64,000 nt of DNA, taken from Loktanella sp. GTDB taxonomy: Bacteria > Pseudomonadota > Alphaproteobacteria > Rhodobacterales > Rhodobacteraceae. The notes beneath the pieces were generated by a model. It was not told where the DNA came from. It saw nothing but the letters and a program-made list of their open reading frames with translations, and made no database searches. Within the stretch, counting starts at the first letter, position 1. Each line of letters begins with the position of its first letter. Positions 1 to 64,000 of this stretch are shown here, one piece after another. A program made the position numbers and the translations under genes. The stretch is taken from NCBI GenBank assembly GCA_017390475.1, contig JAFPBO010000036.1, forward strand, positions 29,471 to 93,470, in the 5' to 3' direction.

Positions 1-735
1 CCCGCAAACAAGCAGCTGTATACGGACCAGACAGTCTATTCTGTCATGGTGAATGGCGACGCGGCCGAGATTTACAATGCCGACGGTACATTGCGTTTCG
101 ATAATCCGCAGACGGTCGAGGCTTACCGTTTCTATAACGACATGTTGCAATATTCGCCGCCGGATGCCCCTTCCTGGACCTGGGGTGAGGCTGAAGCCTG
201 TTTTGCATCGCAGGCTTGCGGTATGATCATGCAATTCTCGGTCATTTCAACCTATGAAACCCAGGCTGGTGGCGATGCAGATGATCTGGGTGTGGCACCT
301 ATCCCGTCGCAGTCCGGTGATGAGCATAATGCCATCGCCTATGCCAATGCCGTTATGCTTCTGAGCCGCGATGAGGAAAAGACTGAAGCGTCGAAAACCT
401 TTGTACGCTGGTTGTTGCAGCCTGAAAACTATGGACGGTTTCTGAATATGGAACCCGGCCTGTTCATGCCAGTCACCGCCGATGGGGCCGAGGCAGAAAG
501 TTTCTGGTCTGATCCGATTGTCGAAAAATACCGCAGCCAGATCGAAACGGTGATCGACAATTCGCAAAATGGGATGTTGTTCGGTTTCACCTCTGGGCGC
601 GTTTTCCCGGCAATCGGTGCGATTTCGGCGCAGAACGTGCTGGCAGAGACGCTGCAGACCGTTGCGATTTCCGGCGTTGATCCGGCGCAGGCCGTGGCTG
701 ATGGGCAGACCCGGATGCAGCAGCTGACCGAATGA
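1..735 (+). CDS. ABC sugar transporter substrate-binding protein (5'-truncated by window edge)
   Basis: Periplasmic solute-binding protein of a carbohydrate ABC importer (family 1 binding protein fold). The frame is open from base 1, so the N-terminus and signal peptide lie outside the window; about 244 C-terminal residues are present. They carry the usual C-lobe pattern: a region resembling the GxAAM segment (here CGMIMQFSV), then LGVAPIPS, then AYANAVMLLSRDEEKTEASKT, as in binding proteins for di- and oligosaccharides. The first permease gene follows 19 bp downstream. Because nagB and nagA end the operon, the likely ligand is GlcNAc, a chito-oligosaccharide or another amino sugar; that is inference from context. 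Confidence 0.85.
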   Translation, partial: PANKQLYTDQTVYSVMVNGDAAEIYNADGTLRFDNPQTVEAYRFYNDMLQYSPPDAPSWTWGEAEACFASQACGMIMQFSVISTYETQAGGDADDLGVAPIPSQSGDEHNAIAYANAVMLLSRDEEKTEASKTFVRWLLQPENYGRFLNMEPGLFMPVTADGAEAESFWSDPIVEKYRSQIETVIDNSQNGMLFGFTSGRVFPAIGAISAQNVLAETLQTVAISGVDPAQAVADGQTRMQQLTE

Positions 736-754
736 ACTGATCGGAGCCGGGGCC

Positions 755-1633
755 ATGAAATCGCCAAAGAATATCCTTCCTTTTGCATTCATCGCCCCGG
801 CCATTTTGTTCCTGTCGGCGCTGCTGATCTGGCCATTGGTGCAGGCGGTCATTCTGTCGCTGCAGGATGTCCGGTCTGTCGGCACATCAGGCAGCTGGGT
901 TGGACTGGCCAATTACCGCAAGCTGTTGACCAGTCCGATGTTCTGGGATTCCGCCTGGCTTAGCCTGGTGTGGGTTCTGACCAATGCCGTCTTGCAGACG
1001 CTGCTGGCGCTGGGGGCCGCATTGGCGCTGAACCAGTCCTTCCCCGGAGTGCGGATCGCCCGGACCTGGATCGTGCTGACATGGATCATTCCGACTGTCG
1101 TCGTGGTGATGATCTGGCGCTGGCTGTTTTCGACATCTGGCGGCATCGTTATTCCGGTGCTGATGCAGACCGGGGTGATTGATCAGCCGGTTGGCTTTTT
1201 CGCGCAGCCCAACATGGCTTTTGCCACGCTGGTATTCATCAATTCATGGCGGTGGTTTCCGTTCATCACCCTGATGATGCTGGCGGGGCTGACCCGGATC
1301 CCGCGTGATCTGTATGAGGCGGCGCGGATTGATGGGGCAGGCGCGTGGAAACGGTTCACGCGGATCACCTGGCCGCTGCTGGCACCGACGCTGGGTGTCT
1401 TGCTGGTGATCGGCACATTGCTGAGCTTCAATGTCTTTGACATCATCTGGCTGTTGACCGCTGGCGGTCCGGCAGGTGGCAGCCGCACCCTGCCGGTCTT
1501 GATCTATGAAACCGCGTTCAAATCTTACCGGATGTCCGAAGCCGCGGCGATTGCGGTGATGGCAACCCTGTTCCTGATGGCCTTTGCGGTGATCGCGACC
1601 CGCTGGCTGGCCCGTCCGCCGGAGGCAAGATGA
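755..1633 (+). CDS. ABC sugar transporter permease, MalF/UgpA type
   Basis: Inner-membrane subunit of a carbohydrate ABC importer, 292 residues, about six hydrophobic segments starting with an N-terminal one near residues 9-31. The cytoplasmic EAA loop that docks on the ATPase is visible near residues 187-205 (YEAARIDGAGAWKRF). An AGG-type ribosome site is weak. Its stop overlaps the next permease start by four bases (ATGA), so the two are translationally coupled, as expected for a heterodimeric channel. Substrate is inferred as an amino sugar from the downstream nag genes. Confidence 0.92.
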   Translation: MKSPKNILPFAFIAPAILFLSALLIWPLVQAVILSLQDVRSVGTSGSWVGLANYRKLLTSPMFWDSAWLSLVWVLTNAVLQTLLALGAALALNQSFPGVRIARTWIVLTWIIPTVVVVMIWRWLFSTSGGIVIPVLMQTGVIDQPVGFFAQPNMAFATLVFINSWRWFPFITLMMLAGLTRIPRDLYEAARIDGAGAWKRFTRITWPLLAPTLGVLLVIGTLLSFNVFDIIWLLTAGGPAGGSRTLPVLIYETAFKSYRMSEAAAIAVMATLFLMAFAVIATRWLARPPEAR

Positions 1634-2457
1634 AACGTCCCTTGCGCTGGAACCTGATACTTGTCGCGGTGCTGCTGTTGCTGGTCGCGCTGATTGCGCT
1701 GCCGTTCTGGTTCGTGCTGACCGGATCGATCAAAGCTCCCGCCGAGATCATTGCCCGCGAACCCACGCTGGTGCCGCAAAGCTTTACGCTGGAACATTAT
1801 GTCAAGCTGCTGGCCGCATCCGACTATCCGCTTTACATGATGAACAGTCTTATCGTGGCCTCTGTGTCGACAGTGCTGACGCTGGCCCTGGCGATCCCGG
1901 CGGGCTATGCATTTTTTCGCATGTCCTTTCGCGGTCGCGAGACATTGTATCGCGCGATCCTGTTGGCCTATGCGTTTCCATCCATCGTGATCCTGATCCC
2001 GTTGTTCGGGATTTTTGCCAAACTTGGGCTGGTGGACAGCCGTGTTGCGCTGGTGCTGGTGAATGTGGCGTTTTCGCTACCTTTTGCGATCTGGCTGCTG
2101 CGGTCGTTTTTCGCAGGTATTCCTACCGAGATTGAAGAGGCCGCGCGGCTGGATGGCGGTGCCCCGTTCACGGTGCTGCGTCGGATCATGATCCCACTGG
2201 CGGCACCGGGCATTGCCGCCGTCGCGGTCTTTGCCTTCGTCACCGCCTGGACGGAATATGTTTTTGCCTCGGTGATGATCCTGTCGGATGCGAAACGTAC
2301 TGTGCCGGTCGGGTTTTCGGGGATCATTGGGCAATATCAGATCGACTGGGGTTTGCTTTTGGCGGGGGCAAGCCTGTCGATCCTGCCAGTGGTGATCCTG
2401 TTTGCCTTTGTCGGGCGCTGGTTTGTGGCAGGGTTGACCGAGGGCGCAGTGAAATGA
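1630..2457 (+). CDS. ABC sugar transporter permease, MalG/UgpE type
   Basis: Second inner-membrane subunit of the same importer, 275 residues. It has an N-terminal membrane segment (about residues 9-31), the MalG-like PSFTLEHY-type segment after it, and the EAA loop near residues 158-175 (IEEAARLDGGAPF). It starts inside the stop of the first permease and is followed 12 bp later by the ATPase gene. Length and order (binding protein, MalF-type, MalG-type, ATPase) match the standard CUT1 arrangement. Confidence 0.92.
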   Translation: MKRPLRWNLILVAVLLLLVALIALPFWFVLTGSIKAPAEIIAREPTLVPQSFTLEHYVKLLAASDYPLYMMNSLIVASVSTVLTLALAIPAGYAFFRMSFRGRETLYRAILLAYAFPSIVILIPLFGIFAKLGLVDSRVALVLVNVAFSLPFAIWLLRSFFAGIPTEIEEAARLDGGAPFTVLRRIMIPLAAPGIAAVAVFAFVTAWTEYVFASVMILSDAKRTVPVGFSGIIGQYQIDWGLLLAGASLSILPVVILFAFVGRWFVAGLTEGAVK

Positions 2458-2469
2458 GAAAGGTCCAAG

Positions 2470-3558
2470 ATGGGTAACGTGACATTGCGCGGCTTGCGCA
2501 AATCCTTTGACAAAACCGAAGTGATCCCGCCATTGGATCTGTCGATCAATCCGGGTGAATTCGTCGTTTTTGTCGGACCGTCGGGCTGTGGTAAATCCAC
2601 CTTGCTGCGGTTGATTGCGGGGCTGGAGGCACCGTCCGGTGGCACGATAGAGATTGCCGGACGCGATGTCACAACAGCTGAACCCGCCGACCGGGGGCTG
2701 GCGATGGTGTTCCAGACCTATGCGCTTTATCCGCATATGAATGTGGCCGACAATATGGCCTTTGGGCTGGAAATGGCCAAGGTGCCCAAAGCCGGGCGCG
2801 ATGCTGCCGTGCAGCGGGCCGCCGAAATCTTGCAGATTACCGACCTGTTGCACCGCAAACCGCGCGAGTTGTCCGGGGGGCAGCGGCAACGTGTGGCGAT
2901 TGGCCGTGCCATCGTGCGTGAACCGGTGCTGTTCCTGTTCGACGAACCTTTGTCAAATCTTGATGCCGAATTACGGGTGCAGATGCGGCTTGAGATCGCC
3001 CGCCTGCATGCACGGCTGGCAGCGACGATGATCTATGTCACCCACGACCAGACCGAAGCGATGACCATGGCTGACCGGATCGTGGTGCTGCGCAAAGGGC
3101 TGATTGAACAGGTCGGTCGCCCGGCTGATCTGTACCGTGACCCCGACAATATTTTCGTCGCCGGTTTCATCGGCAGCCCGCGGATGAATTTTCTGCCTGC
3201 ACGGATCACTGGATATGGTTCGGACGACACTGCGCTGGTCGATGTGCCACGACTGGGCCTGACCGGGCTTTCGGTACCGCTGCGCCATGTCGGAAAGGAC
3301 CTGCCTGCCGATGTCACGCTTGGCTTGCGGCCCGAAGATTTCATGACCCCCGCCGAGGGCGATCAGCAGCTTGCGCTGACGGCGCAGGTTGTCGAAAATC
3401 TGGGCGGGACGGTCTATATCTATGCAGATGTCGGCGGTGATGATCCCGTCGTGGCCGAAGTGCCGCGCCGTGAACTGCCCGCGGTCGGCGACAATGTTCC
3501 GGTCGGGGTGCGCGGCGCGGATTGTTTCGTTTTCGGTGCGGATGGGGCCCGGCTCTGA
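2470..3558 (+). CDS. ABC sugar transporter ATP-binding protein, UgpC/MsmK type
   Basis: Cytoplasmic ATPase, 362 residues, the usual length for this family. Walker A is GPSGCGKST at residues 36-44, the signature is LSGGQRQRV, Walker B is LFLFDEPLSNLD and the switch histidine is in YVTHDQTEA. The C-terminal third is the regulatory TOBE-type region with the LGLRPEDF motif typical of MalK/UgpC. It overlaps nagB by one base (TGATG), placing transport and catabolism in one transcript. Confidence 0.93.
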   Translation: MGNVTLRGLRKSFDKTEVIPPLDLSINPGEFVVFVGPSGCGKSTLLRLIAGLEAPSGGTIEIAGRDVTTAEPADRGLAMVFQTYALYPHMNVADNMAFGLEMAKVPKAGRDAAVQRAAEILQITDLLHRKPRELSGGQRQRVAIGRAIVREPVLFLFDEPLSNLDAELRVQMRLEIARLHARLAATMIYVTHDQTEAMTMADRIVVLRKGLIEQVGRPADLYRDPDNIFVAGFIGSPRMNFLPARITGYGSDDTALVDVPRLGLTGLSVPLRHVGKDLPADVTLGLRPEDFMTPAEGDQQLALTAQVVENLGGTVYIYADVGGDDPVVAEVPRRELPAVGDNVPVGVRGADCFVFGADGARL

Positions 3559-4337
3559 TGCGCGTATTGATCTGCGAAGATGGGGCAGCGGCGGCGCAAC
3601 GCACGGCTGATATCCTGTGCGCCAGTGTTGCCAACCGGCCTGATGCTGTGCTTGGGCTTGCTACCGGTGGCACGATGGAACCTGTCTATGCTGTATTGCG
3701 CAACCGGATCGCGGCGGGTTCGCTGGATCTGTCGGGTGTGACCACATTCAACCTTGATGAATATGTCGGCCTGGCTGTGACCCATCCGCAAAGTTACCGC
3801 GCGACGATGCAGCGGCTGTTGTTTGATGCCGCAGGATTACCCCCGGCCCGCTGTCACTTGCCTGACGGCAGCGCCGCCGACCCGGTCGCAGAGGCGCGGG
3901 CTTATGAGGCGGCGATCGAGGCGGCGGGCGGGATTGACCTGCAATTGCTGGGTATCGGACATAACGGCCATATCGGATTTAACGAACCGACATCCAGCCT
4001 TGGGTCGCGCACGAGGGTGAAAACCCTGACCGGGGAAACCCGCCGTGCCAATGCACGGTTCTTTGGCCCGGATGAGGAGGCACCGCAATTCGCCATCACC
4101 ATGGGGATCAAAACGGTACTGGAAACCCGTGCCTGTGTCCTGCTGGCGACCGGGCCGAGAAAAGCTGCGGTCGTGGCCGCCGCCATCGAGGGGCCGCTGG
4201 CCGCTGCCTGCCCGGCCTCGGCGCTGCAATTGCACCCCCAGGCGACATTCGTCCTTGATCCTGCAGCGGCGGCAGGGCTTAAGCTGCGCGATTATTACGA
4301 AACGGTGCATCCCGGCGGCGGCGAGGCCCGACTGTGA
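3558..4337 (+). CDS. nagB: glucosamine-6-phosphate deaminase
   Basis: Converts glucosamine 6-phosphate to fructose 6-phosphate plus ammonia (EC 3.5.99.6). I place the start at the ATG that overlaps the ABC ATPase stop, giving 259 residues; a further upstream start would add residues encoded inside the ATPase gene. Family motifs are clear: GLATGGTMEPVY near the N-terminus, TTFNLDEYVGL carrying the catalytic Asp, LLGIGHNGHIGFNEP with the Asn/His/Glu relay (an Asn at the usual Asp position of some homologues), and LLATGPRKA. It overlaps nagA by four bases. It acts after NagA in amino-sugar breakdown. Confidence 0.93.
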   Translation: MRVLICEDGAAAAQRTADILCASVANRPDAVLGLATGGTMEPVYAVLRNRIAAGSLDLSGVTTFNLDEYVGLAVTHPQSYRATMQRLLFDAAGLPPARCHLPDGSAADPVAEARAYEAAIEAAGGIDLQLLGIGHNGHIGFNEPTSSLGSRTRVKTLTGETRRANARFFGPDEEAPQFAITMGIKTVLETRACVLLATGPRKAAVVAAAIEGPLAAACPASALQLHPQATFVLDPAAAAGLKLRDYYETVHPGGGEARL

Positions 4338-5461
4338 CCGTCCGTTTCATTCATGCAGATGTCCTTTACGATGGTAGCGGGGCTGCGCCGCGCCGCGATT
4401 GTCTGATTGAAATCCGCGAGGGACGTATCCGCAGCGTAACCCGTGCTGCCGCACCGAAAGGCGCAAGGCGGGTCGAGATTGCGGCCCCCGGCTTTATTGA
4501 TCTGCAGATCAACGGTGCCGCTGACGTTCAGTTCAATGACGACCCTTCGGTCGCGGCGCTGACCCGGATCGCGGAAGGGGCCCGCCGGGGTGGCACGACT
4601 CATCTGTTGCCAACCTTCATCACCGCAGCGGATGACGCCTATCGTCAGGCGCTGCATGCTGTGCGCGAGGCGCTGGCGCAAAAAGTGCCGGGCGTACTGG
4701 GCCTACATCTTGAAGGGCCGTTCCTATCGCCACACCGGCCAGGCATTCACCCGGCAGCCGCCATTCGCCCTGCAACGGCGACCGATCTTGCCGCGCTGGA
4801 ACAGGCGGACATTCCGCTGCTGCTGACACTGGCCCCAGAAGAACACCCCGCCGGGACGGTTCAGCGGCTGACGGACGCGGGGGTGGTGGTTTTTGTCGGC
4901 CATAGCGTGGCGACCGCACAAGAGTTGAACGCCGCAGTTGCAGAAGGCCTGCGCGGGGTCACCCATCTATGGAATGCAATGCCGCCGCCACAGGGCCGGG
5001 CACCCGGGATCGTCGGCCGGGTGCTGACACATCCGCAATTATTCGCGGGGATCATCGCCGATGGATACCATGTCGATCCGCTGAACCTAACCCTCGCCGC
5101 CAGAATGATGCCTGACCGGTTGTTTCTTGTCAGCGATGCAATGCGGACATTTGCAGGCAAGGTCACGGCGTTTGATCTGATGGGCACCGATGTCAGGCTT
5201 TGTGATGGCAGGCTGACAGGGCCTGACGGAACGCTTGCCGGTGCGCATCTGGGGATGGATCAGGCGGTGCGGGTGATGGTCAAGGCTGCGGGGATCAGCC
5301 CACAAATGGCGCTGATCATGGCGAGCACCACACCGGCGCGGGTTATGGGGCTGGACAGAGAGCTGGGGCGCATTGCGGCTGGGTTTCGCGCCAGCCTGAC
5401 CTTTCTAAGCGCGGATTTCAGGGCGCAGGGTGGCATGGTTGACGGGATCGCCTTTGGCTGA
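4334..5461 (+). CDS. nagA: N-acetylglucosamine-6-phosphate deacetylase
   Basis: Removes the acetyl group from GlcNAc-6-phosphate (EC 3.5.1.25), feeding NagB. 375 residues from a GTG start that overlaps the nagB stop (GTGA). The metal and substrate motifs are visible: HLEGPFLSPHRPGIHPA with the metal Glu, VGHS with a metal His, THLWNAM with the second His, and VSDAM with the catalytic Asp. Last gene of the transporter-nagBA operon. No GlcNAc kinase or NagR-type regulator is seen in the window, so phosphorylation must be done by a gene elsewhere. Confidence 0.93.
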   Translation: MTVRFIHADVLYDGSGAAPRRDCLIEIREGRIRSVTRAAAPKGARRVEIAAPGFIDLQINGAADVQFNDDPSVAALTRIAEGARRGGTTHLLPTFITAADDAYRQALHAVREALAQKVPGVLGLHLEGPFLSPHRPGIHPAAAIRPATATDLAALEQADIPLLLTLAPEEHPAGTVQRLTDAGVVVFVGHSVATAQELNAAVAEGLRGVTHLWNAMPPPQGRAPGIVGRVLTHPQLFAGIIADGYHVDPLNLTLAARMMPDRLFLVSDAMRTFAGKVTAFDLMGTDVRLCDGRLTGPDGTLAGAHLGMDQAVRVMVKAAGISPQMALIMASTTPARVMGLDRELGRIAAGFRASLTFLSADFRAQGGMVDGIAFG

Positions 5462-5796
5462 CGGACATCTGCGGTCGGGGTCCGTGTGGAATTCCCTTGT
5501 TTGGCAGGCGTAGCTGTCCCGGGTCCGGATTTCGGTGCTTTTTCCTTTCGCGGGTTCAGGTCACACCATCCGTTATTTTCCTGCTTTGTTGAAACTGGCC
5601 AGATCATCGGGGCAACTACAAAGGTCGCTAGTGGTTGATGCACCCCACCGCCAAGGGTAATGTTTCCAGGATTTTAGAGCAAAGAGATGGGATGAATAAT
5701 GGCACTTCTCCGGCGATTGGACCGCAGCGGAAACAAGAGTGAAATGTTATTGGCAACGCATAATTTCTATCAAATCCGGATCAACGAGGTGTTGGT
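5462..5796 (+). other. intergenic region between nagA and the FAH-family gene
   Basis: 335 bases without a credible gene. I see no strong hairpin followed by T residues after nagA. The last bases carry a good ribosome site (GAGGT, about ten bases before the next ATG). It probably holds the terminator of the nag operon and the promoter of the sugar-acid gene, but I cannot point to either. Confidence 0.5.
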
Positions 5797-6900
5797 ATGA
5801 ATCTAGATCTTCCTGAGCATGGCACATTTGTGGGTCGGGTTTTGCGCCCTGATATCGGGCCCGCAGTTGTCGTGTTGCGCGACGGCGTGCTGGTCGACAT
5901 TACATGTCGCGATATGCCGACATTGCGTGACCTCATCGAACGGGACGATCCTGTCGGCTTCGTGCGTGAGGCGCAGGGCGAGGCGTTGGATACATCTGAT
6001 GTGACGTTCCTGGCACCTTGCGATTTGCAGGCAGTCAAGGCCGCCGGTGTGACCTTTGCTGCATCCATGGTGGAACGCGTGATCGAAGAGCAAGCCGCAG
6101 GCGATCCGGCGCGAGCGGCGGAGGTGCGTGCCCGCGTCTCGCAGGCAATCGGTGACAGTTTGTCGGGGCTGGTGCCGGGTTCGCCGCAAGCCGCCAAAGC
6201 CAAACGTGCCTTGCAGGCAGAAGGGTTGTGGTCACAATACCTGGAAGTTGGCATTGGCCCAGATGCCGAAGTTTTCACAAAGTGCCAGCCTTTGGCGGCC
6301 GTCGGGCATGGCGCGCAGATCGGGTTGCATCCTGACTCCCACTGGAACAATCCTGAACCCGAAGTTGTGCTGGCGGTCAGCTCTGCCGGAGAAATCAAGG
6401 GTGCTACGCTGGGCAATGATGTCAATCTGCGCGATTTCGAGGGACGTTCAGCCCTGCTGTTGAGCAAAGCCAAGGACAATAACGCATCCTGCGCGATTGG
6501 CCCGATGTTGCGCCTGTTCGACGAGACATACGGCATCGAAGATGTGCGCGATGCAGAGGTGCGACTGCGGGTCGAGGGGGCAGATGGGTTCAGCCTTGAT
6601 GGGGTTTCGTCGATGCGACAGATCAGCCGGGATCCGACGGATATCGTCGCCCAGACGATTGGTCGACATCACCAATACCCTGATGGTTTCATGCTGTTTC
6701 TGGGAACGCTTTTCGCACCGACCCAGGATCGCGATGCACCTTCTGCAGGGTTTACGCATAAGGTCGGCGATATCGTGACGATCAGTGAATCCCGGCTGGG
6801 CAGTCTGCAGAACGTGGTCACACTGTCGACGCAAGCACCTGAATGGGTGTTCGGCACCGGTGCCTTGATGCGAAATCTGGCGACGCGGGACCTGCTTTAG
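5797..6900 (+). CDS. FAH-family 2-keto-3-deoxy-sugar-acid dehydratase, XylX-like
   Basis: 367 residues of the fumarylacetoacetate hydrolase superfamily. The C-terminal two thirds closely resemble what I remember of Caulobacter XylX, the 2-keto-3-deoxy-D-xylonate dehydratase: GLWSQYLEVGIGPDAE, SHWNNPEPEVVL (metal-binding acidic pair), GNDVNLRDFEGRSALLLSKAKDNN, HHQYPDGF and the FTHKVGD segment. The expected reaction makes alpha-ketoglutarate semialdehyde from a 2-keto-3-deoxypentonate. The convergent neighbour is an aldonate dehydratase of the enolase superfamily, which would supply that substrate, so a Weimberg-type pentonate route is likely. No semialdehyde dehydrogenase is in the window. The exact sugar acid (xylonate, arabinonate) is inference. 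Confidence 0.82.
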   Translation: MNLDLPEHGTFVGRVLRPDIGPAVVVLRDGVLVDITCRDMPTLRDLIERDDPVGFVREAQGEALDTSDVTFLAPCDLQAVKAAGVTFAASMVERVIEEQAAGDPARAAEVRARVSQAIGDSLSGLVPGSPQAAKAKRALQAEGLWSQYLEVGIGPDAEVFTKCQPLAAVGHGAQIGLHPDSHWNNPEPEVVLAVSSAGEIKGATLGNDVNLRDFEGRSALLLSKAKDNNASCAIGPMLRLFDETYGIEDVRDAEVRLRVEGADGFSLDGVSSMRQISRDPTDIVAQTIGRHHQYPDGFMLFLGTLFAPTQDRDAPSAGFTHKVGDIVTISESRLGSLQNVVTLSTQAPEWVFGTGALMRNLATRDLL

Positions 6901-6910
6901 TGTTGCGGAC

Positions 6911-6940
6911 GCGCCAAGCCCCCCACCGGGGGCTTGGCGC
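6911..6940. terminator. bidirectional hairpin between convergent genes
   Basis: Perfect 13-bp inverted repeat (GCGCCAAGCCCCC with its complement) around a four-base loop, lying between the convergent FAH-family gene and the aldonate dehydratase gene. There is no clear T-tract on either side, so efficiency as an intrinsic terminator is uncertain, but position and stem strength fit. Confidence 0.75.
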
Positions 6941-6998
6941 AACGGTAGTTTCAGCGTCCGTAACTAGCGGATGTCGGTGTTTGGCAGGTCTGGAACAT

Positions 6999-8171
6999 CT
7001 ACCAGTTGGCAATTGTGCCGTCGGGTAGACGGGCGTCTAGCGCTGGGATGATTTCGGGTTCAAAGGGGTGGCGGGCGGCGGCGGCTTCATTGATTTCGAC
7101 CCCAAATCCGACGCCCTGAGGGATTTCCCAGTGGCCATCCACCAGCCGCATAGGATGCGTGAAAATGTCGTCAAACCAAGGAACAAGGCCGACGGCCTCT
7201 TCCTGGATAACAAAGTTTGGCGTCGCGGCGTCAAAGTGCAATGCGACGGCACCGGCAACCGGGCCCATCGGATTGTGCGGGGCGATCCCCATTTGCGCAG
7301 CTTCCGCAATGGCTGCAATCTTGCGCCCGCCAGTCAGCCCGCCGCAGTGGCTGAGGTCTGGCTGGATATGGGCGACGGCCCGGAGTTCGGCGAGTTCTGC
7401 AAATTCGCGAGGCGTGAACAGCCGTTCGCCAGTGGCTAAGGGGCAATCAACGCGGCGTGCAAGTGCGGCCATGGCCGTCGCGTTGCCCGGTTGGATCGGT
7501 TCTTCGACAAACAAGGGCTGGATCGGCGCTATGACATCAATGTAGGCCTTCGCAACCTCAGGAGAGGCTGGCCGGCCGTGAAAGTCGGTCATGATTGCGA
7601 CATCCGGTCCGACCCGTTCGCGCACAGCATGGGCGAGCTTTTCGACGTGCAGAATATCAGGCAGTGGTGCGTCGTAGCCCGAGTAGGGCACAAAACCCAG
7701 TTTGACGGCACCATATCCCATCTCGACCGTTTCTTGGACGGCGTCGCAGAAGGCGGTGATATCCGCTGTCCCCACCTGCGCGCCGATCTGCGCGCGGCGC
7801 AGATGTGTGTAGACCCTGACCTTGTCGCGTACCTGCCCGCCCAGCAATTGCCATACCGGCACGCCCAGATCCTTGGCCTTGATGTCCCAAAGCGCCTGAT
7901 CAATGGCTGAGACAGCCGTCATCCCGATTGACCCTAGCGGCCAGAAGCTGAACTTCGTTAATTTGCCGAAAATATGTTCGATCCTGCGCGGGTCTTCACC
8001 CACAGCGAATTGCGCCAGATCCTCAATCGCACCAAGCACAGCACGGGTCTTCCACTCCAGGGTTGCCTCGCCCCAGCCATGCAGGCCGGGCTGATCGGTC
8101 TGGACTTTGACGAAGATCCAGTTCCGGTGAATGGCATTCACGACGACCGTAGTGATAGCAGTGATTTTCAT
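6999..8171 (-). CDS. enolase-superfamily aldonate dehydratase (galactonate dehydratase-like)
   Basis: 390 residues of the mandelate racemase subgroup. The three metal ligands are Asp196 (in TDFHGR), Glu223 (in FVEEP) and Glu249 (in ATGERL); the paired catalytic histidines are His198 and His299 (APHNPMGP). This arrangement, with DFHGR and PDLSHCGG, is that of D-galactonate dehydratase DgoD. In this context it would dehydrate an imported aldonate to a 2-keto-3-deoxy acid. It is the last gene of an operon with the TRAP transporter, 41 bp after dctM. DgoD itself acts on a hexonate, while the nearby XylX-like gene points to a pentonate; specificity cannot be read from sequence. Confidence 0.85.
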   Translation of the reverse strand: MKITAITTVVVNAIHRNWIFVKVQTDQPGLHGWGEATLEWKTRAVLGAIEDLAQFAVGEDPRRIEHIFGKLTKFSFWPLGSIGMTAVSAIDQALWDIKAKDLGVPVWQLLGGQVRDKVRVYTHLRRAQIGAQVGTADITAFCDAVQETVEMGYGAVKLGFVPYSGYDAPLPDILHVEKLAHAVRERVGPDVAIMTDFHGRPASPEVAKAYIDVIAPIQPLFVEEPIQPGNATAMAALARRVDCPLATGERLFTPREFAELAELRAVAHIQPDLSHCGGLTGGRKIAAIAEAAQMGIAPHNPMGPVAGAVALHFDAATPNFVIQEEAVGLVPWFDDIFTHPMRLVDGHWEIPQGVGFGVEINEAAAARHPFEPEIIPALDARLPDGTIANW

Positions 8172-8212
8172 GGTCAGTTCTTACCTTGGTTATGTCCGGC
8201 GCGGTCGGGACA

Positions 8213-9487
8213 TCAGTTTAAAAGATTGGGCAAATAGCTGGAAATCCCGGGGATCAGACAAATCAGCCCAATGACCACAAGCTGGGCCAGTAGAAACGGG
8301 ATCAATGCGCGGATCAACGGGAAGAGCCGGACGTTTCCGACACGCATCATGACAAAAAGCACAACCCCGACTGGCGGCGTCACCAGCCCCATGGCGAGGG
8401 TCAGCATGATCACCATGCTGGCCTGCATCGGATCAATGCCCAGCTGATAGACGACGGGCATCAGGATCGGCGCGAAGATCAGGATTGCCGCTCCGATGTC
8501 AAGGAACGTGCCCAGTATCAGCATCAAACCCGCCACAGCGAACAAGAACAGCAAGGGATTTTGCTGAAAGATGCCCGCTGCTGACGACACCCAGGATGCA
8601 ATTCCCAGAAGGTTAAGCGCATAGGACAAGATCGTCGCTGCGGCGACCAGTAAATAGATCGTCGCCGAGGTGCGTGCCGCTCGCAGGAAGGCAAGCCACA
8701 GGCCTTTCATATCCATCACCCTGAATACGAAGACAGACAGGAAAATCGCATAAGCGACTGCGACGCCGCCCCCTTCTGTTGCGGTGTAGATACCAGCCAG
8801 CATGCCGCCGATGATGATCACCGGTAGGGTCAGGACTGCGATACCTTCGATGATCATTCTGGGTATGCCACTGCGGTCGATGGCCATGCGTCGCGGTTTT
8901 GGGACCCGCTTGCGCAGGGCGTCTATGGCGACGACGGCGGCACAGGCACCGCCCAGTAGCAGGCCGGGCAGAATGCCTGCAAGAAACAGGTCAATCACCG
9001 ACAACCCCGTCACAGCGGCCATGATGATGGCAAGCCCGGATGGTGGGATGATCGGGCCCACGATTGACGACGCAGCTGTCACGGCGGCGGAATATTCTTT
9101 GGTATAGCCTTCCTTGGGCATTTCCTCGGTGAAGACGCGCCCCAAGGCGGCCGCATCAGCGACTGCCGATCCCGAGATACCGGCAAACAGGACCGAGGTG
9201 CCGATATTGGCAAATGCCGTGCCGCCACGTAGCCAGCTTGTCATGGCTGAGGCGATCGAGATCAGTCGGGCGGTGATGCCGCCCTGGCTCATGATCTCTG
9301 CGGCGAGGATGTAAAACGGCACAGCCAGAAAGACGAATGAATCCACACCGGTAAAGAGCCGTGTCGCGGTGACGGACAGCGGGATACCGGTCATCCAGAC
9401 ACCGAGCATTCCGGCAAGTCCGATGGCGAAAGCGACGGGGATGCCGATGAACAAAAGTCCCAGGCCAAGAATTGCAACCCAGATCAT
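8213..9487 (-). CDS. TRAP transporter large permease subunit (DctM)
   Basis: 424 residues, about twelve hydrophobic segments, the sodium-coupled transport subunit of a tripartite ATP-independent importer. Family hallmarks include the N-terminal FIGIPVAFAIGLAG, GISGSAVADAAALG, SSIVGPIIPPSG and the GLVTPPVGVVLF segment near the C-terminus. The start overlaps the dctQ stop (ATGA). Being upstream of the aldonate dehydratase, it is expected to bring in a sugar acid. Confidence 0.93.
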   Translation of the reverse strand: MIWVAILGLGLLFIGIPVAFAIGLAGMLGVWMTGIPLSVTATRLFTGVDSFVFLAVPFYILAAEIMSQGGITARLISIASAMTSWLRGGTAFANIGTSVLFAGISGSAVADAAALGRVFTEEMPKEGYTKEYSAAVTAASSIVGPIIPPSGLAIIMAAVTGLSVIDLFLAGILPGLLLGGACAAVVAIDALRKRVPKPRRMAIDRSGIPRMIIEGIAVLTLPVIIIGGMLAGIYTATEGGGVAVAYAIFLSVFVFRVMDMKGLWLAFLRAARTSATIYLLVAAATILSYALNLLGIASWVSSAAGIFQQNPLLFLFAVAGLMLILGTFLDIGAAILIFAPILMPVVYQLGIDPMQASMVIMLTLAMGLVTPPVGVVLFVMMRVGNVRLFPLIRALIPFLLAQLVVIGLICLIPGISSYLPNLLN

Positions 9488-10023
9488 TTGCTCGATCCAT
9501 TCAGTTCAGTATCGGTGCCAAGGGCGTTGATGCTCGTGGTGCCATGGGTATCAGGCTCGAAACCCGACACCCAACTGAGCGCGATCTGCACCAGCATCAA
9601 TGCTGATCCGACAGGCAGGGCGGCATAGGGGATAATCATCGGGATACCCGATGCAGGGGCCGTCTGCGCCGCGTTGCGCAGGGTCAGCGGCAATCCGTAA
9701 TAAAGGATGATCACACAAAAAACCGCCGCTACGGTATAAAGCGCGGATTTGACATAGCGGGCGTAATCATCGGGCACCAATCCTTCCAGCGCCTCGATCC
9801 CCATATGTTCAACCCGGAAGATGCAGGCGACACTGCCCAGCATCATCAGCCAGATCATGGCATAGCGCATGACCTCTTCGGTCCAGGAAAAACCGGTACT
9901 GAAAAAATAGCGGCCCCCCACCTGCATCAGATTGAGCAGGGTGACTGTAATCATCAGCAGGGCGGCGGAAATCTCTGTGCTCCGGGCTAGTCCCCGGGCA
10001 GCCATCAGGGCGGTGCGCCTCAT
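9484..10023 (-). CDS. TRAP transporter small permease subunit (DctQ)
   Basis: 179 residues with four predicted membrane segments, the DctQ partner of DctM. The stretch GRYFFSTGFSWTEEVMRYAMIW is the conserved DctQ signature after the first helix. It has a good ribosome site (AGAGAGGC). The last ~25 residues form a polar tail. It lies between the periplasmic binding protein gene (105 bp upstream) and dctM (overlapping). Confidence 0.9.
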   Translation of the reverse strand: MRRTALMAARGLARSTEISAALLMITVTLLNLMQVGGRYFFSTGFSWTEEVMRYAMIWLMMLGSVACIFRVEHMGIEALEGLVPDDYARYVKSALYTVAAVFCVIILYYGLPLTLRNAAQTAPASGIPMIIPYAALPVGSALMLVQIALSWVSGFEPDTHGTTSINALGTDTELNGSSK

Positions 10024-10128
10024 CTGAGCCTCTCTGGTTATACTCTTGCAGTGCCAGCCTTGTCTTGGGCAACGACGTCGCGTGGTCCGGTTGCTTTGCG
10101 TGCAGCAACCGGATCACGCGTGTCACGA

Positions 10129-11157
10129 TCACTCGCCGTAAAGCTGCGATCGCGCCTCATCCACTGTCGCGAAAAGTTCATCGACCAGTTCATCACCGAC
10201 ATTGCCACGGATGAAGTCCAGAACAACAGGTTGCGTGGCGTCCCGGAACGCTGCCTTTTCTTCAGGGGTCGAGACGTGGACCTGCATGCCCAGTTCTTCT
10301 TCCAGCATGCGGCTGAACCGCCAGTCACCTTCGGTTTTCTGCAGGTTCTCGGTCCAGGCCATCAGATAGGCCGCATCTTGGATCACTTGCTGGTGGCCGG
10401 GTTCAAGCGAGTTGAACCAATCATCGTTCGCGATAATGACATGCAGACCGAATGTATGTTCGTTCAGCGTGTAGTAATCCTGCACCTCGCCATGGCCACC
10501 GCCATAAACAACCGCGGGTGGGTTTTCCTGCCCGTCGACCACACCCTGCCGCAGGGCCATGACCACCTCTGCGCCGCTGATTGGCACGGCGGTTGCGCCA
10601 AGGGCGTTCACCAGTTCCATATAGACTGGACTTTCCATCGTGCGGATTTTCAATCCGGCCATATCTTCGGGGTTGATCACCGGACGCACATTATTCGTGA
10701 ACGAACGGAAACCATTCTGCGAAAAGGCCAGCGCACGGATGCCGGTCTGTTCCAGAATATCGTTTCGCATATTGCTGGCGAAATCGCTTTCGAGGACGCG
10801 CCAGGCCAGCGGGGCAGATTCAAAGAGATAGGGAATCGACCAGACCTGCATCGGGGCATAAAATCCGGACATCGCGCCATCGGCGGGAAAGCTGAGTTCC
10901 AGACTGCCCTGCTGGACCATCTCGATCATCTCGCGTTCGCCGCCCAGCTGGTTGTTGGGGAACAGGCGGACGGTGATTTCGCCGTTTGTTTTGAATTCAA
11001 CATAGTCCTTGAACCGGACAAGGGCGTTGTATTCGGGGAAGTCACCCTCGGGGATGCCGATGCCGAATTTTATCTCCATCGCGTCTGCATCAGTCGCGCT
11101 CAGGCTGAACGTCAATGTCGCCAGCGCAGCAGCGCAAATTGCACTTTTCATATTCAT
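10129..11157 (-). CDS. TRAP transporter periplasmic binding protein (DctP)
   Basis: 342 residues. I choose the ATG at 11157 because GGAGGAGG lies a few bases upstream; the longer reading frame starting at 11172 would include that ribosome site. The N-terminus MNMKSAICAAALATLTFS is a Sec signal peptide with cleavage after an AxA-like site (ATDADA). The mature part has DctP hallmarks: GIGIPEGD..., FPNNQLGGEREM, MEGLK-like DMAGLKIRTMESP, and the conserved arginine in KIRT that pairs with a ligand carboxylate. First gene of the TRAP-dehydratase operon; the ligand is probably an aldonate. Confidence 0.92.
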   Translation of the reverse strand: MNMKSAICAAALATLTFSLSATDADAMEIKFGIGIPEGDFPEYNALVRFKDYVEFKTNGEITVRLFPNNQLGGEREMIEMVQQGSLELSFPADGAMSGFYAPMQVWSIPYLFESAPLAWRVLESDFASNMRNDILEQTGIRALAFSQNGFRSFTNNVRPVINPEDMAGLKIRTMESPVYMELVNALGATAVPISGAEVVMALRQGVVDGQENPPAVVYGGGHGEVQDYYTLNEHTFGLHVIIANDDWFNSLEPGHQQVIQDAAYLMAWTENLQKTEGDWRFSRMLEEELGMQVHVSTPEEKAAFRDATQPVVLDFIRGNVGDELVDELFATVDEARSQLYGE

Positions 11158-11244
11158 TTGATCCTCCTCCAATCACGGCAGGGAACCTGAGCATAAACTG
11201 GTGTCCTCTCCAGCCCAGGCGTTGCCAGTGTAGGCCGAGTGGCG

Positions 11245-11259
11245 CTACATAGGATGTAG
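11245..11259. promoter_or_regulatory. palindrome, candidate FadR/GntR operator
   Basis: CTACAT-AGG-ATGTAG, a perfect 6-bp inverted repeat with a three-base spacer, in the intergenic region between divergent dctP and the GntR-family regulator, about 41 bases before the regulator start. Position and size suit autoregulation and control of the TRAP operon. Function is inferred from location only. Confidence 0.45.
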
Positions 11260-11300
11260 ACTGCCTATCTCTAGATCATATGTAAAGGAAAATCAGACCT

Positions 11301-12080
11301 GTGGAAATGACTCCCTCTGACAATGGCAGCCCATCGCGCCGATACCTTAATCTGACGATACCGCATGAATTCGACTCTTCTTTGCCAAAGGGGGCCGCTA
11401 GACGGACGGTCGAGACCTTGGGCCGCAGGATTACCAGCGACATCTATCCTCCTGGCGAGGTCATGCCGACCGAAGAGGAATTGGCGGCCTCACTAGAGGT
11501 CAGCCGCGCGACTGTTCGGGATGCGATCAAGGTTTTGTCTGGAAAGGGTTTGGTGCGGACCGCGAGAAGATATGGCACGCGGGTCCGGCCAGTTGAGGAA
11601 TGGAGCCTTCTTGACGGTGATGTCATCACCTGGCACGAGCCATCCCATCCCAGGATCAAACGGATTTTCGCCGAAACCACCGAATTGCGGACCCTGATTG
11701 AACCGGCGGCGGCTGAAATGTCGGCCCGACGGGCGACCGATGAGCAGGTGCAAGAATTGCTTGCAGCCGCCTATGCCATTCATCCCAGTGAATTGGACGT
11801 TGAAGCATTATTTGCCGCTGACTGCCAATTCCACGTGACTTTGTTCGACATGACCCAAAACAATGTTCTGCGCCAGATGCGTCAAATCATCCTGACGATG
11901 TTGCGCGTATCGTATGAATTTGGTGTTGTGAATCCCGAGAACGACAAGGTCAGTCGGGAAGGGCACATTGCGGTCGCTGAAGCGATAGCGGCCCGTGACC
12001 CCGAAGGTGCCCGGCAAGCTATGGCAGAGATGCTTGAACTCAACCGGTCAATCGCGGCCGATTACTGGGTTGGCTCTTGA
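11301..12080 (+). CDS. FadR-subfamily GntR transcriptional regulator
   Basis: 259 residues from a GTG start (an ATG two codons later is equally possible). The winged helix-turn-helix occupies about residues 33-98 with the GntR signature YPPGEVMPTEEELAASLEVS and ATVRDAIKVLSGKGLV. The C-terminal FCD ligand domain follows (LRTLIEPAAAEMSARRA, FHVTLFDMTQN, HIAVAEAIAARDPEGAR), with His residues that bind metal or organic acids in this family. Divergent from dctP, so it probably senses a sugar acid or its keto-deoxy product and represses the TRAP-dehydratase operon. Confidence 0.9.
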   Translation: MEMTPSDNGSPSRRYLNLTIPHEFDSSLPKGAARRTVETLGRRITSDIYPPGEVMPTEEELAASLEVSRATVRDAIKVLSGKGLVRTARRYGTRVRPVEEWSLLDGDVITWHEPSHPRIKRIFAETTELRTLIEPAAAEMSARRATDEQVQELLAAAYAIHPSELDVEALFAADCQFHVTLFDMTQNNVLRQMRQIILTMLRVSYEFGVVNPENDKVSREGHIAVAEAIAARDPEGARQAMAEMLELNRSIAADYWVGS

Positions 12081-12129
12081 GGCGATCTTTCATCATCATG
12101 TGTGGCGGCCTTGCTGCCGACGGCGATCT

Positions 12130-12306
12130 GAGGTGGCGGGGTTCGCCTGGCCAATGATCGCAGGCGTGGTGATCGCGACGGCATCATCGCTCTTTGTTGC
12201 AGGACCGGTACTGGCTTGGTTGGCAAACAAGGCAGGCTGGGCGTCAATGCGATTTTTTGAAAGTTTGTGGATGCGCATGCATGCGATGGTGGGGACGCAA
12301 GGGTAA
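12130..12306 (+). pseudogene. short hydrophobic gene tail, possibly a SecF-like remnant
   Basis: Open frame directly after the GntR gene with no start of its own. It encodes one strong membrane segment (GVVIATASSLFVAGPVLAWL) followed by a short polar tail, about 58 residues in all. The segment resembles the last helix of SecF-type proteins, where G..V.T.SS.F.A.P occurs. No upstream part of such a gene is present because that strand region encodes the GntR C-terminus. It may be a deletion scar or chance; low confidence. Confidence 0.22.
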
Positions 12307-12341
12307 AGACCTATGCGTCCGATCATGGTTTACAACAGCGC

Positions 12342-13166
12342 TCAGACCAATCCTTCCCGTTGCGCGACATGCATGATTGCGTCCACGAATCCCTTGACGG
12401 AACCGCAGTCAAAACGCTGCCCCTTCAATGTGACAGCCTCGACATTGCCCCTGCTGGCCTGCGTATTGATTGCATCAGCCAGCTGAATCTCACCGCCGGC
12501 ACCGGGTGGCTGGTTGCGGAGAATATCAAAGATGTCCGGTGTCAAAACATAGCGGCCAATTGATGCGAGGTTCGAAGGTGCATCAGCAAAATCTGGTTTT
12601 TCGACCAATCCAGCGACACTGCCGGCAACCTTCCCATGCCGCACGACACCATATTTGGAAATCTCTGGCGAGTTCACTTCCATCACAGAAAGCTGAGTGA
12701 GACCCGAGTTTTCATAACTTCTGACGAGATCAGCGGTTACGCCAGCACCTTCATAGGTCAGGAAATCATCGGCCAGAAGTACGGCAAACGGTGAATCGCC
12801 CACAGCGCGTTCAGCACATAATACTGCATGCCCCAGTCCAAGCTGTTCGGGCTGACGCACAAAGATACATTCCACCCCCCGCGGCAGGATAGTGTGTACC
12901 ATGTCGGCCTGTTCGTTCTTGCCCTTTGCGCGCAACGCAGCTTCTAGCTCCTGATTGCTGTCAAAGTGATCCTCGATTGCGCGTTTGTTGCGCCCAGTCA
13001 CGAAAATAAGTGTATCAATACCCGCCAAAATCGCTTCTTCTGCAGCATATTGGATCAGGGGCTTGTCAACGATGGGCAGCAGTTCTTTCGGCATTGCCTT
13101 TGTTGCGGGCAGAAAGCGTGTGCCAAATCCTGCAACGGGAAAAACGGCTTTACGAACAGTTCTCAT
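12342..13166 (-). CDS. galU: UTP-glucose-1-phosphate uridylyltransferase
   Basis: Makes UDP-glucose from UTP and glucose 1-phosphate (EC 2.7.7.9). 274 residues with the nucleotidyltransferase motif AVFPVAGFGTRFLPATKAMPKELLPIVDKPLIQYAAEEA split over the first 45 residues, then FVTGRNKRAIEDHFD, VLLADDF (metal Asp), GLVEKP and IGRYVLTPDIF. Ribosome site AAAGGAAA precedes the start. It sits immediately downstream of a cellulose-synthase-like gene on the same strand, so it probably supplies UDP-glucose for exopolysaccharide here, besides its housekeeping role. Confidence 0.95.
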   Translation of the reverse strand: MRTVRKAVFPVAGFGTRFLPATKAMPKELLPIVDKPLIQYAAEEAILAGIDTLIFVTGRNKRAIEDHFDSNQELEAALRAKGKNEQADMVHTILPRGVECIFVRQPEQLGLGHAVLCAERAVGDSPFAVLLADDFLTYEGAGVTADLVRSYENSGLTQLSVMEVNSPEISKYGVVRHGKVAGSVAGLVEKPDFADAPSNLASIGRYVLTPDIFDILRNQPPGAGGEIQLADAINTQASRGNVEAVTLKGQRFDCGSVKGFVDAIMHVAQREGLV

Positions 13167-13322
13167 ATCAAATTTCCTTTTGGTCAGACTTCGTTCTTGT
13201 ATCGTATCCGGCAGATGCTGGCTGTAGCAAAGATGGCCTTGGTCGAATTTCTGCGGGATGCCAGGTCGTATGAGCCCAGCAGAGCGCCGCTATTGTGGGC
13301 TACTTTTCCAGGCGTCACCATC

Positions 13323-13718
13323 CTATAGGCCAAAGATATCACTGGTGAGTGACATGGCCTTTTCAAGCCGTGGATCAGGTTCCTCGATCATCGAGAGATT
13401 TTCGATTATCGCGCCTGCTTCCCGCCGGAGTTCATCAAAATTTTCAGTCGATTGTATCCCTATGGATGACAAGGCCAGCAACACTGCCAGCTGATCAGCC
13501 AAACTGGCTGACATCAAAAGGTCAGGGTTGGTACGTAATTCATCAAGCCGCTGTTGTGCTGCCGCATCCGGCGCGCTTAATCTTGGCGAATCCAGTGTAG
13601 AGAGGCGCGACCCCAGTTCCAGCCTTTCAAGCTGAATAACAACACCAGTCGATACCAGAAGTCCTAAAATCCAGGCGATCTGGCCGCGCGCCAAAACCCA
13701 TCCATCACTTAGCATCAT
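13323..13718 (-). CDS. small membrane-anchored protein of the exopolysaccharide locus, unknown function
   Basis: 131 residues; I do not recognise the family. A single membrane segment near residues 12-30 is followed by a polar, leucine-rich, mostly helical region with several acidic stretches, so it looks like an inner-membrane anchored periplasmic protein. It starts 14 bp inside the end of the GT2 gene, which implies translational coupling and a role with that synthase, perhaps as an accessory subunit. galU follows after 156 bp. Confidence 0.6.
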   Translation of the reverse strand: MMLSDGWVLARGQIAWILGLLVSTGVVIQLERLELGSRLSTLDSPRLSAPDAAAQQRLDELRTNPDLLMSASLADQLAVLLALSSIGIQSTENFDELRREAGAIIENLSMIEEPDPRLEKAMSLTSDIFGL

Positions 13719-15573
13719 GCTGATACGTCTCCATCACGGGCACATCAAACTCGGAATCCGGGGACCACAGAGCCGCCCGGATGATCACTCCAAGCGACAT
13801 CATATTATTAAGACTCCAGAACGTGTTCACGATCATTGCTCCAAGCGTGTACCCGGACACTTGTTGCGTATACAGCCCCCAACCATAGATCAGCGCCACA
13901 AGGTTCAATACGACGATGAATATCTGCCATCGCACCAGTTTAAGATAGCGACCTGATGCGCGATCTTTCGGGGTAACAGTAAATGAAATCCGCTTACCTT
14001 GTACAACCGCCCATAATGCACTGAGCGTCAGTGGGAACATTGCCAGATACCATCGTCGCCCTTTCATGACCGGTGTGCCCCATAATCCGACCATTTGAGA
14101 AAATTCATTGAGCAATAGAAAAGGGATGATATGCAGGAAAAAATCCAAAGAATAGGTCGCCACCGGGGCTATACCTGAAAACAGAAAAATGATCGGTGCA
14201 ATCAAAAATATTATATTCCACAATGGAGACAAATATGAATAAAATGTTGCACCATACATAAGTTTTTGAGGGAGAGTCAGGCCACGACGAAACAGCGGGT
14301 TGTCATTGCGCAGAATGTCCAGCGTGCCACCGGCATATTTATACCTTTGGATTGTCCAGCTCAGAAGATCTGTGGGCGAGATCATGCGTGACACCACGTC
14401 GGGATGCATCACCGATTTCCAGCCCCGCTCGCGATCACTATGCAAAACAATTGAAGTATAGAGATCTTCGGAGACGTGTAGCTTGAAAGGTGTAAATTCA
14501 ATCTCACGGGCCCTGCTCAGGCGGGAGGTTTGGCGTACAGATTCAAATAGTGAGGTTTCCCCCGTCATGGACATCACGCGCTTGTCTTCGCGTGCAGACA
14601 TGGCTTCAATCTCACCTGTCCAGGACCGGATTGCGACTTCCATAATCGCTTCACGCCGGTGAATCGAGCCAGCTCCACAACAAAAAGAAGCATTTGCCCA
14701 GTTTCGACGATGCTGGACGAAATCGTAAAACATCTGCGGATCGTTGCCAAATGGGTCTTCGCCAAGACGGACAGGGCCAAGAACATTTTCAACCCGCCGC
14801 CCGATCCAGCCGCCAAACCGGCCTAGCCGACGCTGCAAAGATGCCTCTAGTGGTACACCGGGGGGTATGTCCCAGAACCATTGCGGGGTTTGCACCCAAG
14901 CGACCTTTGGATCTGTGAAATACCCTAATGTCTGTGACAGGAAGTCAGGGAAAGGGCGGGTATCGGCATCCAAGATTACAACGAAGTCACCGCTGGTAAG
15001 ATCCATAGCATTCCGCAGATTGCCCGCCTTGTAGCCTATATTATTGTTACGGGTGATATAGTTCACATTCTCGTCGGCCGCGACAGCGGCCATGGCCGGC
15101 CGCCGCCCATCGTCGAGAACGTGGATTCTCAAATCCAACTTGTGCGGATATTGGATGTTTCTGGCATCTTGTAGGCCTAGGCGGACAAGCTCCGGGTCTT
15201 CGTTATAGGTTGCGAAGAAAATATCGACAACAATTGGTCTGTCTTGTTCCGGTGGCTCGATCAATGTTTGTGAAATCAACTTTGGTGGCGGGACGCGTTT
15301 GGGCGACTTTGGTGACCATAAATTTACCGTGAACAGCACCAATCCGAAGAACGCTGTTGTTTCAGCAACAACCAACGTTACCGAAAACCATGCAGCGTCC
15401 CAGTTAATCGAAACTGTCCAGCGCCACCAAAGGTACCACAACCCGAAAACCAGGCTGGACGTGCCCAGAAACTGCCATATAGCGACATGCAAAGGCCCAT
15501 GATTTGCATGTGGCCACGGCACCTGGCGATCAAAACGCGTGCCGTTCTGGCGGGGAGGTTGATGTTCTGACAT
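13705..15573 (-). CDS. cellulose-synthase-like processive GT2 glycosyltransferase
   Basis: 622 residues, a membrane glycan synthase of the BcsA type. Two N-terminal membrane segments (about 30-75), a cytoplasmic GT-A domain with ATYNEDP, VHVLDDGRRP-type donor site, ILDADTRPF (DxD), QTPQWFWD, SEDLYTS (TED-type catalytic base) and QRYKYAGG in place of the usual QxxRW, then several C-terminal membrane segments. The C-terminal PilZ domain of canonical BcsA is absent, so direct c-di-GMP activation is not expected. No BcsB or BcsC gene is adjacent. A beta-glucan product is inferred from the fold, galU and the GH5 gene; the altered QxxRW motif leaves the polymer uncertain. Confidence 0.82.
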   Translation of the reverse strand: MSEHQPPRQNGTRFDRQVPWPHANHGPLHVAIWQFLGTSSLVFGLWYLWWRWTVSINWDAAWFSVTLVVAETTAFFGLVLFTVNLWSPKSPKRVPPPKLISQTLIEPPEQDRPIVVDIFFATYNEDPELVRLGLQDARNIQYPHKLDLRIHVLDDGRRPAMAAVAADENVNYITRNNNIGYKAGNLRNAMDLTSGDFVVILDADTRPFPDFLSQTLGYFTDPKVAWVQTPQWFWDIPPGVPLEASLQRRLGRFGGWIGRRVENVLGPVRLGEDPFGNDPQMFYDFVQHRRNWANASFCCGAGSIHRREAIMEVAIRSWTGEIEAMSAREDKRVMSMTGETSLFESVRQTSRLSRAREIEFTPFKLHVSEDLYTSIVLHSDRERGWKSVMHPDVVSRMISPTDLLSWTIQRYKYAGGTLDILRNDNPLFRRGLTLPQKLMYGATFYSYLSPLWNIIFLIAPIIFLFSGIAPVATYSLDFFLHIIPFLLLNEFSQMVGLWGTPVMKGRRWYLAMFPLTLSALWAVVQGKRISFTVTPKDRASGRYLKLVRWQIFIVVLNLVALIYGWGLYTQQVSGYTLGAMIVNTFWSLNNMMSLGVIIRAALWSPDSEFDVPVMETYQHDAK

Positions 15574-15751
15574 GGTACTTTGCTGACGCCGCCAAGGCTC
15601 TATTAAGGATTCATCGTGATGCGCCAGGGCCAGTAGTCATTTGATTAAGCGCAGGTTTGACGGTTACGGTACGGCAGGCGTACTTCAAAAAGAAGCCCTT
15701 TAGTTAGGTGGTCGATTGATATGTAATCACGACATCGGGAGCGTTATCAAC

Positions 15752-16339
15752 ATGAATAATCTTGCGATATGGTCAGCTGGGATTGTCGCTTTCACAACAG
15801 TACTGTCCAGTGCCGCCCCAGCGATGGCTGATGGAGAGTTCCTCCAGTTTGATCTTTCACCGGACTCGAGCACCCTGGTTGGGAGCGTTGTTCGGGGCGA
15901 TATCGGCACAGCTTTGAGTTTGTCCCTATTTGACGGAGGTGGCGCACTTAGCGCAAACACGACTTACAGCTGGAACTTTCCTGCGTTGGGAGAGGGGGCC
16001 TTGATCCGCCTTGGTCCCACGGCGCGGCTGGATCAAAGTGATGATTTCAATCTGGGTGCCAAGGTTGTCTTTGAACGTTGGTCCCCGACAGATTGGGGCG
16101 GCGTTTTTATGTTGGCCGACTACAACACCATTCAAAACGAATACCTTCTTCTGACCGAGGTGTCGGGCGGACAAAATGGGCTGAGCGCTTCATTTGCCAT
16201 TCAGGGGGATGATGACAGTTTTCGCGAAAACACTTTGATGTTTGGATACAATATTATGGGATCCGATCTGAGGCTTAGACTGGGGTATAAATTTGAATCT
16301 GAACAGGTCGTCTTTGGCTTCTCGATCAACACATTTTAA
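15752..16339 (+). CDS. putative outer-membrane beta-barrel protein, BcsS-like candidate
   Basis: 195 residues from the ATG at 15752 (an upstream in-frame start would spoil the signal peptide). The N-terminus is a Sec signal peptide ending in APAMA-DG. The rest is rich in alternating hydrophobic strands with aromatic residues and ends in Phe (FGFSINTF), as outer-membrane barrels do. It is divergent from the GT2 synthase across 178 bp. Alphaproteobacterial cellulose loci often carry an outer-membrane protein of the BcsS family, and size and placement fit, but I cannot confirm homology by eye. Confidence 0.55.
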   Translation: MNNLAIWSAGIVAFTTVLSSAAPAMADGEFLQFDLSPDSSTLVGSVVRGDIGTALSLSLFDGGGALSANTTYSWNFPALGEGALIRLGPTARLDQSDDFNLGAKVVFERWSPTDWGGVFMLADYNTIQNEYLLLTEVSGGQNGLSASFAIQGDDDSFRENTLMFGYNIMGSDLRLRLGYKFESEQVVFGFSINTF

Positions 16340-16357
16340 GGCCAGATCGTACCGGCG

Positions 16358-16804
16358 TCAGTGGTTAATATATTTCACCATGCTCAAGACATATTGGTCA
16401 TTGGCCGTGTGCAATGTCACCTCATCCATGGCCAGAACCATGATGGACAGACCACGACCGTCTTCCTCAAGCGAGGCAATGTTGTCGATATCGAGCGGAA
16501 ATGGCTGCAGCTTTGCCCTGTCGAGTCTTTCTTGCGGAACCATTGGCAGGGTATCAACCAACTCAACCACGAACGATTGATCATCTGCGCGGGCCGTTAC
16601 CGTTATTTGACCATGCGCACGTCCACGGATACTTCCGTGTTTGATCGCATTGGTCAAAGCTTCGACAAACGCAAGTTCGACTGCCGCCGCGCTGTTTTCA
16701 TCAAGGATCGTTGCGGCGAAGTCTTTCACTTGCATTGCGATATCTGAAACTGCATTCAGGTCGCGATCAACTTTTTGATGAATGACTTTTGGCTGAATGT
16801 TCAC
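16358..16804 (-). CDS. RsbW-like anti-sigma-factor kinase / HATPase
   Basis: 148 residues of the GHKL ATPase fold in its short partner-switching form. The N-box is AFVEALTNAIKHGS near residues 50-63 and the G-box is EEDGRGLSIMVLAMD near residues 113-127. It would phosphorylate the STAS protein encoded just upstream (ATGA overlap), and when freed from it bind another target. No cognate sigma factor is next to it, so the output may be a non-sigma partner. Third gene of the rsbU-V-W-like operon, convergent with the outer-membrane protein gene. Confidence 0.85.
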   Translation of the reverse strand: MNIQPKVIHQKVDRDLNAVSDIAMQVKDFAATILDENSAAAVELAFVEALTNAIKHGSIRGRAHGQITVTARADDQSFVVELVDTLPMVPQERLDRAKLQPFPLDIDNIASLEEDGRGLSIMVLAMDEVTLHTANDQYVLSMVKYINH

Positions 16805-17145
16805 TCTTTCGACACCATTTCGATTAAAGCGGCATCTGCTGAAGGATAAAGTCGAAAGACCTTATCCATCCGCGTTAATTGCATGAGCTGCGACACCGCA
16901 CCAGATGCACCAGCAAGCGCCAAAACTCCCAAGGGACCGATTTTTTTCAATCCCCCAATCAAGGCGCCAAGTGCAGAACTATCCATGAATTTCACATGCT
17001 TCAGATCAAGAATAATCTGTTCCTGGCCATTCTCTATCCGCCCAAGGAGCAACTCTCTCAGATCAGGGGCGTTGCTTGCCTCCAACCGCGGCTCTGCGAT
17101 TTCAAGGACGAGAACAGCTCCTTCAAGTTTTTCTGAAAATTTCAT
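16801..17145 (-). CDS. STAS-domain anti-anti-sigma factor (RsbV-like)
   Basis: 114 residues, a full STAS domain. The phosphorylation site is in KFMDSSALGALIGGLKK near residues 53-69, where the second Ser of DSS is the conserved phospho-acceptor. It lies between the SpoIIE phosphatase gene (6 bp upstream) and the kinase gene (overlapping), the usual order of a partner switch: dephosphorylated STAS protein sequesters the kinase. Confidence 0.88.
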   Translation of the reverse strand: MKFSEKLEGAVLVLEIAEPRLEASNAPDLRELLLGRIENGQEQIILDLKHVKFMDSSALGALIGGLKKIGPLGVLALAGASGAVSQLMQLTRMDKVFRLYPSADAALIEMVSKE

Positions 17146-17151
17146 GATTGT

Positions 17152-19095
17152 TTATAACCTTTCGACCACCATGAGGCTGACGTCATCTGACAGATTGTCG
17201 ATGCCGCTCCAAGCCTTCAACAGCTCACGAACATTATGCACCAAGTTATTCGTGTCGCAAGCCACGTTGTCAGTCAGGAATTGAAGAAATCGTTCTTCAG
17301 TATATATCTCGTTGTTTTTGTTAGCATTCTCATATGCACCGTCTGTGAATATGATCAATCTGTCACCCGGGTGGAAGGGGAATTCAATCTCTTCAAACTC
17401 GGCGTCCGAGACCACCCCGACGGGCAGTCCTCCGTTCCCAAGACGGGTTAATGGCCCGTCTTTCTTAAGTAAAAGAGGATGTGGATGCCCAGCTTGCACC
17501 AGTTTGCCGGTGTTGGACGTGGCATCCAGCTCGGCCATGACCATTGTAAAGTAAGTCAGTTCCGAGTTCCAATGGGCGTTGAGGGTGCTCATAGCGTCAG
17601 CCAGGTTGATATGTGGCTTTAGGCTGCGCAAAGCTCTGCGCGCGGCGATCTGGGCGGCAACTGAGACCAAACCAGCAGCGGCGCCGTGGCCGGCGACATC
17701 AATCTGGAACAACCCGACGCGGTTCTCTGAAAGCCGAAAATGATCGAATGTGTCCCCAGCCAACATCTTTGACGGTTCGAAGAATGTCGAAAAGTAAAAG
17801 TCCGCGATCTTCCCCGGTCTCGGTAACAGCGCTAGCTGCACTTGCGCTGCCGACTTCATATCTGATTGAAGCATCTGATGTGTTTCAGATATCTGTGCGT
17901 ATAATTTGAGCTGTGTATGCCTAGAGCGATCCCGTTGAACTTCTGCAATCCGAAAGACTCTGAGCGCATCTGCAATCGCATGAATGTCTTTCAGTAAGAA
18001 GTCGCCCTTGGCGAAGGGTTTCAGATTACCGTCAACGATGTTCTGCATCCTGCCGCGCAGTTCATCGAGCGGTGAGACAATGTGCCTGACAATAAAGAAA
18101 AGAGAAAATCCAAGCGTAAGGAACACAAAAAACGAGATGGCCAAAGATCTTCGCAACGTCGAAAGCGCATCATTGCGGTCACTGGTGAGGGTCATCTGAG
18201 ACCGCTCAAAGATCGAAACAAGCGCGTTCTCAATGAGCTGATCGACCTGTTCCGTTGCACCAAGCCACGCGTCCTGCACCGCTTCCAACTCGGCCGATGT
18301 TTCCAACCCAAGAAGCAATCTGTCCTGTGCTGGAACGTAGAAGGTGGTGAGAGTGTCTGACAGACTCTCCGCTGACCTCCGAATGTCATCATCAACCAAC
18401 TCAACAACATTGGAATACATGATATCAAAAGCTAACAAAGATTGCGTTTGGTCTCTGATGTTTTCAATTCCGCGGGCCCGCAAACCAATATCTTCTTGTA
18501 GCTCTTGCAGAATACCTACCCGGATATCATGAAAGTAGCTGTTTACTGTCACAACGTAAGTGCGCACCAAATGCAGGCTTGCCATGGTCGTGGTAGTGAA
18601 CCCGGCTTCTTGAAGCAGGGCCTGTCGAATATCCAATAGTCTGTTTCGAACAAGGTCCAGTTTTGCCAGTAGCTGAAAAAGTTGAACTGACTGAATGTCA
18701 CGATCCTGCAATGCAACGGTGTTTGCAAACTCAGCAGCGTAAAGAGATATGATATCGACTTCGCGAAGTAGTGCCGCACTCAATCTACGCAGTTCCACAT
18801 CGCCGGTTTCATTCAGAACCCGGGCCACATTCCGTAGCTGATCAGCTGCTGCATTCAATATGACATCTGACGAAGAAAATTCAGATACAGCGCTACCAAG
18901 CTGGGCGATCTTGTAGCTATCATCCTGAAGTCGGACAGTCGCGGCCAACAATGAATTTCGCGCAGAATCAATCGTCAGCTGTTCCGAGACCCGTTGATAA
19001 TTTTTGTATGCAACGGTGCCTTGAGACCAAGAAAACAAAACCAGCGACAAGCTAAAAAACGCCAGTACCACTGAAAGAGCGTTACGAATATTCAT
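17152..19095 (-). CDS. membrane-bound HAMP-SpoIIE protein phosphatase (RsbU-like)
   Basis: 647 residues. A first membrane segment (about 7-27) and a second (about 316-336) enclose a large, mainly helical periplasmic sensor of ~290 residues. A HAMP linker (IVSPLDELRGRMQNIVDGN) follows, then a coiled linker and a PP2C-type SpoIIE domain with LAGDTFDHF, FQIDVAGHGAAAGLVS, IIFTDGAYENAN and DDVSLMVV, which carry the metal-binding Asp residues. It should dephosphorylate the STAS protein in response to an external signal. First gene of the partner-switching operon inside the exopolysaccharide locus. Confidence 0.88.
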   Translation of the reverse strand: MNIRNALSVVLAFFSLSLVLFSWSQGTVAYKNYQRVSEQLTIDSARNSLLAATVRLQDDSYKIAQLGSAVSEFSSSDVILNAAADQLRNVARVLNETGDVELRRLSAALLREVDIISLYAAEFANTVALQDRDIQSVQLFQLLAKLDLVRNRLLDIRQALLQEAGFTTTTMASLHLVRTYVVTVNSYFHDIRVGILQELQEDIGLRARGIENIRDQTQSLLAFDIMYSNVVELVDDDIRRSAESLSDTLTTFYVPAQDRLLLGLETSAELEAVQDAWLGATEQVDQLIENALVSIFERSQMTLTSDRNDALSTLRRSLAISFFVFLTLGFSLFFIVRHIVSPLDELRGRMQNIVDGNLKPFAKGDFLLKDIHAIADALRVFRIAEVQRDRSRHTQLKLYAQISETHQMLQSDMKSAAQVQLALLPRPGKIADFYFSTFFEPSKMLAGDTFDHFRLSENRVGLFQIDVAGHGAAAGLVSVAAQIAARRALRSLKPHINLADAMSTLNAHWNSELTYFTMVMAELDATSNTGKLVQAGHPHPLLLKKDGPLTRLGNGGLPVGVVSDAEFEEIEFPFHPGDRLIIFTDGAYENANKNNEIYTEERFLQFLTDNVACDTNNLVHNVRELLKAWSGIDNLSDDVSLMVVERL

Positions 19096-19253
19096 AAAAT
19101 TTTGCTAACCGTATATTCTAAATTTTACGTTTGCTGCTGAAACTCTTACCGTGCTCACTTTCAAATCGTGGTGTCGATGACATCACTTGTGACGTTGTAA
19201 GCTTAACCCGCAGAGCGGTTTTCGTCTCCCATATTTTAAAAAGTAACTAATTT

Positions 19254-19766
19254 TCAATCATTCTGGACAAGCTGTTCGACCATTATCTGAACGGCTTGGT
19301 CTGCGTAATCCGTCAGCTCGGCCATATCACCGCGGCTAAAGTCTGCCCGTGGGTTGCTATCCAGCAGACAGAAAGCTCCGAGGTGAACGTCGGTAAGGTA
19401 GGTTAAAGGCGCACCGGCGTAAAAGCGGATGAACGGGTCATTTTTCGTGTAGGGATGCTCGTTGAACCGTTCGTCATTGAGGGTGTCCAAAACAACAAAA
19501 ACCCTGTCCTCAAGGATGGTGTAGTTACAGAATGCAAGGTTGCGTGGTGTCTGATCCACATCAATTCCGATCCGGGACTTCAGTACCTGGATATCCTTGG
19601 TCAGCAATGTCACAGCTGCCATTGAGGTCCCAAAATGGGCTTTTGCTTCTATACACAGCTCATCCAAAGCCGGTATCTTGACGGAAGAGGCAAAGCCCGC
19701 TTCAGCAAGCTTTCGTAGTCTTGTATCTTCTCGCGGTCCCAGTGGCGGTATGATATCGTCGTCCAA
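19254..19766 (-). CDS. single GAF-domain sensory protein
   Basis: 170 residues, essentially one GAF domain (about residues 20-165). The pattern AFCNYTILEDRVFVVLDTLNDERF...GAPL...LGAFCLLD matches GAF domains that occur at the N-terminus of diguanylate cyclases and histidine kinases; here it stands alone. The start is a TTG with AAGG nine bases upstream, since an in-frame TAA lies just before it. It precedes the rsbU-like gene by 158 bp on the same strand and is divergent from the GH5 gene, so it may supply a cytoplasmic signal to the partner switch. No chromophore cysteine assignment is possible. Confidence 0.75.
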   Translation of the reverse strand: MDDDIIPPLGPREDTRLRKLAEAGFASSVKIPALDELCIEAKAHFGTSMAAVTLLTKDIQVLKSRIGIDVDQTPRNLAFCNYTILEDRVFVVLDTLNDERFNEHPYTKNDPFIRFYAGAPLTYLTDVHLGAFCLLDSNPRADFSRGDMAELTDYADQAVQIMVEQLVQND

Positions 19767-19899
19767 TATGGTACCTTACCCGTCTGTGCTGCAAAGAAAT
19801 ATTTGGTCAGCCTCTTCAAAGGTTATCGGTCGTTGGTGCGGAATAGTCAAGAAATGGCAGAAGATGTCCTGGAGCCGGAAAGCCGCACATTTTGTCTTG

Positions 19900-20853
19900 A
19901 TGAAGCGGCTATGGTTCAAGTCCCTGCTTGTACTATTTGTGTTGATTTTCAGCCTCAACACACCTGTTTTTGCTGATATGCAAGTAAAGCGGTGCTTGAA
20001 CTTGGGCAACGCACTTGATGCCCCCTTTGAAGGGGCATGGGGCCCAAGCATTACCGAATATGATCTGGAATGGATTGCAGGTGCTGGTTTTGACACGGTC
20101 AGATTGCCCGTACGTTTTGGCGGACACTGGAACGGCATGATCTGGCCTGGTTTTTTGGCCCGCGTCGAACAAGTGATAGGTTGGGCCTATGATAACGATC
20201 TCAAGGTCATCTTGGATTTGCACCATTTTGATGAGCTGATGGCCGACCCCGAGACCTATGGCCCTGTCTTTATTGCAATTTGGACCGAGTTGTCAGAACG
20301 GTTTGCAAGCCACGATGACCGACTGATCTTTGAACTGCTCAATGAGCCTCATGGCGCTGTTACAACGAACCGGGCTGTTGCGCTCTACCAGGATGTTCTG
20401 CCGATCATTCGCGCCAAGCATCCAGAGCGGTGGATCATCCTGGGTGGAGGCAATATGAACAGTCTTGATGAAATGCTTACCCTTCCAGATTTTGGCCCTC
20501 GAATTGCTCTGACATTTCATTACTACGATCCCATACACTTCACCCACCAACAATCAGAATGGACGCAAAGATATTATCCTGCGACCGAATGGGGGCTTGA
20601 GTTTGAGAAAGCGCGTGTCCGTGCTGACATCGCGCGGGCGGGCCAAGCCGACCGACCTATATTTCTGGGGGAGTTCGGGGTGGTACGAGATGCTGACAGT
20701 CTCAGCCGGAACGCTTGGATCGAAACGGTGCGCCGCGCTGCGGAAGAGCATGATATTAGCTGGTGCTATTGGGCTTATGCAGCAGGTTTTGATCTGCGCG
20801 ACTTTGGCGGATATGAATGGTATCCGGGATTATTCAGCGCACTGATGGAGTGA
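19900..20853 (+). CDS. secreted glycoside hydrolase family 5 glucanase
   Basis: 317 residues from the ATG at 19900, which gives a compact signal peptide (MKRLWFKSLLVLFVLIFSL, cleavage after VFA). A start at 19864 is possible. GH5 hallmarks: NLGNALDAP, TVRLPVRF, LDLHHFDEL, acid/base Glu149 in LLNEP, HYY in the substrate cleft and nucleophile Glu258 in FLGEFG. GH5 enzymes cut beta-1,4-glucans, among others. Next to a cellulose-synthase-like gene it probably plays the editing or release role that BcsZ (GH8) plays in classical cellulose operons. Confidence 0.88.
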   Translation: MKRLWFKSLLVLFVLIFSLNTPVFADMQVKRCLNLGNALDAPFEGAWGPSITEYDLEWIAGAGFDTVRLPVRFGGHWNGMIWPGFLARVEQVIGWAYDNDLKVILDLHHFDELMADPETYGPVFIAIWTELSERFASHDDRLIFELLNEPHGAVTTNRAVALYQDVLPIIRAKHPERWIILGGGNMNSLDEMLTLPDFGPRIALTFHYYDPIHFTHQQSEWTQRYYPATEWGLEFEKARVRADIARAGQADRPIFLGEFGVVRDADSLSRNAWIETVRRAAEEHDISWCYWAYAAGFDLRDFGGYEWYPGLFSALME

Positions 20854-20879
20854 TGTCCACCACAGGATAGTGGACATCA
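20851..20879 (+). terminator. hairpin at the end of the GH5 gene
   Basis: Perfect 10-bp inverted repeat (TGATGTCCAC with GTGGACATCA) around a nine-base loop; the stem begins at the GH5 stop codon. The downstream sequence has only short T runs, so it may stabilise the mRNA end instead of terminating strongly. Confidence 0.6.
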
Positions 20880-20997
20880 TTGCTGTTTGATCGCGCTTTA
20901 GGCAAAGCGGCATTGAAACGACGTAACGGATTGACCGATCGTCTGCAGAGTGCGGTAGCCGATGTATTCGTTGCGAGCGAGCCGCAACGATCCACAT

Positions 20998-21285
20998 TTA
21001 TTCCTCGGCGGGAGTATCATTCGGTGCCGTTTCGGTGGCCGGCGCTTCAGCAGCCGGGGTAGGGGACGTTTCGATGTTCACGGAAACGTCTCCGCCAGCT
21101 GGTGTTGGCGAAGCGCTTGATGGCATGCCGTCGCCCATGACGAAATAGCCGACAACGACGATTGCAACAACCAAGCCACCCACCAGGAACCAGATCATGG
21201 AGCCCGCACCTGTCGGCTTGGCCTCTGTGTGGTTGATTGTGGTATGTGTAGATGTTGGGTTCTTATCTGTCTTTACTTCATCCAT
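20998..21285 (-). CDS. small single-pass membrane protein with Pro/Thr/Ala-rich tail
   Basis: 95 residues from the ATG at 21285, which has AAAGGA seven bases upstream. A polar N-terminus is followed by one membrane helix (about residues 30-52, MIWFLVGGLVVAIVVVGYFV) and a low-complexity tail rich in Pro, Ala, Thr and Glu. Rhodobacterales carry many such short anchored proteins of unknown role; I cannot assign a function. The same frame continues upstream into a signal-peptide-like stretch that lacks a start. Confidence 0.6.
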   Translation of the reverse strand: MDEVKTDKNPTSTHTTINHTEAKPTGAGSMIWFLVGGLVVAIVVVGYFVMGDGMPSSASPTPAGGDVSVNIETSPTPAAEAPATETAPNDTPAEE

Positions 21286-21781
21286 GTTTTTTCCTTTGGG
21301 TTCTTTATATTGAAATACTGGTCCGTAGAAGCCTGCCACTATGCCTGTTTCGAGCAGACGATGACGAAAGGCTTTGGGCGCTTGTGCAAACGAGGGCGCG
21401 GCCGCAGACAAAAGTATCGCCGAAGCGATAGCCAGCGCGGGCCTAAGATGTCACAGAACGTCCTTTCGAGACGCGGTGCGCTGACCTGACTTTCAGGGGC
21501 TGCACGGCGATCTATCCCCTTGTTATCAGGAACAAGGCGAGAAATACTCGATACATTGCACGTGCTTTTGGCGACGGCCATTTTCCGCCTGTTGGCTGGA
21601 TATCTAGATCAACGCAGCAGCCACAAGCGCAACGGCTCATTTGTGAGCCTTCTTACCAGAAATTTAGGGTTTTCAAGGCTGATTGCGTCGCCCCTGCTTA
21701 TGGCGATTGATGATCCAAATTTTGGACAAGCTTGTCTGCATCAACAATCTGCGGGCGGCTTTGCCAAGGTGCACTTGGCGG
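21286..21781. other. intergenic region with an orphan signal-peptide-like stretch
   Basis: About 500 bases without a convincing gene. On the minus strand, from about 21450 to 21285, the frame of the small membrane protein stays open upstream and encodes ALAIASAILLSAAAPSFAQA, which looks like a Sec signal peptide with an AxA site, but the stop just before it leaves no good start codon. It may be the relic of a secreted protein gene. The rest shows nothing I can support. Confidence 0.35.
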
Positions 21782-24244
21782 TTATCGGATTTGCTTCATC
21801 CTAGACGCGTCTGTCAACAATACAGGTGTGGCTGGTTTGCCCGCCGACAACGTCGCATCATCGCTGCCTAGCACAAGAAGTGTATACCGCATGATCCCGG
21901 CGCGGTAGCTTTCGGTCAGTGCATTGCCACCGATCATGTTGTCGAAAAACGGCTGACCAGACAGCCCGGCCCTGTCCGCAAGCGGGCCAATCACGCGCAA
22001 GGCATGGTCACGCCACCGGTTCAACCGCAGCAGGGGTGTCAAGTCCGCAGTGTCCAGATGAACATATCCAAGTGCTTGCGCCTGCAAAATGAGCCCGTCC
22101 CGCGTTGGCACATGACCAAGCCGCCAACCGCGCCGGAAGGCGGCAATCAGGTGTGACTGTGCTTGTGTCAGCCGCGCATCGGGATGTGAAAGCAGATCAT
22201 CGACCACGATCAACACACCGCCGGGGCGGAGATGGCGACGCGCAGCGGTCAGAAATGTGGCCGCATCCGGTGCGTGGACATGGCTTTCGACGGCGATGAC
22301 GAGATCAGCGCCAGATACTTTCATGGGCTGTGTGAAGTCTGCGCAGAGAAATTGACATCGGGCGTCCAACCCGCTGCCTGCGGCAAATTTGCGGGCAAGT
22401 GCTATCTGTTCTGCGCTGATGGTCACGCCGCAAAATGTGGCCTTCGGCCACCGGCGGGCAAGCTGAAAAACCGTGCCCCCAACCCCGCAGCCCAGATCAT
22501 GGACACGCGATGGCGGTTGGCCGATTGCCTGTTCAGCAGCCAGCGCGATCAATGTATTGACATGACCTGCGGCTTGTTCGGCGTTTGTTACCCCTTCAGC
22601 CCAAAGCGGGCGGTGGATCGCCAATGCGGCACCGCTGCCGCCGGTTGCAAGAAACCGCCGCGTGCTGGCATTGTAATAATCCGCAACGGTATTGGCGGCA
22701 CGGGGGCGGTCAAACCACCGATAAAGCAAAGGGGCAACGACCAAGGGCAGCACGATCGGCATTACCAACAGCCCTGACAGCAGCGCATTGGTGCTGGTGC
22801 CAATCAGCGCTTGTGGCAGTGTCACCGCCAGAAGAATGCCCATGCCGACACTGCTTTCCATCCATCCGGCTGGACCCAAACCGCCAGCGCTCTGCCCCGA
22901 CGGGACCCAACCGCTGGTCCGCCCCACCAGGACAGACACCACGAACCCCGTTCGCCGGACCATGCTAATCGGGGCAAACAATGTCGTCAGTGCAAGCTCT
23001 GCCGTGAAGGCCCGCTGCAAGACACGCTTTTGGTTTGCAGAGCGGTACTTTATCCCGCGTGCTCGTAGCCCCGCAAATTTCGGCATCAGTAGCGCCAAAA
23101 GCACCCCGAACAGAGGAATGAGTACGCCCGCCGTTGCATGCACCGCACCTGAACCCGTCAGCACAACCAACGTCAGCCAGATGGGTGCGGACAGATAAGA
23201 TTGAATACCAGCGATCAGATGCATCCGGCTGACCGCATAAAGACCACGCGCACCGACCAGCCGCAGATGCTGCAAATTGCCCTGTGCCCATCGCCGGTCG
23301 CGCCGCAAATGCGCCCCGATGGTTTCGGGCGCATCCTCGAAACTGCCTTTGCCGGACGGGTCGATGACGACCTTCCATCCGGCCCGGCGCAAGAAAGCGG
23401 CCTCGACAAAATCGTGGCTCAGGATAGGTCCGCCGAATGGGGGAGGCCCAGACAAGACCGGCAGCGGCGTCACTTGTTGAAATGCGGTGACACGGATCAG
23501 CGCATTATGGCCCCAATAGTTCCCGTTGTCGCCTGTCAATGCGGCCATGCCACGCTCGAACACAGGGCCGGATATGCGTGCGGACAGGCGCTGCATCTGG
23601 CCAAAACGGGTTTGCGAGGGGCGCAGACGGATGGCCGATTGAATCAATCCCAGCCTGTCATCTGCCGCCACGCGTGCCCGCATGCTGGCAAGCCGCCGGG
23701 CGCTGAAACCGCTGTCGGCATCCAGAACCAACATTGAATCGAACTGCGCACCATGCGCTGTCAGCCAATCGCCTATGTTGCCGTTCTTGCGCCCTGTTGG
23801 CTCTGGCCGGTTGCGATAGATGATACGGCCATCAAGCCGCGCCAGCGCCGCTGCTTCTTGTTGTCGTTCCACTTTGCCTTGGGTATCAGACAGCACAAAC
23901 ACAGTCGCGTGGGGTGTCAGGTTATATGCTTCCTGATCATCGAGGAACTGGCTGATCCGTCGCGCCAACGGTCCTGGGGGTTCGCCGCAGACAAGCCACA
24001 GGACTGCGCATCTATCGGTCAGCTGTTCTGTCGGATCATCCGGCGCCTGCGCCACTGTTGCGCCAATGATCGCAATTCCTGCCGCAGAAATCAGAGTATA
24101 GGTGCTAATGCCGAACAGAACCAGAAGAACGGCCGCCAGTGCAGGCGCGGTGGCGGTGGTATCTAGGCCGAGCCACAGCAGAACAGTCATCAACGCTGTC
24201 AGCAATGCCGATATTACGATATGCGCAAGCGGGGCCTGAAACAT
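21782..24244 (-). CDS. OpgH-like GT2 glycosyltransferase fused to a SAM-dependent methyltransferase
   Basis: 820 residues, two enzymes in one chain. Residues 1-515 form a membrane GT2 of the OpgH/MdoH type: N-terminal helices (8-65), DADSG at 175-179 as the metal motif, LSHDFVEAAFLRRAGW at 275-290 and RRDRRWAQGN at 314-323, then several C-terminal helices to about 510. Residues 520-820 form a class I methyltransferase with HDLGCGVGGT at 582-591, CGVTIS and a second acidic motif (CADF), resembling natural-product and fatty-acid C-methyltransferases. No OpgG partner is present, so glucan synthesis is unlikely. It is the last gene of the ribA-led operon, 12 bp after the reductase gene. Confidence 0.85.
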   Translation of the reverse strand: MFQAPLAHIVISALLTALMTVLLWLGLDTTATAPALAAVLLVLFGISTYTLISAAGIAIIGATVAQAPDDPTEQLTDRCAVLWLVCGEPPGPLARRISQFLDDQEAYNLTPHATVFVLSDTQGKVERQQEAAALARLDGRIIYRNRPEPTGRKNGNIGDWLTAHGAQFDSMLVLDADSGFSARRLASMRARVAADDRLGLIQSAIRLRPSQTRFGQMQRLSARISGPVFERGMAALTGDNGNYWGHNALIRVTAFQQVTPLPVLSGPPPFGGPILSHDFVEAAFLRRAGWKVVIDPSGKGSFEDAPETIGAHLRRDRRWAQGNLQHLRLVGARGLYAVSRMHLIAGIQSYLSAPIWLTLVVLTGSGAVHATAGVLIPLFGVLLALLMPKFAGLRARGIKYRSANQKRVLQRAFTAELALTTLFAPISMVRRTGFVVSVLVGRTSGWVPSGQSAGGLGPAGWMESSVGMGILLAVTLPQALIGTSTNALLSGLLVMPIVLPLVVAPLLYRWFDRPRAANTVADYYNASTRRFLATGGSGAALAIHRPLWAEGVTNAEQAAGHVNTLIALAAEQAIGQPPSRVHDLGCGVGGTVFQLARRWPKATFCGVTISAEQIALARKFAAGSGLDARCQFLCADFTQPMKVSGADLVIAVESHVHAPDAATFLTAARRHLRPGGVLIVVDDLLSHPDARLTQAQSHLIAAFRRGWRLGHVPTRDGLILQAQALGYVHLDTADLTPLLRLNRWRDHALRVIGPLADRAGLSGQPFFDNMIGGNALTESYRAGIMRYTLLVLGSDDATLSAGKPATPVLLTDASRMKQIR

Positions 24245-24256
24245 CGGCGTCTGCGT

Positions 24257-25069
24257 CTAAGTCACGGTATGCGGCGGGATGGTCGCGGCATGGGCGGCTT
24301 CTGTCAGCCCGCAATCAAAAACGACGTCCGTGCCAAGCCCGAACACGCGTGTATCGGGCCGTAGACAATCAGCCAGCCTGGCATGCTGAACATTGCGGGT
24401 CAGCGCGATTGGTCCGCTACCGATGACCAAAGGTGACACTGCGACCTGCAGCCGAACAAGCGTGTCGGCATCAAGGAAATTGGCAATCGTGATCCCGCCG
24501 CCTTCGATGAGAAGGCTATTCAACCCGGCCTCGCGCAAGCCTTGCAAGATCTCCCTCGGGTCGAACTTGCCGTCAATCAGTTGCAGCTGCAACACTTCGA
24601 CATGGGCCGGACGCGGTTGTTTCACAGCCTGAATGATCATGCTGCGTGTGCCATCTTCCCGCAGGATGGGTGCATCATCCGCCAATCGACCTTTGGGATC
24701 AATCACGATCCGCGCCGGGCTTTGGCCTGAGCAAAGCCGGACAGTCAGGCGGGGAAGGTCGTGAAGCGCCGTGCCAATACCGATGACGACACCATCCACC
24801 AAGGCCCGCATCCGGTGCAGATGTGCGTGGCCGTCAGGGCCAGATACGTCGCTTGCATCACCCGCGAGGGTAGCAACCCGGCCATCAAGTGACTGCCCAA
24901 TCTGAGCCACAACTGCCGGTCCCAGATCGCGGCGCGCCAGAGGCGCGTAAAGATCCAGTGCGCCACGCTCGCCTGTCGACCAAGGCCCACCGCAACATGC
25001 GCAGGCTTTGCCCGCACGAATAGCTAGAAGATGGTCCCAGACCCTGTCGGTGACATCCACATTCTGCAT
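24257..25069 (-). CDS. stand-alone RibD-type pyrimidine reductase
   Basis: 270 residues with the dihydrofolate-reductase-like fold of the RibD C-terminal domain: VAQIGQSLDGRVA (53-66), SGPDGHAHLHRMRALVDGVVIG split across 76-97, ARIVIDPKGRL and LLIEGGG. In riboflavin synthesis this fold reduces the ribosyl chain of the pyrimidine phosphate with NADPH. The zinc deaminase domain of RibD (HAE, PCxxC) is missing; instead there is a short N-terminus with Cys23, Cys25 and Cys26 (CACCGG). With a GTP cyclohydrolase II gene in the same operon, a ribityl- or related pyrimidine intermediate is plausible. Confidence 0.85.
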   Translation of the reverse strand: MQNVDVTDRVWDHLLAIRAGKACACCGGPWSTGERGALDLYAPLARRDLGPAVVAQIGQSLDGRVATLAGDASDVSGPDGHAHLHRMRALVDGVVIGIGTALHDLPRLTVRLCSGQSPARIVIDPKGRLADDAPILREDGTRSMIIQAVKQPRPAHVEVLQLQLIDGKFDPREILQGLREAGLNSLLIEGGGITIANFLDADTLVRLQVAVSPLVIGSGPIALTRNVQHARLADCLRPDTRVFGLGTDVVFDCGLTEAAHAATIPPHTVT

Positions 25070-25089
25070 TCATTCACTCCTGTTAGGCA

Positions 25090-25863
25090 TCACTGGTAGC
25101 CGGGCGGCAGGGCCAGAAAATCCCGATGTCCGATGTGGCAATGGCCGTCCCCGACAAGGGCGTGCCGCCGTGCCGCCCATTGCTGTGCGCCCGCGATGCC
25201 CATCTCCGCTGCGGCATTGGCGATACCGGCGCATAATTGTTGTTGCAGCTCAGCCTGATCGGGGCCAAGCACCCAGACGCTGTCAGCCTGGGTCACTGTG
25301 AATCCAGCTTTGGCAAACACATCAGCAGCGCTGCTCGCGCAGTCAGGCCCAAGCGCTGGCCCGAACCCTTTGTCGCCGCGTTGGTGGCGGTTGAATGCTG
25401 CGGTAATCGTTTCGTCGTCATCGTCAGGTGACGTCCATGTCATCACACCGTCGTAGTTCAGCGCGGCATAGAACGCGACCGGTTGTTCTGTAAGACGGGC
25501 AGCCAATCGCGTCAGCCAATCGCGAGAACACAGGTCCAGCAAGGCCGATGCTGTCACAAGGCTCGCCCCCTGCAACGGCAGGGCGGCGAGTGTTCTGAGG
25601 TCAAGTCTATGCAGCGCAACTTCTGGCCCGGCACTCAACGCGGCCTGCGCCAGAAGTGCAGGATCGCTATCAACCAAGCGCCATGCGGCAGTCCCGCCAA
25701 GCACCGGCGCAAAAGCTCGTAACGTCGAACCCGTGCCTGACCCAAGATCAACGATCACTGGCAATGGACCGGCGGCTCTCACCGCTGCGGCCAGCAAGCC
25801 ATCATCGCGTGCGGCAAGGTCTGCCGGTTCACGCAGGGCCAGCCATGAGGCAGTAAACCCCAT
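25090..25863 (-). CDS. class I SAM-dependent methyltransferase
   Basis: 257 residues. Motif I is VDLGSGTGS near residues 38-46, followed by LVDSDPALL (acidic residue that binds the ribose of SAM) and HRLDLRTL. The Asp-rich loop (SPDDDDET) near residue 145 is distinctive. I cannot tell the methyl acceptor. It lies 3 bp after the PTPS homologue gene and 20 bp before the reductase gene, so it belongs to the same transcript and probably modifies the pathway intermediate. Confidence 0.82.
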   Translation of the reverse strand: MGFTASWLALREPADLAARDDGLLAAAVRAAGPLPVIVDLGSGTGSTLRAFAPVLGGTAAWRLVDSDPALLAQAALSAGPEVALHRLDLRTLAALPLQGASLVTASALLDLCSRDWLTRLAARLTEQPVAFYAALNYDGVMTWTSPDDDDETITAAFNRHQRGDKGFGPALGPDCASSAADVFAKAGFTVTQADSVWVLGPDQAELQQQLCAGIANAAAEMGIAGAQQWAARRHALVGDGHCHIGHRDFLALPPGYQ

Positions 25864-25866
25864 TGA

Positions 25867-26262
25867 TCAGATCTCTGCCTCGAACCAGCCGCGCGCCAGA
25901 TGGCTTTCATGCAGCGTGATTCGCAAACGCTTGACGCGACCTGCATCCTTCAGTTCGCCCGCCCGGACCTTTTCGGCCAAAGTCCGGAAGACATGGCCGG
26001 ACAAAAATTCAGTTGTCGTGAAAATGCCCTTGAACTGGCTTTCATCATCAAGGTTTTTATAGCGCAATGGTTCCAGAACCTGTGCCAATGCGTCAATCGC
26101 CAAACCGATATCAACAACCAGCCCGTGTTCATCGATGTCATTAGCGAAAAACGCCGCATCCACGGTGAAGGTGGCACCATGCACGCCCTGTGCCGGCCCA
26201 AAAAGTGGCGACGGGAAAGAGTGAGCAATCATGATGTGGTCACGAACTTCTACAGCGTACAT
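25867..26262 (-). CDS. 6-pyruvoyltetrahydropterin synthase / QueD homologue with altered active site
   Basis: 131 residues of the T-fold PTPS family. The alignable landmarks are IAHSF (His14, first zinc ligand), VHGATF at 27-32 (His28 is the second ligand; the third, normally the second His of HGH, is Ala30), VVDIGLAIDALAQV in place of the W.IDF.. helix, and HES with Glu119. The catalytic Cys four residues before His28 is Ala24, and the DHH of the catalytic dyad region reads LRYKNLDD. Normal PTPS or 6-carboxytetrahydropterin synthase activity is therefore doubtful. It may have a new activity or bind a pterin. Confidence 0.8.
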   Translation of the reverse strand: MYAVEVRDHIMIAHSFPSPLFGPAQGVHGATFTVDAAFFANDIDEHGLVVDIGLAIDALAQVLEPLRYKNLDDESQFKGIFTTTEFLSGHVFRTLAEKVRAGELKDAGRVKRLRITLHESHLARGWFEAEI

Positions 26263-26305
26263 TTGGGGTCCTTTAGATTACTGGGGAGGGGACAGAGAGC
26301 ATCGA

Positions 26306-27250
26306 TCAATATCTGATCCGGTGACACAGCGTATCAGGGTCGGCGAGGATGTCGGCATAGTGGTCCGGCAGATGTGCGAACGCAGTTTCGCCCGAAATCA
26401 AGGCGTCAAGGCGGTCGTCACACAGCAGATCCAACGCTTTTGCCATGCGTCTGGCATAAGACCAGCGCGGCAGGCGGTCAGGCGGCAGATGACCCACCTG
26501 CGATGCGATCAGGCGCAGACGGCGGCTGTGAAACGCACCGCCCAATGCGACAGGGATGGTTTTGTCGCCATACCAGCTTGCCTCGACAATCGTGGCATTG
26601 TTCCCGGCAATCGACAGGCCAAGCGCCAGTCCCGCAGGATTTGCGCTGGCATGGATCACGACATCGCAATCGTGCTGGGCGGTATCCGGTGCAGCAAAGC
26701 CAACCCCCAAAGTCGCTGCCAGTTTTGCCCGCGCAGGGTTGATGTCAATCAGAACCACCTCTGCGCCCGGCATCCGTGCAGCAAGATACCCGACAAGCGC
26801 GCCGACGACACCCGCGCCGATCACGGCGATCCTGTCGCCTGCGCCTGCGCCGCTGTCCCAAAGGATGTTCAGTGCAGTTTCCATGTTGGCCCCAAGAACA
26901 GCCCGTTGCGCAGGCAAGCCATCGGGAAGGATATTGAGGTTTTCCTGCGCCAGCCGGAAATGGGTCTGATGTGGAAACAGGCTGAACACATGCTGCCCCG
27001 CCAGCGGACCGTCCTGCACTTCGCCGACGTTGCAATATCCGTATTTCACCGGAAACGGGAACGCGCCTTCCATGTTGGGGCCGGTCATCCTGTCATATTC
27101 TGATACCGGCACGCTACCTTCGGATACCAACCGTTCTGTGCCGCGGCTGATCGCCGAAAACAGCGTCGTGACAGGCACACCGGTGCTGGTCAGCGCGGGC
27201 CGGATTTCAACCTGTCCGGGTCCCACGAACCAGAGTGCCTCTGCGCTCAT
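26306..27250 (-). CDS. medium-chain dehydrogenase/reductase, BchC-like
   Basis: 314 residues, MDR superfamily. The dinucleotide motif VIGAGVVGALVG lies near residues 143-154, followed by LIDINPARA (acidic residue favouring NAD). The N-terminal SAISRGTERLVSEG resembles the SxISxGTERL segment of the bacteriochlorophyllide dehydrogenase BchC and its relatives; the catalytic zinc cysteine of classical alcohol dehydrogenases and the four structural-zinc cysteines are not seen. It overlaps the ribA stop (ATGA). Likely role: oxidation or reduction of a side-chain carbon on the pathway product. Confidence 0.82.
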   Translation of the reverse strand: MSAEALWFVGPGQVEIRPALTSTGVPVTTLFSAISRGTERLVSEGSVPVSEYDRMTGPNMEGAFPFPVKYGYCNVGEVQDGPLAGQHVFSLFPHQTHFRLAQENLNILPDGLPAQRAVLGANMETALNILWDSGAGAGDRIAVIGAGVVGALVGYLAARMPGAEVVLIDINPARAKLAATLGVGFAAPDTAQHDCDVVIHASANPAGLALGLSIAGNNATIVEASWYGDKTIPVALGGAFHSRRLRLIASQVGHLPPDRLPRWSYARRMAKALDLLCDDRLDALISGETAFAHLPDHYADILADPDTLCHRIRY

Positions 27251-28383
27251 GTCAACAGGTGTCCCGACTTTACCGCCTTGGTTGTCAGATAGCGGGTATT
27301 CTGCACGGTCTTGCCGACCTGCAATGGTACTCTTTGCGTCACATCAATGCCTTGCGCCTTCAGTATCGCCATTTTGGCGGGGTTGTTCGTCAGCAGCCGA
27401 ACGGCGCCGATCCCCAGTTGTTTCAAAATCGCTGCGCCATTGCGGAAATCACGTTCATCGTCATTGAAACCAAGGTGGTTATTGGCGTCGACCGTGTCAA
27501 AACCCTGATCCTGCAACGCGTAGGCCCGCATCTTGTTGGCCATACCGATCCCGCGACCTTCCTGATTCAGATACAGCAATACACCGCCGCCTGCCGCCGC
27601 CATTGTCGTACAGGTCGTCTGCAGTTGTGCGCCACAATCACATTTCAGGCTGCCCAGAACGTCACCAGTGAAACAGGCCGAATGAAGCCGCGTCAGAACG
27701 GGTTGGGACAGGTCAGGGCTGCCGATCTCGATGGCGTAATGTTCGATGCCACCATCGTCTGGCCGGAAAACGTGCACGCGCCCAGCGGCATGAGCCGACA
27801 TCGGCAGGCTCGCCGAGGAGACCAACGCCTGAAAACGCTCTGCCGAAAGTTCAGCGACAACGTCCGTGGCTTCGACGAGACATAGCTCATTGTCGCGGGC
27901 AAAGGCATGGCCATCGTCGATAGCAACGACCAGCGCAGCGGGTAGAAGCTGCGCTGATTTGGCCAGTGCGATGGCGGCGTCATGTATCGGATCGGATGAT
28001 CTCGGATCAGCAGCGTGTTTGGGCAACTCGGACGGTTGGGCAGGGTCCGCCAGGGAAATGAGCCAATCCAGCCCGGCATCTTGCGGCAGCGTCATCGCCA
28101 CCACAGAACTGCCGGTCTTGTGCCCTTCGACGGCAAGTGCATCTGCCCGGTGCCGCGTCAGCAGCAATTGCGCTTGCTGCGCGCCCCCTGTCAGCGCTGT
28201 GAAACGCGCATCCGTCAGCGTTTCAACCGCGACCATCGCGACAAATGCGCCTTGATACGACAAAATGACAGGTACGCCGATCCTGACGTCGCCTCTGGCC
28301 CGCATGACGCGTTCCATGCTGCACGGCGAAATCGCAGAAGCCAGCGGGTCTTGGGTTCCAAAGGCAGGTTTCAGATTATTCAT
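27247..28383 (-). CDS. ribA: GTP cyclohydrolase II with N-terminal extension
   Basis: 378 residues from the ATG at 28383, which has GGGAG at a good distance; a longer reading frame adds 21 residues without support. Residues ~205-378 are a complete GTP cyclohydrolase II: the zinc ligands Cys237, Cys248 and Cys250 in CFTGDVLGSLKCDC, QEGRGIGMANK at 274-284 and LTNNP. It should convert GTP to the 2,5-diamino-6-ribosylamino pyrimidinone phosphate. The first ~190 residues lack the RibB dihydroxybutanone phosphate synthase motifs. First gene of an operon with a reductase, PTPS homologue, MDR, methyltransferases and a glycosyltransferase, so probably not the housekeeping riboflavin copy. Confidence 0.88.
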   Translation of the reverse strand: MNNLKPAFGTQDPLASAISPCSMERVMRARGDVRIGVPVILSYQGAFVAMVAVETLTDARFTALTGGAQQAQLLLTRHRADALAVEGHKTGSSVVAMTLPQDAGLDWLISLADPAQPSELPKHAADPRSSDPIHDAAIALAKSAQLLPAALVVAIDDGHAFARDNELCLVEATDVVAELSAERFQALVSSASLPMSAHAAGRVHVFRPDDGGIEHYAIEIGSPDLSQPVLTRLHSACFTGDVLGSLKCDCGAQLQTTCTTMAAAGGGVLLYLNQEGRGIGMANKMRAYALQDQGFDTVDANNHLGFNDDERDFRNGAAILKQLGIGAVRLLTNNPAKMAILKAQGIDVTQRVPLQVGKTVQNTRYLTTKAVKSGHLLT

Positions 28384-28547
28384 GATGCTCCCAGAAAAAC
28401 GTCCCAAGGAGTTTAGCGCGCCACTGCGAAGGGCAAGCTGCCACATGTCTTTGCGGGCATTGTTCGATGCACGATAGCGATTTTATTCGCCACACATGAA
28501 ATTTGCTTTAGATATAACGCGCTGCGTCGTTTTGGCGCTTTTGTTAA
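28384..28547. promoter_or_regulatory. divergent intergenic region of the pteridine/pyrimidine-like cluster
   Basis: 164 bases between the ribA-led operon (minus) and the FkbM methyltransferase gene (plus); it must hold both promoters. It becomes AT-rich toward the FkbM side (GCTTTAGATATAACGC). I see no FMN riboswitch features such as the conserved AGGGGC...GG core, so riboflavin-type control is not supported here. Confidence 0.4.
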
Positions 28548-29312
28548 GTGAATAAGATTGGAATACCGGTTTTGACCATTGGAAAGTGGCTTGGATTTTT
28601 CCGCTCGGTTGTGATTTATCACAATCCTGTGAATTCGGCCCCGATACGCAAGTTTTACCGCAATCTTCTGAAACCGGGTGACCTTGCTTTTGATGTGGGT
28701 GCCCATGTTGGCACGCGCGCCCGCGCAATGCGGGCCGCTGGCGCACGGGTTGTTGCGCTTGAACCGCAGGCACCATTTTCGACCTATCTGCGTCTGACAT
28801 TGCCGCGCGATGTCCGACTGGTCGAAGCGGCCGCAGGGGGCAGCCAGTCAACCGCGCAGATGGCCGTATCATCGCGTCATCCCACCGTGTCGTCGCTCAA
28901 GCCCGGATTTGTGGCGGCGGCGGGGGCCGCACCCGGTTTTGAAATGGTGAAATGGGACACGGTGCAGAATGTGCAGGTGACAACGCTGGACGCGCTCATC
29001 GCAGAGGAAGGCGTGCCGCGCTACATCAAGATCGATGTCGAGGGTTTCGAGCTTGATGTCCTGGCTGGCCTGTCGCAGCCCGTTGCGATTATCTCGGTGG
29101 AATATCTGCCGGGATTGCCAGATCTGACAAACGCGGTGATCGACCGGTTACTGGAACTGGGGCCGTATCAGTTCAACCCCGTGCGCGGTGAGGAAGGTGA
29201 ATTCCTATGGGAACAATGGGCTGACGCCGCGACTGCCAGACACTGGCTTGCCAGCCTTTCCGCTGACGACAAATCAGGTGACCTTTACGCCATGTTGCCG
29301 GATTCCGCCTGA
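28548..29312 (+). CDS. FkbM-family SAM-dependent methyltransferase
   Basis: 254 residues from a GTG start; no nearby ATG is available. Motif I is FDVGAHVGTRARAMRAAG (about 48-65), followed by VALEPQ, then TTLDALI and the FkbM hallmark YIKIDVEGFELDVLAGL (about 160-176). FkbM enzymes O-methylate sugars and polyketides. Divergent from the ribA operon; its last 28 bases overlap the end of the convergent phosphatase gene. Together with the glycosyltransferases this suggests a methylated sugar on the product, an inference. Confidence 0.82.
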   Translation: MNKIGIPVLTIGKWLGFFRSVVIYHNPVNSAPIRKFYRNLLKPGDLAFDVGAHVGTRARAMRAAGARVVALEPQAPFSTYLRLTLPRDVRLVEAAAGGSQSTAQMAVSSRHPTVSSLKPGFVAAAGAAPGFEMVKWDTVQNVQVTTLDALIAEEGVPRYIKIDVEGFELDVLAGLSQPVAIISVEYLPGLPDLTNAVIDRLLELGPYQFNPVRGEEGEFLWEQWADAATARHWLASLSADDKSGDLYAMLPDSA

Positions 29313-30094
29313 CCGCGCAGCGCTTCGGTAAAGGCAGCGAACAAAGGTTCTGGCGCGGCCAGAACCGTGCCGGAAACCTCTGGCTGATCGTCCTTGTCAA
29401 ACGCGGTGACATGCGCCCCTGCCTCGCGCAGGATCACAAGGCCAGCGGCTATATCCCACTGCTGCAGGCGGCGTTCCCAGAACCCGTCCAGCCGCCCCGC
29501 CGCCACATAGGCCAGATCAAGCGCGGCTGCCCCCATACGGCGCACACCGGCGCAATGTGGCATCAGATTGGCGATATCAGCGGCATGTGCGTCGATGTCC
29601 TTCATGCCACCAAACGGGATACCCGTACCAAACAGCGCATCCGACAGCTGTGTCGTATCGGATACCACAATCGCCGATCCGTTCAGAAAAGCACCCCCGC
29701 CAAGGATCGCTGTGAATGTTTCACCCTTCAGAGGGTCATGGATTACGCCCAAGCGGCGGGTTCCGTCTACTTCAAGTGCGATGGAAATGGCCCAATGCGG
29801 GATGCCGCGCAGAAAATTTGTCGTGCCGTCCAAAGGATCAACGATCCAGCGCCGGGACGATTGGTGAGAGGCCGGCGTTTCCTCGCCAAGCCAGCCATCA
29901 TCTGGACGCGCGGTCAGCAGCAGGTCGCGCAGGCACATTTCTGACGCAACATCAGCCTGCGACACGAAATCACCTGCGCGTTTGTTGCTGACGGTCAGCG
30001 ATGTTTTGTCGTGCCAATACCGGGTCAGAATGTCGCCAGCGGCCTGCGCCGCCGCAACTGCAAGATCCATATCGGGCAAATCCTGCGCATTCAT
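29285..30094 (-). CDS. inositol-monophosphatase-family phosphatase
   Basis: 269 residues with every metal motif of the family: WLGEET (Glu), WIVDPLDGTTNF (Asp-Asp) near residues 83-94, and LQQWDIAAG (Asp) near residue 211. Members hydrolyse inositol phosphates, adenosine bisphosphate or other small phosphate esters. It starts inside the end of the GT4 gene (ATGA overlap), so the two are co-expressed. In a pathway from GTP it could remove the 5'-phosphate of a ribosyl- or ribitylamino pyrimidine, a step that riboflavin synthesis also needs, but this is a proposal only. Confidence 0.85.
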   Translation of the reverse strand: MNAQDLPDMDLAVAAAQAAGDILTRYWHDKTSLTVSNKRAGDFVSQADVASEMCLRDLLLTARPDDGWLGEETPASHQSSRRWIVDPLDGTTNFLRGIPHWAISIALEVDGTRRLGVIHDPLKGETFTAILGGGAFLNGSAIVVSDTTQLSDALFGTGIPFGGMKDIDAHAADIANLMPHCAGVRRMGAAALDLAYVAAGRLDGFWERRLQQWDIAAGLVILREAGAHVTAFDKDDQPEVSGTVLAAPEPLFAAFTEALRGQAESGNMA

Positions 30095-31155
30095 ATCGCC
30101 ACCTGTGCTGCATCAATAGCCTGCATAGCGACGCGTGCTGTGTCTTGCCAGGTTGGCAATGCCTTGCCAGCCACTCGCGCTGCATTGTGCATTTCGGTGG
30201 CAATGGCTTTGTCGGTCAAAACCTTTGCCATGGCAGCGCCAAATGCCGCAGGATCATCACAAGCGGTCAGCAGACCGGCAGCTTGCGGCACCGTGTCCGG
30301 CACCGCCCCCGTGGCACAGGACACGATCGGCAAGCCGTGAAGCAATGCTTCGTTGAATACCATGCCGTAGCCTTCGTATCGCGTCGCCAGCGCAAACAAG
30401 CTGGCCTGTTGATAGAGTGTTAATAGCGTGTCCGAGTCCACACGCCCCGCTAAATGAACACGCCCGGTCAGCCCCAGCTGGTCGATCCGGTCTTGCAAGG
30501 CGACATCATACCCGTCTTGCCAAAGGCTACCGACAATGCAGGCATTCCATTCCAGCTGTGCAATCCGGTCAAGCGCATCAATCAACACATCATGGCCTTT
30601 GCGCGGATGCAAAATCCCGACCGACAGGATCAACGGCACAGCCGGGGGCGGTACACTGGCTGCATTCTGCGGCAGTTGCGCGATACCGGGCAGGGCGATG
30701 TGGATACGGTCTGCGCCAACCCCGTAATGTTTGATCAGCGTTGCTTTGGTATGGGGGCTTGGGACCAGGACCTGCGCGGCATAGCGCAGATTTTCACGTT
30801 CATTCAGCAACAGCTGCGCCTGCTGATCCTTTGGCAACGCACTTTCGAAAGCAAGTGGATGATGCACTAGCGCGATGATCCGGGCATTGATCTTTGCCAC
30901 CTCTTGCGGCGGCAGCGCGCCAAAGGCCAGACCGTCGACAATGACTGTCGTTGCTGCTGGCAAGGTCTGCAATTGTTCGCAGGCAAGCAACATATCGGCC
31001 GCTGGTGGAAAGGGGAAACCGTCTGGCAACGTCACCAGTGTCACGTCCCGTCCTGCGTCGCGCAATTCCTGAAACAGGCGACGGTCGTAGATATAACCTC
31101 CTGTCAGGGTCGCTATGTCGCCCGGAACGGCCAAGGCAATCGGTGGCTGCGTCAT
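30091..31155 (-). CDS. GT4-family glycosyltransferase
   Basis: 354 residues from the ATG at 31155 (a longer frame adds 22 residues lacking resemblance to the family). The GT-B fold shows GGYIYDRRLFQEL near the N-terminus, ILSVGILHPRKGHDVLIDAL as the start of the donor domain and the E-x7-E motif in YEGYGMVFNEALLHGLPIV. No membrane segments, so it acts in the cytosol on a soluble or membrane-face acceptor. First gene of a two-gene unit with the phosphatase. It could glycosylate the product of the ribA-led operon; pterin glycosides are known in bacteria. Confidence 0.85.
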   Translation of the reverse strand: MTQPPIALAVPGDIATLTGGYIYDRRLFQELRDAGRDVTLVTLPDGFPFPPAADMLLACEQLQTLPAATTVIVDGLAFGALPPQEVAKINARIIALVHHPLAFESALPKDQQAQLLLNERENLRYAAQVLVPSPHTKATLIKHYGVGADRIHIALPGIAQLPQNAASVPPPAVPLILSVGILHPRKGHDVLIDALDRIAQLEWNACIVGSLWQDGYDVALQDRIDQLGLTGRVHLAGRVDSDTLLTLYQQASLFALATRYEGYGMVFNEALLHGLPIVSCATGAVPDTVPQAAGLLTACDDPAAFGAAMAKVLTDKAIATEMHNAARVAGKALPTWQDTARVAMQAIDAAQVAI

Positions 31156-31577
31156 GTGATATTCCCTGCGCCAGAATGGCGGAACGCCATATCTGATGCA
31201 TCCATTTAGTCCGGAGGTCACTCTTGTCGATTTGTTTCATCGCTGCGCAGATATCGCGCAGCGCATGACGAGGCAAAATAGCTTTTGGTCAGCACGATAC
31301 ATACGATCGCCCTTGCTGTAATACGACGAATTATGAGGGCGGTGATACATCCGTCTCTGCTTTGCCAAAGGGCCATGGGGCTGTGTTGATGGCGCAGGAT
31401 GATCCGGATATCGCACCACGTTTGTTGCCGTGATATGAGCCCATCCTTCACCGGGTGTATCAATTTTCGCAGCGCTGCCGAATCAGATGTCATAACTGCA
31501 ATGTTCGTTTTGACAATATTCTGCATCGCAGCGAACAGATGGAGGGGAACAAAATAGAAACAAAGCGCTTTAATTTT
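31156..31577. other. intergenic region between the GT4 gene and the glycerol operon
   Basis: About 420 bases with no convincing gene. The minus-strand frame from 31526 to 31218 encodes a basic, low-complexity peptide that I take as chance. The right-hand end turns AT-rich and leads into the operator-like repeats before glpD; the left-hand end must contain the promoter of the GT4-phosphatase unit. Confidence 0.45.
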
Positions 31578-31620
31578 TTCGTTTACAAAGAAACGAATAT
31601 TTTTAACCCCTAAAACGAAA
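31578..31620 (+). promoter_or_regulatory. AAACGAA repeat cluster, candidate GlpR (DeoR-family) operator
   Basis: TTCGTTT at 31578-31584 and AAACGAA at 31591-31597 form a perfect inverted repeat with a six-base spacer; a further AAACGAA lies at 31614-31620, 23 bases from the second copy. The region is AT-rich unlike its surroundings and ends about 50 bases before glpD. DeoR-family repressors such as GlpR bind repeated short elements of this kind. No glpR gene is in the window. Confidence 0.5.
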
Positions 31621-31670
31621 AAACTTGCGCATCAACGCTGGTGCCGTCTAGCTTTTCCAACGACACAGTG

Positions 31671-33299
31671 ATGACCCTGACGGACAGAACAATCATGCCA
31701 CAATCTGCGCAAAATCTATCAGCGACACAGCACGTGCATGACTTGCTTGTGATCGGTGGCGGCATCAATGGCTGCGGCATTGCGCGCGATGCTGTGGGGC
31801 GTGGGTTGTCGGTGGTGCTGGCGGAAAAGGGCGATTTGGCGGGGGCGACGTCATCCTCGTCAACCAAGCTGTTTCATGGTGGTCTGCGCTATCTGGAATA
31901 TTTCGAATTCCGGCTGGTCCGCGAGGCATTGATCGAACGCGAGACACTGCTGCGCGCGATGCCGCACATTTCCTGGCCGATGCGTTTTGTGCTGCCTTAT
32001 CATAAGGATATGCGGTTCGACAGCGACACGCCAACGTCGCGCTTGCTGGGGATTTTCATGCCCTGGATGAAGGGGCGCAGACCAGCCTGGCTGATCCGAC
32101 TGGGCCTGTTCCTTTACGATAATCTGGGTGGTCGCAAGATTCTGCCCGGCACGGCGACGCTCGCGCTGGATGGCAATGAAGGCACACCGCTGCATGATCG
32201 TTTTGCCAAAGCCTATGAATATTCCGACGCATGGGTCGAGGATTCACGCCTTGTCGTGCTGAACGCCCGCGATGCCGAGGCGCGCGGTGCGACGATCATG
32301 ACCAGGTCAGAGGTTGCGTCGGCCGCTGTCGTCGATGGCATCTGGCATGCCACGATCCGGACCGATAACGGCGAAAAGACAATTGCAGCGAAGATGCTGG
32401 TCAATGCCGCAGGTCCTTGGGTCGGTGATATCATTCACGGCAAGCTGCGCCTGAACAGCCGCGAGGATGTGCGGCTGGTGCGTGGCAGCCATATCGTGAC
32501 GCGCAAGCTTTATGATCACGATAAATGCTATTTCTTCCAAGGTACCGACGGACGGATCATTTTCGCCATTCCCTATGAGCAGGATTTCACCCTGATCGGC
32601 ACGACCGATGCGGAACATGATGATCCTAACGTCAAACCCGTCTGCACGGATGAAGAACGGGATTACTTGTGCAATTTCGCCAGCCAGTATTTCAAACAAC
32701 CCGTCACGACAGATGATATCGTCTGGACCTACTCCGGTGTGCGTCCGTTGTATGATGATGGTGCCAGTTCCGCGACGGCGGCGACCCGTGACTACACCTT
32801 GAAGGTTGATAAATCTGCCGGTGCGCCGGTGCTCAATATCTTTGGTGGCAAGATCACGACCTATCGGCGGCTGGCGGAATCAGCGCTCGAAAAGATCGGT
32901 GCGGTGCTGCCGCTGGACAAAGGCAAATGGACCGCAGGGGTGGCCTTGCCGGGGGGAGATTTTCCACATGACGGTGTGGTTGCACTCGTGGAGGGATTGC
33001 AGCGTGACTACCCGTTTCTGTCCGATTTCTGGGCGCGCCGCTTGGTCCGCGCTTATGGGACAGAAGGCCGCGCTATTCTGGGCGACGCCAAAACCGCTGC
33101 CGATCTGGGCCGCGATTTCGGATCGACCCTGACCGAGGCCGAGGTCAACTGGCTGATCACCCGCGAATATGCCCGCAGTGCCGAGGATATTCTTTGGCGA
33201 CGGTCAAAACTCGGGCTGCGGCTCGACAAGGATCAGGTGGCGGTTCTGGAGGAGTGGATCGCCAACCATGCAAAGGAAGTCATCCGCGCCGCTGAATAG
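31671..33299 (+). CDS. glpD: glycerol-3-phosphate dehydrogenase (FAD, respiratory)
   Basis: Oxidises glycerol 3-phosphate to dihydroxyacetone phosphate at the inner membrane (EC 1.1.5.3). 542 residues from the ATG at 31671; an ATG at 31695 is equally plausible and a GTG at 31641 less so. The FAD motif DLLVIGGGINGCGIARDAVGRG is split around residues 25-46, followed by TSSSSTKLFHGGLRYLE, NAAGPWVGD, YFFQGTDGRIIFAIPYE, TTDAEH and GGKITTYR, all GlpD landmarks. First gene of the glycerol operon, behind the AAACGAA repeats; glpS follows after 24 bp. Confidence 0.94.
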   Translation: MTLTDRTIMPQSAQNLSATQHVHDLLVIGGGINGCGIARDAVGRGLSVVLAEKGDLAGATSSSSTKLFHGGLRYLEYFEFRLVREALIERETLLRAMPHISWPMRFVLPYHKDMRFDSDTPTSRLLGIFMPWMKGRRPAWLIRLGLFLYDNLGGRKILPGTATLALDGNEGTPLHDRFAKAYEYSDAWVEDSRLVVLNARDAEARGATIMTRSEVASAAVVDGIWHATIRTDNGEKTIAAKMLVNAAGPWVGDIIHGKLRLNSREDVRLVRGSHIVTRKLYDHDKCYFFQGTDGRIIFAIPYEQDFTLIGTTDAEHDDPNVKPVCTDEERDYLCNFASQYFKQPVTTDDIVWTYSGVRPLYDDGASSATAATRDYTLKVDKSAGAPVLNIFGGKITTYRRLAESALEKIGAVLPLDKGKWTAGVALPGGDFPHDGVVALVEGLQRDYPFLSDFWARRLVRAYGTEGRAILGDAKTAADLGRDFGSTLTEAEVNWLITREYARSAEDILWRRSKLGLRLDKDQVAVLEEWIANHAKEVIRAAE

Positions 33300-33323
33300 C
33301 AGCGCAATTTGGGAGGAGAAAAT

Positions 33324-34412
33324 ATGTCGCTCGTCTTGGACGGGGTCAGTAAGGTGGTGGATGGTCAAAACCATATCTACCCGACTGACCTGACGCTGGA
33401 ACGTGGCACGATGAACGTGCTGTTGGGGCCGACCCTGTCGGGTAAAACCACGCTGATGCGCCTGATGGCCGGGCTGGATGTGCCTGCAACCGGGCGTATC
33501 CTGTGGGAAGATCGCGATGTCACCGGTATGCGCGTACAGGACCGCAAGGTCGCGATGGTTTACCAGCAATTCATCAATTACCCGTCGATGAGCGTCTATG
33601 ACAATATCGCCTCTCCCTTGAAACTGATAGGGCTGAACCGGGCCGAGATTGACCGCAAAGTCCGCGAAACCGCTGATCTGATGCAATTGGGTTCGATGCT
33701 GGACCGCAAGCCGCTGGAATTGTCGGGCGGCCAGCAGCAACGCTGTGCACTGGCGCGCGCCTTGGTCAAAGATGCGGGGCTGGTGTTGCTGGACGAACCG
33801 CTGGCGAACCTTGATTATAAACTGCGCGAGGAATTGCGCGCCGAAATCCCCCGGATATTCGAAGAATCCGGTGCGATTTTCGTCTACGCCACGACAGAAC
33901 CGGAAGAAGCCTTGTTGCTGGGCGGCAATGTCGCGACCATGTGGGAAGGCAAAATCACCCAATTCGGCCCGACCCCATCGGTTTATCGCCAGCCCAAAGA
34001 TGCGACCACCGCACGGGTGTTTTCCGACCCGCCGATGAACTTCACCAAGATCGTCAAAGCAGGCAACGGGATCAGTTTTGGCGCGGGCCAGACGGCGGCC
34101 GCGACCGGCGCTTTTGCACAATTGCCCGATGGCACCTATCGCGCGGGTTTCCGGCCTGACCATTTGCACCTGACAGCGCAGGCGCGGGACGGTCTGCAAT
34201 TCGCCTGTACCTTGCGGGTGACGGAAATCACCGGGTCGGAAACCTTTGTGCATCTGGATCATGCCGGCGACCGCTGGGTCGGGTTGATCCATGGTGTGCA
34301 TCATCTGGAATTTGGGACGCCGATCCATGTTTGGCTGGACGCAGCGCATGTCTACGTCTTTTCCGAAACCGGCGAACTGATCGCCCCCGCGTCCTATGCG
34401 GCAGCGGCCTGA
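33324..34412 (+). CDS. glpS: glycerol ABC transporter ATPase GlpS
   Basis: 362 residues; start fixed by GGGAGGAG just upstream. MalK-like architecture: Walker A GPTLSGKT at 35-42, signature LSGGQ at 133-137, Walker B LVLLDEP at 153-159. The switch region reads VYATTEPEEA, so the catalytic H-loop histidine is Thr191. With GlpT it forms the ATPase pair of the glycerol importer known from Rhizobium leguminosarum (GlpSTPQUV). The missing histidine means that its own ATP site is probably slow or inactive, while its intact signature serves GlpT. Confidence 0.9.
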   Translation: MSLVLDGVSKVVDGQNHIYPTDLTLERGTMNVLLGPTLSGKTTLMRLMAGLDVPATGRILWEDRDVTGMRVQDRKVAMVYQQFINYPSMSVYDNIASPLKLIGLNRAEIDRKVRETADLMQLGSMLDRKPLELSGGQQQRCALARALVKDAGLVLLDEPLANLDYKLREELRAEIPRIFEESGAIFVYATTEPEEALLLGGNVATMWEGKITQFGPTPSVYRQPKDATTARVFSDPPMNFTKIVKAGNGISFGAGQTAAATGAFAQLPDGTYRAGFRPDHLHLTAQARDGLQFACTLRVTEITGSETFVHLDHAGDRWVGLIHGVHHLEFGTPIHVWLDAAHVYVFSETGELIAPASYAAAA

Positions 34413-34422
34413 GGGGGGACAA

Positions 34423-35529
34423 ATGGCACAGATCACACTTGATAACCTGGCACATTCCTATTTTCCCAATCCGCAGTCAGAGGATGATTTTGCCCTCAAA
34501 CAGCTCGACCATGTCTGGAAAGATGGCGAGGCTTATGCCCTGTTGGGCGCGTCCGGCTGTGGGAAATCAACGCTGCTCAACATTATCTCGGGCCTTGTGG
34601 TGCCGTCGCGCGGGCGCATCCTGTTCGGCGATCAGGATGTCACCCATCAGGACACGGTGGCGCGCAATATCGCGCAGGTATTCCAGTTCCCGGTCGTCTA
34701 CGACACGATGACCGTGGGCGATAACCTGGCCTTTCCTTTGCGTAATCGTGGCATGGACCCTGCCTATATCGCAGAGCGCGTACAAAAGATCGCAGCCATG
34801 ATCGGCATGGAGGATCTGCTGAAACGCAAGGCGCGCGGGCTGACCGCAGACGCCAAGCAAAAGATCAGCCTTGGCCGCGGTATGGTCCGTGAGGATGTGA
34901 ATGCGATCCTGTTCGACGAACCGCTGACGGTCATCGACCCGCATATGAAATGGGAATTGCGCACGCAATTGAAGGCGCTGCACAACGAATTCGGTCATAC
35001 GATGATCTACGTCACCCATGACCAGACAGAGGCGCTGACCTTTGCCGACAAGGTCGTGGTGATGCATGACGGCCGCGTCGTGCAGCTTGGCACGCCGGAA
35101 GAATTGTTCGACACCCCCGAACATACATTCGTCGGCTATTTCATCGGATCACCCGGCATGAACCTGATCGAGGCAGAGGTCGCAGGCGATACCGCCCATT
35201 GTGCAGGTCATGCGATTGATCTTGGCGGGCATTACCGCGCACCCAAAGGCCGGGTGCAGATTGGCATTCGCCCCGAGTTCGTGACGCTATCGGACGGCAA
35301 TCATGGTCTGCCCGTCACCATCAAACGGGTAGAGGATGTCGGCCGTCACCAGATCCTGCGCGCCGAATTCGCGGGCAAGCCGGTGAACGCGATCCTGCCC
35401 GAAGGGTTCAGCATCCCCGCCGGTGCCAACCGTCTGCATTTCGCCCCTGAACGGATCAATGTCTATGCCGATGACTGGCGGGTGGGGCCTTTGCAGGCTG
35501 TCGCCACCACAGAACGAAAGGCCGTGTGA
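34423..35529 (+). CDS. glpT: glycerol ABC transporter ATPase GlpT
   Basis: 368 residues from the ATG at 34423, behind GAGGGGGG. Walker A GASGCGKST (42-50), Walker B ILFDEP (162-167) and the switch YVTHDQTEA with His199 are intact. The ABC signature, normally LSGGQ, reads LTADAKQ at 140-146 and the D-loop reads LTVIDPHMK. It complements GlpS, which has the intact signature but no switch histidine. Not related to the glycerol-3-phosphate antiporter also called GlpT in enterobacteria. Overlaps the next gene (TGATG). Confidence 0.9.
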   Translation: MAQITLDNLAHSYFPNPQSEDDFALKQLDHVWKDGEAYALLGASGCGKSTLLNIISGLVVPSRGRILFGDQDVTHQDTVARNIAQVFQFPVVYDTMTVGDNLAFPLRNRGMDPAYIAERVQKIAAMIGMEDLLKRKARGLTADAKQKISLGRGMVREDVNAILFDEPLTVIDPHMKWELRTQLKALHNEFGHTMIYVTHDQTEALTFADKVVVMHDGRVVQLGTPEELFDTPEHTFVGYFIGSPGMNLIEAEVAGDTAHCAGHAIDLGGHYRAPKGRVQIGIRPEFVTLSDGNHGLPVTIKRVEDVGRHQILRAEFAGKPVNAILPEGFSIPAGANRLHFAPERINVYADDWRVGPLQAVATTERKAV

Positions 35530-36401
35530 TGGATAAGGTACAAAACAACAAAGCGTGGTTTCTGGTCCTACCGGTGCTGGTGCTGGTCGCCTTTTCCGCC
35601 GTCATCCCTTTGATGACTGTGGTCAATTATTCGGTGCAGGACACATTCGGCAGCAACGTGTTTTTCTGGGAAGGTCTGGGTTGGTTCGAACAGGTGCTGA
35701 CTGACAGCCGGGTGCATGCAGCACTGGGGCGGCAGCTGGCGTTTTCTGGGATCATTCTGGCGATCCAGATCCCGCTAGGTATCGCAATCGCGGTCTGTAT
35801 GCCGAAACGTGGTTTCTGGGCCTCGGTCTGTCTGGTGTTAATGGCCCTTCCCTTGCTGATCCCGTGGAACGTGGTCGGTACGATCTGGCAGATCATGGGC
35901 CGTACAGATATCGGGCTGGTGGGCTATACGCTTGATCAGGTCGGGATTAGCTGGAACTACGCCCGCAACCCTGTTCATGCCTGGGTCATGGTGGTGATGA
36001 TGGATGTCTGGCACTGGACGTCACTTGTTGCTTTGCTGGCCTATGCCGGTCTGCAATCCATCCCGCAGGCCTATTATCAGGCCGCCAAGATCGATCAGGC
36101 GAGCCGTTGGAAAGTGTTCCGCTACATCGAATTGCCCAAGATGCAGGGCGTGCTGTTGATCGCGATCCTGCTGCGTTTCATGGACAGTTTCATGATCTAT
36201 ACCGAGCCTTTCGTCGTCACCGGCGGCGGCCCCGGATCGGCGACAAGTTTCCTGTCCATCGATCTGGTGAAAATGGCGCTGGGACAGTTCGACCTTGGAC
36301 CTGCGGCGGCATTCTCGCTGATGTATTTCCTCGTGATCCTGTTGGTGTCCTGGGTTTTCTACACCGTGATGACCAACCTTGATAAAGCGGAGGGCCGGTA
36401 A
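35529..36401 (+). CDS. glpP: glycerol ABC transporter permease GlpP
   Basis: 290 residues, six membrane segments, MalF-type. The EAA loop is YYQAAKIDQASRWKVFRYIELP near residues 180-200 (shown here in part). It starts at the ATG inside the glpT stop. The paired permease follows after a single base. Assigned to glycerol uptake from its place between glpD and glpK and from the family order. Confidence 0.88.
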   Translation: MDKVQNNKAWFLVLPVLVLVAFSAVIPLMTVVNYSVQDTFGSNVFFWEGLGWFEQVLTDSRVHAALGRQLAFSGIILAIQIPLGIAIAVCMPKRGFWASVCLVLMALPLLIPWNVVGTIWQIMGRTDIGLVGYTLDQVGISWNYARNPVHAWVMVVMMDVWHWTSLVALLAYAGLQSIPQAYYQAAKIDQASRWKVFRYIELPKMQGVLLIAILLRFMDSFMIYTEPFVVTGGGPGSATSFLSIDLVKMALGQFDLGPAAAFSLMYFLVILLVSWVFYTVMTNLDKAEGR

Positions 36402-36402
36402 C

Positions 36403-37257
36403 ATGGTCGCAACATCCGAAACATTCACGGCCACCACGCGCAAGGCCACCTTGCCAAAGATCCGCGCCCGCCATGTCGTGATGGTCGCCTACCTGCTGTT
36501 CATGCTGGTTCCGATCTATTGGCTGACCAAGATGAGCCTGCAAACCAATCGTGAGATTTTGGGCGGCTTCACCCTTTGGCCGCAGAACCCGACGTTGGAC
36601 AATTACCGCGTCATCCTCACCGACCGGTCATGGTACATCGGCTATATCAACTCGATCACTTACGTGGTGATGAACACGATAATGTCGCTGGCTGTGGCGC
36701 TGCCTGCTGCCTATGCGTTCAGCCGCTACCGGTTTCTGGGCGACAAACATCTGTTCTTCTGGCTGTTGACCAACCGTATGGCGCCGCCTGCCGTTTTCGC
36801 GCTGCCCTTCTTTCAGCTTTATTCATCCGTCGGGCTGTTCGACACCCATATCGCTGTGGCGCTGGCGCATACGCTGTTCAACGTGCCGCTGGCTGTGTGG
36901 ATCTTGGAAGGCTTCATGCGCGGTGTGCCAAAGGAAATCGATGAGACCGCCTATATCGACGGCTATTCCTTTCCGCGCTTTTTCGTCAAGATTTTCACCC
37001 CGCTGATCGCCAGCGGCATCGGCGTCGCGGCTTTCTTCTGCTTCATGTTTTCATGGGTCGAACTGCTGCTGTCACGCACGCTGACGGCGGTCGATGCGCA
37101 GCCCATCGCATCAATCATGACGCGCACGGTGTCGGCCTCCGGGCTTGACTGGGGCGTGCTTTGTGCGGCGGGGGTGCTGACCATCGTGCCGGGTGCCTTG
37201 GTGATCTATTTTGTCCGCAACTACATCGCCAAGGGCTTTGCCCTGGGCCGCGTGTAA
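36403..37257 (+). CDS. glpQ: glycerol ABC transporter permease GlpQ
   Basis: 284 residues from the ATG at 36403, MalG-type permease with six membrane segments starting near residue 25. The EAA loop is in KEIDETAYIDGYSFPRFFVK; note IDETAYIDG in place of the common EEAARIDG. It partners GlpP. The name follows the Rhizobium glycerol importer and should not be confused with the glycerophosphodiesterase GlpQ of enterobacteria. Confidence 0.88.
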   Translation: MVATSETFTATTRKATLPKIRARHVVMVAYLLFMLVPIYWLTKMSLQTNREILGGFTLWPQNPTLDNYRVILTDRSWYIGYINSITYVVMNTIMSLAVALPAAYAFSRYRFLGDKHLFFWLLTNRMAPPAVFALPFFQLYSSVGLFDTHIAVALAHTLFNVPLAVWILEGFMRGVPKEIDETAYIDGYSFPRFFVKIFTPLIASGIGVAAFFCFMFSWVELLLSRTLTAVDAQPIASIMTRTVSASGLDWGVLCAAGVLTIVPGALVIYFVRNYIAKGFALGRV

Positions 37258-37271
37258 AGGGAGGAAACGCA

Positions 37272-37550
37272 ATGTCATTGGCATGGATGGCCTGGACCGG
37301 ACCGACAGCAATTTTCTTTGGCGTGATCGCCACGCTTTTGGTGATCTTCACCATTCTGGGCATCAGATACCCGGAAACGCCGCGGCGCGGCATTCTGACG
37401 ATTGAAACCACACGCGGTGACCGGTTGTTCATCACGCTGCTGGGATCGGCCTTTATCAACGCAGGCTGGCTCGCGATGAGCGGGCAGCCGCAATACTGGG
37501 CTTTGGGAATTTGCGCGTTTTACGCCGCAGCGGTGTTCCGCTGGGTGTGA
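37272..37550 (+). CDS. glpU: small membrane protein GlpU (DUF2160 family)
   Basis: 92 residues with an excellent ribosome site (GGGAGGAAACGCA). Three hydrophobic segments are visible: about 5-30, 50-66 and 72-90, with the sequence IRYPETPRRGIL between the first and second. This is the short conserved companion of alphaproteobacterial glycerol importers. Its mechanism is not known; position between the permeases and the binding protein suggests it is part of the transport complex. Confidence 0.85.
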   Translation: MSLAWMAWTGPTAIFFGVIATLLVIFTILGIRYPETPRRGILTIETTRGDRLFITLLGSAFINAGWLAMSGQPQYWALGICAFYAAAVFRWV

Positions 37551-37642
37551 CACGACGCAAGTAGGCGCAGGGGGCGCCGCCGGAGGTGCGGCAAACCTTG
37601 CAAGACGACAACGACAGTTCAATCCATGGGAGGATTTACATA

Positions 37643-39355
37643 ATGAACGGTATTTTAAAGACATCCACAGCGCTCGCCTTGGCGCTATCGGTGACGGGGG
37701 TCCCGGCATTCGCCGATATGGACGCCGCCATTGCGTTTCTTGATGAACATATCGGCGATATGTCCGCCCTGACGCGCGAAGAACAAGAAGCAGAAGTACA
37801 ATGGTTCATTGACGCCGCAGAACCTTTGCGCGGGATGTCGATCAATGTCGTCTCTGAGACGATCACGACGCATGAGTTCGAATCCAGCGTCCTTGCCCCT
37901 GCCTTCAGCGCAATCACCGGTATCAACGTGACCCATACGCTCATTGGCGAAGGTGACGTGGTCGAACGCCTGCAGACACAGTTGCAGACAGGCGAGAACG
38001 TGTTCGACCTGTACATCAACGATGCCGACCTGATCGGGACACATTGGCGCTATCAACAGACCCGCAACCTGACCGATTTCATGGAAGGTGACGGTGCAGA
38101 TTTCACCAACCCCGGGCTTGATCTGGATGATTTCATGGGCACCAGCATGGCGACCGGACCGGATGGCAAGCTGTACCAATTGCCAGTCCAGCAGTTCGCC
38201 AACCTTTACTGGTTCCGCCACGATTGGTTCACTGACCCTGAAATCATGGCCGCCTTTGAAGAGGAATACGGCTATCCTTTGGGCGTGCCGGTGAACTGGT
38301 CCGCCTATGAAGATATCGCCGCATTCTTTACCGGGCGCGAAATCGACGGAACCACCGTCTATGGTCATATGGATTACGGGCGTCGTGACCCAAGCCTTGG
38401 CTGGCGTTTCACCGATGCATGGCTGTCGATGGCCGGGGCATCCGACCTTGGTCTGCCCAATGGGGTACCAGTCGATGAATGGGGTTTGCGGGTCAACGAT
38501 AATTTTCAGACCGTCGGGTCGTGCATGGCGCGCGGTGGTGCAACCAACAGCCCTGCTGCTGTCTATTCCATCGAGAAATATGTCGACTGGCTGCAGAACT
38601 ATGCTCCGCCAGAGGCCAATGGCATGAACTTTTCGGAATCCGGGCCAGTGCCATCACAAGGCAACATCGCCCAGCAGATTTTCTGGTACACGACGTTCAC
38701 CGCCGATATGGTCGCCCCTGACCTGCCGGTGATGAATGAAGACGGCACACCGAAATGGCGCATGGCCCCCAGCCCGCATGGTGCTTATTGGCAGGAAGGC
38801 ATGAAGGTCGGTTATCAGGATGTAGGCTCTGCCACCATTCTGGAATCCACGCCGCTGGACCGCGCACAGGCCGCCTGGCTTTACGCGCAATTCATTTCGT
38901 CCAAGACAGTGGATGTGGCCAAATCCCACTACGGCCTGACCTTCATCCGCGAATCCACCGTTAACCACGACAGTTTCACCGAACGTGCGCCGCAATTGGG
39001 CGGTCTGGTGGAATTCTATCGTTCCCCCGAGCGTGACTTGTGGACCGACACCGGGTTCAACGTGCCCGACTATCCCCGTCTGGCGCAGCTGTGGTGGCAG
39101 AATATCGGTAACGCATCATCAGGTGCGGCTACCGCTCAGGAAGCCATGGATGCGCTTTGCGCTGAACAAGAAGCGGTGATGGAACGTCTGGGTCGGTCCG
39201 GCGTACAGGGCGAATTCGGCCCGGCGCTGAACGAGGAACAGGATGCGGAATACTGGCTGTCGCAGCCCGGCGCACCTTGGCCAGCGCTTGAAGATGAAAA
39301 GGGCGAACCACAGACCATCGCCTATGAAGAACTGATCCGCCGCTGGACGGAGTAA
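37643..39355 (+). CDS. glpV: glycerol ABC transporter binding protein GlpV
   Basis: 570 residues, longer than ordinary sugar-binding proteins, as is typical of this family. Start fixed by GGGAGGA. A Sec signal peptide (MNGILKTSTALALALSVTGV, cleavage after AFA) leads into the mature protein. The first third (VETITTHEFES, GEGDVVERLQTQ) and the aromatic-rich middle (PVQQFANLYWFRHDWF) match family 1 binding proteins. It delivers glycerol to GlpPQ. Hairpins follow before glpK. Confidence 0.9.
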   Translation: MNGILKTSTALALALSVTGVPAFADMDAAIAFLDEHIGDMSALTREEQEAEVQWFIDAAEPLRGMSINVVSETITTHEFESSVLAPAFSAITGINVTHTLIGEGDVVERLQTQLQTGENVFDLYINDADLIGTHWRYQQTRNLTDFMEGDGADFTNPGLDLDDFMGTSMATGPDGKLYQLPVQQFANLYWFRHDWFTDPEIMAAFEEEYGYPLGVPVNWSAYEDIAAFFTGREIDGTTVYGHMDYGRRDPSLGWRFTDAWLSMAGASDLGLPNGVPVDEWGLRVNDNFQTVGSCMARGGATNSPAAVYSIEKYVDWLQNYAPPEANGMNFSESGPVPSQGNIAQQIFWYTTFTADMVAPDLPVMNEDGTPKWRMAPSPHGAYWQEGMKVGYQDVGSATILESTPLDRAQAAWLYAQFISSKTVDVAKSHYGLTFIRESTVNHDSFTERAPQLGGLVEFYRSPERDLWTDTGFNVPDYPRLAQLWWQNIGNASSGAATAQEAMDALCAEQEAVMERLGRSGVQGEFGPALNEEQDAEYWLSQPGAPWPALEDEKGEPQTIAYEELIRRWTE

Positions 39356-39360
39356 GTGAA

Positions 39361-39389
39361 TATCAGGGGCGGCGCGGCTGCCCCTGATA
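39361..39389 (+). other. hairpin just after glpV
   Basis: Perfect 10-bp inverted repeat (TATCAGGGGC with GCCCCTGATA) around a nine-base loop, beginning six bases after the glpV stop. No T-tract follows. It may protect the 3' end of the upstream message, which would raise transporter over kinase expression. Confidence 0.55.
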
Positions 39390-39395
39390 CCCCCG

Positions 39396-39431
39396 CTGGC
39401 GAAGTGGCCCACTGGCTGCTTCGCCAGTTTT
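39396..39431 (+). terminator. intrinsic-type terminator or attenuator between glpV and glpK
   Basis: CTGGCGAAG at 39396-39404 pairs perfectly with CTTCGCCAG at 39419-39427 and is followed directly by TTTT. It comes right after another hairpin. Because glpK belongs functionally to the same operon, partial read-through is more likely than full termination. Confidence 0.6.
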
Positions 39432-39467
39432 ATGACAGGCTGCCAAGCAAAGCAGAGGAGCGACAAA

Positions 39468-40955
39468 ATGGGTTACATTCTGGCACTGGATCAAGGCACG
39501 ACATCCAGCCGGGGGATCGTCTTTGGTCCCGATATGAAAATTGTCGCCACCGCACAGGAAGAATTCACCCAGCATTATCCCAAATCAGGCTGGGTGGAAC
39601 ATGACCCGTCGGACCTCTGGGCCTCGACCGCCGCGACAGCACGCGCAGCGATTGAAAAGGCTGGGCTGAAAGCCACGGATATTGCCGCCATCGGCATCAC
39701 CAACCAGCGCGAAACCACGCTGGTCTGGGACCGCAAGACAGGCAAACCCATTCACAATGCCATCGTCTGGCAGGACCGCCGCACCGCTGATTTCTGCGCC
39801 AAACTGCGTGATGACGGGCATGCGGACATGATCACCGCCCGCACTGGTCTGCTGGTGGACCCTTACTTCTCGGCGACAAAGCTGAAGTACATTCTCGACA
39901 CCGTCGATGGCGCGCGTGATCGGGCCCGCAACGGGGAACTGGCCTTTGGCACTGTCGACAGCTGGTTGATCTGGAACCTGACCGGCGGGCGCAGCCATGT
40001 CACCGATGCGACCAATGCCGCGCGCACGATGCTTTATGACATCCACAAGGGGCGGTGGAGCCAGACCATCTGCGATCTGTTCGACATCCCGCGCGACATG
40101 CTGCCTGAGGTTAAGGATTGCGCTGCCGATTTCGGGATGACCCGCGCCGATCTGTTCGGCCATGAAATCCCAATCCTTGGGGTAGCAGGTGATCAGCAGG
40201 CCGCGACCATCGGGCAGGCCTGTTTTGAACCCGGCATGGTGAAATCCACCTATGGAACCGGTTGTTTCGTTGTTTTGAATACTGGCGATAGCCCCGTCAC
40301 CTCGACCAACAAATTGCTGACGACCATCGCCTATCAGCTGGACGGCAAACCGACCTATGCGCTGGAGGGGTCGATCTTCATCGCCGGGGCCGTGGTGCAA
40401 TGGCTGCGCGACGGGATCAAGATTATCCGCGCCGCCCCTGAAACCCAAGGGCTTGCGGAAACAGCCGACGACAGTCAGGACCTGATCCTTGTGCCTGCTT
40501 TCGTGGGCCTTGGCGCACCGTATTGGGCGCCCGAGGCGCGCGGTGCGATTTTCGGCATGACCCGCAATTCCGGCCCCGCGGAATTTGCCCGCGCGGCGCT
40601 GGAATCCGTCGGCTATCAGACCCGCGACCTGCTGGAGGCGATGCAGGCCGATTGGTCCCGCGATGCGGCAGAACCGAGTTTGCGCGTCGATGGCGGTATG
40701 GCCGCGAATGATTACGCGATGCAATTCCTGTCCGATATCATCGGCGCGCCGGTGGACCGGCCGCAGGTTCTGGAAACCACGGCACTAGGGGCAGCGTGGC
40801 TGGCTGGCATGCGTGCAGGCGTCTGGCCGGATATGAAGGAATTCGCGAAAGGCTGGGCGATTGATCGTCAGTTCACTGCAAAGATGGACGAGGATCAGCG
40901 CGACAGCCGCTATGCCCGTTGGGGACGTGCCGTCAACGCCGTGCTGGGCGTCTGA
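39468..40955 (+). CDS. glpK: glycerol kinase
   Basis: Phosphorylates glycerol to glycerol 3-phosphate (EC 2.7.1.30), the substrate of GlpD. 495 residues from the ATG at 39468, preceded by AGAGGAG. FGGY-kinase landmarks are all present: [36 protein letters not shown] split at 82-100, [33 protein letters not shown] (catalytic Asp), STYGTGCF, and [18 protein letters not shown]. Its TGA overlaps the ATG of the next gene. Confidence 0.96.
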
Positions 40956-42073
40956 TGATCGCGCCTTTCGGTTTTGCCACGGCGGGAACGATCCGCTTTG
41001 GCCGGGGAGTGATGGCAGAGGCCGCACCTTTTGCAGGGTCTTATCTTCGTGTTCTGCTGGTACGCTCTGCATCTGTCGCGGCAGCGGATAGTCTGGCGCG
41101 CGACCTGCGCAAGTCAGGTGAGGTGCTGGAACTGATCGCCAAGGGCGAACCTGACTTGCCAGCAATCTTCGCGCATCTAGAAGACGCCCGCCCCTTCGCC
41201 CCCGACCTGATTATCGCCATCGGCGGCGGTGCCGTGATTGATCTGGGCAAGGCGCTTGCCGCGCTGATTCCCGCCCCCCATGGTCCGCTGCGCTATCTGG
41301 AGGTGGTGGGCGAAGGTAAACCGCTCGACAAAGCTCCTCTGCCGTTGATCGCCATCCCAACGACTGCCGGCACCGGCACCGAGGTCACACGCAACGCCGT
41401 AATCGGGGTGCCAGATGCTGCGCGCAAGGTTAGCCTGCGCGACCCGCGGCTTTATCCGACACTGGCGTTGATCGACCCCGATCTGTGCCAGTCCTGTCCG
41501 CGCAGTGTGATCCTTGCCTCTGGTCTTGATGCGATCACCCAGGTCATCGAACCCTTCATCAGTAGTCGCGCCAATCCGATGACAGACGCACTCTGTCGTG
41601 ATGCGATCCCACGCGGTTTGGCGGCTTTGCGCCGGTTGATGGATCATAACGACAGTGGTGCCTGGGACGACATGACGCTGACCAGCGTCTATGGCGGGCT
41701 GGCGCTGGCCAATGCTGGGCTGGGGGCCGTGCATGGTTTTGCTGGGGTGATCGGCGGGCAAACCGGGGCGGCACATGGCGCGATATGCGGCGCGCTTTTG
41801 GTGCCGGTCTTGCAGGCAAATCTTGCTGCGGCACAAGGCGACACTGCCACGCGCATTGAATGGGTGATTGACCGCATCTCTGATGAATTCGGCAGCATGT
41901 CAGCACTGCAGTCCTGGGCGCGGGGACACGGATTGCCGCAGTTGCAAAACTGCGGTGTGGCACCTGACAGCCACCAACAAATTGCAGAGGATGCGCGCGG
42001 GTCATCCTCGTACAAGGCCAATCCGGTTGATCTGGATCTGGACGCTTTGCTGGGCATATTGGCAAATGCATGA
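40955..42073 (+). CDS. iron-containing (type III) alcohol dehydrogenase
   Basis: 372 residues; start at the ATG overlapping the glpK stop (TGATG). Landmarks: AIGGGAVIDLGKALAAL for nucleotide binding, IPTTAGTGTEVT, SGLDAITQVIEPFISS with a metal Asp-like and His-poor segment, and HGFAGVIGGQTGAAHGAICG with metal histidines. The family includes maleylacetate reductases, glycerol and 1,3-propanediol dehydrogenases. Tight coupling to glpK suggests a role in glycerol or a related diol, but no specificity can be read. Confidence 0.85.
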   Translation: MIAPFGFATAGTIRFGRGVMAEAAPFAGSYLRVLLVRSASVAAADSLARDLRKSGEVLELIAKGEPDLPAIFAHLEDARPFAPDLIIAIGGGAVIDLGKALAALIPAPHGPLRYLEVVGEGKPLDKAPLPLIAIPTTAGTGTEVTRNAVIGVPDAARKVSLRDPRLYPTLALIDPDLCQSCPRSVILASGLDAITQVIEPFISSRANPMTDALCRDAIPRGLAALRRLMDHNDSGAWDDMTLTSVYGGLALANAGLGAVHGFAGVIGGQTGAAHGAICGALLVPVLQANLAAAQGDTATRIEWVIDRISDEFGSMSALQSWARGHGLPQLQNCGVAPDSHQQIAEDARGSSSYKANPVDLDLDALLGILANA

Positions 42074-42149
42074 CGGTGTCTATACTTTGGATGTTGGTCA
42101 AAAATTGTAAATCAAAACCATATCTTTGCATGACCAGCGAGGCATGACG

Positions 42150-42161
42150 CATGACGTCATG
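42150..42161. promoter_or_regulatory. 12-bp perfect palindrome
   Basis: CATGACGTCATG, in the 310-base gap between the alcohol dehydrogenase and the DegT gene. Otherwise this gap holds nothing I can support. A regulator site is possible, but a 12-bp palindrome can occur by chance. Confidence 0.25.
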
Positions 42162-42383
42162 ATCTGCACAACGTTCGCCGCGCATGCGGGTGAGATCATA
42201 TGCCGCGGCTGGTGAGATATCGATCTGACATCGTCAACGTATCGTGGTCGCCAGCCTCGAAAATATCCCGACCACGCCACAAGACAGGTCATCTGTCGGC
42301 TCATGCGATTCTTGGTTTGTCATGGAATTGTCATAGGGCATCGTTTAATGCAGGTAAAACTGGACGTCAGGATAGCTGAAAAG

Positions 42384-43568
42384 ATGCGTGACACGATCAT
42401 AGAAGCCCCGAATGTATATGACGCAGAGCCGATCCCTGCGGGCGCAATGGAAGAGGTCGCGCGGCTTTTGGCGACAGGTGATCTCTTTCGCTACACTGCG
42501 ACTGATAATTCGCCCGTTGCACTGCTGGAGACCGAGTTCGCTGAACTACTCGGCGCACGTTATGCCCTTGCGGTGTCGTCATGTTCCGCAGCATTGTTCC
42601 TGTCTCTGAAAGCGCTTGATTTACCCCGCGATGCGCGCGTCATGATACCTGCCTTCACCTTCGCCGCTGTGCCCTCTGCTGTGATCCATGCTGGATGCAT
42701 GCCCGTGCTGTGTGAATGCGGCGATGATTACCGGATCAATCTTGATGATTTTGCAGCCCGTCTGCCGGATGTGCAGGCGGTGATCATCAGCCATATGCGC
42801 GGTCACACGTCGGATATGGATGCTATCATGTCGCTCTGCCAGGCAGCAGGTACCCCGGTGGTCGAAGACGCCGCGCATTCGCTTGGTACAACGTGGCGCG
42901 ACCGCAATATCGGCACAATCGGCGCGATCGGCTGTTTCAGTTTCCAGTCCTATAAACTGATAAATGCCGGCGAAGGCGGGATCATGATCAGCGACGATCC
43001 TGATCTTATCGCCCGCGCAGTGATCATGTCGGGTGCCTACGAGCATAATTGGAAAAAGCATCCGGTTTTGCAGAAAAGTTTCGCGCGCTGGCAGAACCAG
43101 TTGCCGCTGTATAATCTACGGCTCAACAACCTTTCCGCCGCCGTGATCCGCCCTCAGCTGGCTGAATTGCCGCGGCGCGTGCGCGATGGTCGCGCCAATC
43201 ATGACCGCGTCGCCGCCGCGCTGCATGCTATGCCTTGGTTCGATGTGCCGCAGAAACTTGCACCCGAGCAACGCGCGCCGGACTCGATACAATTCAATCT
43301 TGTGAATGTGGATGCTGGTCAAACAGCTCGTTTTGTCAGCTTCGCCGCCGAACAAGGCATTAAGGTGCAAGTCTTCGGGCAGAGCACGGACAATGCCCGC
43401 GCCTTTTGGAATTGGGGTTTCCTGGGTGACACGCCTGACCTACCGCAAACCCGTGCTATGCTGATGCGCGCCTGCGACGTGCGTCTGCCTGCCCGTTTGA
43501 CGTCATCCGACTGTGATAGAGTGTCCGACATTCTTATCGCGGCCGTACAGGATGCTGTTGCCGACTAA
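42384..43568 (+). CDS. DegT/DnrJ/EryC1-family PLP aminotransferase
   Basis: 394 residues from the ATG at 42384; ATG codons at 42348 and 42303 give longer versions and the choice is uncertain. Fold type I PLP enzyme with ALAVSSCSAALFLSLKAL (cofactor phosphate region), AFTFAAVPSAVIHAG, VVEDAAHSLG (Asp that contacts the pyridine nitrogen) and FSFQSYKLINAGEGG, where Lys forms the internal aldimine. Relatives make amino sugars on nucleotide-sugar donors. No nucleotide-sugar dehydratase is next to it, so the substrate is unknown. Confidence 0.83.
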   Translation: MRDTIIEAPNVYDAEPIPAGAMEEVARLLATGDLFRYTATDNSPVALLETEFAELLGARYALAVSSCSAALFLSLKALDLPRDARVMIPAFTFAAVPSAVIHAGCMPVLCECGDDYRINLDDFAARLPDVQAVIISHMRGHTSDMDAIMSLCQAAGTPVVEDAAHSLGTTWRDRNIGTIGAIGCFSFQSYKLINAGEGGIMISDDPDLIARAVIMSGAYEHNWKKHPVLQKSFARWQNQLPLYNLRLNNLSAAVIRPQLAELPRRVRDGRANHDRVAAALHAMPWFDVPQKLAPEQRAPDSIQFNLVNVDAGQTARFVSFAAEQGIKVQVFGQSTDNARAFWNWGFLGDTPDLPQTRAMLMRACDVRLPARLTSSDCDRVSDILIAAVQDAVAD

Positions 43569-43602
43569 ATTATACCACGATCCGGCAAGGTGGCTTGTAG
43601 AC

Positions 43603-43635
43603 GTGGCAAGGCAGCTATGTATGCTGCCTTGCCAC
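43603..43635. terminator. bidirectional hairpin between convergent genes
   Basis: Perfect 13-bp inverted repeat (GTGGCAAGGCAGC with GCTGCCTTGCCAC), seven-base loop, between the convergent DegT gene and the fasciclin gene. No long T-tract, but stem strength and position support termination from both sides. Confidence 0.8.
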
Positions 43636-43644
43636 AAAGTGTTG

Positions 43645-44727
43645 TCAGCGTGGGAGCAGCACGCCGTCAACAACATGGATCACGCCATTCGACTGCATCA
43701 CATCCGCGATGCTGACCCGATAGGCGTTGCTGTTTTCGTCAAAAATGAAAACATTACCTGATGGGGCCACTTGGGCAGAAAGCGCAGCCCCTGACACTGT
43801 GCTGAAATGGTAAAAGCCATCTGAAGAAGCACGCGCCCGCGACACAAGATCAGCAGCTGTGATATTGCCTGCAACCACGTGGCTGGTCAGGATTTTTGTC
43901 AGCGTGTCACGATTTTCTTCCAGCAGCAGTGTTTCAACCGTGCCTTCTGGCAATGCGTCAAAGGCCGCATTCGTTGGGGCAAACACGGTGAATGGACCTT
44001 CACTTTGCAGCGTGTCCACCAGCCCGGCTGCCTGAACAGCTGCAACCAATGTGGTGTGATCCGCAGAATTGACGGCGTTTTCAATGATGTTGCGTTCTAC
44101 AAGCATTGGCGCGCCACCCACCATCGGATTGGCGCTTGGTGCCATGCCAGTTTCCATTGGGGCATCTTCAGCGCCTGGAAGTAGCACTGCATCGATGACA
44201 TGGATGACGCCGTTTGACTGCATCACATCGGCGATGGTGACTGTTGCTGTGCCGCCCGTCTCATCGGTCAGGGTGATCATGCCGTTTGCTGCCCGCACTT
44301 CGAGCATGCAGCCGCCCAAGGTTTCTACCATATGGACACCATTGCCATCGGCAATCATACCGCCGATGATATCAGACGTCGCATTGGCACCAAGAACGTG
44401 ACAGGTCAGAACCTCTGTCAGAGCACCGATGTTTTCGGGCATCAGCAAGGTTTCAACCGTGCCATCAGGCAATGCTGCAAAAGCCGAATTCACGGGCGCG
44501 AAGACCGTAAAAGGGCCCTCGGTCTGCAGTGTGTCCACCAGCCCGGCTGCCTGAACAGCTGCAACCAATGTGGTGTGATCCGCAGAATTAACGGCGTTTT
44601 CAATGATGTTGCGTTCGGCAAGCATCGGCGCGCCGCCAACCATCGGGTTCTCGGCCATCTGCGCCGCGGCAGGTGCGGCGGCAAGAATTGTTGCGGTCAT
44701 CAGAGCCGCGCGAATTGAAAGTGTCAT
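43645..44727 (-). CDS. secreted protein with two fasciclin (FAS1) domains
   Basis: 360 residues. A Sec signal peptide (MTLSIRAALMTATILAAAPA, cleavage near AAA-QM) is followed by two FAS1 domains, about residues 40-190 and 213-360. Each carries the H1/H2 landmarks: NAVNSADHTTLVAAVQAAGLVD, GPFTVFAP.N.AF.ALP and the end GVIHV.D.VLLP. The linker NPMVGGAPML.ERNIIE precedes both domains. FAS1 proteins act in adhesion at the cell surface. The two domains are far more alike at their N-terminal halves, even at DNA level, than at their C-terminal halves, so the gene arose by tandem duplication with later conversion or partial divergence. Confidence 0.9.
   Translation of the reverse strand: MTLSIRAALMTATILAAAPAAAQMAENPMVGGAPMLAERNIIENAVNSADHTTLVAAVQAAGLVDTLQTEGPFTVFAPVNSAFAALPDGTVETLLMPENIGALTEVLTCHVLGANATSDIIGGMIADGNGVHMVETLGGCMLEVRAANGMITLTDETGGTATVTIADVMQSNGVIHVIDAVLLPGAEDAPMETGMAPSANPMVGGAPMLVERNIIENAVNSADHTTLVAAVQAAGLVDTLQSEGPFTVFAPTNAAFDALPEGTVETLLLEENRDTLTKILTSHVVAGNITAADLVSRARASSDGFYHFSTVSGAALSAQVAPSGNVFIFDENSNAYRVSIADVMQSNGVIHVVDGVLLPR
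44012..44097 (-). repeat. direct repeat copy A inside the FAS1 gene
   Basis: 86-base segment that recurs at 44531-44616 (offset 519 bases, exactly 173 codons) with one mismatch (G at 44071, A at 44590). It encodes the conserved N-terminal helix region of the second FAS1 domain. Confidence 0.9.
44531..44616 (-). repeat. direct repeat copy B inside the FAS1 gene
   Basis: Partner of the segment at 44012-44097, 85 of 86 bases identical, encoding the same region of the first FAS1 domain. In-frame spacing means that recombination between the copies would delete or add one whole domain. Confidence 0.9.
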
Positions 44728-45131
44728 ATCATATTCTCCCTTTGGCGCCGGTGTTGGCGCAATGTGTTAAAGGGACGAAACAACCACAGAAAAAGTTTCA
44801 ACAGAGCGTAGGCGGCATGACAGCGAGCCTCTTCTTACCCTCGGCGAGGGCATGCCGTTTGCCGGTCAAAAGATCCAGCATTTCGGGCAGGATGATGAAC
44901 CTGATGCGACAGGATCACCTGAACCAATCCTGAATTGATTCGTCGTATTGCCTGAGCTTTCAGCAATACCACACATGGGAATCGCTGAAACTTTCGCCGC
45001 CACGTCAGCTTTCTAAACGATAAACGCCCAAATTAGCCCAATAATTGCAATCTGGATCTCTGCAACAAGGAAAAGATTGACATGTTTGAGATGCTGTAGA
45101 CCCATTGTAACAATACGAAATTGGTTTGCCC
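44728..45131. other. divergent intergenic region between the FAS1 gene and the GntR gene
   Basis: About 400 bases with no gene I can support. It must contain the promoters of both divergent genes. Its only clear element is the short palindrome at 45104-45114 near the GntR start. Confidence 0.45.
45104..45114. promoter_or_regulatory. ATTGT-A-ACAAT palindrome, candidate GntR operator
   Basis: Eleven-base palindrome 17 bases before the ATG of the FadR-type regulator. Several FCD-type GntR proteins bind TTGT...ACAA-like sites, and the position, overlapping the expected promoter, suits autoregulation. Inferred from pattern and place only. Confidence 0.45.
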
Positions 45132-45875
45132 ATGGACTCTGACCTTCGCCCTAATCCACGTCCGAATACTACCGCAGAGCCTGCGGCCATGGTCGTCCGT
45201 CGGGTGAAGGCCTTCATTGAAACCGGTGTTCAGTCGGCCGACGGCCGGCTCCCATGTGAACGGGATTTGACCGAGGTGATCGGCGTCAGTCGCAGGCAAT
45301 TGCGCCGTGCTCTTGATGTGCTTGAATCCGAGGGTCTGATCTGGCGCAAGCAGGGAAAAGGCACTTTTGTCGGGCAGCCACCGGATTCGACACAGGTTCT
45401 TGCGGCCGAACTGGTCGGCGACACGACAATAATGCAGGTCATGGATGCGCGGTTGTGTATTGAACCTGCGCTGGCAGCGATGTGCGCACGCACAGCGCTG
45501 CCAGCAGATATAGAACAGTTACGCAATCTGGCGGCCCGCACCTTTTCTGCACCCGACCTTGATTCCATCGAACTATGGGACAGCGCCTTGCATCGTCTGA
45601 TTGCTCGGGTGGCTGCCAATCCGCCGCTGTTGACGGCCTTTTCGATGCTTGATGAAATTCGCAGCAACCAGAACTGGCGGGCTCTGCGATCAAGTGCGCG
45701 CAACAAACAGACCCTGATCGTCAGCGATCAGCAGCACCGCGCGATCATTGACCGGATCGAAGCGGGCGATTCTGCCGGTGCCGAGGCTGCAATGCGCAGA
45801 CATTTGTCAACGCTGGCAGATAACCTGCGCCGCATCCTACCCAAACCCCCGACCGACAATCCGAAAGAGGGCTAA
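45132..45875 (+). CDS. FadR-subfamily GntR transcriptional regulator
   Basis: 247 residues from the ATG at 45132. The winged helix (about residues 20-85) reads VKAFIETGVQSADGRLPCERDL, IGVSRRQLRRALDVLESEGLI and GKGTFVG, and the FCD domain follows (MDARLCIEPALAAMCARTA, WDSALHRLIARVAANPPLL, HRAIIDRIEAGDSAGAEAAM). It lies one base before the amidase gene and so probably controls the amidase-peptide transporter operon, with the small palindrome upstream as a possible site. Confidence 0.9.
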   Translation: MDSDLRPNPRPNTTAEPAAMVVRRVKAFIETGVQSADGRLPCERDLTEVIGVSRRQLRRALDVLESEGLIWRKQGKGTFVGQPPDSTQVLAAELVGDTTIMQVMDARLCIEPALAAMCARTALPADIEQLRNLAARTFSAPDLDSIELWDSALHRLIARVAANPPLLTAFSMLDEIRSNQNWRALRSSARNKQTLIVSDQQHRAIIDRIEAGDSAGAEAAMRRHLSTLADNLRRILPKPPTDNPKEG

Positions 45876-45876
45876 T

Positions 45877-47532
45877 TTGACCGATATCATGATCACCACA
45901 GAAACAATTGCCGCCGCCGAAGCCGTGATGGGTGTCACCTACACACCAGAAGAACGGGCACAGATGGTCGGCAATCTGGAAGGGCAGATCCTGCAGGCGC
46001 AGCAGCGCCGAAATGTGACGCTTGCGAATGAAGTGCCGATGGCCAGCCGCTTTGACCCGCGTCTGCCGGGATTTGCGATGCCACATGGTGCTGACAAGCT
46101 GGTCTTGTCCGAGGTGACAGCAACACTGCCGCAAGATGACGAAGACATCGCCTTTGCGCCACTGACGCATTTGGCCCATTGGATCCGAACCGAACAGATC
46201 ACAAGTCTGCGGCTGACGCAGATTTATCTGGGCCGGATTACAGAGCTCAACCAAAAGCTGGAATGCTTTGCCACAGTGACCACCGAATTGGCGCTGGCCG
46301 AAGCCGAAGCAGCCGATGCCTTGACCCGCGCAGGTGTGAACCTTGGGCCGCTACACGGCATTCCTTATGGGGTCAAAGATCTGTTTGATACCAACGGAAT
46401 CGTCACAGGCTGGGGTGCCGAACCGTTCCGCGACCGCGTGCCGGACAGTGACGCGGCTATCGTCAAACGACTGCGCGCGGCGGGGGCCGTGCTGTTGGGT
46501 AAAACGACCGTCGGAGCTTTGGCCTATAACGACATCTGGTATGGCGGGGTGACCCGCAATCCGTTCAACCTGAACGAAGGATCATCGGGGTCCAGTGCGG
46601 GGTCGGCAAGCGCGACGGCGGCGGGATTATGTGCCTTTGCCATCGGGACAGAAACGCTGGGCTCGATCACCTCACCATCGCAGCGATGTGGGACGACAGG
46701 GTTGCGCCCGACCTTTGGCAGGGTTAGCCGGGCAGGGGGCATGGCGTTGTGTAACAGCCTTGATAAGGTCGGCCCGATTTGTCGCGCCGTGGAAGACACC
46801 GCCATCGTGCTGGCTGCCATGAATGGTTATGACCCAGCCGACAGATCATCGATTGGCGCGCCTTTCGTCTTTGACGCTGGCGTAGATATCGCAGGCCTGA
46901 CCATCGGCTACCTGCCAGAGGCGTTCGGCGAGGGGGCCACATCTGTCGATCATGCGGCCTTGGCCGCTGTGCGCAATCTTGGGCTGGATGTCCGCGAGGT
47001 GAGCCTGCCCGACCTGCCTTATGGCGCACTGATGAACATCCTTTACGCCGAAGCCGCCGCCAGTTTCGAAGGGCTGACACTGTCTGATCTCGACGATACG
47101 CTGACCTGGCAAGAGGATGGTGCTTGGCCCAACACGATGCGCAAGGCACGATTCCTGTCGGCTGTTGATCACGTCCAGTTGGATCGTCTGCGCTATGTCG
47201 TCATGCAGGCGCTTGACGGTCTTTTTCAGCAATGTGACGTGCTGATCGGTCCGTTCATGACGGGGCCGATGCTGGTTGCCTCCAATTACACAGGTCACCC
47301 TTGCTTGCATCTGCGAGCGGGCTTCGAGGATCTAGGGACGCGCAGCAAAGCCTCTCTCGGGTCGGGCAAGCTGACAACGGGGGAGGCTGACAGCGCGGGC
47401 CAGACCTTCACCGTGCCGCAGGGTATTTCGCTTTGGGGTCGGCTTTATGACGAAGGGCCGATCCTGAACCTTGGCATCGCGCTGGAACGCGTACTGGACG
47501 TGGCCCACCGGCGGCCGACTTTTCCAAAGTAA
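45877..47532 (+). CDS. amidase-signature family amidohydrolase
   Basis: 551 residues from a TTG at 45877, chosen because AGAGGG lies six bases upstream; the ATG at 45889 would have it eighteen bases away. The Ser-cisSer-Lys catalytic set is visible: Lys in GVKDLFD, the cis-Ser in GSSGSSAGSASA and the nucleophile in the following GTETLGSITSPS region. It hydrolyses an amide bond of a small molecule. The N-terminal ~90 residues are an extra helical segment found in some glutamyl-tRNA-amidotransferase-like amidases. It heads an operon with a peptide-type ABC importer, so the substrate is probably an imported amide or peptide. Confidence 0.87.
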   Translation: MTDIMITTETIAAAEAVMGVTYTPEERAQMVGNLEGQILQAQQRRNVTLANEVPMASRFDPRLPGFAMPHGADKLVLSEVTATLPQDDEDIAFAPLTHLAHWIRTEQITSLRLTQIYLGRITELNQKLECFATVTTELALAEAEAADALTRAGVNLGPLHGIPYGVKDLFDTNGIVTGWGAEPFRDRVPDSDAAIVKRLRAAGAVLLGKTTVGALAYNDIWYGGVTRNPFNLNEGSSGSSAGSASATAAGLCAFAIGTETLGSITSPSQRCGTTGLRPTFGRVSRAGGMALCNSLDKVGPICRAVEDTAIVLAAMNGYDPADRSSIGAPFVFDAGVDIAGLTIGYLPEAFGEGATSVDHAALAAVRNLGLDVREVSLPDLPYGALMNILYAEAAASFEGLTLSDLDDTLTWQEDGAWPNTMRKARFLSAVDHVQLDRLRYVVMQALDGLFQQCDVLIGPFMTGPMLVASNYTGHPCLHLRAGFEDLGTRSKASLGSGKLTTGEADSAGQTFTVPQGISLWGRLYDEGPILNLGIALERVLDVAHRRPTFPK

Positions 47533-47611
47533 CGAAAACCCTGCATCAGACAGGGACCATTATTAACGCAAACCTGACCTTTTTGAGGTCGTTCAACAGA
47601 AGGATTTTCCA

Positions 47612-49165
47612 ATGAAACGCAGAGATTTTCTTCGTAACAGTACCGCCCTCATCGGCGGGTCCGTGGTTGTCAGTTCCGCGATGTTCATGCCGACAGCTCT
47701 GCTGGCACAAGACACACCGGTCACTGGCGGCACGCTGATCTGGGGTCATTCAGAGACGACACAGAACCTTGATATTCATCAGACCGGGACGGCCTCATCG
47801 TCACGGGTCCTGCAAAATATCCATAATTCGCTGGTGACGGTGGATGAAAATCTGGGCGTCATCCCACAGCTTGCTGAAAGCATTGATGTGTCCGACGATG
47901 GCCTGACCTATACTTTTACTCTGCGGTCCGGTGTGCTTTTTCATGACGGTTCGCCGATGACATCGACCGATGTGAAGTATTCCTTCGAACGGGTGAAAGA
48001 CCCCGCGACCGGCGCAGTCAGCTTTGAGGTGTTCAACAATGTTGCCAGTATCGACACGCCTGATGATCTGACCGTGGTCATCACCATGTCATCGGTCAAC
48101 GCGCCGTTTCTGTCGCGGCTGGCCGAAAATGGTGCTGGTGCCATCATTCCGGTAGGGTCGGGCGACACCCAAGGCACCACGCCGATGGGTTGCGGCCCGT
48201 TCAAATTCGCCCGCTACGAAGTCGGCAATGTGGTCGAAATGGAACGCTTCGACGAATACTGGGACGGCCCCGCCTATCTGGACCGTGTTTTGGCACGTGA
48301 GATCAGCGAATCCACCACCCGCCTGACCGGTCTGCGAACAGGTGAGCTACACATGATCAACGATATCCCGCTTGACCGTGTCGGTGAGATTGAAGCCGAT
48401 CCGAACCTTCAGGTCGTGTCATGGTTCCCGCTCAACTTTGATTTCGTGAATATGAACCACAATTATGAGCCGTTTCAGGATGCGCGGGTCCGCATCGCCT
48501 TTGACATGATCATCGACAAAGAGGCGCTGATGCAAGGCGCGCTGTGGGGGCAGGGGGCAACATCGCCCAGTGCGGGTTATCCTTCGGCGGCCTCTTACAA
48601 TACCGACCTTGTCCAGCGCCCGCAGGATATAGAAGGGGCAAAGGCCCTGCTCGCCGAGGCAGGTTATCCTGAAGGATCGTTGAACATCGTGTTCAAGGCG
48701 ACGACGAACTATCCCTATCACATCGAAACAGCACAGATCCTTGTCGAATGGTTCCGCATGGCAGGGGTCAATCTGACTATCGAACAGCTGACATGGGCGG
48801 ACTGGCTGTCGCAATGCTGGATCGACCGCGACTACCAGATGACGATGATGAACTTCTTCGCGCTCTGGGAACCGGATTACCTGTTCTACAGCGTCTGGAA
48901 CTCTACCGGTGCTTTCAACTATCGCGGCGTCAATGATCCGGTGATTGACGAACTTACCGAACGTGCCCGTGGCACGGTGGATGATGCCGAACGGGCCGAG
49001 GTGTACAAAGCTGTGCAGCAGCAAATCTTTGACGAAGCGCATGACATCGTCCTGTGGTTCCGCAATGGCACCATTGGCGCACAGCCCAATGTCATGGGGC
49101 TGGATACGGTGGTCCATCCTAATGGGTCGAACCTGAACTTCCACAAGGTGTGGCTCGCGGCCTGA
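47612..49165 (+). CDS. dipeptide/oligopeptide-type ABC binding protein with Tat-like signal
   Basis: 517 residues, family 5 solute-binding protein. The N-terminus MKRRDFLRNSTALIGGS has a twin-arginine motif (RRDFLR) with cleavage near LLA-QD, so export in folded form is likely. Family landmarks: TLIWGHSETTQNLDIH, SLVTVDENLGVIPQLAESI, YTFTLRSGVLFHDGSPMTSTDVKYSFERV split over 100-135, and PMGCGPFKF. The ligand may be a peptide, an opine or another amide. A stem-loop after the gene separates it from the permease genes. Confidence 0.9.
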   Translation: MKRRDFLRNSTALIGGSVVVSSAMFMPTALLAQDTPVTGGTLIWGHSETTQNLDIHQTGTASSSRVLQNIHNSLVTVDENLGVIPQLAESIDVSDDGLTYTFTLRSGVLFHDGSPMTSTDVKYSFERVKDPATGAVSFEVFNNVASIDTPDDLTVVITMSSVNAPFLSRLAENGAGAIIPVGSGDTQGTTPMGCGPFKFARYEVGNVVEMERFDEYWDGPAYLDRVLAREISESTTRLTGLRTGELHMINDIPLDRVGEIEADPNLQVVSWFPLNFDFVNMNHNYEPFQDARVRIAFDMIIDKEALMQGALWGQGATSPSAGYPSAASYNTDLVQRPQDIEGAKALLAEAGYPEGSLNIVFKATTNYPYHIETAQILVEWFRMAGVNLTIEQLTWADWLSQCWIDRDYQMTMMNFFALWEPDYLFYSVWNSTGAFNYRGVNDPVIDELTERARGTVDDAERAEVYKAVQQQIFDEAHDIVLWFRNGTIGAQPNVMGLDTVVHPNGSNLNFHKVWLAA

Positions 49166-49178
49166 TCGACCCAGCAGG

Positions 49179-49196
49179 GGCGGTGTTAGCACCGCC
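49179..49196 (+). terminator. short stem-loop between binding protein and permease genes
   Basis: GGCGGTG pairs with CACCGCC around a TTAG loop and is followed by TTT. Such hairpins after a binding-protein gene commonly cut down transcription into the permease genes and protect the binding-protein message. Strength by eye is moderate. Confidence 0.6.
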
Positions 49197-49222
49197 TTTG
49201 CTCTCTCTGTCACTGGAAGGGT

Positions 49223-50170
49223 ATGTCCTTGACCTATGTGCTGAACCGGCTCTTGTCGGTGATCCTGACCTTATTCTTGATCACACTGGTCACCTTCGGT
49301 GTGACCAACATCCTGCCCGGTGATGTGGCGATGATGATCATGGGCACCCAATCCAACCCCGAGGCAATGGCCGGCCTGCGGGCCAGCCTTGGTCTGGATG
49401 ACCCGCTGATCGTGCAATACGGGCGTTGGGTCGGCGGCATGCTGACCGGCGACTGGGGCAATAGCCTGATCTTCCGCCAGCCCATTGCGGTGCTTTTGGG
49501 CGAAAAGATTGCCGCCAGTGCGATCATCGTGGTGATGTCGATGACGATTGCCTTGTCGCTGGCTGTGCCGTTGGGTGTCTGGGCGGCAGTGCATCGTGAC
49601 AAATGGCAGGACACCACCAGTTCCTCGGCCGCCTTGCTGGGTGTCAGCCTGCCGGATTTCTTCTGGGGGATCGTCATGATCCTTGTTTTCGCGCGCTGGC
49701 TGGGGTGGTTTCCATCATCGGGGTTCGTCGATCCGGCCGAGGATTTCATGGGTGCCTTGCGCCATGCCTTCCTGCCGTCGCTGGCGCTTGGGCTGGGGCT
49801 GATGGCGCATCTGACACGGATGACCCGGTCGACCATGACCGGCATTCTGGAACAGGAATTCATCCGCGTCGCTCGAGCCAAGGGGTTGGCAGAACGCGTT
49901 GTCGTCTGGCGCTATGGTCTCGCCAATGCCATCGGGCCGGTGATCACGATTGCCGGGTTGCAGGTCGGCTATCTGTTCGGGTCGATCATCGTGATGGAAA
50001 GCCTGTTCAACTATACCGGCATGGGCTGGCTGACCTATCAGGCACTGCTGAACCGCGACATGCCGCTTATACAAGCCACCGTCTTTGTCATTGCAGCTGT
50101 GGTGATGTTGACCAACCTGCTGGTCGATCTGCTTTACCTCGCGATCGACCCGCGTATCAGGCTGGATTGA
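49223..50170 (+). CDS. ABC peptide-type transporter permease, DppB-like
   Basis: 315 residues, six membrane segments, with the DppB N-terminus (LTYVLNRLLSVILTLFLITL) and the family segment GDVAMMIMGTQSNPEA. The EAA-type loop is EQEFIRVARAKGLAERVVVWRYG. It pairs with the DppC-like permease encoded three bases downstream. Confidence 0.92.
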   Translation: MSLTYVLNRLLSVILTLFLITLVTFGVTNILPGDVAMMIMGTQSNPEAMAGLRASLGLDDPLIVQYGRWVGGMLTGDWGNSLIFRQPIAVLLGEKIAASAIIVVMSMTIALSLAVPLGVWAAVHRDKWQDTTSSSAALLGVSLPDFFWGIVMILVFARWLGWFPSSGFVDPAEDFMGALRHAFLPSLALGLGLMAHLTRMTRSTMTGILEQEFIRVARAKGLAERVVVWRYGLANAIGPVITIAGLQVGYLFGSIIVMESLFNYTGMGWLTYQALLNRDMPLIQATVFVIAAVVMLTNLLVDLLYLAIDPRIRLD

Positions 50171-50173
50171 GCG

Positions 50174-50989
50174 ATGAAGAAATTCCGCACATCCAAAGGT
50201 CTGATCGGCGTGGTGCTGGTGGCGCTGATCCTGATTGTCGGTCTGTTTGCCCCGGTGTTTATCCCGCCGGAGGCTGCGACGGCAATGAACATGACAGCAC
50301 GCCTGTCACCACCGACATGGGACCACCCCTTCGGTACTGACCAACTGGGGCGCGACCTGTTCTATCGCGTGATGCTGGGGACCCAGACATCGCTCAAGAT
50401 TGCCGGGGCTGCGGTGTTGATGAGCATCGTCATCGGCCTGCCATTGGGGATGATCTCGGGTTATGCGGGGGGGCGCACCGACAATGTGCTGATGCGGCTG
50501 GTCGATACATTGCTGGCTTTTCCTGCGCTGCTTCTGGCGCTGACAATCAGCGCGATCCTGGGTCCGAACCTGCAAAACACGATCATTGCCATTGGCATCG
50601 CCTTCACCCCTTATCTCGCGCGGATCGTGCGGGGTGAGGCACTGCGCGTCGCCCAGATGCCCTATGTGGAAGCGGCACGATCATCCGGCACCACCGATGT
50701 CATGATTCTGACCCGGCATATCCTGCCCAACATCATGCCTGCGGTGATTGTACAGGGCACTATCAGCCTTGCTTTTGCGATCTTGGCTGAGGCGGGATTG
50801 TCCTTCCTTGGCCTCGGCACCCAGCCGCCAGCCGCAAGCTGGGGGCTCATGATCCAGGCGTCCCGCGATTATCTGGATATCGCGCCCTGGACGGCGCTGG
50901 TGCCAGGGTTGGCCGTCGCGCTGACGGTTCTGGGTCTGAACATGTTTGGTGACGTTTTGCGCGACGTTCTTGATCCACGGTCGAAATAA
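50174..50989 (+). CDS. ABC peptide-type transporter permease, DppC-like
   Basis: 271 residues, six membrane segments. DppC landmarks: HPFGTDQLGRDLFYRVMLG, SLKIAGAAVLMSIVIGLPLG and the loop PYVEAARSSGTTDVMILTRHILPN (shown in part). Its stop overlaps a possible ATG of the ATPase gene (TAATG). Confidence 0.92.
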   Translation: MKKFRTSKGLIGVVLVALILIVGLFAPVFIPPEAATAMNMTARLSPPTWDHPFGTDQLGRDLFYRVMLGTQTSLKIAGAAVLMSIVIGLPLGMISGYAGGRTDNVLMRLVDTLLAFPALLLALTISAILGPNLQNTIIAIGIAFTPYLARIVRGEALRVAQMPYVEAARSSGTTDVMILTRHILPNIMPAVIVQGTISLAFAILAEAGLSFLGLGTQPPAASWGLMIQASRDYLDIAPWTALVPGLAVALTVLGLNMFGDVLRDVLDPRSK

Positions 50990-51000
50990 TGGAGGCTGTG

Positions 51001-52818
51001 ATGAATGCATTGGTTTCAGTTGATCATCTAAGGGTCGAATTTCCGACCGATGGCGGCACGGTCGTCGCCGTTCAGGACGTGTCCTTTGCGATTGAGCCGG
51101 GAGAGACCTTGTGCGTCGTCGGTGAAAGCGGGTCGGGAAAATCGGTCACCTCATTGTCGGTGATGCGGCTAGTCGAATTTGGCGGCGGCACCATCGCATC
51201 TGGCAGTTTGTCATTCACCCGCACTGATGGCACGCAGCTCGATGTGGCCAAAGCCAGTCCACAGGTCATGCGTCGCCTGCGCGGCAATGAAATCGGGATG
51301 ATCTTTCAGGAGCCGATGACCGCGCTGAACCCGGTTTTCACCATCGAACGACAGTTGACCGACGGGTTGATCCTGCACAAAGGGTTAACCCGCGAAGCCG
51401 CGCGTGCCCGTGCGCTGGAACTGCTGCAATCGGTCCGTATCCCTGAACCGGAACGCCGGCTGCGGCAATATCCGCATGAATTGTCCGGCGGGATGCGACA
51501 GCGCGTTGTCATCGCCATGGCCATGGCCTGCGAGCCGCGGCTGCTGATAGCAGATGAACCCACGACGGCGCTTGACGTAACGATTCAGGCCGAAATTCTT
51601 GCCCTGATCAACCGGCTGAAGCGGGAAAAGGGGATGGCGGTTTTGTTCATCACCCATGACATGGCTGTGGTCGCGCAGATGGCTGACCGGGTGGTCGTGA
51701 TGAACGCCGGCAAGATCGTGGAGACAGGGACGGTCGCGGATATCTTCGAGAAGCCACAGGAAGATTACACCAAATCGCTGTTGGCCGCTGTGCCGAAACT
51801 CGGCGAGATGGCGGGCAAGGCGGTACCCGAAAAAATGCGCTTGATCGGTGATGCCGATGCCCGCGCGGTCGAGGCTGCCAAAACCCCTGTCGCACGCAAG
51901 CCTGAGGTGCTGCTGGACGTGCGCAACCTGACCACTCGCTTTCCGGTCAAGGGAGGTATCTTGCGTCGGACAGTGGCAAATGTGCATGCGGTTGAGGACG
52001 TCAGCTTTACCATCAACGTTGGTGAGACGCTGGCGTTGGTCGGTGAATCTGGTTGCGGCAAGTCATCGTGCGGGCGCTCTATCCTGCGGCTGATCGAGCC
52101 GGAATCGGGTGAGGTGTGGCTGGGAGGACGCGATATCGGCGCGCTCAACGCGTTTGACTTGCGCCGCGCGCGGGCGGATATGCAGATGGTCTTTCAGGAC
52201 CCTTTTGCCTCATTGAACCCGTACCGGCGCCTAAAGGACCAGGTTGCCGAGCCATTGACTAATTTTGGCATTGCTAAAGGGCCTGCACTGAAGGCACGTG
52301 TCCTTGACCTTTTCGACAGAGTGCAGCTACCGCGCGCTTTTCTGAACCGCTTTCCGCATGAGTTATCGGGCGGGCAACGCCAGCGCGTAGCCATTGCCCG
52401 CGCATTGGCCGTGAACCCCAAGCTGATCGTCGCGGACGAGGCGGTATCGGCCCTCGACGTTTCGGTGCAGGCACAGGTGCTGAACCTGATGATGGATCTG
52501 CAGACCGATCTGGGCCTGTCTTATCTGTTCATCAGCCATGATATGGCCGTGGTTGAACGTGTGTCGCATTATGTCGGCGTGATGTATCTGGGACGTATCG
52601 TTGAAATCGGGCCGCGTGCGGCGATTTTTGGCAACCCACAACACGCCTATACTCAGGCGTTGTTGTCCGCAGTGCCTGTTGCCGACCCAAGACAGCGCAA
52701 ATTCCGTGATGATGTTCGGTTTAAGCCAATCACATCACCGATTTTTCCGACCGGTCACGCAGCAGAACCATCGGTCTATTTTGAAGTCGCGCCAAGCCAT
52801 CTTGTTTTACAGAACTGA
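51001..52818 (+). CDS. fused DppD-DppF ABC ATPase
   Basis: 605 residues carrying two complete ATPase halves. I prefer the ATG at 51001, five bases after GGAGG, over the one at 50989. Half one: Walker A GESGSGKS, signature LSGGMRQRV, Walker B LLIADEPTTALD, switch FITHDMAV. Half two: GESGCGKSS, LSGGQRQRV, LIVADEAVSALD, FISHDMAV; here the usual Walker B Pro is Ala (DEAVSALD). Both halves contain the oligopeptide-family C-terminal segment (half one with the EDYTK-type, half two with HAYTQALLSAVP). The single chain replaces separate DppD and DppF, as in GsiA. Confidence 0.92.
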   Translation: MNALVSVDHLRVEFPTDGGTVVAVQDVSFAIEPGETLCVVGESGSGKSVTSLSVMRLVEFGGGTIASGSLSFTRTDGTQLDVAKASPQVMRRLRGNEIGMIFQEPMTALNPVFTIERQLTDGLILHKGLTREAARARALELLQSVRIPEPERRLRQYPHELSGGMRQRVVIAMAMACEPRLLIADEPTTALDVTIQAEILALINRLKREKGMAVLFITHDMAVVAQMADRVVVMNAGKIVETGTVADIFEKPQEDYTKSLLAAVPKLGEMAGKAVPEKMRLIGDADARAVEAAKTPVARKPEVLLDVRNLTTRFPVKGGILRRTVANVHAVEDVSFTINVGETLALVGESGCGKSSCGRSILRLIEPESGEVWLGGRDIGALNAFDLRRARADMQMVFQDPFASLNPYRRLKDQVAEPLTNFGIAKGPALKARVLDLFDRVQLPRAFLNRFPHELSGGQRQRVAIARALAVNPKLIVADEAVSALDVSVQAQVLNLMMDLQTDLGLSYLFISHDMAVVERVSHYVGVMYLGRIVEIGPRAAIFGNPQHAYTQALLSAVPVADPRQRKFRDDVRFKPITSPIFPTGHAAEPSVYFEVAPSHLVLQN

Positions 52819-52834
52819 AAAAAGGAAAGATCCG

Positions 52835-53320
52835 ATGCCGATCAAGAACCGTCTGGCAGAAAGGCATGATCTAGTCACCGCATGGCGGCGCGATCTGCAT
52901 GAAAATCCTGAATTAATGTATGATACACACCGAACATCAGGAATCGTGGCCGAAAAATTGTGCGCTTTTGGCTGCGATGAGGTGGTGGAACGGATCGGGC
53001 GGACTGGCGTCGTGGGCGTGATCAAAGGGCGGACCGATACACGCGGTCATGTCGTCGGGCTGCGCGCTGATATGGACGCGTGCCGCATTTCAGGCAATGG
53101 GGCTGTTGATGACAACACAACCGCCATCATGGGGGGCGAGGATTTTGCGTATATGCTGAAGGTTGTGCCGGGTGCCTATATCCAGATTGGCAATGGTGAT
53201 ACCGCAGAGGTCCATCACCCCCTTTATAACTTCAACGACGAGGCGATCCCCGCAGGCGCATCATATTGGGCCGAACTTGTCGAAAACCGGATGCTAGTCG
53301 CCTCCGGCGGGAAGGAATGA
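52835..53320 (+). pseudogene. M20 amidohydrolase (hippurate hydrolase type) with central domain deleted
   Basis: 161 residues against about 390 in the family. Residues 1-82 match the N-terminus (TAWRRDLHENPEL, GLRADMDA), and residues from about 98 match the far C-terminus (MGGEDFAYML, PGAYIQIGNG, HHPLYNFNDEAIPAGASYW). Everything between is gone, including the HACGHD metal site, the Glu-Glu pair and the dimerisation domain, but the frame is kept. It cannot be an active hydrolase as read. It has a good ribosome site (AAAGGAAAG) and its TGA overlaps the next start, so it may still be translated. Confidence 0.85.
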
Positions 53321-54690
53321 TGATGTCGTGGTCCGATTATCTTGACGCACATCAGCTGCGCTTTGTCGAAGAACTGGCAGACTTTGTTCGTATCCCGTCA
53401 GTCTCGGCATCCGATGCGCATATCGCAGATGTGCAACGCGCGGGTGATTGGGTCGTGGCACGGATGCACACCGCGGGGATCGAAAATGTGCGGATGATGC
53501 CCACCGCAGGCCATCCTGTCGTCTATGGCGACTGGCTTAATGCGGGTACCGACAAGCCGACCGTGTTGATCTATGGTCACTTCGACGTACAACCTGCGGA
53601 ACCGTTTGATCTGTGGGACACGCCACCCTTTGCGGCTGAAATCCGCGACGGAAAGCTGTTCGGGCGCGGCGCATCCGACGACAAGGGCGGCATGTTCATC
53701 CCGATTGTGGCCGCCGAAGCTCTGCTGAAGACGACCGGAAAGCTGCCCGTAAACGTCAAATTCTTCTTTGAAGGGCAAGAAGAAATCGGTTCTCCGCACC
53801 TGCCGCCGTTCATTGCCGCCCATGGTGCTTTGCTGAAAGCGGATATGATTTTTTCCGCCGACGGTAGCCAATGGGCCGAGGATCAACCGCAACTAATTAC
53901 TGGCCTCAAAGGTTTGGTCGCCTGCGAGGTCATTGTAACCGGCGCGCGATCTGACCAGCATTCCGGGCAGCAGGGCGGCGGAGTCGCCAACCCTATTCAG
54001 GGCCTGTCGCGCATCATCGCGTCGATGAAGGACGCTGATGGCAAGATCGCGGTTGCGGGGTTCTATGACGATGTCATCGACCTGACAGCAGAAGATCGCG
54101 TCGCCATTGCCCGCGCGCCTTTCGACGAAATGGCCTATATCGCAGAACTCGGCGTGCCCGAGGTCTTTGGCGAGCCAGGCTATACCACACGCGAAAGGCT
54201 CTGGGCGCGCCCAACACTGGAACTTAACGGGATCACTGGCGGGTGGCAGGGCAACGGGATCAAGACCGTCCTTCCAGCCGAGGCGCGGGCAAAAATCACA
54301 TGCCGTCTGGTCGCGGATCAGACGCCCGATGCGATCTATGATCTGCTGGAGGCGCATGTCACAGCGCATTGCCCAAAGGGATTGCGGGCGCGGGTTGAAC
54401 GTTTGGCAGGCAGCGCCGATCCTTTCCTTCTGCCATCAGGTCACAATTCCAGCAGTATCGCCGCATCCGTTCTAACCGAGGTATATGGCCGTGAACCTTT
54501 CATCACTCGTACAGGCGGATCAATTCCGGTGATGACGATGTTGCTCAAAGAACTGGGCGTTCATGCGACATTGTTTGCCTTCGGTCTGCCAGACGAAAAC
54601 CTGCATGCGCCAAATGAATTCTTTCGCCTGTCAAGTTTTCGTACTGGCCAGACAGCATATTGCCGCCTTTTGGAAAGGCTGGGAGACTAG
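53320..54690 (+). CDS. M20 family dipeptidase/metallopeptidase
   Basis: 456 residues; three consecutive ATG codons (53317, 53320, 53323) make the exact start ambiguous. Metal-site motifs of the M20 clan: YGHFDVQP (His, with the following Asp), GASDDKGG (bridging Asp), EGQEEIGS (catalytic Glu and metal Glu) and FSADG (Asp), with the final His in the C-terminal PSGHNSSS region replaced in context by PN motifs I cannot assign. It would hydrolyse di- or tripeptides or acylated amino acids brought in by the upstream ABC importer. Last gene of the operon. Confidence 0.9.
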   Translation: MMSWSDYLDAHQLRFVEELADFVRIPSVSASDAHIADVQRAGDWVVARMHTAGIENVRMMPTAGHPVVYGDWLNAGTDKPTVLIYGHFDVQPAEPFDLWDTPPFAAEIRDGKLFGRGASDDKGGMFIPIVAAEALLKTTGKLPVNVKFFFEGQEEIGSPHLPPFIAAHGALLKADMIFSADGSQWAEDQPQLITGLKGLVACEVIVTGARSDQHSGQQGGGVANPIQGLSRIIASMKDADGKIAVAGFYDDVIDLTAEDRVAIARAPFDEMAYIAELGVPEVFGEPGYTTRERLWARPTLELNGITGGWQGNGIKTVLPAEARAKITCRLVADQTPDAIYDLLEAHVTAHCPKGLRARVERLAGSADPFLLPSGHNSSSIAASVLTEVYGREPFITRTGGSIPVMTMLLKELGVHATLFAFGLPDENLHAPNEFFRLSSFRTGQTAYCRLLERLGD

Positions 54691-54945
54691 GCACAAACGA
54701 ACCAGTTTTCGCCGATGCCAGGCCTCATCTGCGCGGGACTTACGACGGCTGCCTTGACAGTACGGCCGCTTGCTTGTCCCGTTCCTTGCCTGTCCACGTG
54801 GTGCAGTAAGCCACAGGGGTGGCAAATGTCTCAGGATTTTTAAGTTACATAAGACGGATTATGCGCCTTAAAGGTGTAGGCGGGGCACATTCTAAACTGG
54901 GTTGCGGCACCTCCCCTATCTTGCTGAAAAGTAGGGAGAACAGAC
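54691..54945. other. intergenic stretch with a nested dyad
   Basis: About 255 bases without a gene. At 54839-54872 there are two nested inverted repeats, TTTAAG/CTTAAA outside and CATAA/TTATG inside, in an AT-rich patch. This could be a recombinase or insertion footprint beside the decayed MscS gene, which begins mid-gene just after it. Nothing else supportable. Confidence 0.35.
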
Positions 54946-55441
54946 ATGGCGCTGCGACCGATCATGTGTAATCTTTTCGCAGGTATCCAGCTTGCCTGCC
55001 ATCACACAGCCCATCCGCATCGATGACGCCGTCATCGTGCATGGCGAAGCGGGCAATATCGAAGAGATCACATCGACCGATGTCGTTGTCAGAATCTGGG
55101 ACACGCGCGGGATGGTCGTGCCACTAACCTATTTCATCGAAGAATCGTTCGAAAACTGGCCCCGTAAAGATGCCACGATGATCGGCATGGTGTAGACTTA
55201 TCTCGATTATTCCGTCTCGGTGGATGACATCAGAGACAGTCTGCGTGCGTTTCTGGAACAAAACCCGCTTTGGGATCGTGATGTATTCGCCGTGCAAGTC
55301 ACCGATTTCCGCGAATTCGCAGTGGAGATCCGCCTTCTGGCAACCAACAGCAGAGCGCCGCGTGTTTTCACTCCGCGCTGTGAAATTCGTGAATATCTGG
55401 CCGCCTGACTGCAGGCGACTTATCGCGCATCACTGCCATAG
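54946..55441 (+). pseudogene. decayed MscS-family mechanosensitive channel fragment
   Basis: C-terminal half of an MscS-type channel in pieces. Frame one (54946-54999) encodes ALRPIMCNLFAGIQLA, the pore-lining helix end. A tandem TGCCTGCC (54993-55000) adds four bases; skipping one copy joins it to AITQPIRIDDAVIVHGE and VVVRIWDTRGMVVPLTYFIE in the next frame. That frame has a TAG at 55193-55195, resumes with TYLDYSVSVDDIRDSLRAFL, has a TGA at 55406-55408 and ends with LQATYRASLP and TAG at 55439-55441. All N-terminal membrane segments are missing. Two nonsense codons and a frameshift make it a pseudogene. Confidence 0.85.
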
Positions 55442-55500
55442 ATGCGCAGATCACTGAATATCACCAGCTCTGACGCTTAGGCGCGGCACGCTGGCCTTGC

Positions 55501-58500
55501 TCAGCCCGCGTTGCTTTGTACCCCACCGACATGCGCCAGACGCACAAGTTCTGGCAGCGATGCCGCCCCTGTTTTCCGCATAACGGACGCGCGGTGGTTT
55601 TCCACAGTCCGCTGATTGATGCCCAGATCGCTGGCGATGATTTTGTTGGGCGCGCCTTGCAGCACACCTGCCAGCACATCAGTTTCGCGTGGTGTCAGGC
55701 TGGTGAACCTTTTGCGCGCTGACGCCGCTGCTTTGCTTTGCCCGCTGTCACCGGTTTTGACAGCGATCGCGCGCCGCAGGCTGGCCAGCAGGTCTGCGGC
55801 ACTTGCCGGTTTTTCAATCAGATCCGATGCACCGGCCTTGAAAGCCTCGACAGCGATGGAAACATCACCGTGACCGGTCAGCATGACCATCGGCAGGTTC
55901 AAGCCCTCATGGCGTAAGGTTGCAATCAAAGTCACACCGTTCATTCGCGGCAAGTTGTTGTCTATTAACAGGCAATCACTTTCGCTTGGGCGCGCCGCAG
56001 CCAGCAGATCCTCGCTTGAGGCATAAGTTCTGACGCCCCAGCCTTCGACCTCGAACAAACGCCGCATGGTTTCACGGACCATCAGATCGTCATCAACGAC
56101 ATGCACCGTCGTGATACTGTCGCGCTGCCCGTTCTGTGGCCGCTTGGTGCCCATTGTTGACGTCAAAAGGCTGGATATCTGCCCCAGCAGCACGTCAGGC
56201 ATCACCGGTTTGATCACTTGCGCAAATCCGGCACCGTCAATGGCTTGCAAGGTTGGGGTCGTTATGTCGCCGGTCAGGATGATCGTCGGCAGATCATTGC
56301 CAAGCAGTTCGGCCAGATTCTGCGCCAAACTCAGGCCGTCGTCGTCATCGTCAAGATCATAGTCTGTCAACAACAGATCCGGTCCTTCGGGGTGATCCTT
56401 GACCCAAGCCAATGCAGATTCAGCTCCTGGCATGGCGATAACTGTGTGACCTGATTTGGTCAGCACCTTGGTCATCAATACACGCAGGGGGTCTTCATCC
56501 TCGACCAGCAGGATCGTACCGGTCTTGTGTTTAACTTTGGCATCCGGTTTTGGGGTCGTGGCCAGCGCGGCCTTGTCAACGACATCCATCGCCATGCTGA
56601 AACACGACCCTTTCCCCAGCTTGGATTTCACCGTCACAGGATGTTCCAGCAGCATCGCCAGCCGCTGTACAATGGCAAGGCCGAGCCCCATCCCGTGTTC
56701 AGTCATGACCGTATCGGTATCGAGGCGGTGATAGGCGTTGAAAATCGCGGTGGTATCCGTGTCGGCAATGCCGATCCCGCTGTCGCACACCTGCACGATG
56801 ACCTGATCCTTGCGCCTGCGACAGCCCAAGACAATACCGCCTTTTTTTGTGTATTTCACTGCATTGGACAAAAGATTGCGCAGCATCTGTTCAAGAAGTT
56901 GCGGATCAGTCAGCACCCAAAGCGAACAAGGCACCGTGCGCAAACGCAGACCCTTGAGGCCCGCATGCGGTGAAAATTCATCCGCAAGCCGCTGCATCAG
57001 GCGGCCAATCTCGACCGGTTGGATGTTGGGCCGTACTGTGCCGGATTCGATCCGGTTCACATCCAGCATGGAATCCAGCATCCGCGTCATGGAATTCAAT
57101 GTCTGATCCAAAATTACCGTCAGGCGCAACGCCTCGGCCGAGGGGCGGTGACGCGCCAGAAGTTTGTGTAGCAACGCCATGGATTGGAGCGGCTGGCGCA
57201 AATCGTGGCTGGCCGATGCCAGAAACCGCGATTTCGCTTTGGTTGCACGCTGCGCTTCGTCCATGGCGGTGACCAGCGCGACAGTGGCGCGCTTGCGTTC
57301 GGTGATGTCGATATATGTTATGACCAGCCCTTCGACCTTGTCACCTTCGGCGCGGTATGGCTGGATACGGCGCAAGAACCATTTGTCGCTTGCACCTTGG
57401 GCTTCGGTTTCGATGGGGACTTTGTTGGTCAGAACGGTTTGTGTGTCGTGGATCAGGTCATCGTCGCGCGCCACACTGGCAAGATCGGTGAAGGGCCGTC
57501 CGACATCGGACGGGATCACCCGGAAAATCTGCCGTGCGGCGGGTGTGAAAAACCGGATCGTCAGGTCAAGATCCAGAAATAATGTGGCGACATCGGTACT
57601 ATACAAGACGTTTTGTAAATCATTCGCGGTGGTCCGGTGCCGTTCCAACGTTTCCTGCAACTGGACATTCAGGGCGGTCAGTTCTTCGTTCAACGATTGT
57701 AGTTCTTCTTTGGACGCCAGCAATTCTTCATTGGTGGATTGGAATTCTTCATGGATCGACCGCGATTCAGCGGCATCATTGCCATGCGCTTCAATTTCCT
57801 GTTCCAGATCACGCAACGCTTCGGAAAGATCACTGCGGGTTGTGGCAAGCTCCAGTTCCAGATCGGCACTATCCTGCGTGGTCTTGGCACCAGTCACGTC
57901 AACATCCGACGCCATCGGCACGCGGTCGATGAAACAGGCCAAAAGCATCGGCTGCGCCCCGCCAGACACGCGGCGGATCACGATATCAAAACTGGGCTGC
58001 CCTGGCATCCGGCTGCCTGCGACCTTGGCCAGCGGACTGGCCGGATTGCAGGACGCAACGGCAGCGCGGAACCTTGCGTGGATCGCCTTGGGCAAAAAGC
58101 CAACCAGATCGGTGGACGGATGACCTTGGGTGAATTTCAGGTACCGTTCGGTTGGCCCCAAAAGATACAGCGTTTCAAACTGCGGATTGAACAGCACCGC
58201 AGCAGGCGCATGGTATTCCAACACGATCCGGCGGCACAAATTGGCCAGCGACGCGTTCTGCGCTGGCGTTGGAACGCTGCGCGCAGGTGCATCGTCGCGC
58301 AAACCTGCGGCAAAATCCAGATCCTGCGCTTGGCTGTGGCCAGTGCGCCGCCACAGGCGGGCGCTTTTGTCGGCCATAGTGAAACAATTGTCGCTGACGC
58401 CGGGCATTTCTGCCGCACCCAGCAACAAAAACCCGTTTTCGCGCAAGGCAAAGCACGACCGCGCGATCACGCGTTTCTGCGCGTCGGGTGTCAGATAAAT

Positions 58501-59751
58501 CAGCACATTCCGGCAGGACACCAGATCAATCTTGGAAAATGGTGGGTCGGTCAGCAGGTCGGCGACGGTAAAGACGATAATGTCGCGCAGTCGCGACGTG
58601 ACGCGCCAACCACCATCTTCGGCGATAAAAAACCGCTTCAGCCGGGCGGGGGACACGCAGGTTTCGATATCGGCGGAATAATAGCCTGCCCTTGCGGTCG
58701 TAATCGCCTCGGAGTCGATGTCAGAGGCAAGGACTTGCACCTGCCCGGTAAATCCGCTGGCTTCGATCGCTTCGGTGCAGGCGATGGCAAGGCTATACGC
58801 CTCTTCGCCAGTGCTGCAACCTGCCACCCAGACACGCAAAGGCCGGTCGCCGGGCTGGGCTGCCAGCAGATCGGGCAGGGCTGTGGTCGACAAATGTTCA
58901 AATACCGCGGGGTCGCGGAAAAAGCTGGTGACATGGATCAAAAGATCAGCCGACAATTGGCTGCGCTCATCATTGTCTGCGCGCAAGATATCCAGATAGC
59001 GCGCATTCTCGTCCGGCCCCAGCCCGATCAGCGCCATGCGCCGCGCGATCCGCCGTTCCAGCGTGCCGCGTTTATAAAGTGAAAAATCCTGCGTGCCGTG
59101 GGTCCGGATGAAGTCAAGCACATCATTGCTGCATGGTTCTGGCGCATCACTGGCCACATCATGCTGGTCGGTCGCGGCAAAGGCGATGATGGCATCGTGA
59201 AATGCGTTGGTGGCAAGGGTTTGCCCGACATGGCCTGTGTCAATCGCGCTTTGCGGCATGCTGGGATAGCGCGCATCGGCAGGGTCTTGCGCCATAATCA
59301 GACCACCTGCGTTGGCGAAATTGGCAAGGGCCGCACTGCCGTCTTTTCCGTTGCCAGACAGGATAACGCATGCGGCCTGCACGCTTTTGTCCTTGGCCAA
59401 GGATTCCAGACAAACGTCAAAAGGCAATCGCACCGCTTTGCCGGTGTCTGGCTTGAACAGATGCACCGTGCGTGTCTTGACCTGCAAAAAAACACCGGGC
59501 GGGATCACGTGCAGGGTACCCGCGCGCAATGCCATGCCATCGGTCGCCTGCACGACATGCAAGCCTGTATGCTCTTGCAGCAGATCAACCATCATCCCAC
59601 TATGCTCAGGGTCAAGGTGCAGGATCAGGACAAAGGCTGCCTGCATTGTCGCAGGTATGTCATGCAGCACAGCGCGACACACCTCCAGCCCGCCAGCAGA
59701 AGCGCCGATGGCAATGACATGCAGTGTTTTATCTATCTCGTCTTTTGGCAA
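55501..59751 (-). CDS. CheB-CheR-PAS-histidine kinase-REC-REC-LuxR fusion protein
   Basis: 1416 residues in one uninterrupted frame. Order: CheB-type methylesterase (10-190; Ser18, His45, Asp137 match the catalytic triad positions); CheR-type methyltransferase (~215-470; WVAGCSTGEEAYSLAI, ASDIDSEAI, DLVSCRNVLIYL); a long coiled coil (~640-720; EFQSTNEELLASKEELQSLN shown in part); PAS (~725-830); histidine kinase (phospho-His near 849 in SASHDLRQPLQS; ATPase with NLLSNAVKYT and GMGLGLAIVQRLA); receiver 1 (Asp near 1129 in LLLTDYD); receiver 2 (Asp near 1262 in LLIDNNLP); LuxR HTH at the end (SLTPRETDVLAGVLQG, NQRTVENHRASVMRK). CheB-CheR-PAS kinases are known; carrying the FixJ-type regulator in the same chain is unusual. 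Confidence 0.9.
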   Translation of the reverse strand: MPKDEIDKTLHVIAIGASAGGLEVCRAVLHDIPATMQAAFVLILHLDPEHSGMMVDLLQEHTGLHVVQATDGMALRAGTLHVIPPGVFLQVKTRTVHLFKPDTGKAVRLPFDVCLESLAKDKSVQAACVILSGNGKDGSAALANFANAGGLIMAQDPADARYPSMPQSAIDTGHVGQTLATNAFHDAIIAFAATDQHDVASDAPEPCSNDVLDFIRTHGTQDFSLYKRGTLERRIARRMALIGLGPDENARYLDILRADNDERSQLSADLLIHVTSFFRDPAVFEHLSTTALPDLLAAQPGDRPLRVWVAGCSTGEEAYSLAIACTEAIEASGFTGQVQVLASDIDSEAITTARAGYYSADIETCVSPARLKRFFIAEDGGWRVTSRLRDIIVFTVADLLTDPPFSKIDLVSCRNVLIYLTPDAQKRVIARSCFALRENGFLLLGAAEMPGVSDNCFTMADKSARLWRRTGHSQAQDLDFAAGLRDDAPARSVPTPAQNASLANLCRRIVLEYHAPAAVLFNPQFETLYLLGPTERYLKFTQGHPSTDLVGFLPKAIHARFRAAVASCNPASPLAKVAGSRMPGQPSFDIVIRRVSGGAQPMLLACFIDRVPMASDVDVTGAKTTQDSADLELELATTRSDLSEALRDLEQEIEAHGNDAAESRSIHEEFQSTNEELLASKEELQSLNEELTALNVQLQETLERHRTTANDLQNVLYSTDVATLFLDLDLTIRFFTPAARQIFRVIPSDVGRPFTDLASVARDDDLIHDTQTVLTNKVPIETEAQGASDKWFLRRIQPYRAEGDKVEGLVITYIDITERKRATVALVTAMDEAQRATKAKSRFLASASHDLRQPLQSMALLHKLLARHRPSAEALRLTVILDQTLNSMTRMLDSMLDVNRIESGTVRPNIQPVEIGRLMQRLADEFSPHAGLKGLRLRTVPCSLWVLTDPQLLEQMLRNLLSNAVKYTKKGGIVLGCRRRKDQVIVQVCDSGIGIADTDTTAIFNAYHRLDTDTVMTEHGMGLGLAIVQRLAMLLEHPVTVKSKLGKGSCFSMAMDVVDKAALATTPKPDAKVKHKTGTILLVEDEDPLRVLMTKVLTKSGHTVIAMPGAESALAWVKDHPEGPDLLLTDYDLDDDDDGLSLAQNLAELLGNDLPTIILTGDITTPTLQAIDGAGFAQVIKPVMPDVLLGQISSLLTSTMGTKRPQNGQRDSITTVHVVDDDLMVRETMRRLFEVEGWGVRTYASSEDLLAAARPSESDCLLIDNNLPRMNGVTLIATLRHEGLNLPMVMLTGHGDVSIAVEAFKAGASDLIEKPASAADLLASLRRAIAVKTGDSGQSKAAASARKRFTSLTPRETDVLAGVLQGAPNKIIASDLGINQRTVENHRASVMRKTGAASLPELVRLAHVGGVQSNAG

Positions 59752-60179
59752 TTCATGCTCCTGAGCAAGGTGATCTTGGTACGATACGCGTCGCTGAGAA
59801 CATTCTGCCGACTTAGGGCCTGCTCTTTTACTGTAGCATATTTCTGAACAATCACATCCACCAAATAACAGGCGAACTGCCGCCGTCAGGCCGTCTGCCT
59901 AGGTAGATTCCGATCCTATTGGCACGAAACCCGACCGCGTATGCAGTTTGTACGGGTGCGGATATCTCGTTTGCACCGCATGACCGGATGATCGCGACCT
60001 TGCAAGTGCTTCAAAGGAATCCCCGAGCCTCTTTAGGCATGTCGAATTGCATCACTGATTGATCGTCCGGTCGCCCCAAGACCGACATCGGGCTTAGCTG
60101 CTCGGTTCTAACGACACGTGAAATTCGTCCTCTGCGCCAGAGATTACGCGCCGGGGGCAGCAACCAACAAGGAATTCCC
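59752..60179. other. divergent intergenic region upstream of the fusion kinase and the small-peptide gene
   Basis: About 430 bases with no supportable gene. It should hold promoters for the fusion kinase (minus) and the stress-type cluster (plus). I looked for an EcfG-type GGAAC...GTT element and did not find a convincing one. A good ribosome site (AAGGAATT) ends the region. Confidence 0.45.
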
Positions 60180-60254
60180 ATGAACCAGATCATTTACATC
60201 GTTGGCGCCATCGTCGTCATCATGGCCATTCTCAGCTTTGTCGGAATGCGTTGA
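60180..60254 (+). CDS. 24-residue membrane peptide
   Basis: MNQIIYIVGAIVVIMAILSF followed by four more residues; one hydrophobic helix with a charged C-terminus (GMR). AAGGAATT lies seven bases before the ATG. Such single-helix micro-proteins are common beside stress genes in alphaproteobacteria. Function unknown. It is 27 bases before the next gene and likely co-transcribed. Confidence 0.65.
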   Translation: MNQIIYIVGAIVVIMAILSFVGMR

Positions 60255-60281
60255 GCTATTAGAAATACAAGGAAAATTGCC

Positions 60282-61136
60282 ATGACACCCATGATGACAC
60301 CCCCTCATGTGACGGATGAATCCGGCGCATCGACCCATTCCTATGTCGATTGGCCTGCAATTCTGGCTGGTACGATCATAGCATTGGCGATTTCATTCGT
60401 GTTGACCAGTTTTGGCGCCGGGCTGGGCCTTTCGCTGACATCGCCCTACCGTGGTGAAGGTGTCTCTGCATCTTGGCTGGCTATAGCCGCAGGTATCTGG
60501 CTTGCCTGGGTTATGGTCACAGGCTTTGGTGCCGGTGGCTATCTGGCAGGCCGCATGCGCCGCCCGATTGGTGGCACCGTTGGTGAAGAAGTCGAAGTGC
60601 GCGACGGATCGCACGGCCTGATCGTCTGGGCCACTGGCACAGTATTGGGCGCGTTTCTGTCGATTTCCGGTACAGGCGGGCTGATTTCCGCTGGAAGCAA
60701 CGCTACCGGAACTGCCGCTGACATCGTGACAGAGGCAGTATCATCCGATTATTTCGCCAGTCTGATGCTGCGTGGCAGTGCGGGCATCGACCCTGATAGC
60801 CAGCAAGAGATTGCGAGCCTGATCACCCGCGCCGCCGTCGAAGGCGAAATGGTCGAACGTGACCGGGACTATCTGGCGCAAATCGTCGCCGCCAATACCG
60901 CGATGTCAGAGTCCGATGCCCGCGCCCGCGTCGATGAAGTCACGACCGAAATCGATACTGCGATGACATCGGCCACCGACGCGATCGAGGATGCCCGCAT
61001 CGCCGGGATTATCTTTGGCTTCATCGCAGCCGCGACTTTGCTGCTTGGCGCGGTTGCCGCGTTCCTTGCTGCGATCGCAGGTGGCCATCACCGTAACGCG
61101 AAACTTGGCTTCTCGACAGTCATGCCAACACGCTGA
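60282..61136 (+). CDS. conserved membrane protein of a stress-type cluster, unknown function
   Basis: 284 residues. Start at the ATG after AAGGAAAAT. Four hydrophobic segments: about residues 25-50, 62-90 with a Gly-rich GFGAGGYLAGRMRRP loop after it, 113-135, and 245-270. Between the third and fourth lies a ~100-residue, Asp/Glu/Ala-rich, probably helical domain with repeated acidic residues. I recognise the general pattern (YDW-type N-terminus VDWPAILAGTIIALAISF, as in PhnA-like or YrzE-like membrane proteins) but cannot assign a role. Confidence 0.65.
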   Translation: MTPMMTPPHVTDESGASTHSYVDWPAILAGTIIALAISFVLTSFGAGLGLSLTSPYRGEGVSASWLAIAAGIWLAWVMVTGFGAGGYLAGRMRRPIGGTVGEEVEVRDGSHGLIVWATGTVLGAFLSISGTGGLISAGSNATGTAADIVTEAVSSDYFASLMLRGSAGIDPDSQQEIASLITRAAVEGEMVERDRDYLAQIVAANTAMSESDARARVDEVTTEIDTAMTSATDAIEDARIAGIIFGFIAAATLLLGAVAAFLAAIAGGHHRNAKLGFSTVMPTR

Positions 61137-61166
61137 CCCATTCCTGATGTTTGAAAGGACCACACC

Positions 61167-61238
61167 ATGCCCGCAATCATTGCTTGGCTACTAGGCGCAC
61201 CTCTTTTGGTCGTCATCATCATCGCCATTCTTTTGTAA
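61167..61238 (+). CDS. 23-residue hydrophobic micro-protein
   Basis: MPAIIAWLLGAPLLVVIIIA followed by three hydrophobic residues; a single membrane helix with no charges. AAGGACC precedes the start. It lies 30 bases after the membrane protein gene in the same direction. Function unknown; the composition is that of membrane-stress peptides. Confidence 0.6.
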   Translation: MPAIIAWLLGAPLLVVIIIAILL

Positions 61239-61294
61239 CTTACGTTTCCCACGCCCAGCCGATGCAACATCCCCCGTCAACGAAGGAGTTTCAT

Positions 61295-61519
61295 ATGCCA
61301 CAAGAGAACCAGTCACAGCTATTTATCCGCCTGCTCAAGGACGCGCGCAGAACGGATCGCATGCTTAACAAGATCAAACGCTCGGTCCACTCGCGGGCCT
61401 ATGCCAAGCGGTTCAAGGAAATGTTCATGTCTGACCAGCCAAGGGGACACAATGCCGCCCTGCCGATGGATTGCGTTCAGATGATGGACAACCCTGTACG
61501 GCCAAGCACCCGCAACTAG
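61295..61519 (+). CDS. 74-residue basic protein, unknown function
   Basis: Soluble, lysine- and arginine-rich, mostly helical by composition (LFIRLLKDARRTDRMLNKIK), with a short C-terminal segment that contains one Cys. AAGGAGTTTCAT gives it one of the best ribosome sites in the region. I do not recognise the family. It lies directly before the YciF-like gene. Confidence 0.6.
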   Translation: MPQENQSQLFIRLLKDARRTDRMLNKIKRSVHSRAYAKRFKEMFMSDQPRGHNAALPMDCVQMMDNPVRPSTRN

Positions 61520-61556
61520 GCGCTGCGAACATCACACGCGACAAAAGGAACACAAG

Positions 61557-62048
61557 ATGACAATCGAAACTTTCGACGACCTGTTTCTGCACACGCTCAA
61601 GGATGTTCTGTACGCAGAACGCAAGATCCTCAAGGCGCTGCCGAAGATGGAAAAGAACGCGACCAACGCAAAGCTGAAACTGGCGTTGACGACGCACAAG
61701 GACGAAACCGAAGACCATATCCTGCGTCTGGAAGAAGTGTTCGACCTCTTGGGCAAGCCCGCGCGCGGCGCGAAATGCGATGCGATGCTCGGCCTGCTCG
61801 AAGAGGCCGAGGGCCTGATGAGCGAGATTGAAGACCCAGAGACCATGGACGCCGCGATCATCTCGCTTGCGCAAGCGGTCGAGCATTACGAAATCGCGCG
61901 CTACGGCACTTTGGTGCAATGGGCCAAGCAACTGGGCCATATCAAGGCCGCAGAGCTGCTGAAAGAAACGCTGGATCAGGAATATGCGACAGACAAGTCG
62001 CTGTCGAAACTGGCCGAAAAAACTGTGAACGCCGCGGCAACGGCCTGA
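61557..62048 (+). CDS. YciF/YciE-family ferritin-like protein (DUF892)
   Basis: 163 residues, a four-helix bundle of the DUF892 ferritin-like family. The opening ETFDDLFLHTLKDVLYAERK, the pair of Glu-containing helix motifs (KDETEDHILRLEEVF) and the closing KQLGHIKAAELLKETLDQE are family landmarks with the di-iron ligands Glu and His. Members are induced by stress in many bacteria. It is three genes before an EcfG-like sigma factor gene that could drive it. Confidence 0.88.
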   Translation: MTIETFDDLFLHTLKDVLYAERKILKALPKMEKNATNAKLKLALTTHKDETEDHILRLEEVFDLLGKPARGAKCDAMLGLLEEAEGLMSEIEDPETMDAAIISLAQAVEHYEIARYGTLVQWAKQLGHIKAAELLKETLDQEYATDKSLSKLAEKTVNAAATA

Positions 62049-62158
62049 TCCGCGATTTCGTTACGGCAAACCCCATGCGCAGCCTGAATGCGGCGCATGG
62101 CCCCCATCCTCGGATGGCCATACCCGCGTGGCAGTCACGCCTACAAGCGAGCCTCATC

Positions 62159-62704
62159 ATGATTAAACGACACGCTTTCCATGTCCTACTTCCGCAGCAA
62201 ACATTAGCACTGCAACGACGCGCCCTTAAGCTGACATCGAACCCGCATCGCGCTGATGATCTGGTGCAAGAAACCTTGCTTAAGGCATGGACAAAACGCG
62301 ACAGTTTTCGCCCGGATTCGCACCTGCGGGCCTGGCTGTTCACCATTCTGCGCAACACCTTCTTTTCGGATCTGCGCAAGTACCGGCGCGAAGTTGAAGA
62401 TGCCGATGGCAAATTTGCCGAGACCCTGTACGAACTTCCAAGACAGGACCACGCCGTCGCCATGACCGAACTGGTGTCGGCCATCGCAAAGCTACCTGAT
62501 GTACAGCGTAAGCCATTGGTGATGATGGGGGTCTACGGCTATTCCCAGCTGGAAACGGCGATTGCCTGCGGCTGCACGGTTGGCACGGTCAAAAGCCGCG
62601 TCAGCCGTGGCCGCAGCTTGCTGAGCCATGCTGTCGCCCATGATGCCAATCGCAGGTCGCCGCTTGCACGGTCGGTCACACAGTCAGCGACCGGATCATC
62701 CTGA
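62159..62704 (+). CDS. EcfG-like ECF RNA polymerase sigma factor
   Basis: 181 residues from the ATG at 62159. Region 2 is PHRADDLVQETLLKAW and LRAWLFTILRNTFFSDLRKYRREVED; region 4 is LPDVQRKPLVMMGVYGYSQLETAIACGCTVGTVKSRVSRGR (given in part). Both are very like EcfG, the general-stress sigma of alphaproteobacteria. The partners NepR (anti-sigma) and PhyR (anti-anti-sigma) that normally sit next to ecfG are not here, so it may be a second EcfG-type sigma. Nearby katE and yciF-like genes are typical targets of such factors. Confidence 0.87.
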   Translation: MIKRHAFHVLLPQQTLALQRRALKLTSNPHRADDLVQETLLKAWTKRDSFRPDSHLRAWLFTILRNTFFSDLRKYRREVEDADGKFAETLYELPRQDHAVAMTELVSAIAKLPDVQRKPLVMMGVYGYSQLETAIACGCTVGTVKSRVSRGRSLLSHAVAHDANRRSPLARSVTQSATGSS

Positions 62705-62837
62705 GCGAACATTTTGCCTTGGTCTAGCCATCGTCGCAGGCAAGCTGCCGGGGTGCCGGATCGCAGGACCCGTCCGCCGCAGACAAGGCGATTTTTACCA
62801 AGGTTGCGCAAGGCAGCCGCCCTTTTTCGCAAGACGT

Positions 62838-63383
62838 CTATGCTGCAGGAAAAATCACAGCATTTCGCGCGATGCGTCCGGTCGGGTCGGTATAGCTGCC
62901 GCCCGATTGCCCGCCAGCCCATGCATGACCTGCGTTGTCAATTTTCCAATGCTCTACCATGCTGCGCCCGTTGTCATCCTCGTGGCTGGTTCGATCGTAA
63001 CTGCGCCCTGCGTTGGAACCGCTTTTGGTGTGCTGTTCGTCCAGCCCTTTGGGTGCAAATTGGGCGGCAACCGCTGCGCCGTTGTCTGGCAGATCGGGTT
63101 CCGCCGAATGCCGGACGTTGTGCCCCGCTAGACCACCGGTTTTCAGGCCGCGCAGCATGTCGCGTGTCCCCGTGGCTGGTTTCGCCTTTGCCTGCGGCTT
63201 TGTTGCCTGATCATCGTCAAGCGCGACAAAATCACCCTCGGTCACGTCCTGATCAAGGGTGGCATCCTGTGCTTTGGTCTGACCTTGCATCAGAAACTGG
63301 ATCAGCTCCGTCGCCTCGATCAGCTTGCCCGCGCGGGTCAGTTCTGTGGCGCGGGGCATGCCTCGCTCGAAAGGAGTTGTCAT
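62838..63383 (-). pseudogene. PHB depolymerase-family esterase with catalytic core deleted
   Basis: 181 residues from the ATG at 63383 (AAGGAG upstream) against 350-400 in the family. Residues 1-90 match the N-terminus (AMPRATELTRAGKLIEAT-like, LRGLKTGGLAG), then the sequence jumps to the C-terminal part (PDNGAAVAAQFAPKG, DDNGRSMVEHWKIDNAGHAWAGG, SYTDPTG), which contains the catalytic His region. The GxSxG nucleophile segment and the catalytic Asp are absent. The C-terminus after DPTG also differs from the family (normally PDASREM). An in-frame deletion remnant; no hydrolase activity expected. Confidence 0.8.
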
Positions 63384-63429
63384 ATTGGTTCTTCGAAGTT
63401 GAGGCTGATGTGGCAACGAAAGACCTTCG

Positions 63430-64000
63430 TCATGCGACAAACAAAGACTCTCTATCCCAAAACCGCAATGCACGGCAGGCATCAAGGAACGTCTTTGCAG
63501 AAGCCGCGTCCGACAGGGTATAGATCCCATCGTCGTCATCTTGTGACAGCCCGCAGGCTTCGACAAGGTCGTCGGACCCCGCGCCAAGGCTGATGAACTT
63601 GCAATGAACAAAGGCATCATTCAGAAAATCGACCGCCGCTGGCCAGGTTGCAAGGCTATCCTGACCGGGCAGGATGGCAATCGCGTCGAACAGCACCGAC
63701 GGCGCACCGCCGATCTGGTCCGTCACCGGATGCCAATCAAGCTTGCTACAGGTGGCACCACCAATCCGAGGTGCTAAGATCCGCAGTGTCGCCCCTGCAT
63801 CCTTCACAGCGTCACCAAGAAACTGCAACGCGGCCCCGTCAAAACCATCGCTGATCATGACGCCGACAATCCTGCCCTTGAAATTATTCGCGGGCGTCAG
63901 CTGGATGCTCAGCGCCGGTGACGCTGAAAGGTCTGTCTGCGTCGGTTGCGCCGCAGGGGCAGGAGCTGGTATTTCGGTGATACCCAACCTGTCGCAGGCA
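63430..64000 (-). CDS. katE: large-subunit catalase KatE, C-terminal domain (cut by window edge)
   Basis: About 190 C-terminal residues; the frame is open through the right edge (DRLGIT..., as before the final domain in KatE). They form the flavodoxin/GATase-like domain unique to large catalases such as E. coli HPII: GRIVGVMISDGFDGAALQFL, LAPRIGG, GGPSVLFDAIAILPG and FVNDAFVHCKFI-like segments. The heme-binding part is outside the window. It precedes the gutted esterase gene by 46 bases on the same strand. A stress-protection role fits the nearby EcfG-like sigma gene. Confidence 0.9.
   Translation of the reverse strand, partial: ACDRLGITEIPAPAPAAQPTQTDLSASPALSIQLTPANNFKGRIVGVMISDGFDGAALQFLGDAVKDAGATLRILAPRIGGATCSKLDWHPVTDQIGGAPSVLFDAIAILPGQDSLATWPAAVDFLNDAFVHCKFISLGAGSDDLVEACGLSQDDDDGIYTLSDAASAKTFLDACRALRFWDRESLFVA

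Follow-up and report, generated by a model that had tools for sequence, protein, structure and literature searches.

Which product calls for a GTP cyclohydrolase II paralogue, a pterin-synthase homologue, a lone RibD-type reductase and glycosyltransferases side by side is the question raised by a locus in Loktanella sp. that lies within the 64,000 nucleotides of contig JAFPBO010000036.1 analyzed here (the window). An earlier note on this DNA had listed nine genes, and all nine were found where it placed them: six packed on the minus strand from 28383 to 21782, encoding the cyclohydrolase (RibA2), a dehydrogenase distantly like BchC (BchCl), the PTPS homologue (PTPSL), a methyltransferase (MT), the reductase (RibDr) and a GT2 glycosyltransferase, together with an FkbM-family methyltransferase, an inositol-monophosphatase-family phosphatase (IMPase) and a GT4 glycosyltransferase. 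RibA2 and BchCl overlap by 4 bp, as do GT4 and IMPase, and the minus-strand gaps from BchCl through PTPSL, MT and RibDr to GT2 measure 43, 3, 20 and 12 bp in gene order. The same note had proposed a GTP-derived pteridine or pyrimidine pathway; that such a pathway exists apart from riboflavin synthesis is well supported by conserved synteny, a spare RibA, a RibD reductase without a deaminase and a converted PTPS site, but what had been proposed for IMPase, RibA2 and the form of the product had to be amended.

The gene set is unique neither to this Loktanella strain nor to Rhodobacterales. Locus counts were taken from tblastn because shadow ORFs confuse codon-blind ORF selection in these GC-rich genomes; 80 loci selected by BchCl contained PTPSL in 79, MT in 76, GT4 in 69 and RibDr in 68, and 31 loci selected by PTPSL contained BchCl in 31, GT4 in 30, MT in 29 and RibDr in 27. 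Synteny confined to one strain, a possibility raised at the outset, is thus contradicted by the loci of other genomes, and plasmids of Streptomyces and Microbacterium bear most of the core set. The distribution is patchy: BchCl occurs in 13 of 149 genomes of the family, and a sample of 397 Pseudomonadota genomes, which includes three others of the genus, has PTPSL in 32 and in none of those three.

RibA2 (27247 to 28383, minus strand; an alternative in-frame ATG upstream at 28446 is a possible start) matches PF00925 at 2e-56 and, in an alignment to 2bz0, keeps the GTP cyclohydrolase II zinc ligands Cys54, Cys65 and Cys67 together with Tyr105 (E. coli numbering). Members of the RibA family convert GTP to 2,5-diamino-6-ribosylamino-4(3H)-pyrimidinone 5'-phosphate, and with its site intact RibA2 is predicted to open GTP; among the 65 loci with a RibA match, the three zinc cysteines are conserved in all and the tyrosine in 64. 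The remaining RibA is encoded on a Streptomyces fungicidicus plasmid that brings together a CDP-alcohol phosphotransferase (CDP-OH), the dehydrogenase, PTPSL, GT4, MT, an LPG_synthase_TM protein (LPG_TM), a creatininase and RibA, and it has Met where the 64 other aligned cluster enzymes keep Tyr. SCO6655, with Met at this position, reportedly stops at the formylated pyrimidine. A pairing of creatininase with a formyl-releasing RibA was considered and rejected, as it holds for one Streptomyces plasmid only: across 13 loci with a creatininase match, the RibA residue is Tyr in 10 and Met in 1 (the Streptomyces plasmid), and 2 have no RibA match.

The possibility that this gene is the sole GTP cyclohydrolase II of its genome can be set aside, since RibA2 is one of three genes with a GCH2 domain. 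The second, on contig C19, is a RibA with the zinc cysteines present, and the third is a RibBA adjoining ribH whose GCH2 half lacks them; contig C54 carries a bifunctional RibD in addition to RibH and RibBA. No protein among the nine of the locus matched the deaminase, lumazine synthase or riboflavin synthase families, and the earlier reading that this is not a riboflavin operon is borne out. RibA2 is also optional, being present in 46 of the 80 BchCl-selected loci, 13 of the 31 PTPSL-selected loci and 2 of 12 loci within the family (PTPSL is in 10 of these), and its distances track those of the core genes poorly (Spearman 0.24 to 0.55). A single origin of the cluster RibAs was rejected by an AU test (p 3e-7; 63 versus 18 rows, with rows L140 and L175-L178 left out); the copies do not form one clade, a pattern that fits repeated recruitment.

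RibDr (24257 to 25069, minus strand; PF01872, 4.8e-32) holds the RibD_C domain only, and its best profile matches, the solved structures 6p8c and 2azn, are annotated as reductases of the archaeal/fungal type. According to one study (PMC3631187), Lys152/151 of bacterial RibD selects the deaminated substrate. At the position of E. coli Lys152, 102 of 105 RibDr sequences have Gln, 2 have His, 1 has Arg and none has Lys; the archaeal/fungal branch has Asn or Thr there. In that branch of riboflavin synthesis, reduction by Rib7 precedes deamination, and because RibDr has no deaminase partner and replaces the lysine with Gln, it is likewise predicted to act on an aminated pyrimidine. The cluster differs from the archaeal/fungal branch in having neither deaminase nor lumazine synthase nor riboflavin synthase, and the intermediate of this pathway probably keeps its 2-amino group.

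PTPSL (25867 to 26262, minus strand) belongs to the PTPS fold family (PF01242, 2.4e-18; 66.7 bits, cut-off 22.4) and is the only match to this family in the genome. Its already-solved relative SCO6650 of Streptomyces coelicolor (PDB 3d7j) falls in the same subfamily (3.2e-52). Site residues were assigned through alignment, by the rat PTPS numbering. The catalytic Cys and the third zinc His are both Ala in 130 of 130 loci (Ala24/Ala30), two of the three zinc histidines are kept, and the Asp-His pair is mostly replaced by Asn, Arg or Lys plus Tyr. Glu119, the pterin-anchoring Glu, is present in all 127 loci with a residue there. Judged by these residues, the active site is converted, with the ligand-anchoring positions fixed while the catalytic site is gone. 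One study (PMC5041015) gives CxxxHGH or CxxxxxHGH as the catalytic motifs of PTPS and QueD and regards subfamily PTPS-V as unclear in function. The QueD model scores 24 bits against PTPSL (cut-off 89).

The remaining window genes say less about substrate. BchCl (26306 to 27250, minus strand) scores 39.3 bits against the BchC equivalog TIGR01202 (cut-off 291.25), and its AlphaFold2 (AF2) model (pLDDT 93.9) has an MDR fold, with structural matches to polyol dehydrogenases, to TarJ and to other kinds of reductases; MT (25090 to 25863, minus strand; pLDDT 96.5) has a class I SAM methyltransferase fold. Both folds are confident but generic, so no substrate follows from them. The OpgH/MdoH-like membrane GT2 (21782 to 24244, minus strand) scores 413.6 bits against NCBIfam NF003962 (cut-off 328), with the other MdoH models listed falling below their cut-offs, and is fused to a C-terminal methyltransferase domain at about residues 580 to 680; the dehydrogenase has a GT2 homologue as its divergent neighbour at 34 of 131 loci. 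The FkbM gene (28548 to 29312, plus strand; PF05050, 8.9e-16) recurs in 32 of the 80 BchCl-selected loci. The proposal of a modified, dephosphorylated and glycosylated product keeps its last element, GT4 (30091 to 31221, minus strand; PF00534, 1.8e-27) being a core gene. Dephosphorylation by the accessory IMPase (29285 to 30094, minus strand; PF00459, 1.2e-61) is not general, since the gene occurs in 22 of the 80 and 1 of the 31 loci and is rare outside Rhodobacterales. Clusters for 7-azapteridines of the toxoflavin type open with a GTP cyclohydrolase II dedicated to them and also encode a methyltransferase and a deaminase-type RibD. The present cluster shares the first two features but has PTPSL, the dehydrogenase, GT4 and lipid-type enzymes instead.

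A second locus of the same genome, on contig C37 outside the window, encodes cytochrome b561, CDP-OH, a sulfatase-family protein, LPG_TM and a sugar-type rather than THI5-type ABC transporter; newly recognized here, it is likely the second half of the pathway. The motif DGxxARx8GxxxDxxxD, catalytic in CDP-alcohol phosphotransferases, is intact in the C37 copy and in 63 of 63 loci with a homologue. This motif recalls lipid pathways of the phosphatidylinositol mannoside (PIM) and archaetidylinositol type, which also combine such an enzyme with a GT4, but the matches of CDP-OH to PgsA, PIP synthase and archaetidylinositol-phosphate synthase are weak, all three far below curated cut-offs. A PDB sequence search returned one weak match for CDP-OH and none for the sulfatase-family protein. 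Among the 13 family genomes with BchCl, CDP-OH is present in all six whose dehydrogenase is at least 57% similar (this genome being one), in three cases on a separate contig, and is absent from the other seven. The link between module and core is a statistical one, given that CDP-OH occurs in 41 and LPG_TM in 34 of the 80 BchCl-selected loci and that 14 of the 149 family genomes have CDP-OH without the core; one of the six LPG_TM genes (G074) has an internal stop. Of the 80 loci, 31 have cytochrome b561, and in 30 its distance to some other cluster gene is at most 600 bp.

Relatives lacking the core apparently import the building block of the pathway through a putative THI5/NMT1-type ABC importer. 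Of 12 uncut neighbourhoods without the core, 9 have such an importer beside the module, 7 of these with a homologue of the core GT4; the importer is absent from all 132 loci selected by core genes. Importer orthologues occur in 11 of 20 family genomes with CDP-OH and 2 of 129 without (p 8e-10), and the binding-protein frame is intact in 0 of 6 core-bearing versus 10 of 14 core-less genomes (p 0.011), the groupings behind both p-values having been formed after inspection of the data and without regard to phylogeny. In the one sampled genome with both core and importer, the importer is broken. The binding protein belongs to PF09084 (1.8e-36), and its nearest solved relatives (4nmy, 6.5e-8; 3ix1, 8.4e-8) include a formylaminopyrimidine-binding protein; its ligand class is uncertain because NMT1/THI5 families also include sulfonate and nitrate binders, and the best-scoring models for the ATPase are those for nitrate and sulfonate.

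These observations suggest a widespread pathway whose de novo half is this cluster. RibA2 would open GTP to the diaminopyrimidine, RibDr, judged by its residues, would reduce the still-aminated compound to the ribityl form, and PTPSL, lacking the catalytic triad and zinc site, would act with BchCl and MT in whatever order to give a 2-amino-4-oxo pyrimidine or pterin. GT4 may then glycosylate this building block, and the C37 module would link the glycoside to a lipid, move it outward and decorate it; at other loci the OpgH-like GT2 would occupy the place adjoining the dehydrogenase, and core-less relatives would take up the building block by the importer whose genes accompany the same GT4 and module. 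We infer a diffusible GTP-derived pyrimidine or pterin, made or imported, that receives a sugar and becomes attached to a membrane lipid or to a carrier in the envelope, and give this reading an even chance. A fuller version, spanning at least two phyla, is tentative: a 2-amino pyrimidine or pterin, shaped by new zinc-free PTPS chemistry or imported much as a vitamin is, would be glycosylated, coupled by CDP-OH to a membrane lipid, moved to the outer leaflet as a lipid-anchored pterin of the envelope and, more speculatively, be kept redox-active there by cytochrome b561.

The membrane module favours a product bound to the envelope over a free glycoside. We consider it unlikely, while still taking it seriously, that a free pteridine or pyrimidine glycoside is secreted as a sunscreen, signal or antibiotic and that the membrane genes form a separate envelope-glycan pathway sharing neighbours. 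An ABC exporter-type gene at locus L079 (L061 and L108 hold further members of its linkage group), an RND efflux system not far from the Methylosinus locus, the genomes with CDP-OH and no core, and 16 of the 80 loci that show no CDP-OH, GT2 or cytochrome b561 within the sequence examined would all suit such a product; against it stand the consistent presence of CDP-OH with the more similar dehydrogenases, even on another contig, the core GT4 homologues within loci of importer and module, and the near-restriction of importer orthologues to module-bearing genomes. Less probable still is that RibA2 and RibDr make an intracellular pterin cofactor or redox carrier whose side chain is tailored by GT4, MT and CDP-OH in the manner of methanopterin or F420, a reading that the proximity of cytochrome b561 and the patchy, wide distribution reaching Streptomyces and Microbacterium would accommodate, but no cofactor-dependent partner enzyme was recognized among the 20 neighbour proteins scanned, and LPG_TM and the sulfatase-family proteins point outward. 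An auxiliary supply of riboflavin or queuosine, which the RibA and RibD_C families, a RefSeq name and the lack of another PF01242 protein might suggest, is highly improbable in view of the housekeeping riboflavin genes elsewhere, the missing deaminase domain, the loss of the PTPS catalytic Cys and third zinc His in all 130 loci and the low QueD score.

RefSeq plasmid records label PTPSL "6-carboxytetrahydropterin synthase" and BchCl "zinc-binding alcohol dehydrogenase," and name the enzymes of the set as queuosine, riboflavin and alcohol-dehydrogenase genes, with no assigned product found. Titles and abstracts listed from the open PMC literature do not describe the gene set, which has likely been noticed before in subscription journals, most of all in the work on SCO6650 and SCO6655 of S. 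coelicolor. The split loci and the apparent replacement of the core by an importer make the pathway question testable. The pathway would explain a PTPS subfamily that has lost its catalytic site and kept its ligand-anchoring residues fixed and, if the reading is true, a single compound would be made by strains with the core, taken up by strains with the importer, and end in the envelope.

The nine genes that the earlier note had named in the window (RibA2, a BchC-like dehydrogenase, a PTPS homologue [PTPSL], a methyltransferase [MT], a RibD_C-only reductase [RibDr], a GT2-methyltransferase fusion, FkbM, IMPase and GT4) all proved correct in position, strand and family. Six lie head-to-tail on the minus strand with intergenic gaps of at most 43 bp; the FkbM and IMPase genes are convergent, and the GT4 and IMPase genes overlap by 4 bp. 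The GT2 belongs to the OpgH/MdoH-type synthases (NF003962, above cut-off), and its methyltransferase domain lies at residues ~580 to 680. Adjoining GT4, positions 31641 to 36401 hold a gene for a GlpD-like FAD oxidoreductase (DAO plus alpha-glycerophosphate-oxidase C-terminal domain) and, after it, ABC transporter genes, likely a glycerol operon. A partner-switching set (HATPase_c_2 kinase, STAS protein and SpoIIE-type phosphatase) lies at 16358 to 19095, and genes for a GAF-domain protein and a GH5 cellulase-family protein adjoin the cluster at 19254 to 20853.

The gene set recurs in synteny outside this Loktanella strain. On a Palleronia plasmid, which lacks GT2, eight of the nine genes stand in the order seen in the window. 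The dehydrogenase picked out at least 583 confirmed genome-contig stretches; in the best 80 of them, a sample that leans towards the window's own type, tblastn with the nine window proteins matched PTPSL in 79, MT in 76, GT4 in 69, RibDr in 68, RibA2 in 46, FkbM in 32, GT2 in 28 and IMPase in 22. Independent selection by PTPSL recovered 32 of 397 phylum genomes, the window's own included, and none of the three other genomes of the genus in that sample; the remaining 31 carry BchC-like dehydrogenase (31), GT4 (30), MT (29), RibDr (27), RibA2 (13) and IMPase (1). The two samples overlap partly, and loci L021 and L080 look like one contig. Within the family, the dehydrogenase was found in 13 of 149 genomes, and the stretches from the 12 besides our own hold PTPSL (10), MT (10), GT4 (9), GT2 (9), RibDr (7), a CDP-alcohol phosphotransferase [CDP-OH] (3) and RibA2 (2), with one (L024) holding only dehydrogenase and GT2. 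PTPSL also occurs on 20 plasmids in PLSDB, nine of which were inspected: a Streptomyces fungicidicus plasmid unites CDP-OH, dehydrogenase, PTPSL, GT4, MT, an LPG_synthase_TM protein [LPG_TM], creatininase and RibA (no RibD match), and a Microbacterium plasmid unites CDP-OH, dehydrogenase, PTPSL, GT4, MT, LPG_TM and RibD (no RibA match). Two other Streptomyces plasmids (L139 and L146) have PTPSL but no core, the nearby genes being of MBL-fold, cupin and BTAD-regulator type, which gives the subfamily a second context. MAG contigs bearing the labels Aquiluna, Marinimicrobia and Natrialbaceae (L042, L064, L106 and L107) also have core genes, and transfer and mis-binning are both possible there. 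With kinship ignored, pairwise distances of core proteins correlate (for example PTPSL-MT, 0.78; dehydrogenase-MT, 0.76), and those of CDP-OH, LPG_TM and GT2 track the core better (0.66 to 0.75) than those of RibA2, which track it poorly (0.24 to 0.55).

Enzymes of the RibA family open the GTP ring, and the view that this is nonetheless not a riboflavin operon is borne out by the own genome (99.99% complete), where the cluster copy is one of three GCH2-domain genes rather than the sole GTP cyclohydrolase II gene. A stand-alone RibA with its zinc cysteines and a PF00925 match lies on contig C19; contig C54 carries a RibBA, whose GCH2 half lacks the zinc cysteines and which adjoins ribH and nusB, as well as a RibD with both deaminase and reductase domains. 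Since at least two GCH2-domain matches occur in 27 of the 31 other PTPSL genomes (one in the remaining 4), the cluster RibA is often a spare copy, though not always present; where it is missing, the precursor may come from the housekeeping enzyme. The window's RibA2 keeps the zinc cysteines and Tyr105 (E. coli numbering), and of the 65 cluster loci where a RibA was matched, all keep the three cysteines and 64 the tyrosine, the exception being a methionine in the S. fungicidicus copy (L140, 16479 to 17138), whose gene adjoins a creatininase gene. Cluster RibAs do not form one clade (81-row tree; AU P = 3e-7); an 86-row tree places 20 cluster RibAs from Rhodobacterales with the housekeeping copies of the own genome and of genome G430 (95/99), and separates RibAs of clusters from Halomonadaceae and allies from gammaproteobacterial housekeeping RibAs. 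This pattern, which gene conversion may alternatively have produced, is consistent with one activity having been recruited repeatedly; such recruitment would point to a product of GTP cyclohydrolase II as the start of the pathway.

PTPSL, the only PF01242 match in the own genome, has as its nearest solved relative 3d7j (SCO6650; 3.2e-52). In all 130 loci, drawn from overlapping samples, alanine replaces both the catalytic cysteine and the third zinc histidine and the other two zinc histidines are retained, as is Glu119 in 127 of 127. Searches of the open-access literature yielded no account of the gene set. Rib7-type reductases reduce ribosylaminopyrimidines, and the best solved relatives of RibDr, 6p8c and 2azn, are annotated as ribosylaminopyrimidinone phosphate reductases. 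Where E. coli RibD has Lys152, Gln stands in 102 of 105 RibDr proteins, His in 2 and Arg in 1; according to PMC3631187, the lysine selects the deaminated substrate, fungi have Thr and archaea Asn, and a Thr-to-Lys exchange switched the substrate preference of the yeast reductase. Because RibDr has no deaminase domain, its product would be expected to keep the 2-amino group.

Recurrent neighbors of the core elsewhere form a membrane module, counted in the same best 80 of at least 583 loci: CDP-OH (41), LPG_TM (34), a sulfatase-family membrane protein (34; fused to CDP-OH in one frame, in L017) and cytochrome b561 (31, in 30 of them at most 600 bp from another cluster gene), with creatininase in 5. 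CDP-OH enzymes transfer phosphoalcohols; CDP-OH is present in 52 of the 54 LPG_TM-bearing loci among 132 scanned. Of the dehydrogenase's upstream neighbors in 131 loci, 34 are a divergent GT2, 30 a divergent CDP-OH and 34 RibA2 (21 co-directional, 13 divergent). In the own genome the four module genes, a likely second half of the pathway, lie together on contig C37 (L212, 8649 to 9230, 9284 to 10084, ~10063 to 11703 and 15924 to 16886), split between the sulfatase-family and LPG_TM genes by a UgpC/sugar-type ABC transporter (11700 to 15873) with 55 to 73% identical counterparts in L218, L220 and L227. An MdoG-like periplasmic glucan protein is encoded near the module in L218, L222, L223, L228, L229 and L233, adjoining an OpgH-like GT2 in L222, L223, L228 and L229. 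Both CDP-OH and LPG_TM were found in all six family genomes, our own among them, whose dehydrogenase is at least 57% identical, LPG_TM having one internal stop in G074, versus CDP-OH in none and a weak LPG_TM match in one of the seven with a 50 to 56% identical dehydrogenase adjoined by GT2 (Fisher P = 6e-4 for CDP-OH; grouping post hoc, some of the 13 genomes only 76 to 84% complete). Three of the six, namely our own, G063 and G118, carry module and core on different contigs, and GT4 is then seen in one stretch only, the core in our genome and the module in the others, within the view that contig ends allow. The module is not universal, since only 17 of 31 PTPSL genomes have a CDP-OH match anywhere.

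CDP-OH is present and the core dehydrogenase absent in 14 family genomes. In 9 of their 12 uncut neighborhoods (L230 and L231 being cut by contig ends) a THI5/NMT1-type ABC importer stands beside or near the module, adjoined in 7 of these 9 by a GT4 46 to 52% identical to the window's; the other 3 have a sugar-type ABC transporter as in our genome. The importer is absent from all 132 loci chosen by core genes. Searched genome-wide, it matched 25 of the 149 family genomes: 13 have orthologues (at least 69% identity), a group that takes in 11 of the 20 CDP-OH genomes (P = 8e-10), and 12, including core-bearing G118, have only 28 to 38% paralogues. Among the CDP-OH genomes, a stop-free binding-protein frame occurs in 0 of 6 with the core and in 10 of 14 lacking it (P = 0.011). 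G063 is the single sampled family genome with both core and importer, and there (L232, 11446 to 14281) the binding-protein gene has an internal stop and the permease gene is broken; this damage may be an assembly error. The neighboring GT4, CDP-OH, sulfatase-family and LPG_TM genes are stop-free in their matched parts. Elsewhere, importer and GT4 of G091 lie on another contig, adjoined by a sulfatase-family gene (L236), in G125 the importer stands by itself (L235), and G011 (L234) has importer, GT4, FkbM, cytochrome b561 and GT2 with no CDP-OH, the tails alternating here just as they do in core loci.

The nearest solved relatives of the binding protein are 4nmy and the formylaminopyrimidine-binding 3ix1, a kinship that fits a pyrimidine-type ligand, and uptake would then replace synthesis of the building block. 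From the observed gene content, synteny, residue states and co-occurrence, we infer an order of pathway steps leading to a pterin or pyrimidine on which GT4 would act; the product would then be attached to lipid and moved outward, and may have a redox role.
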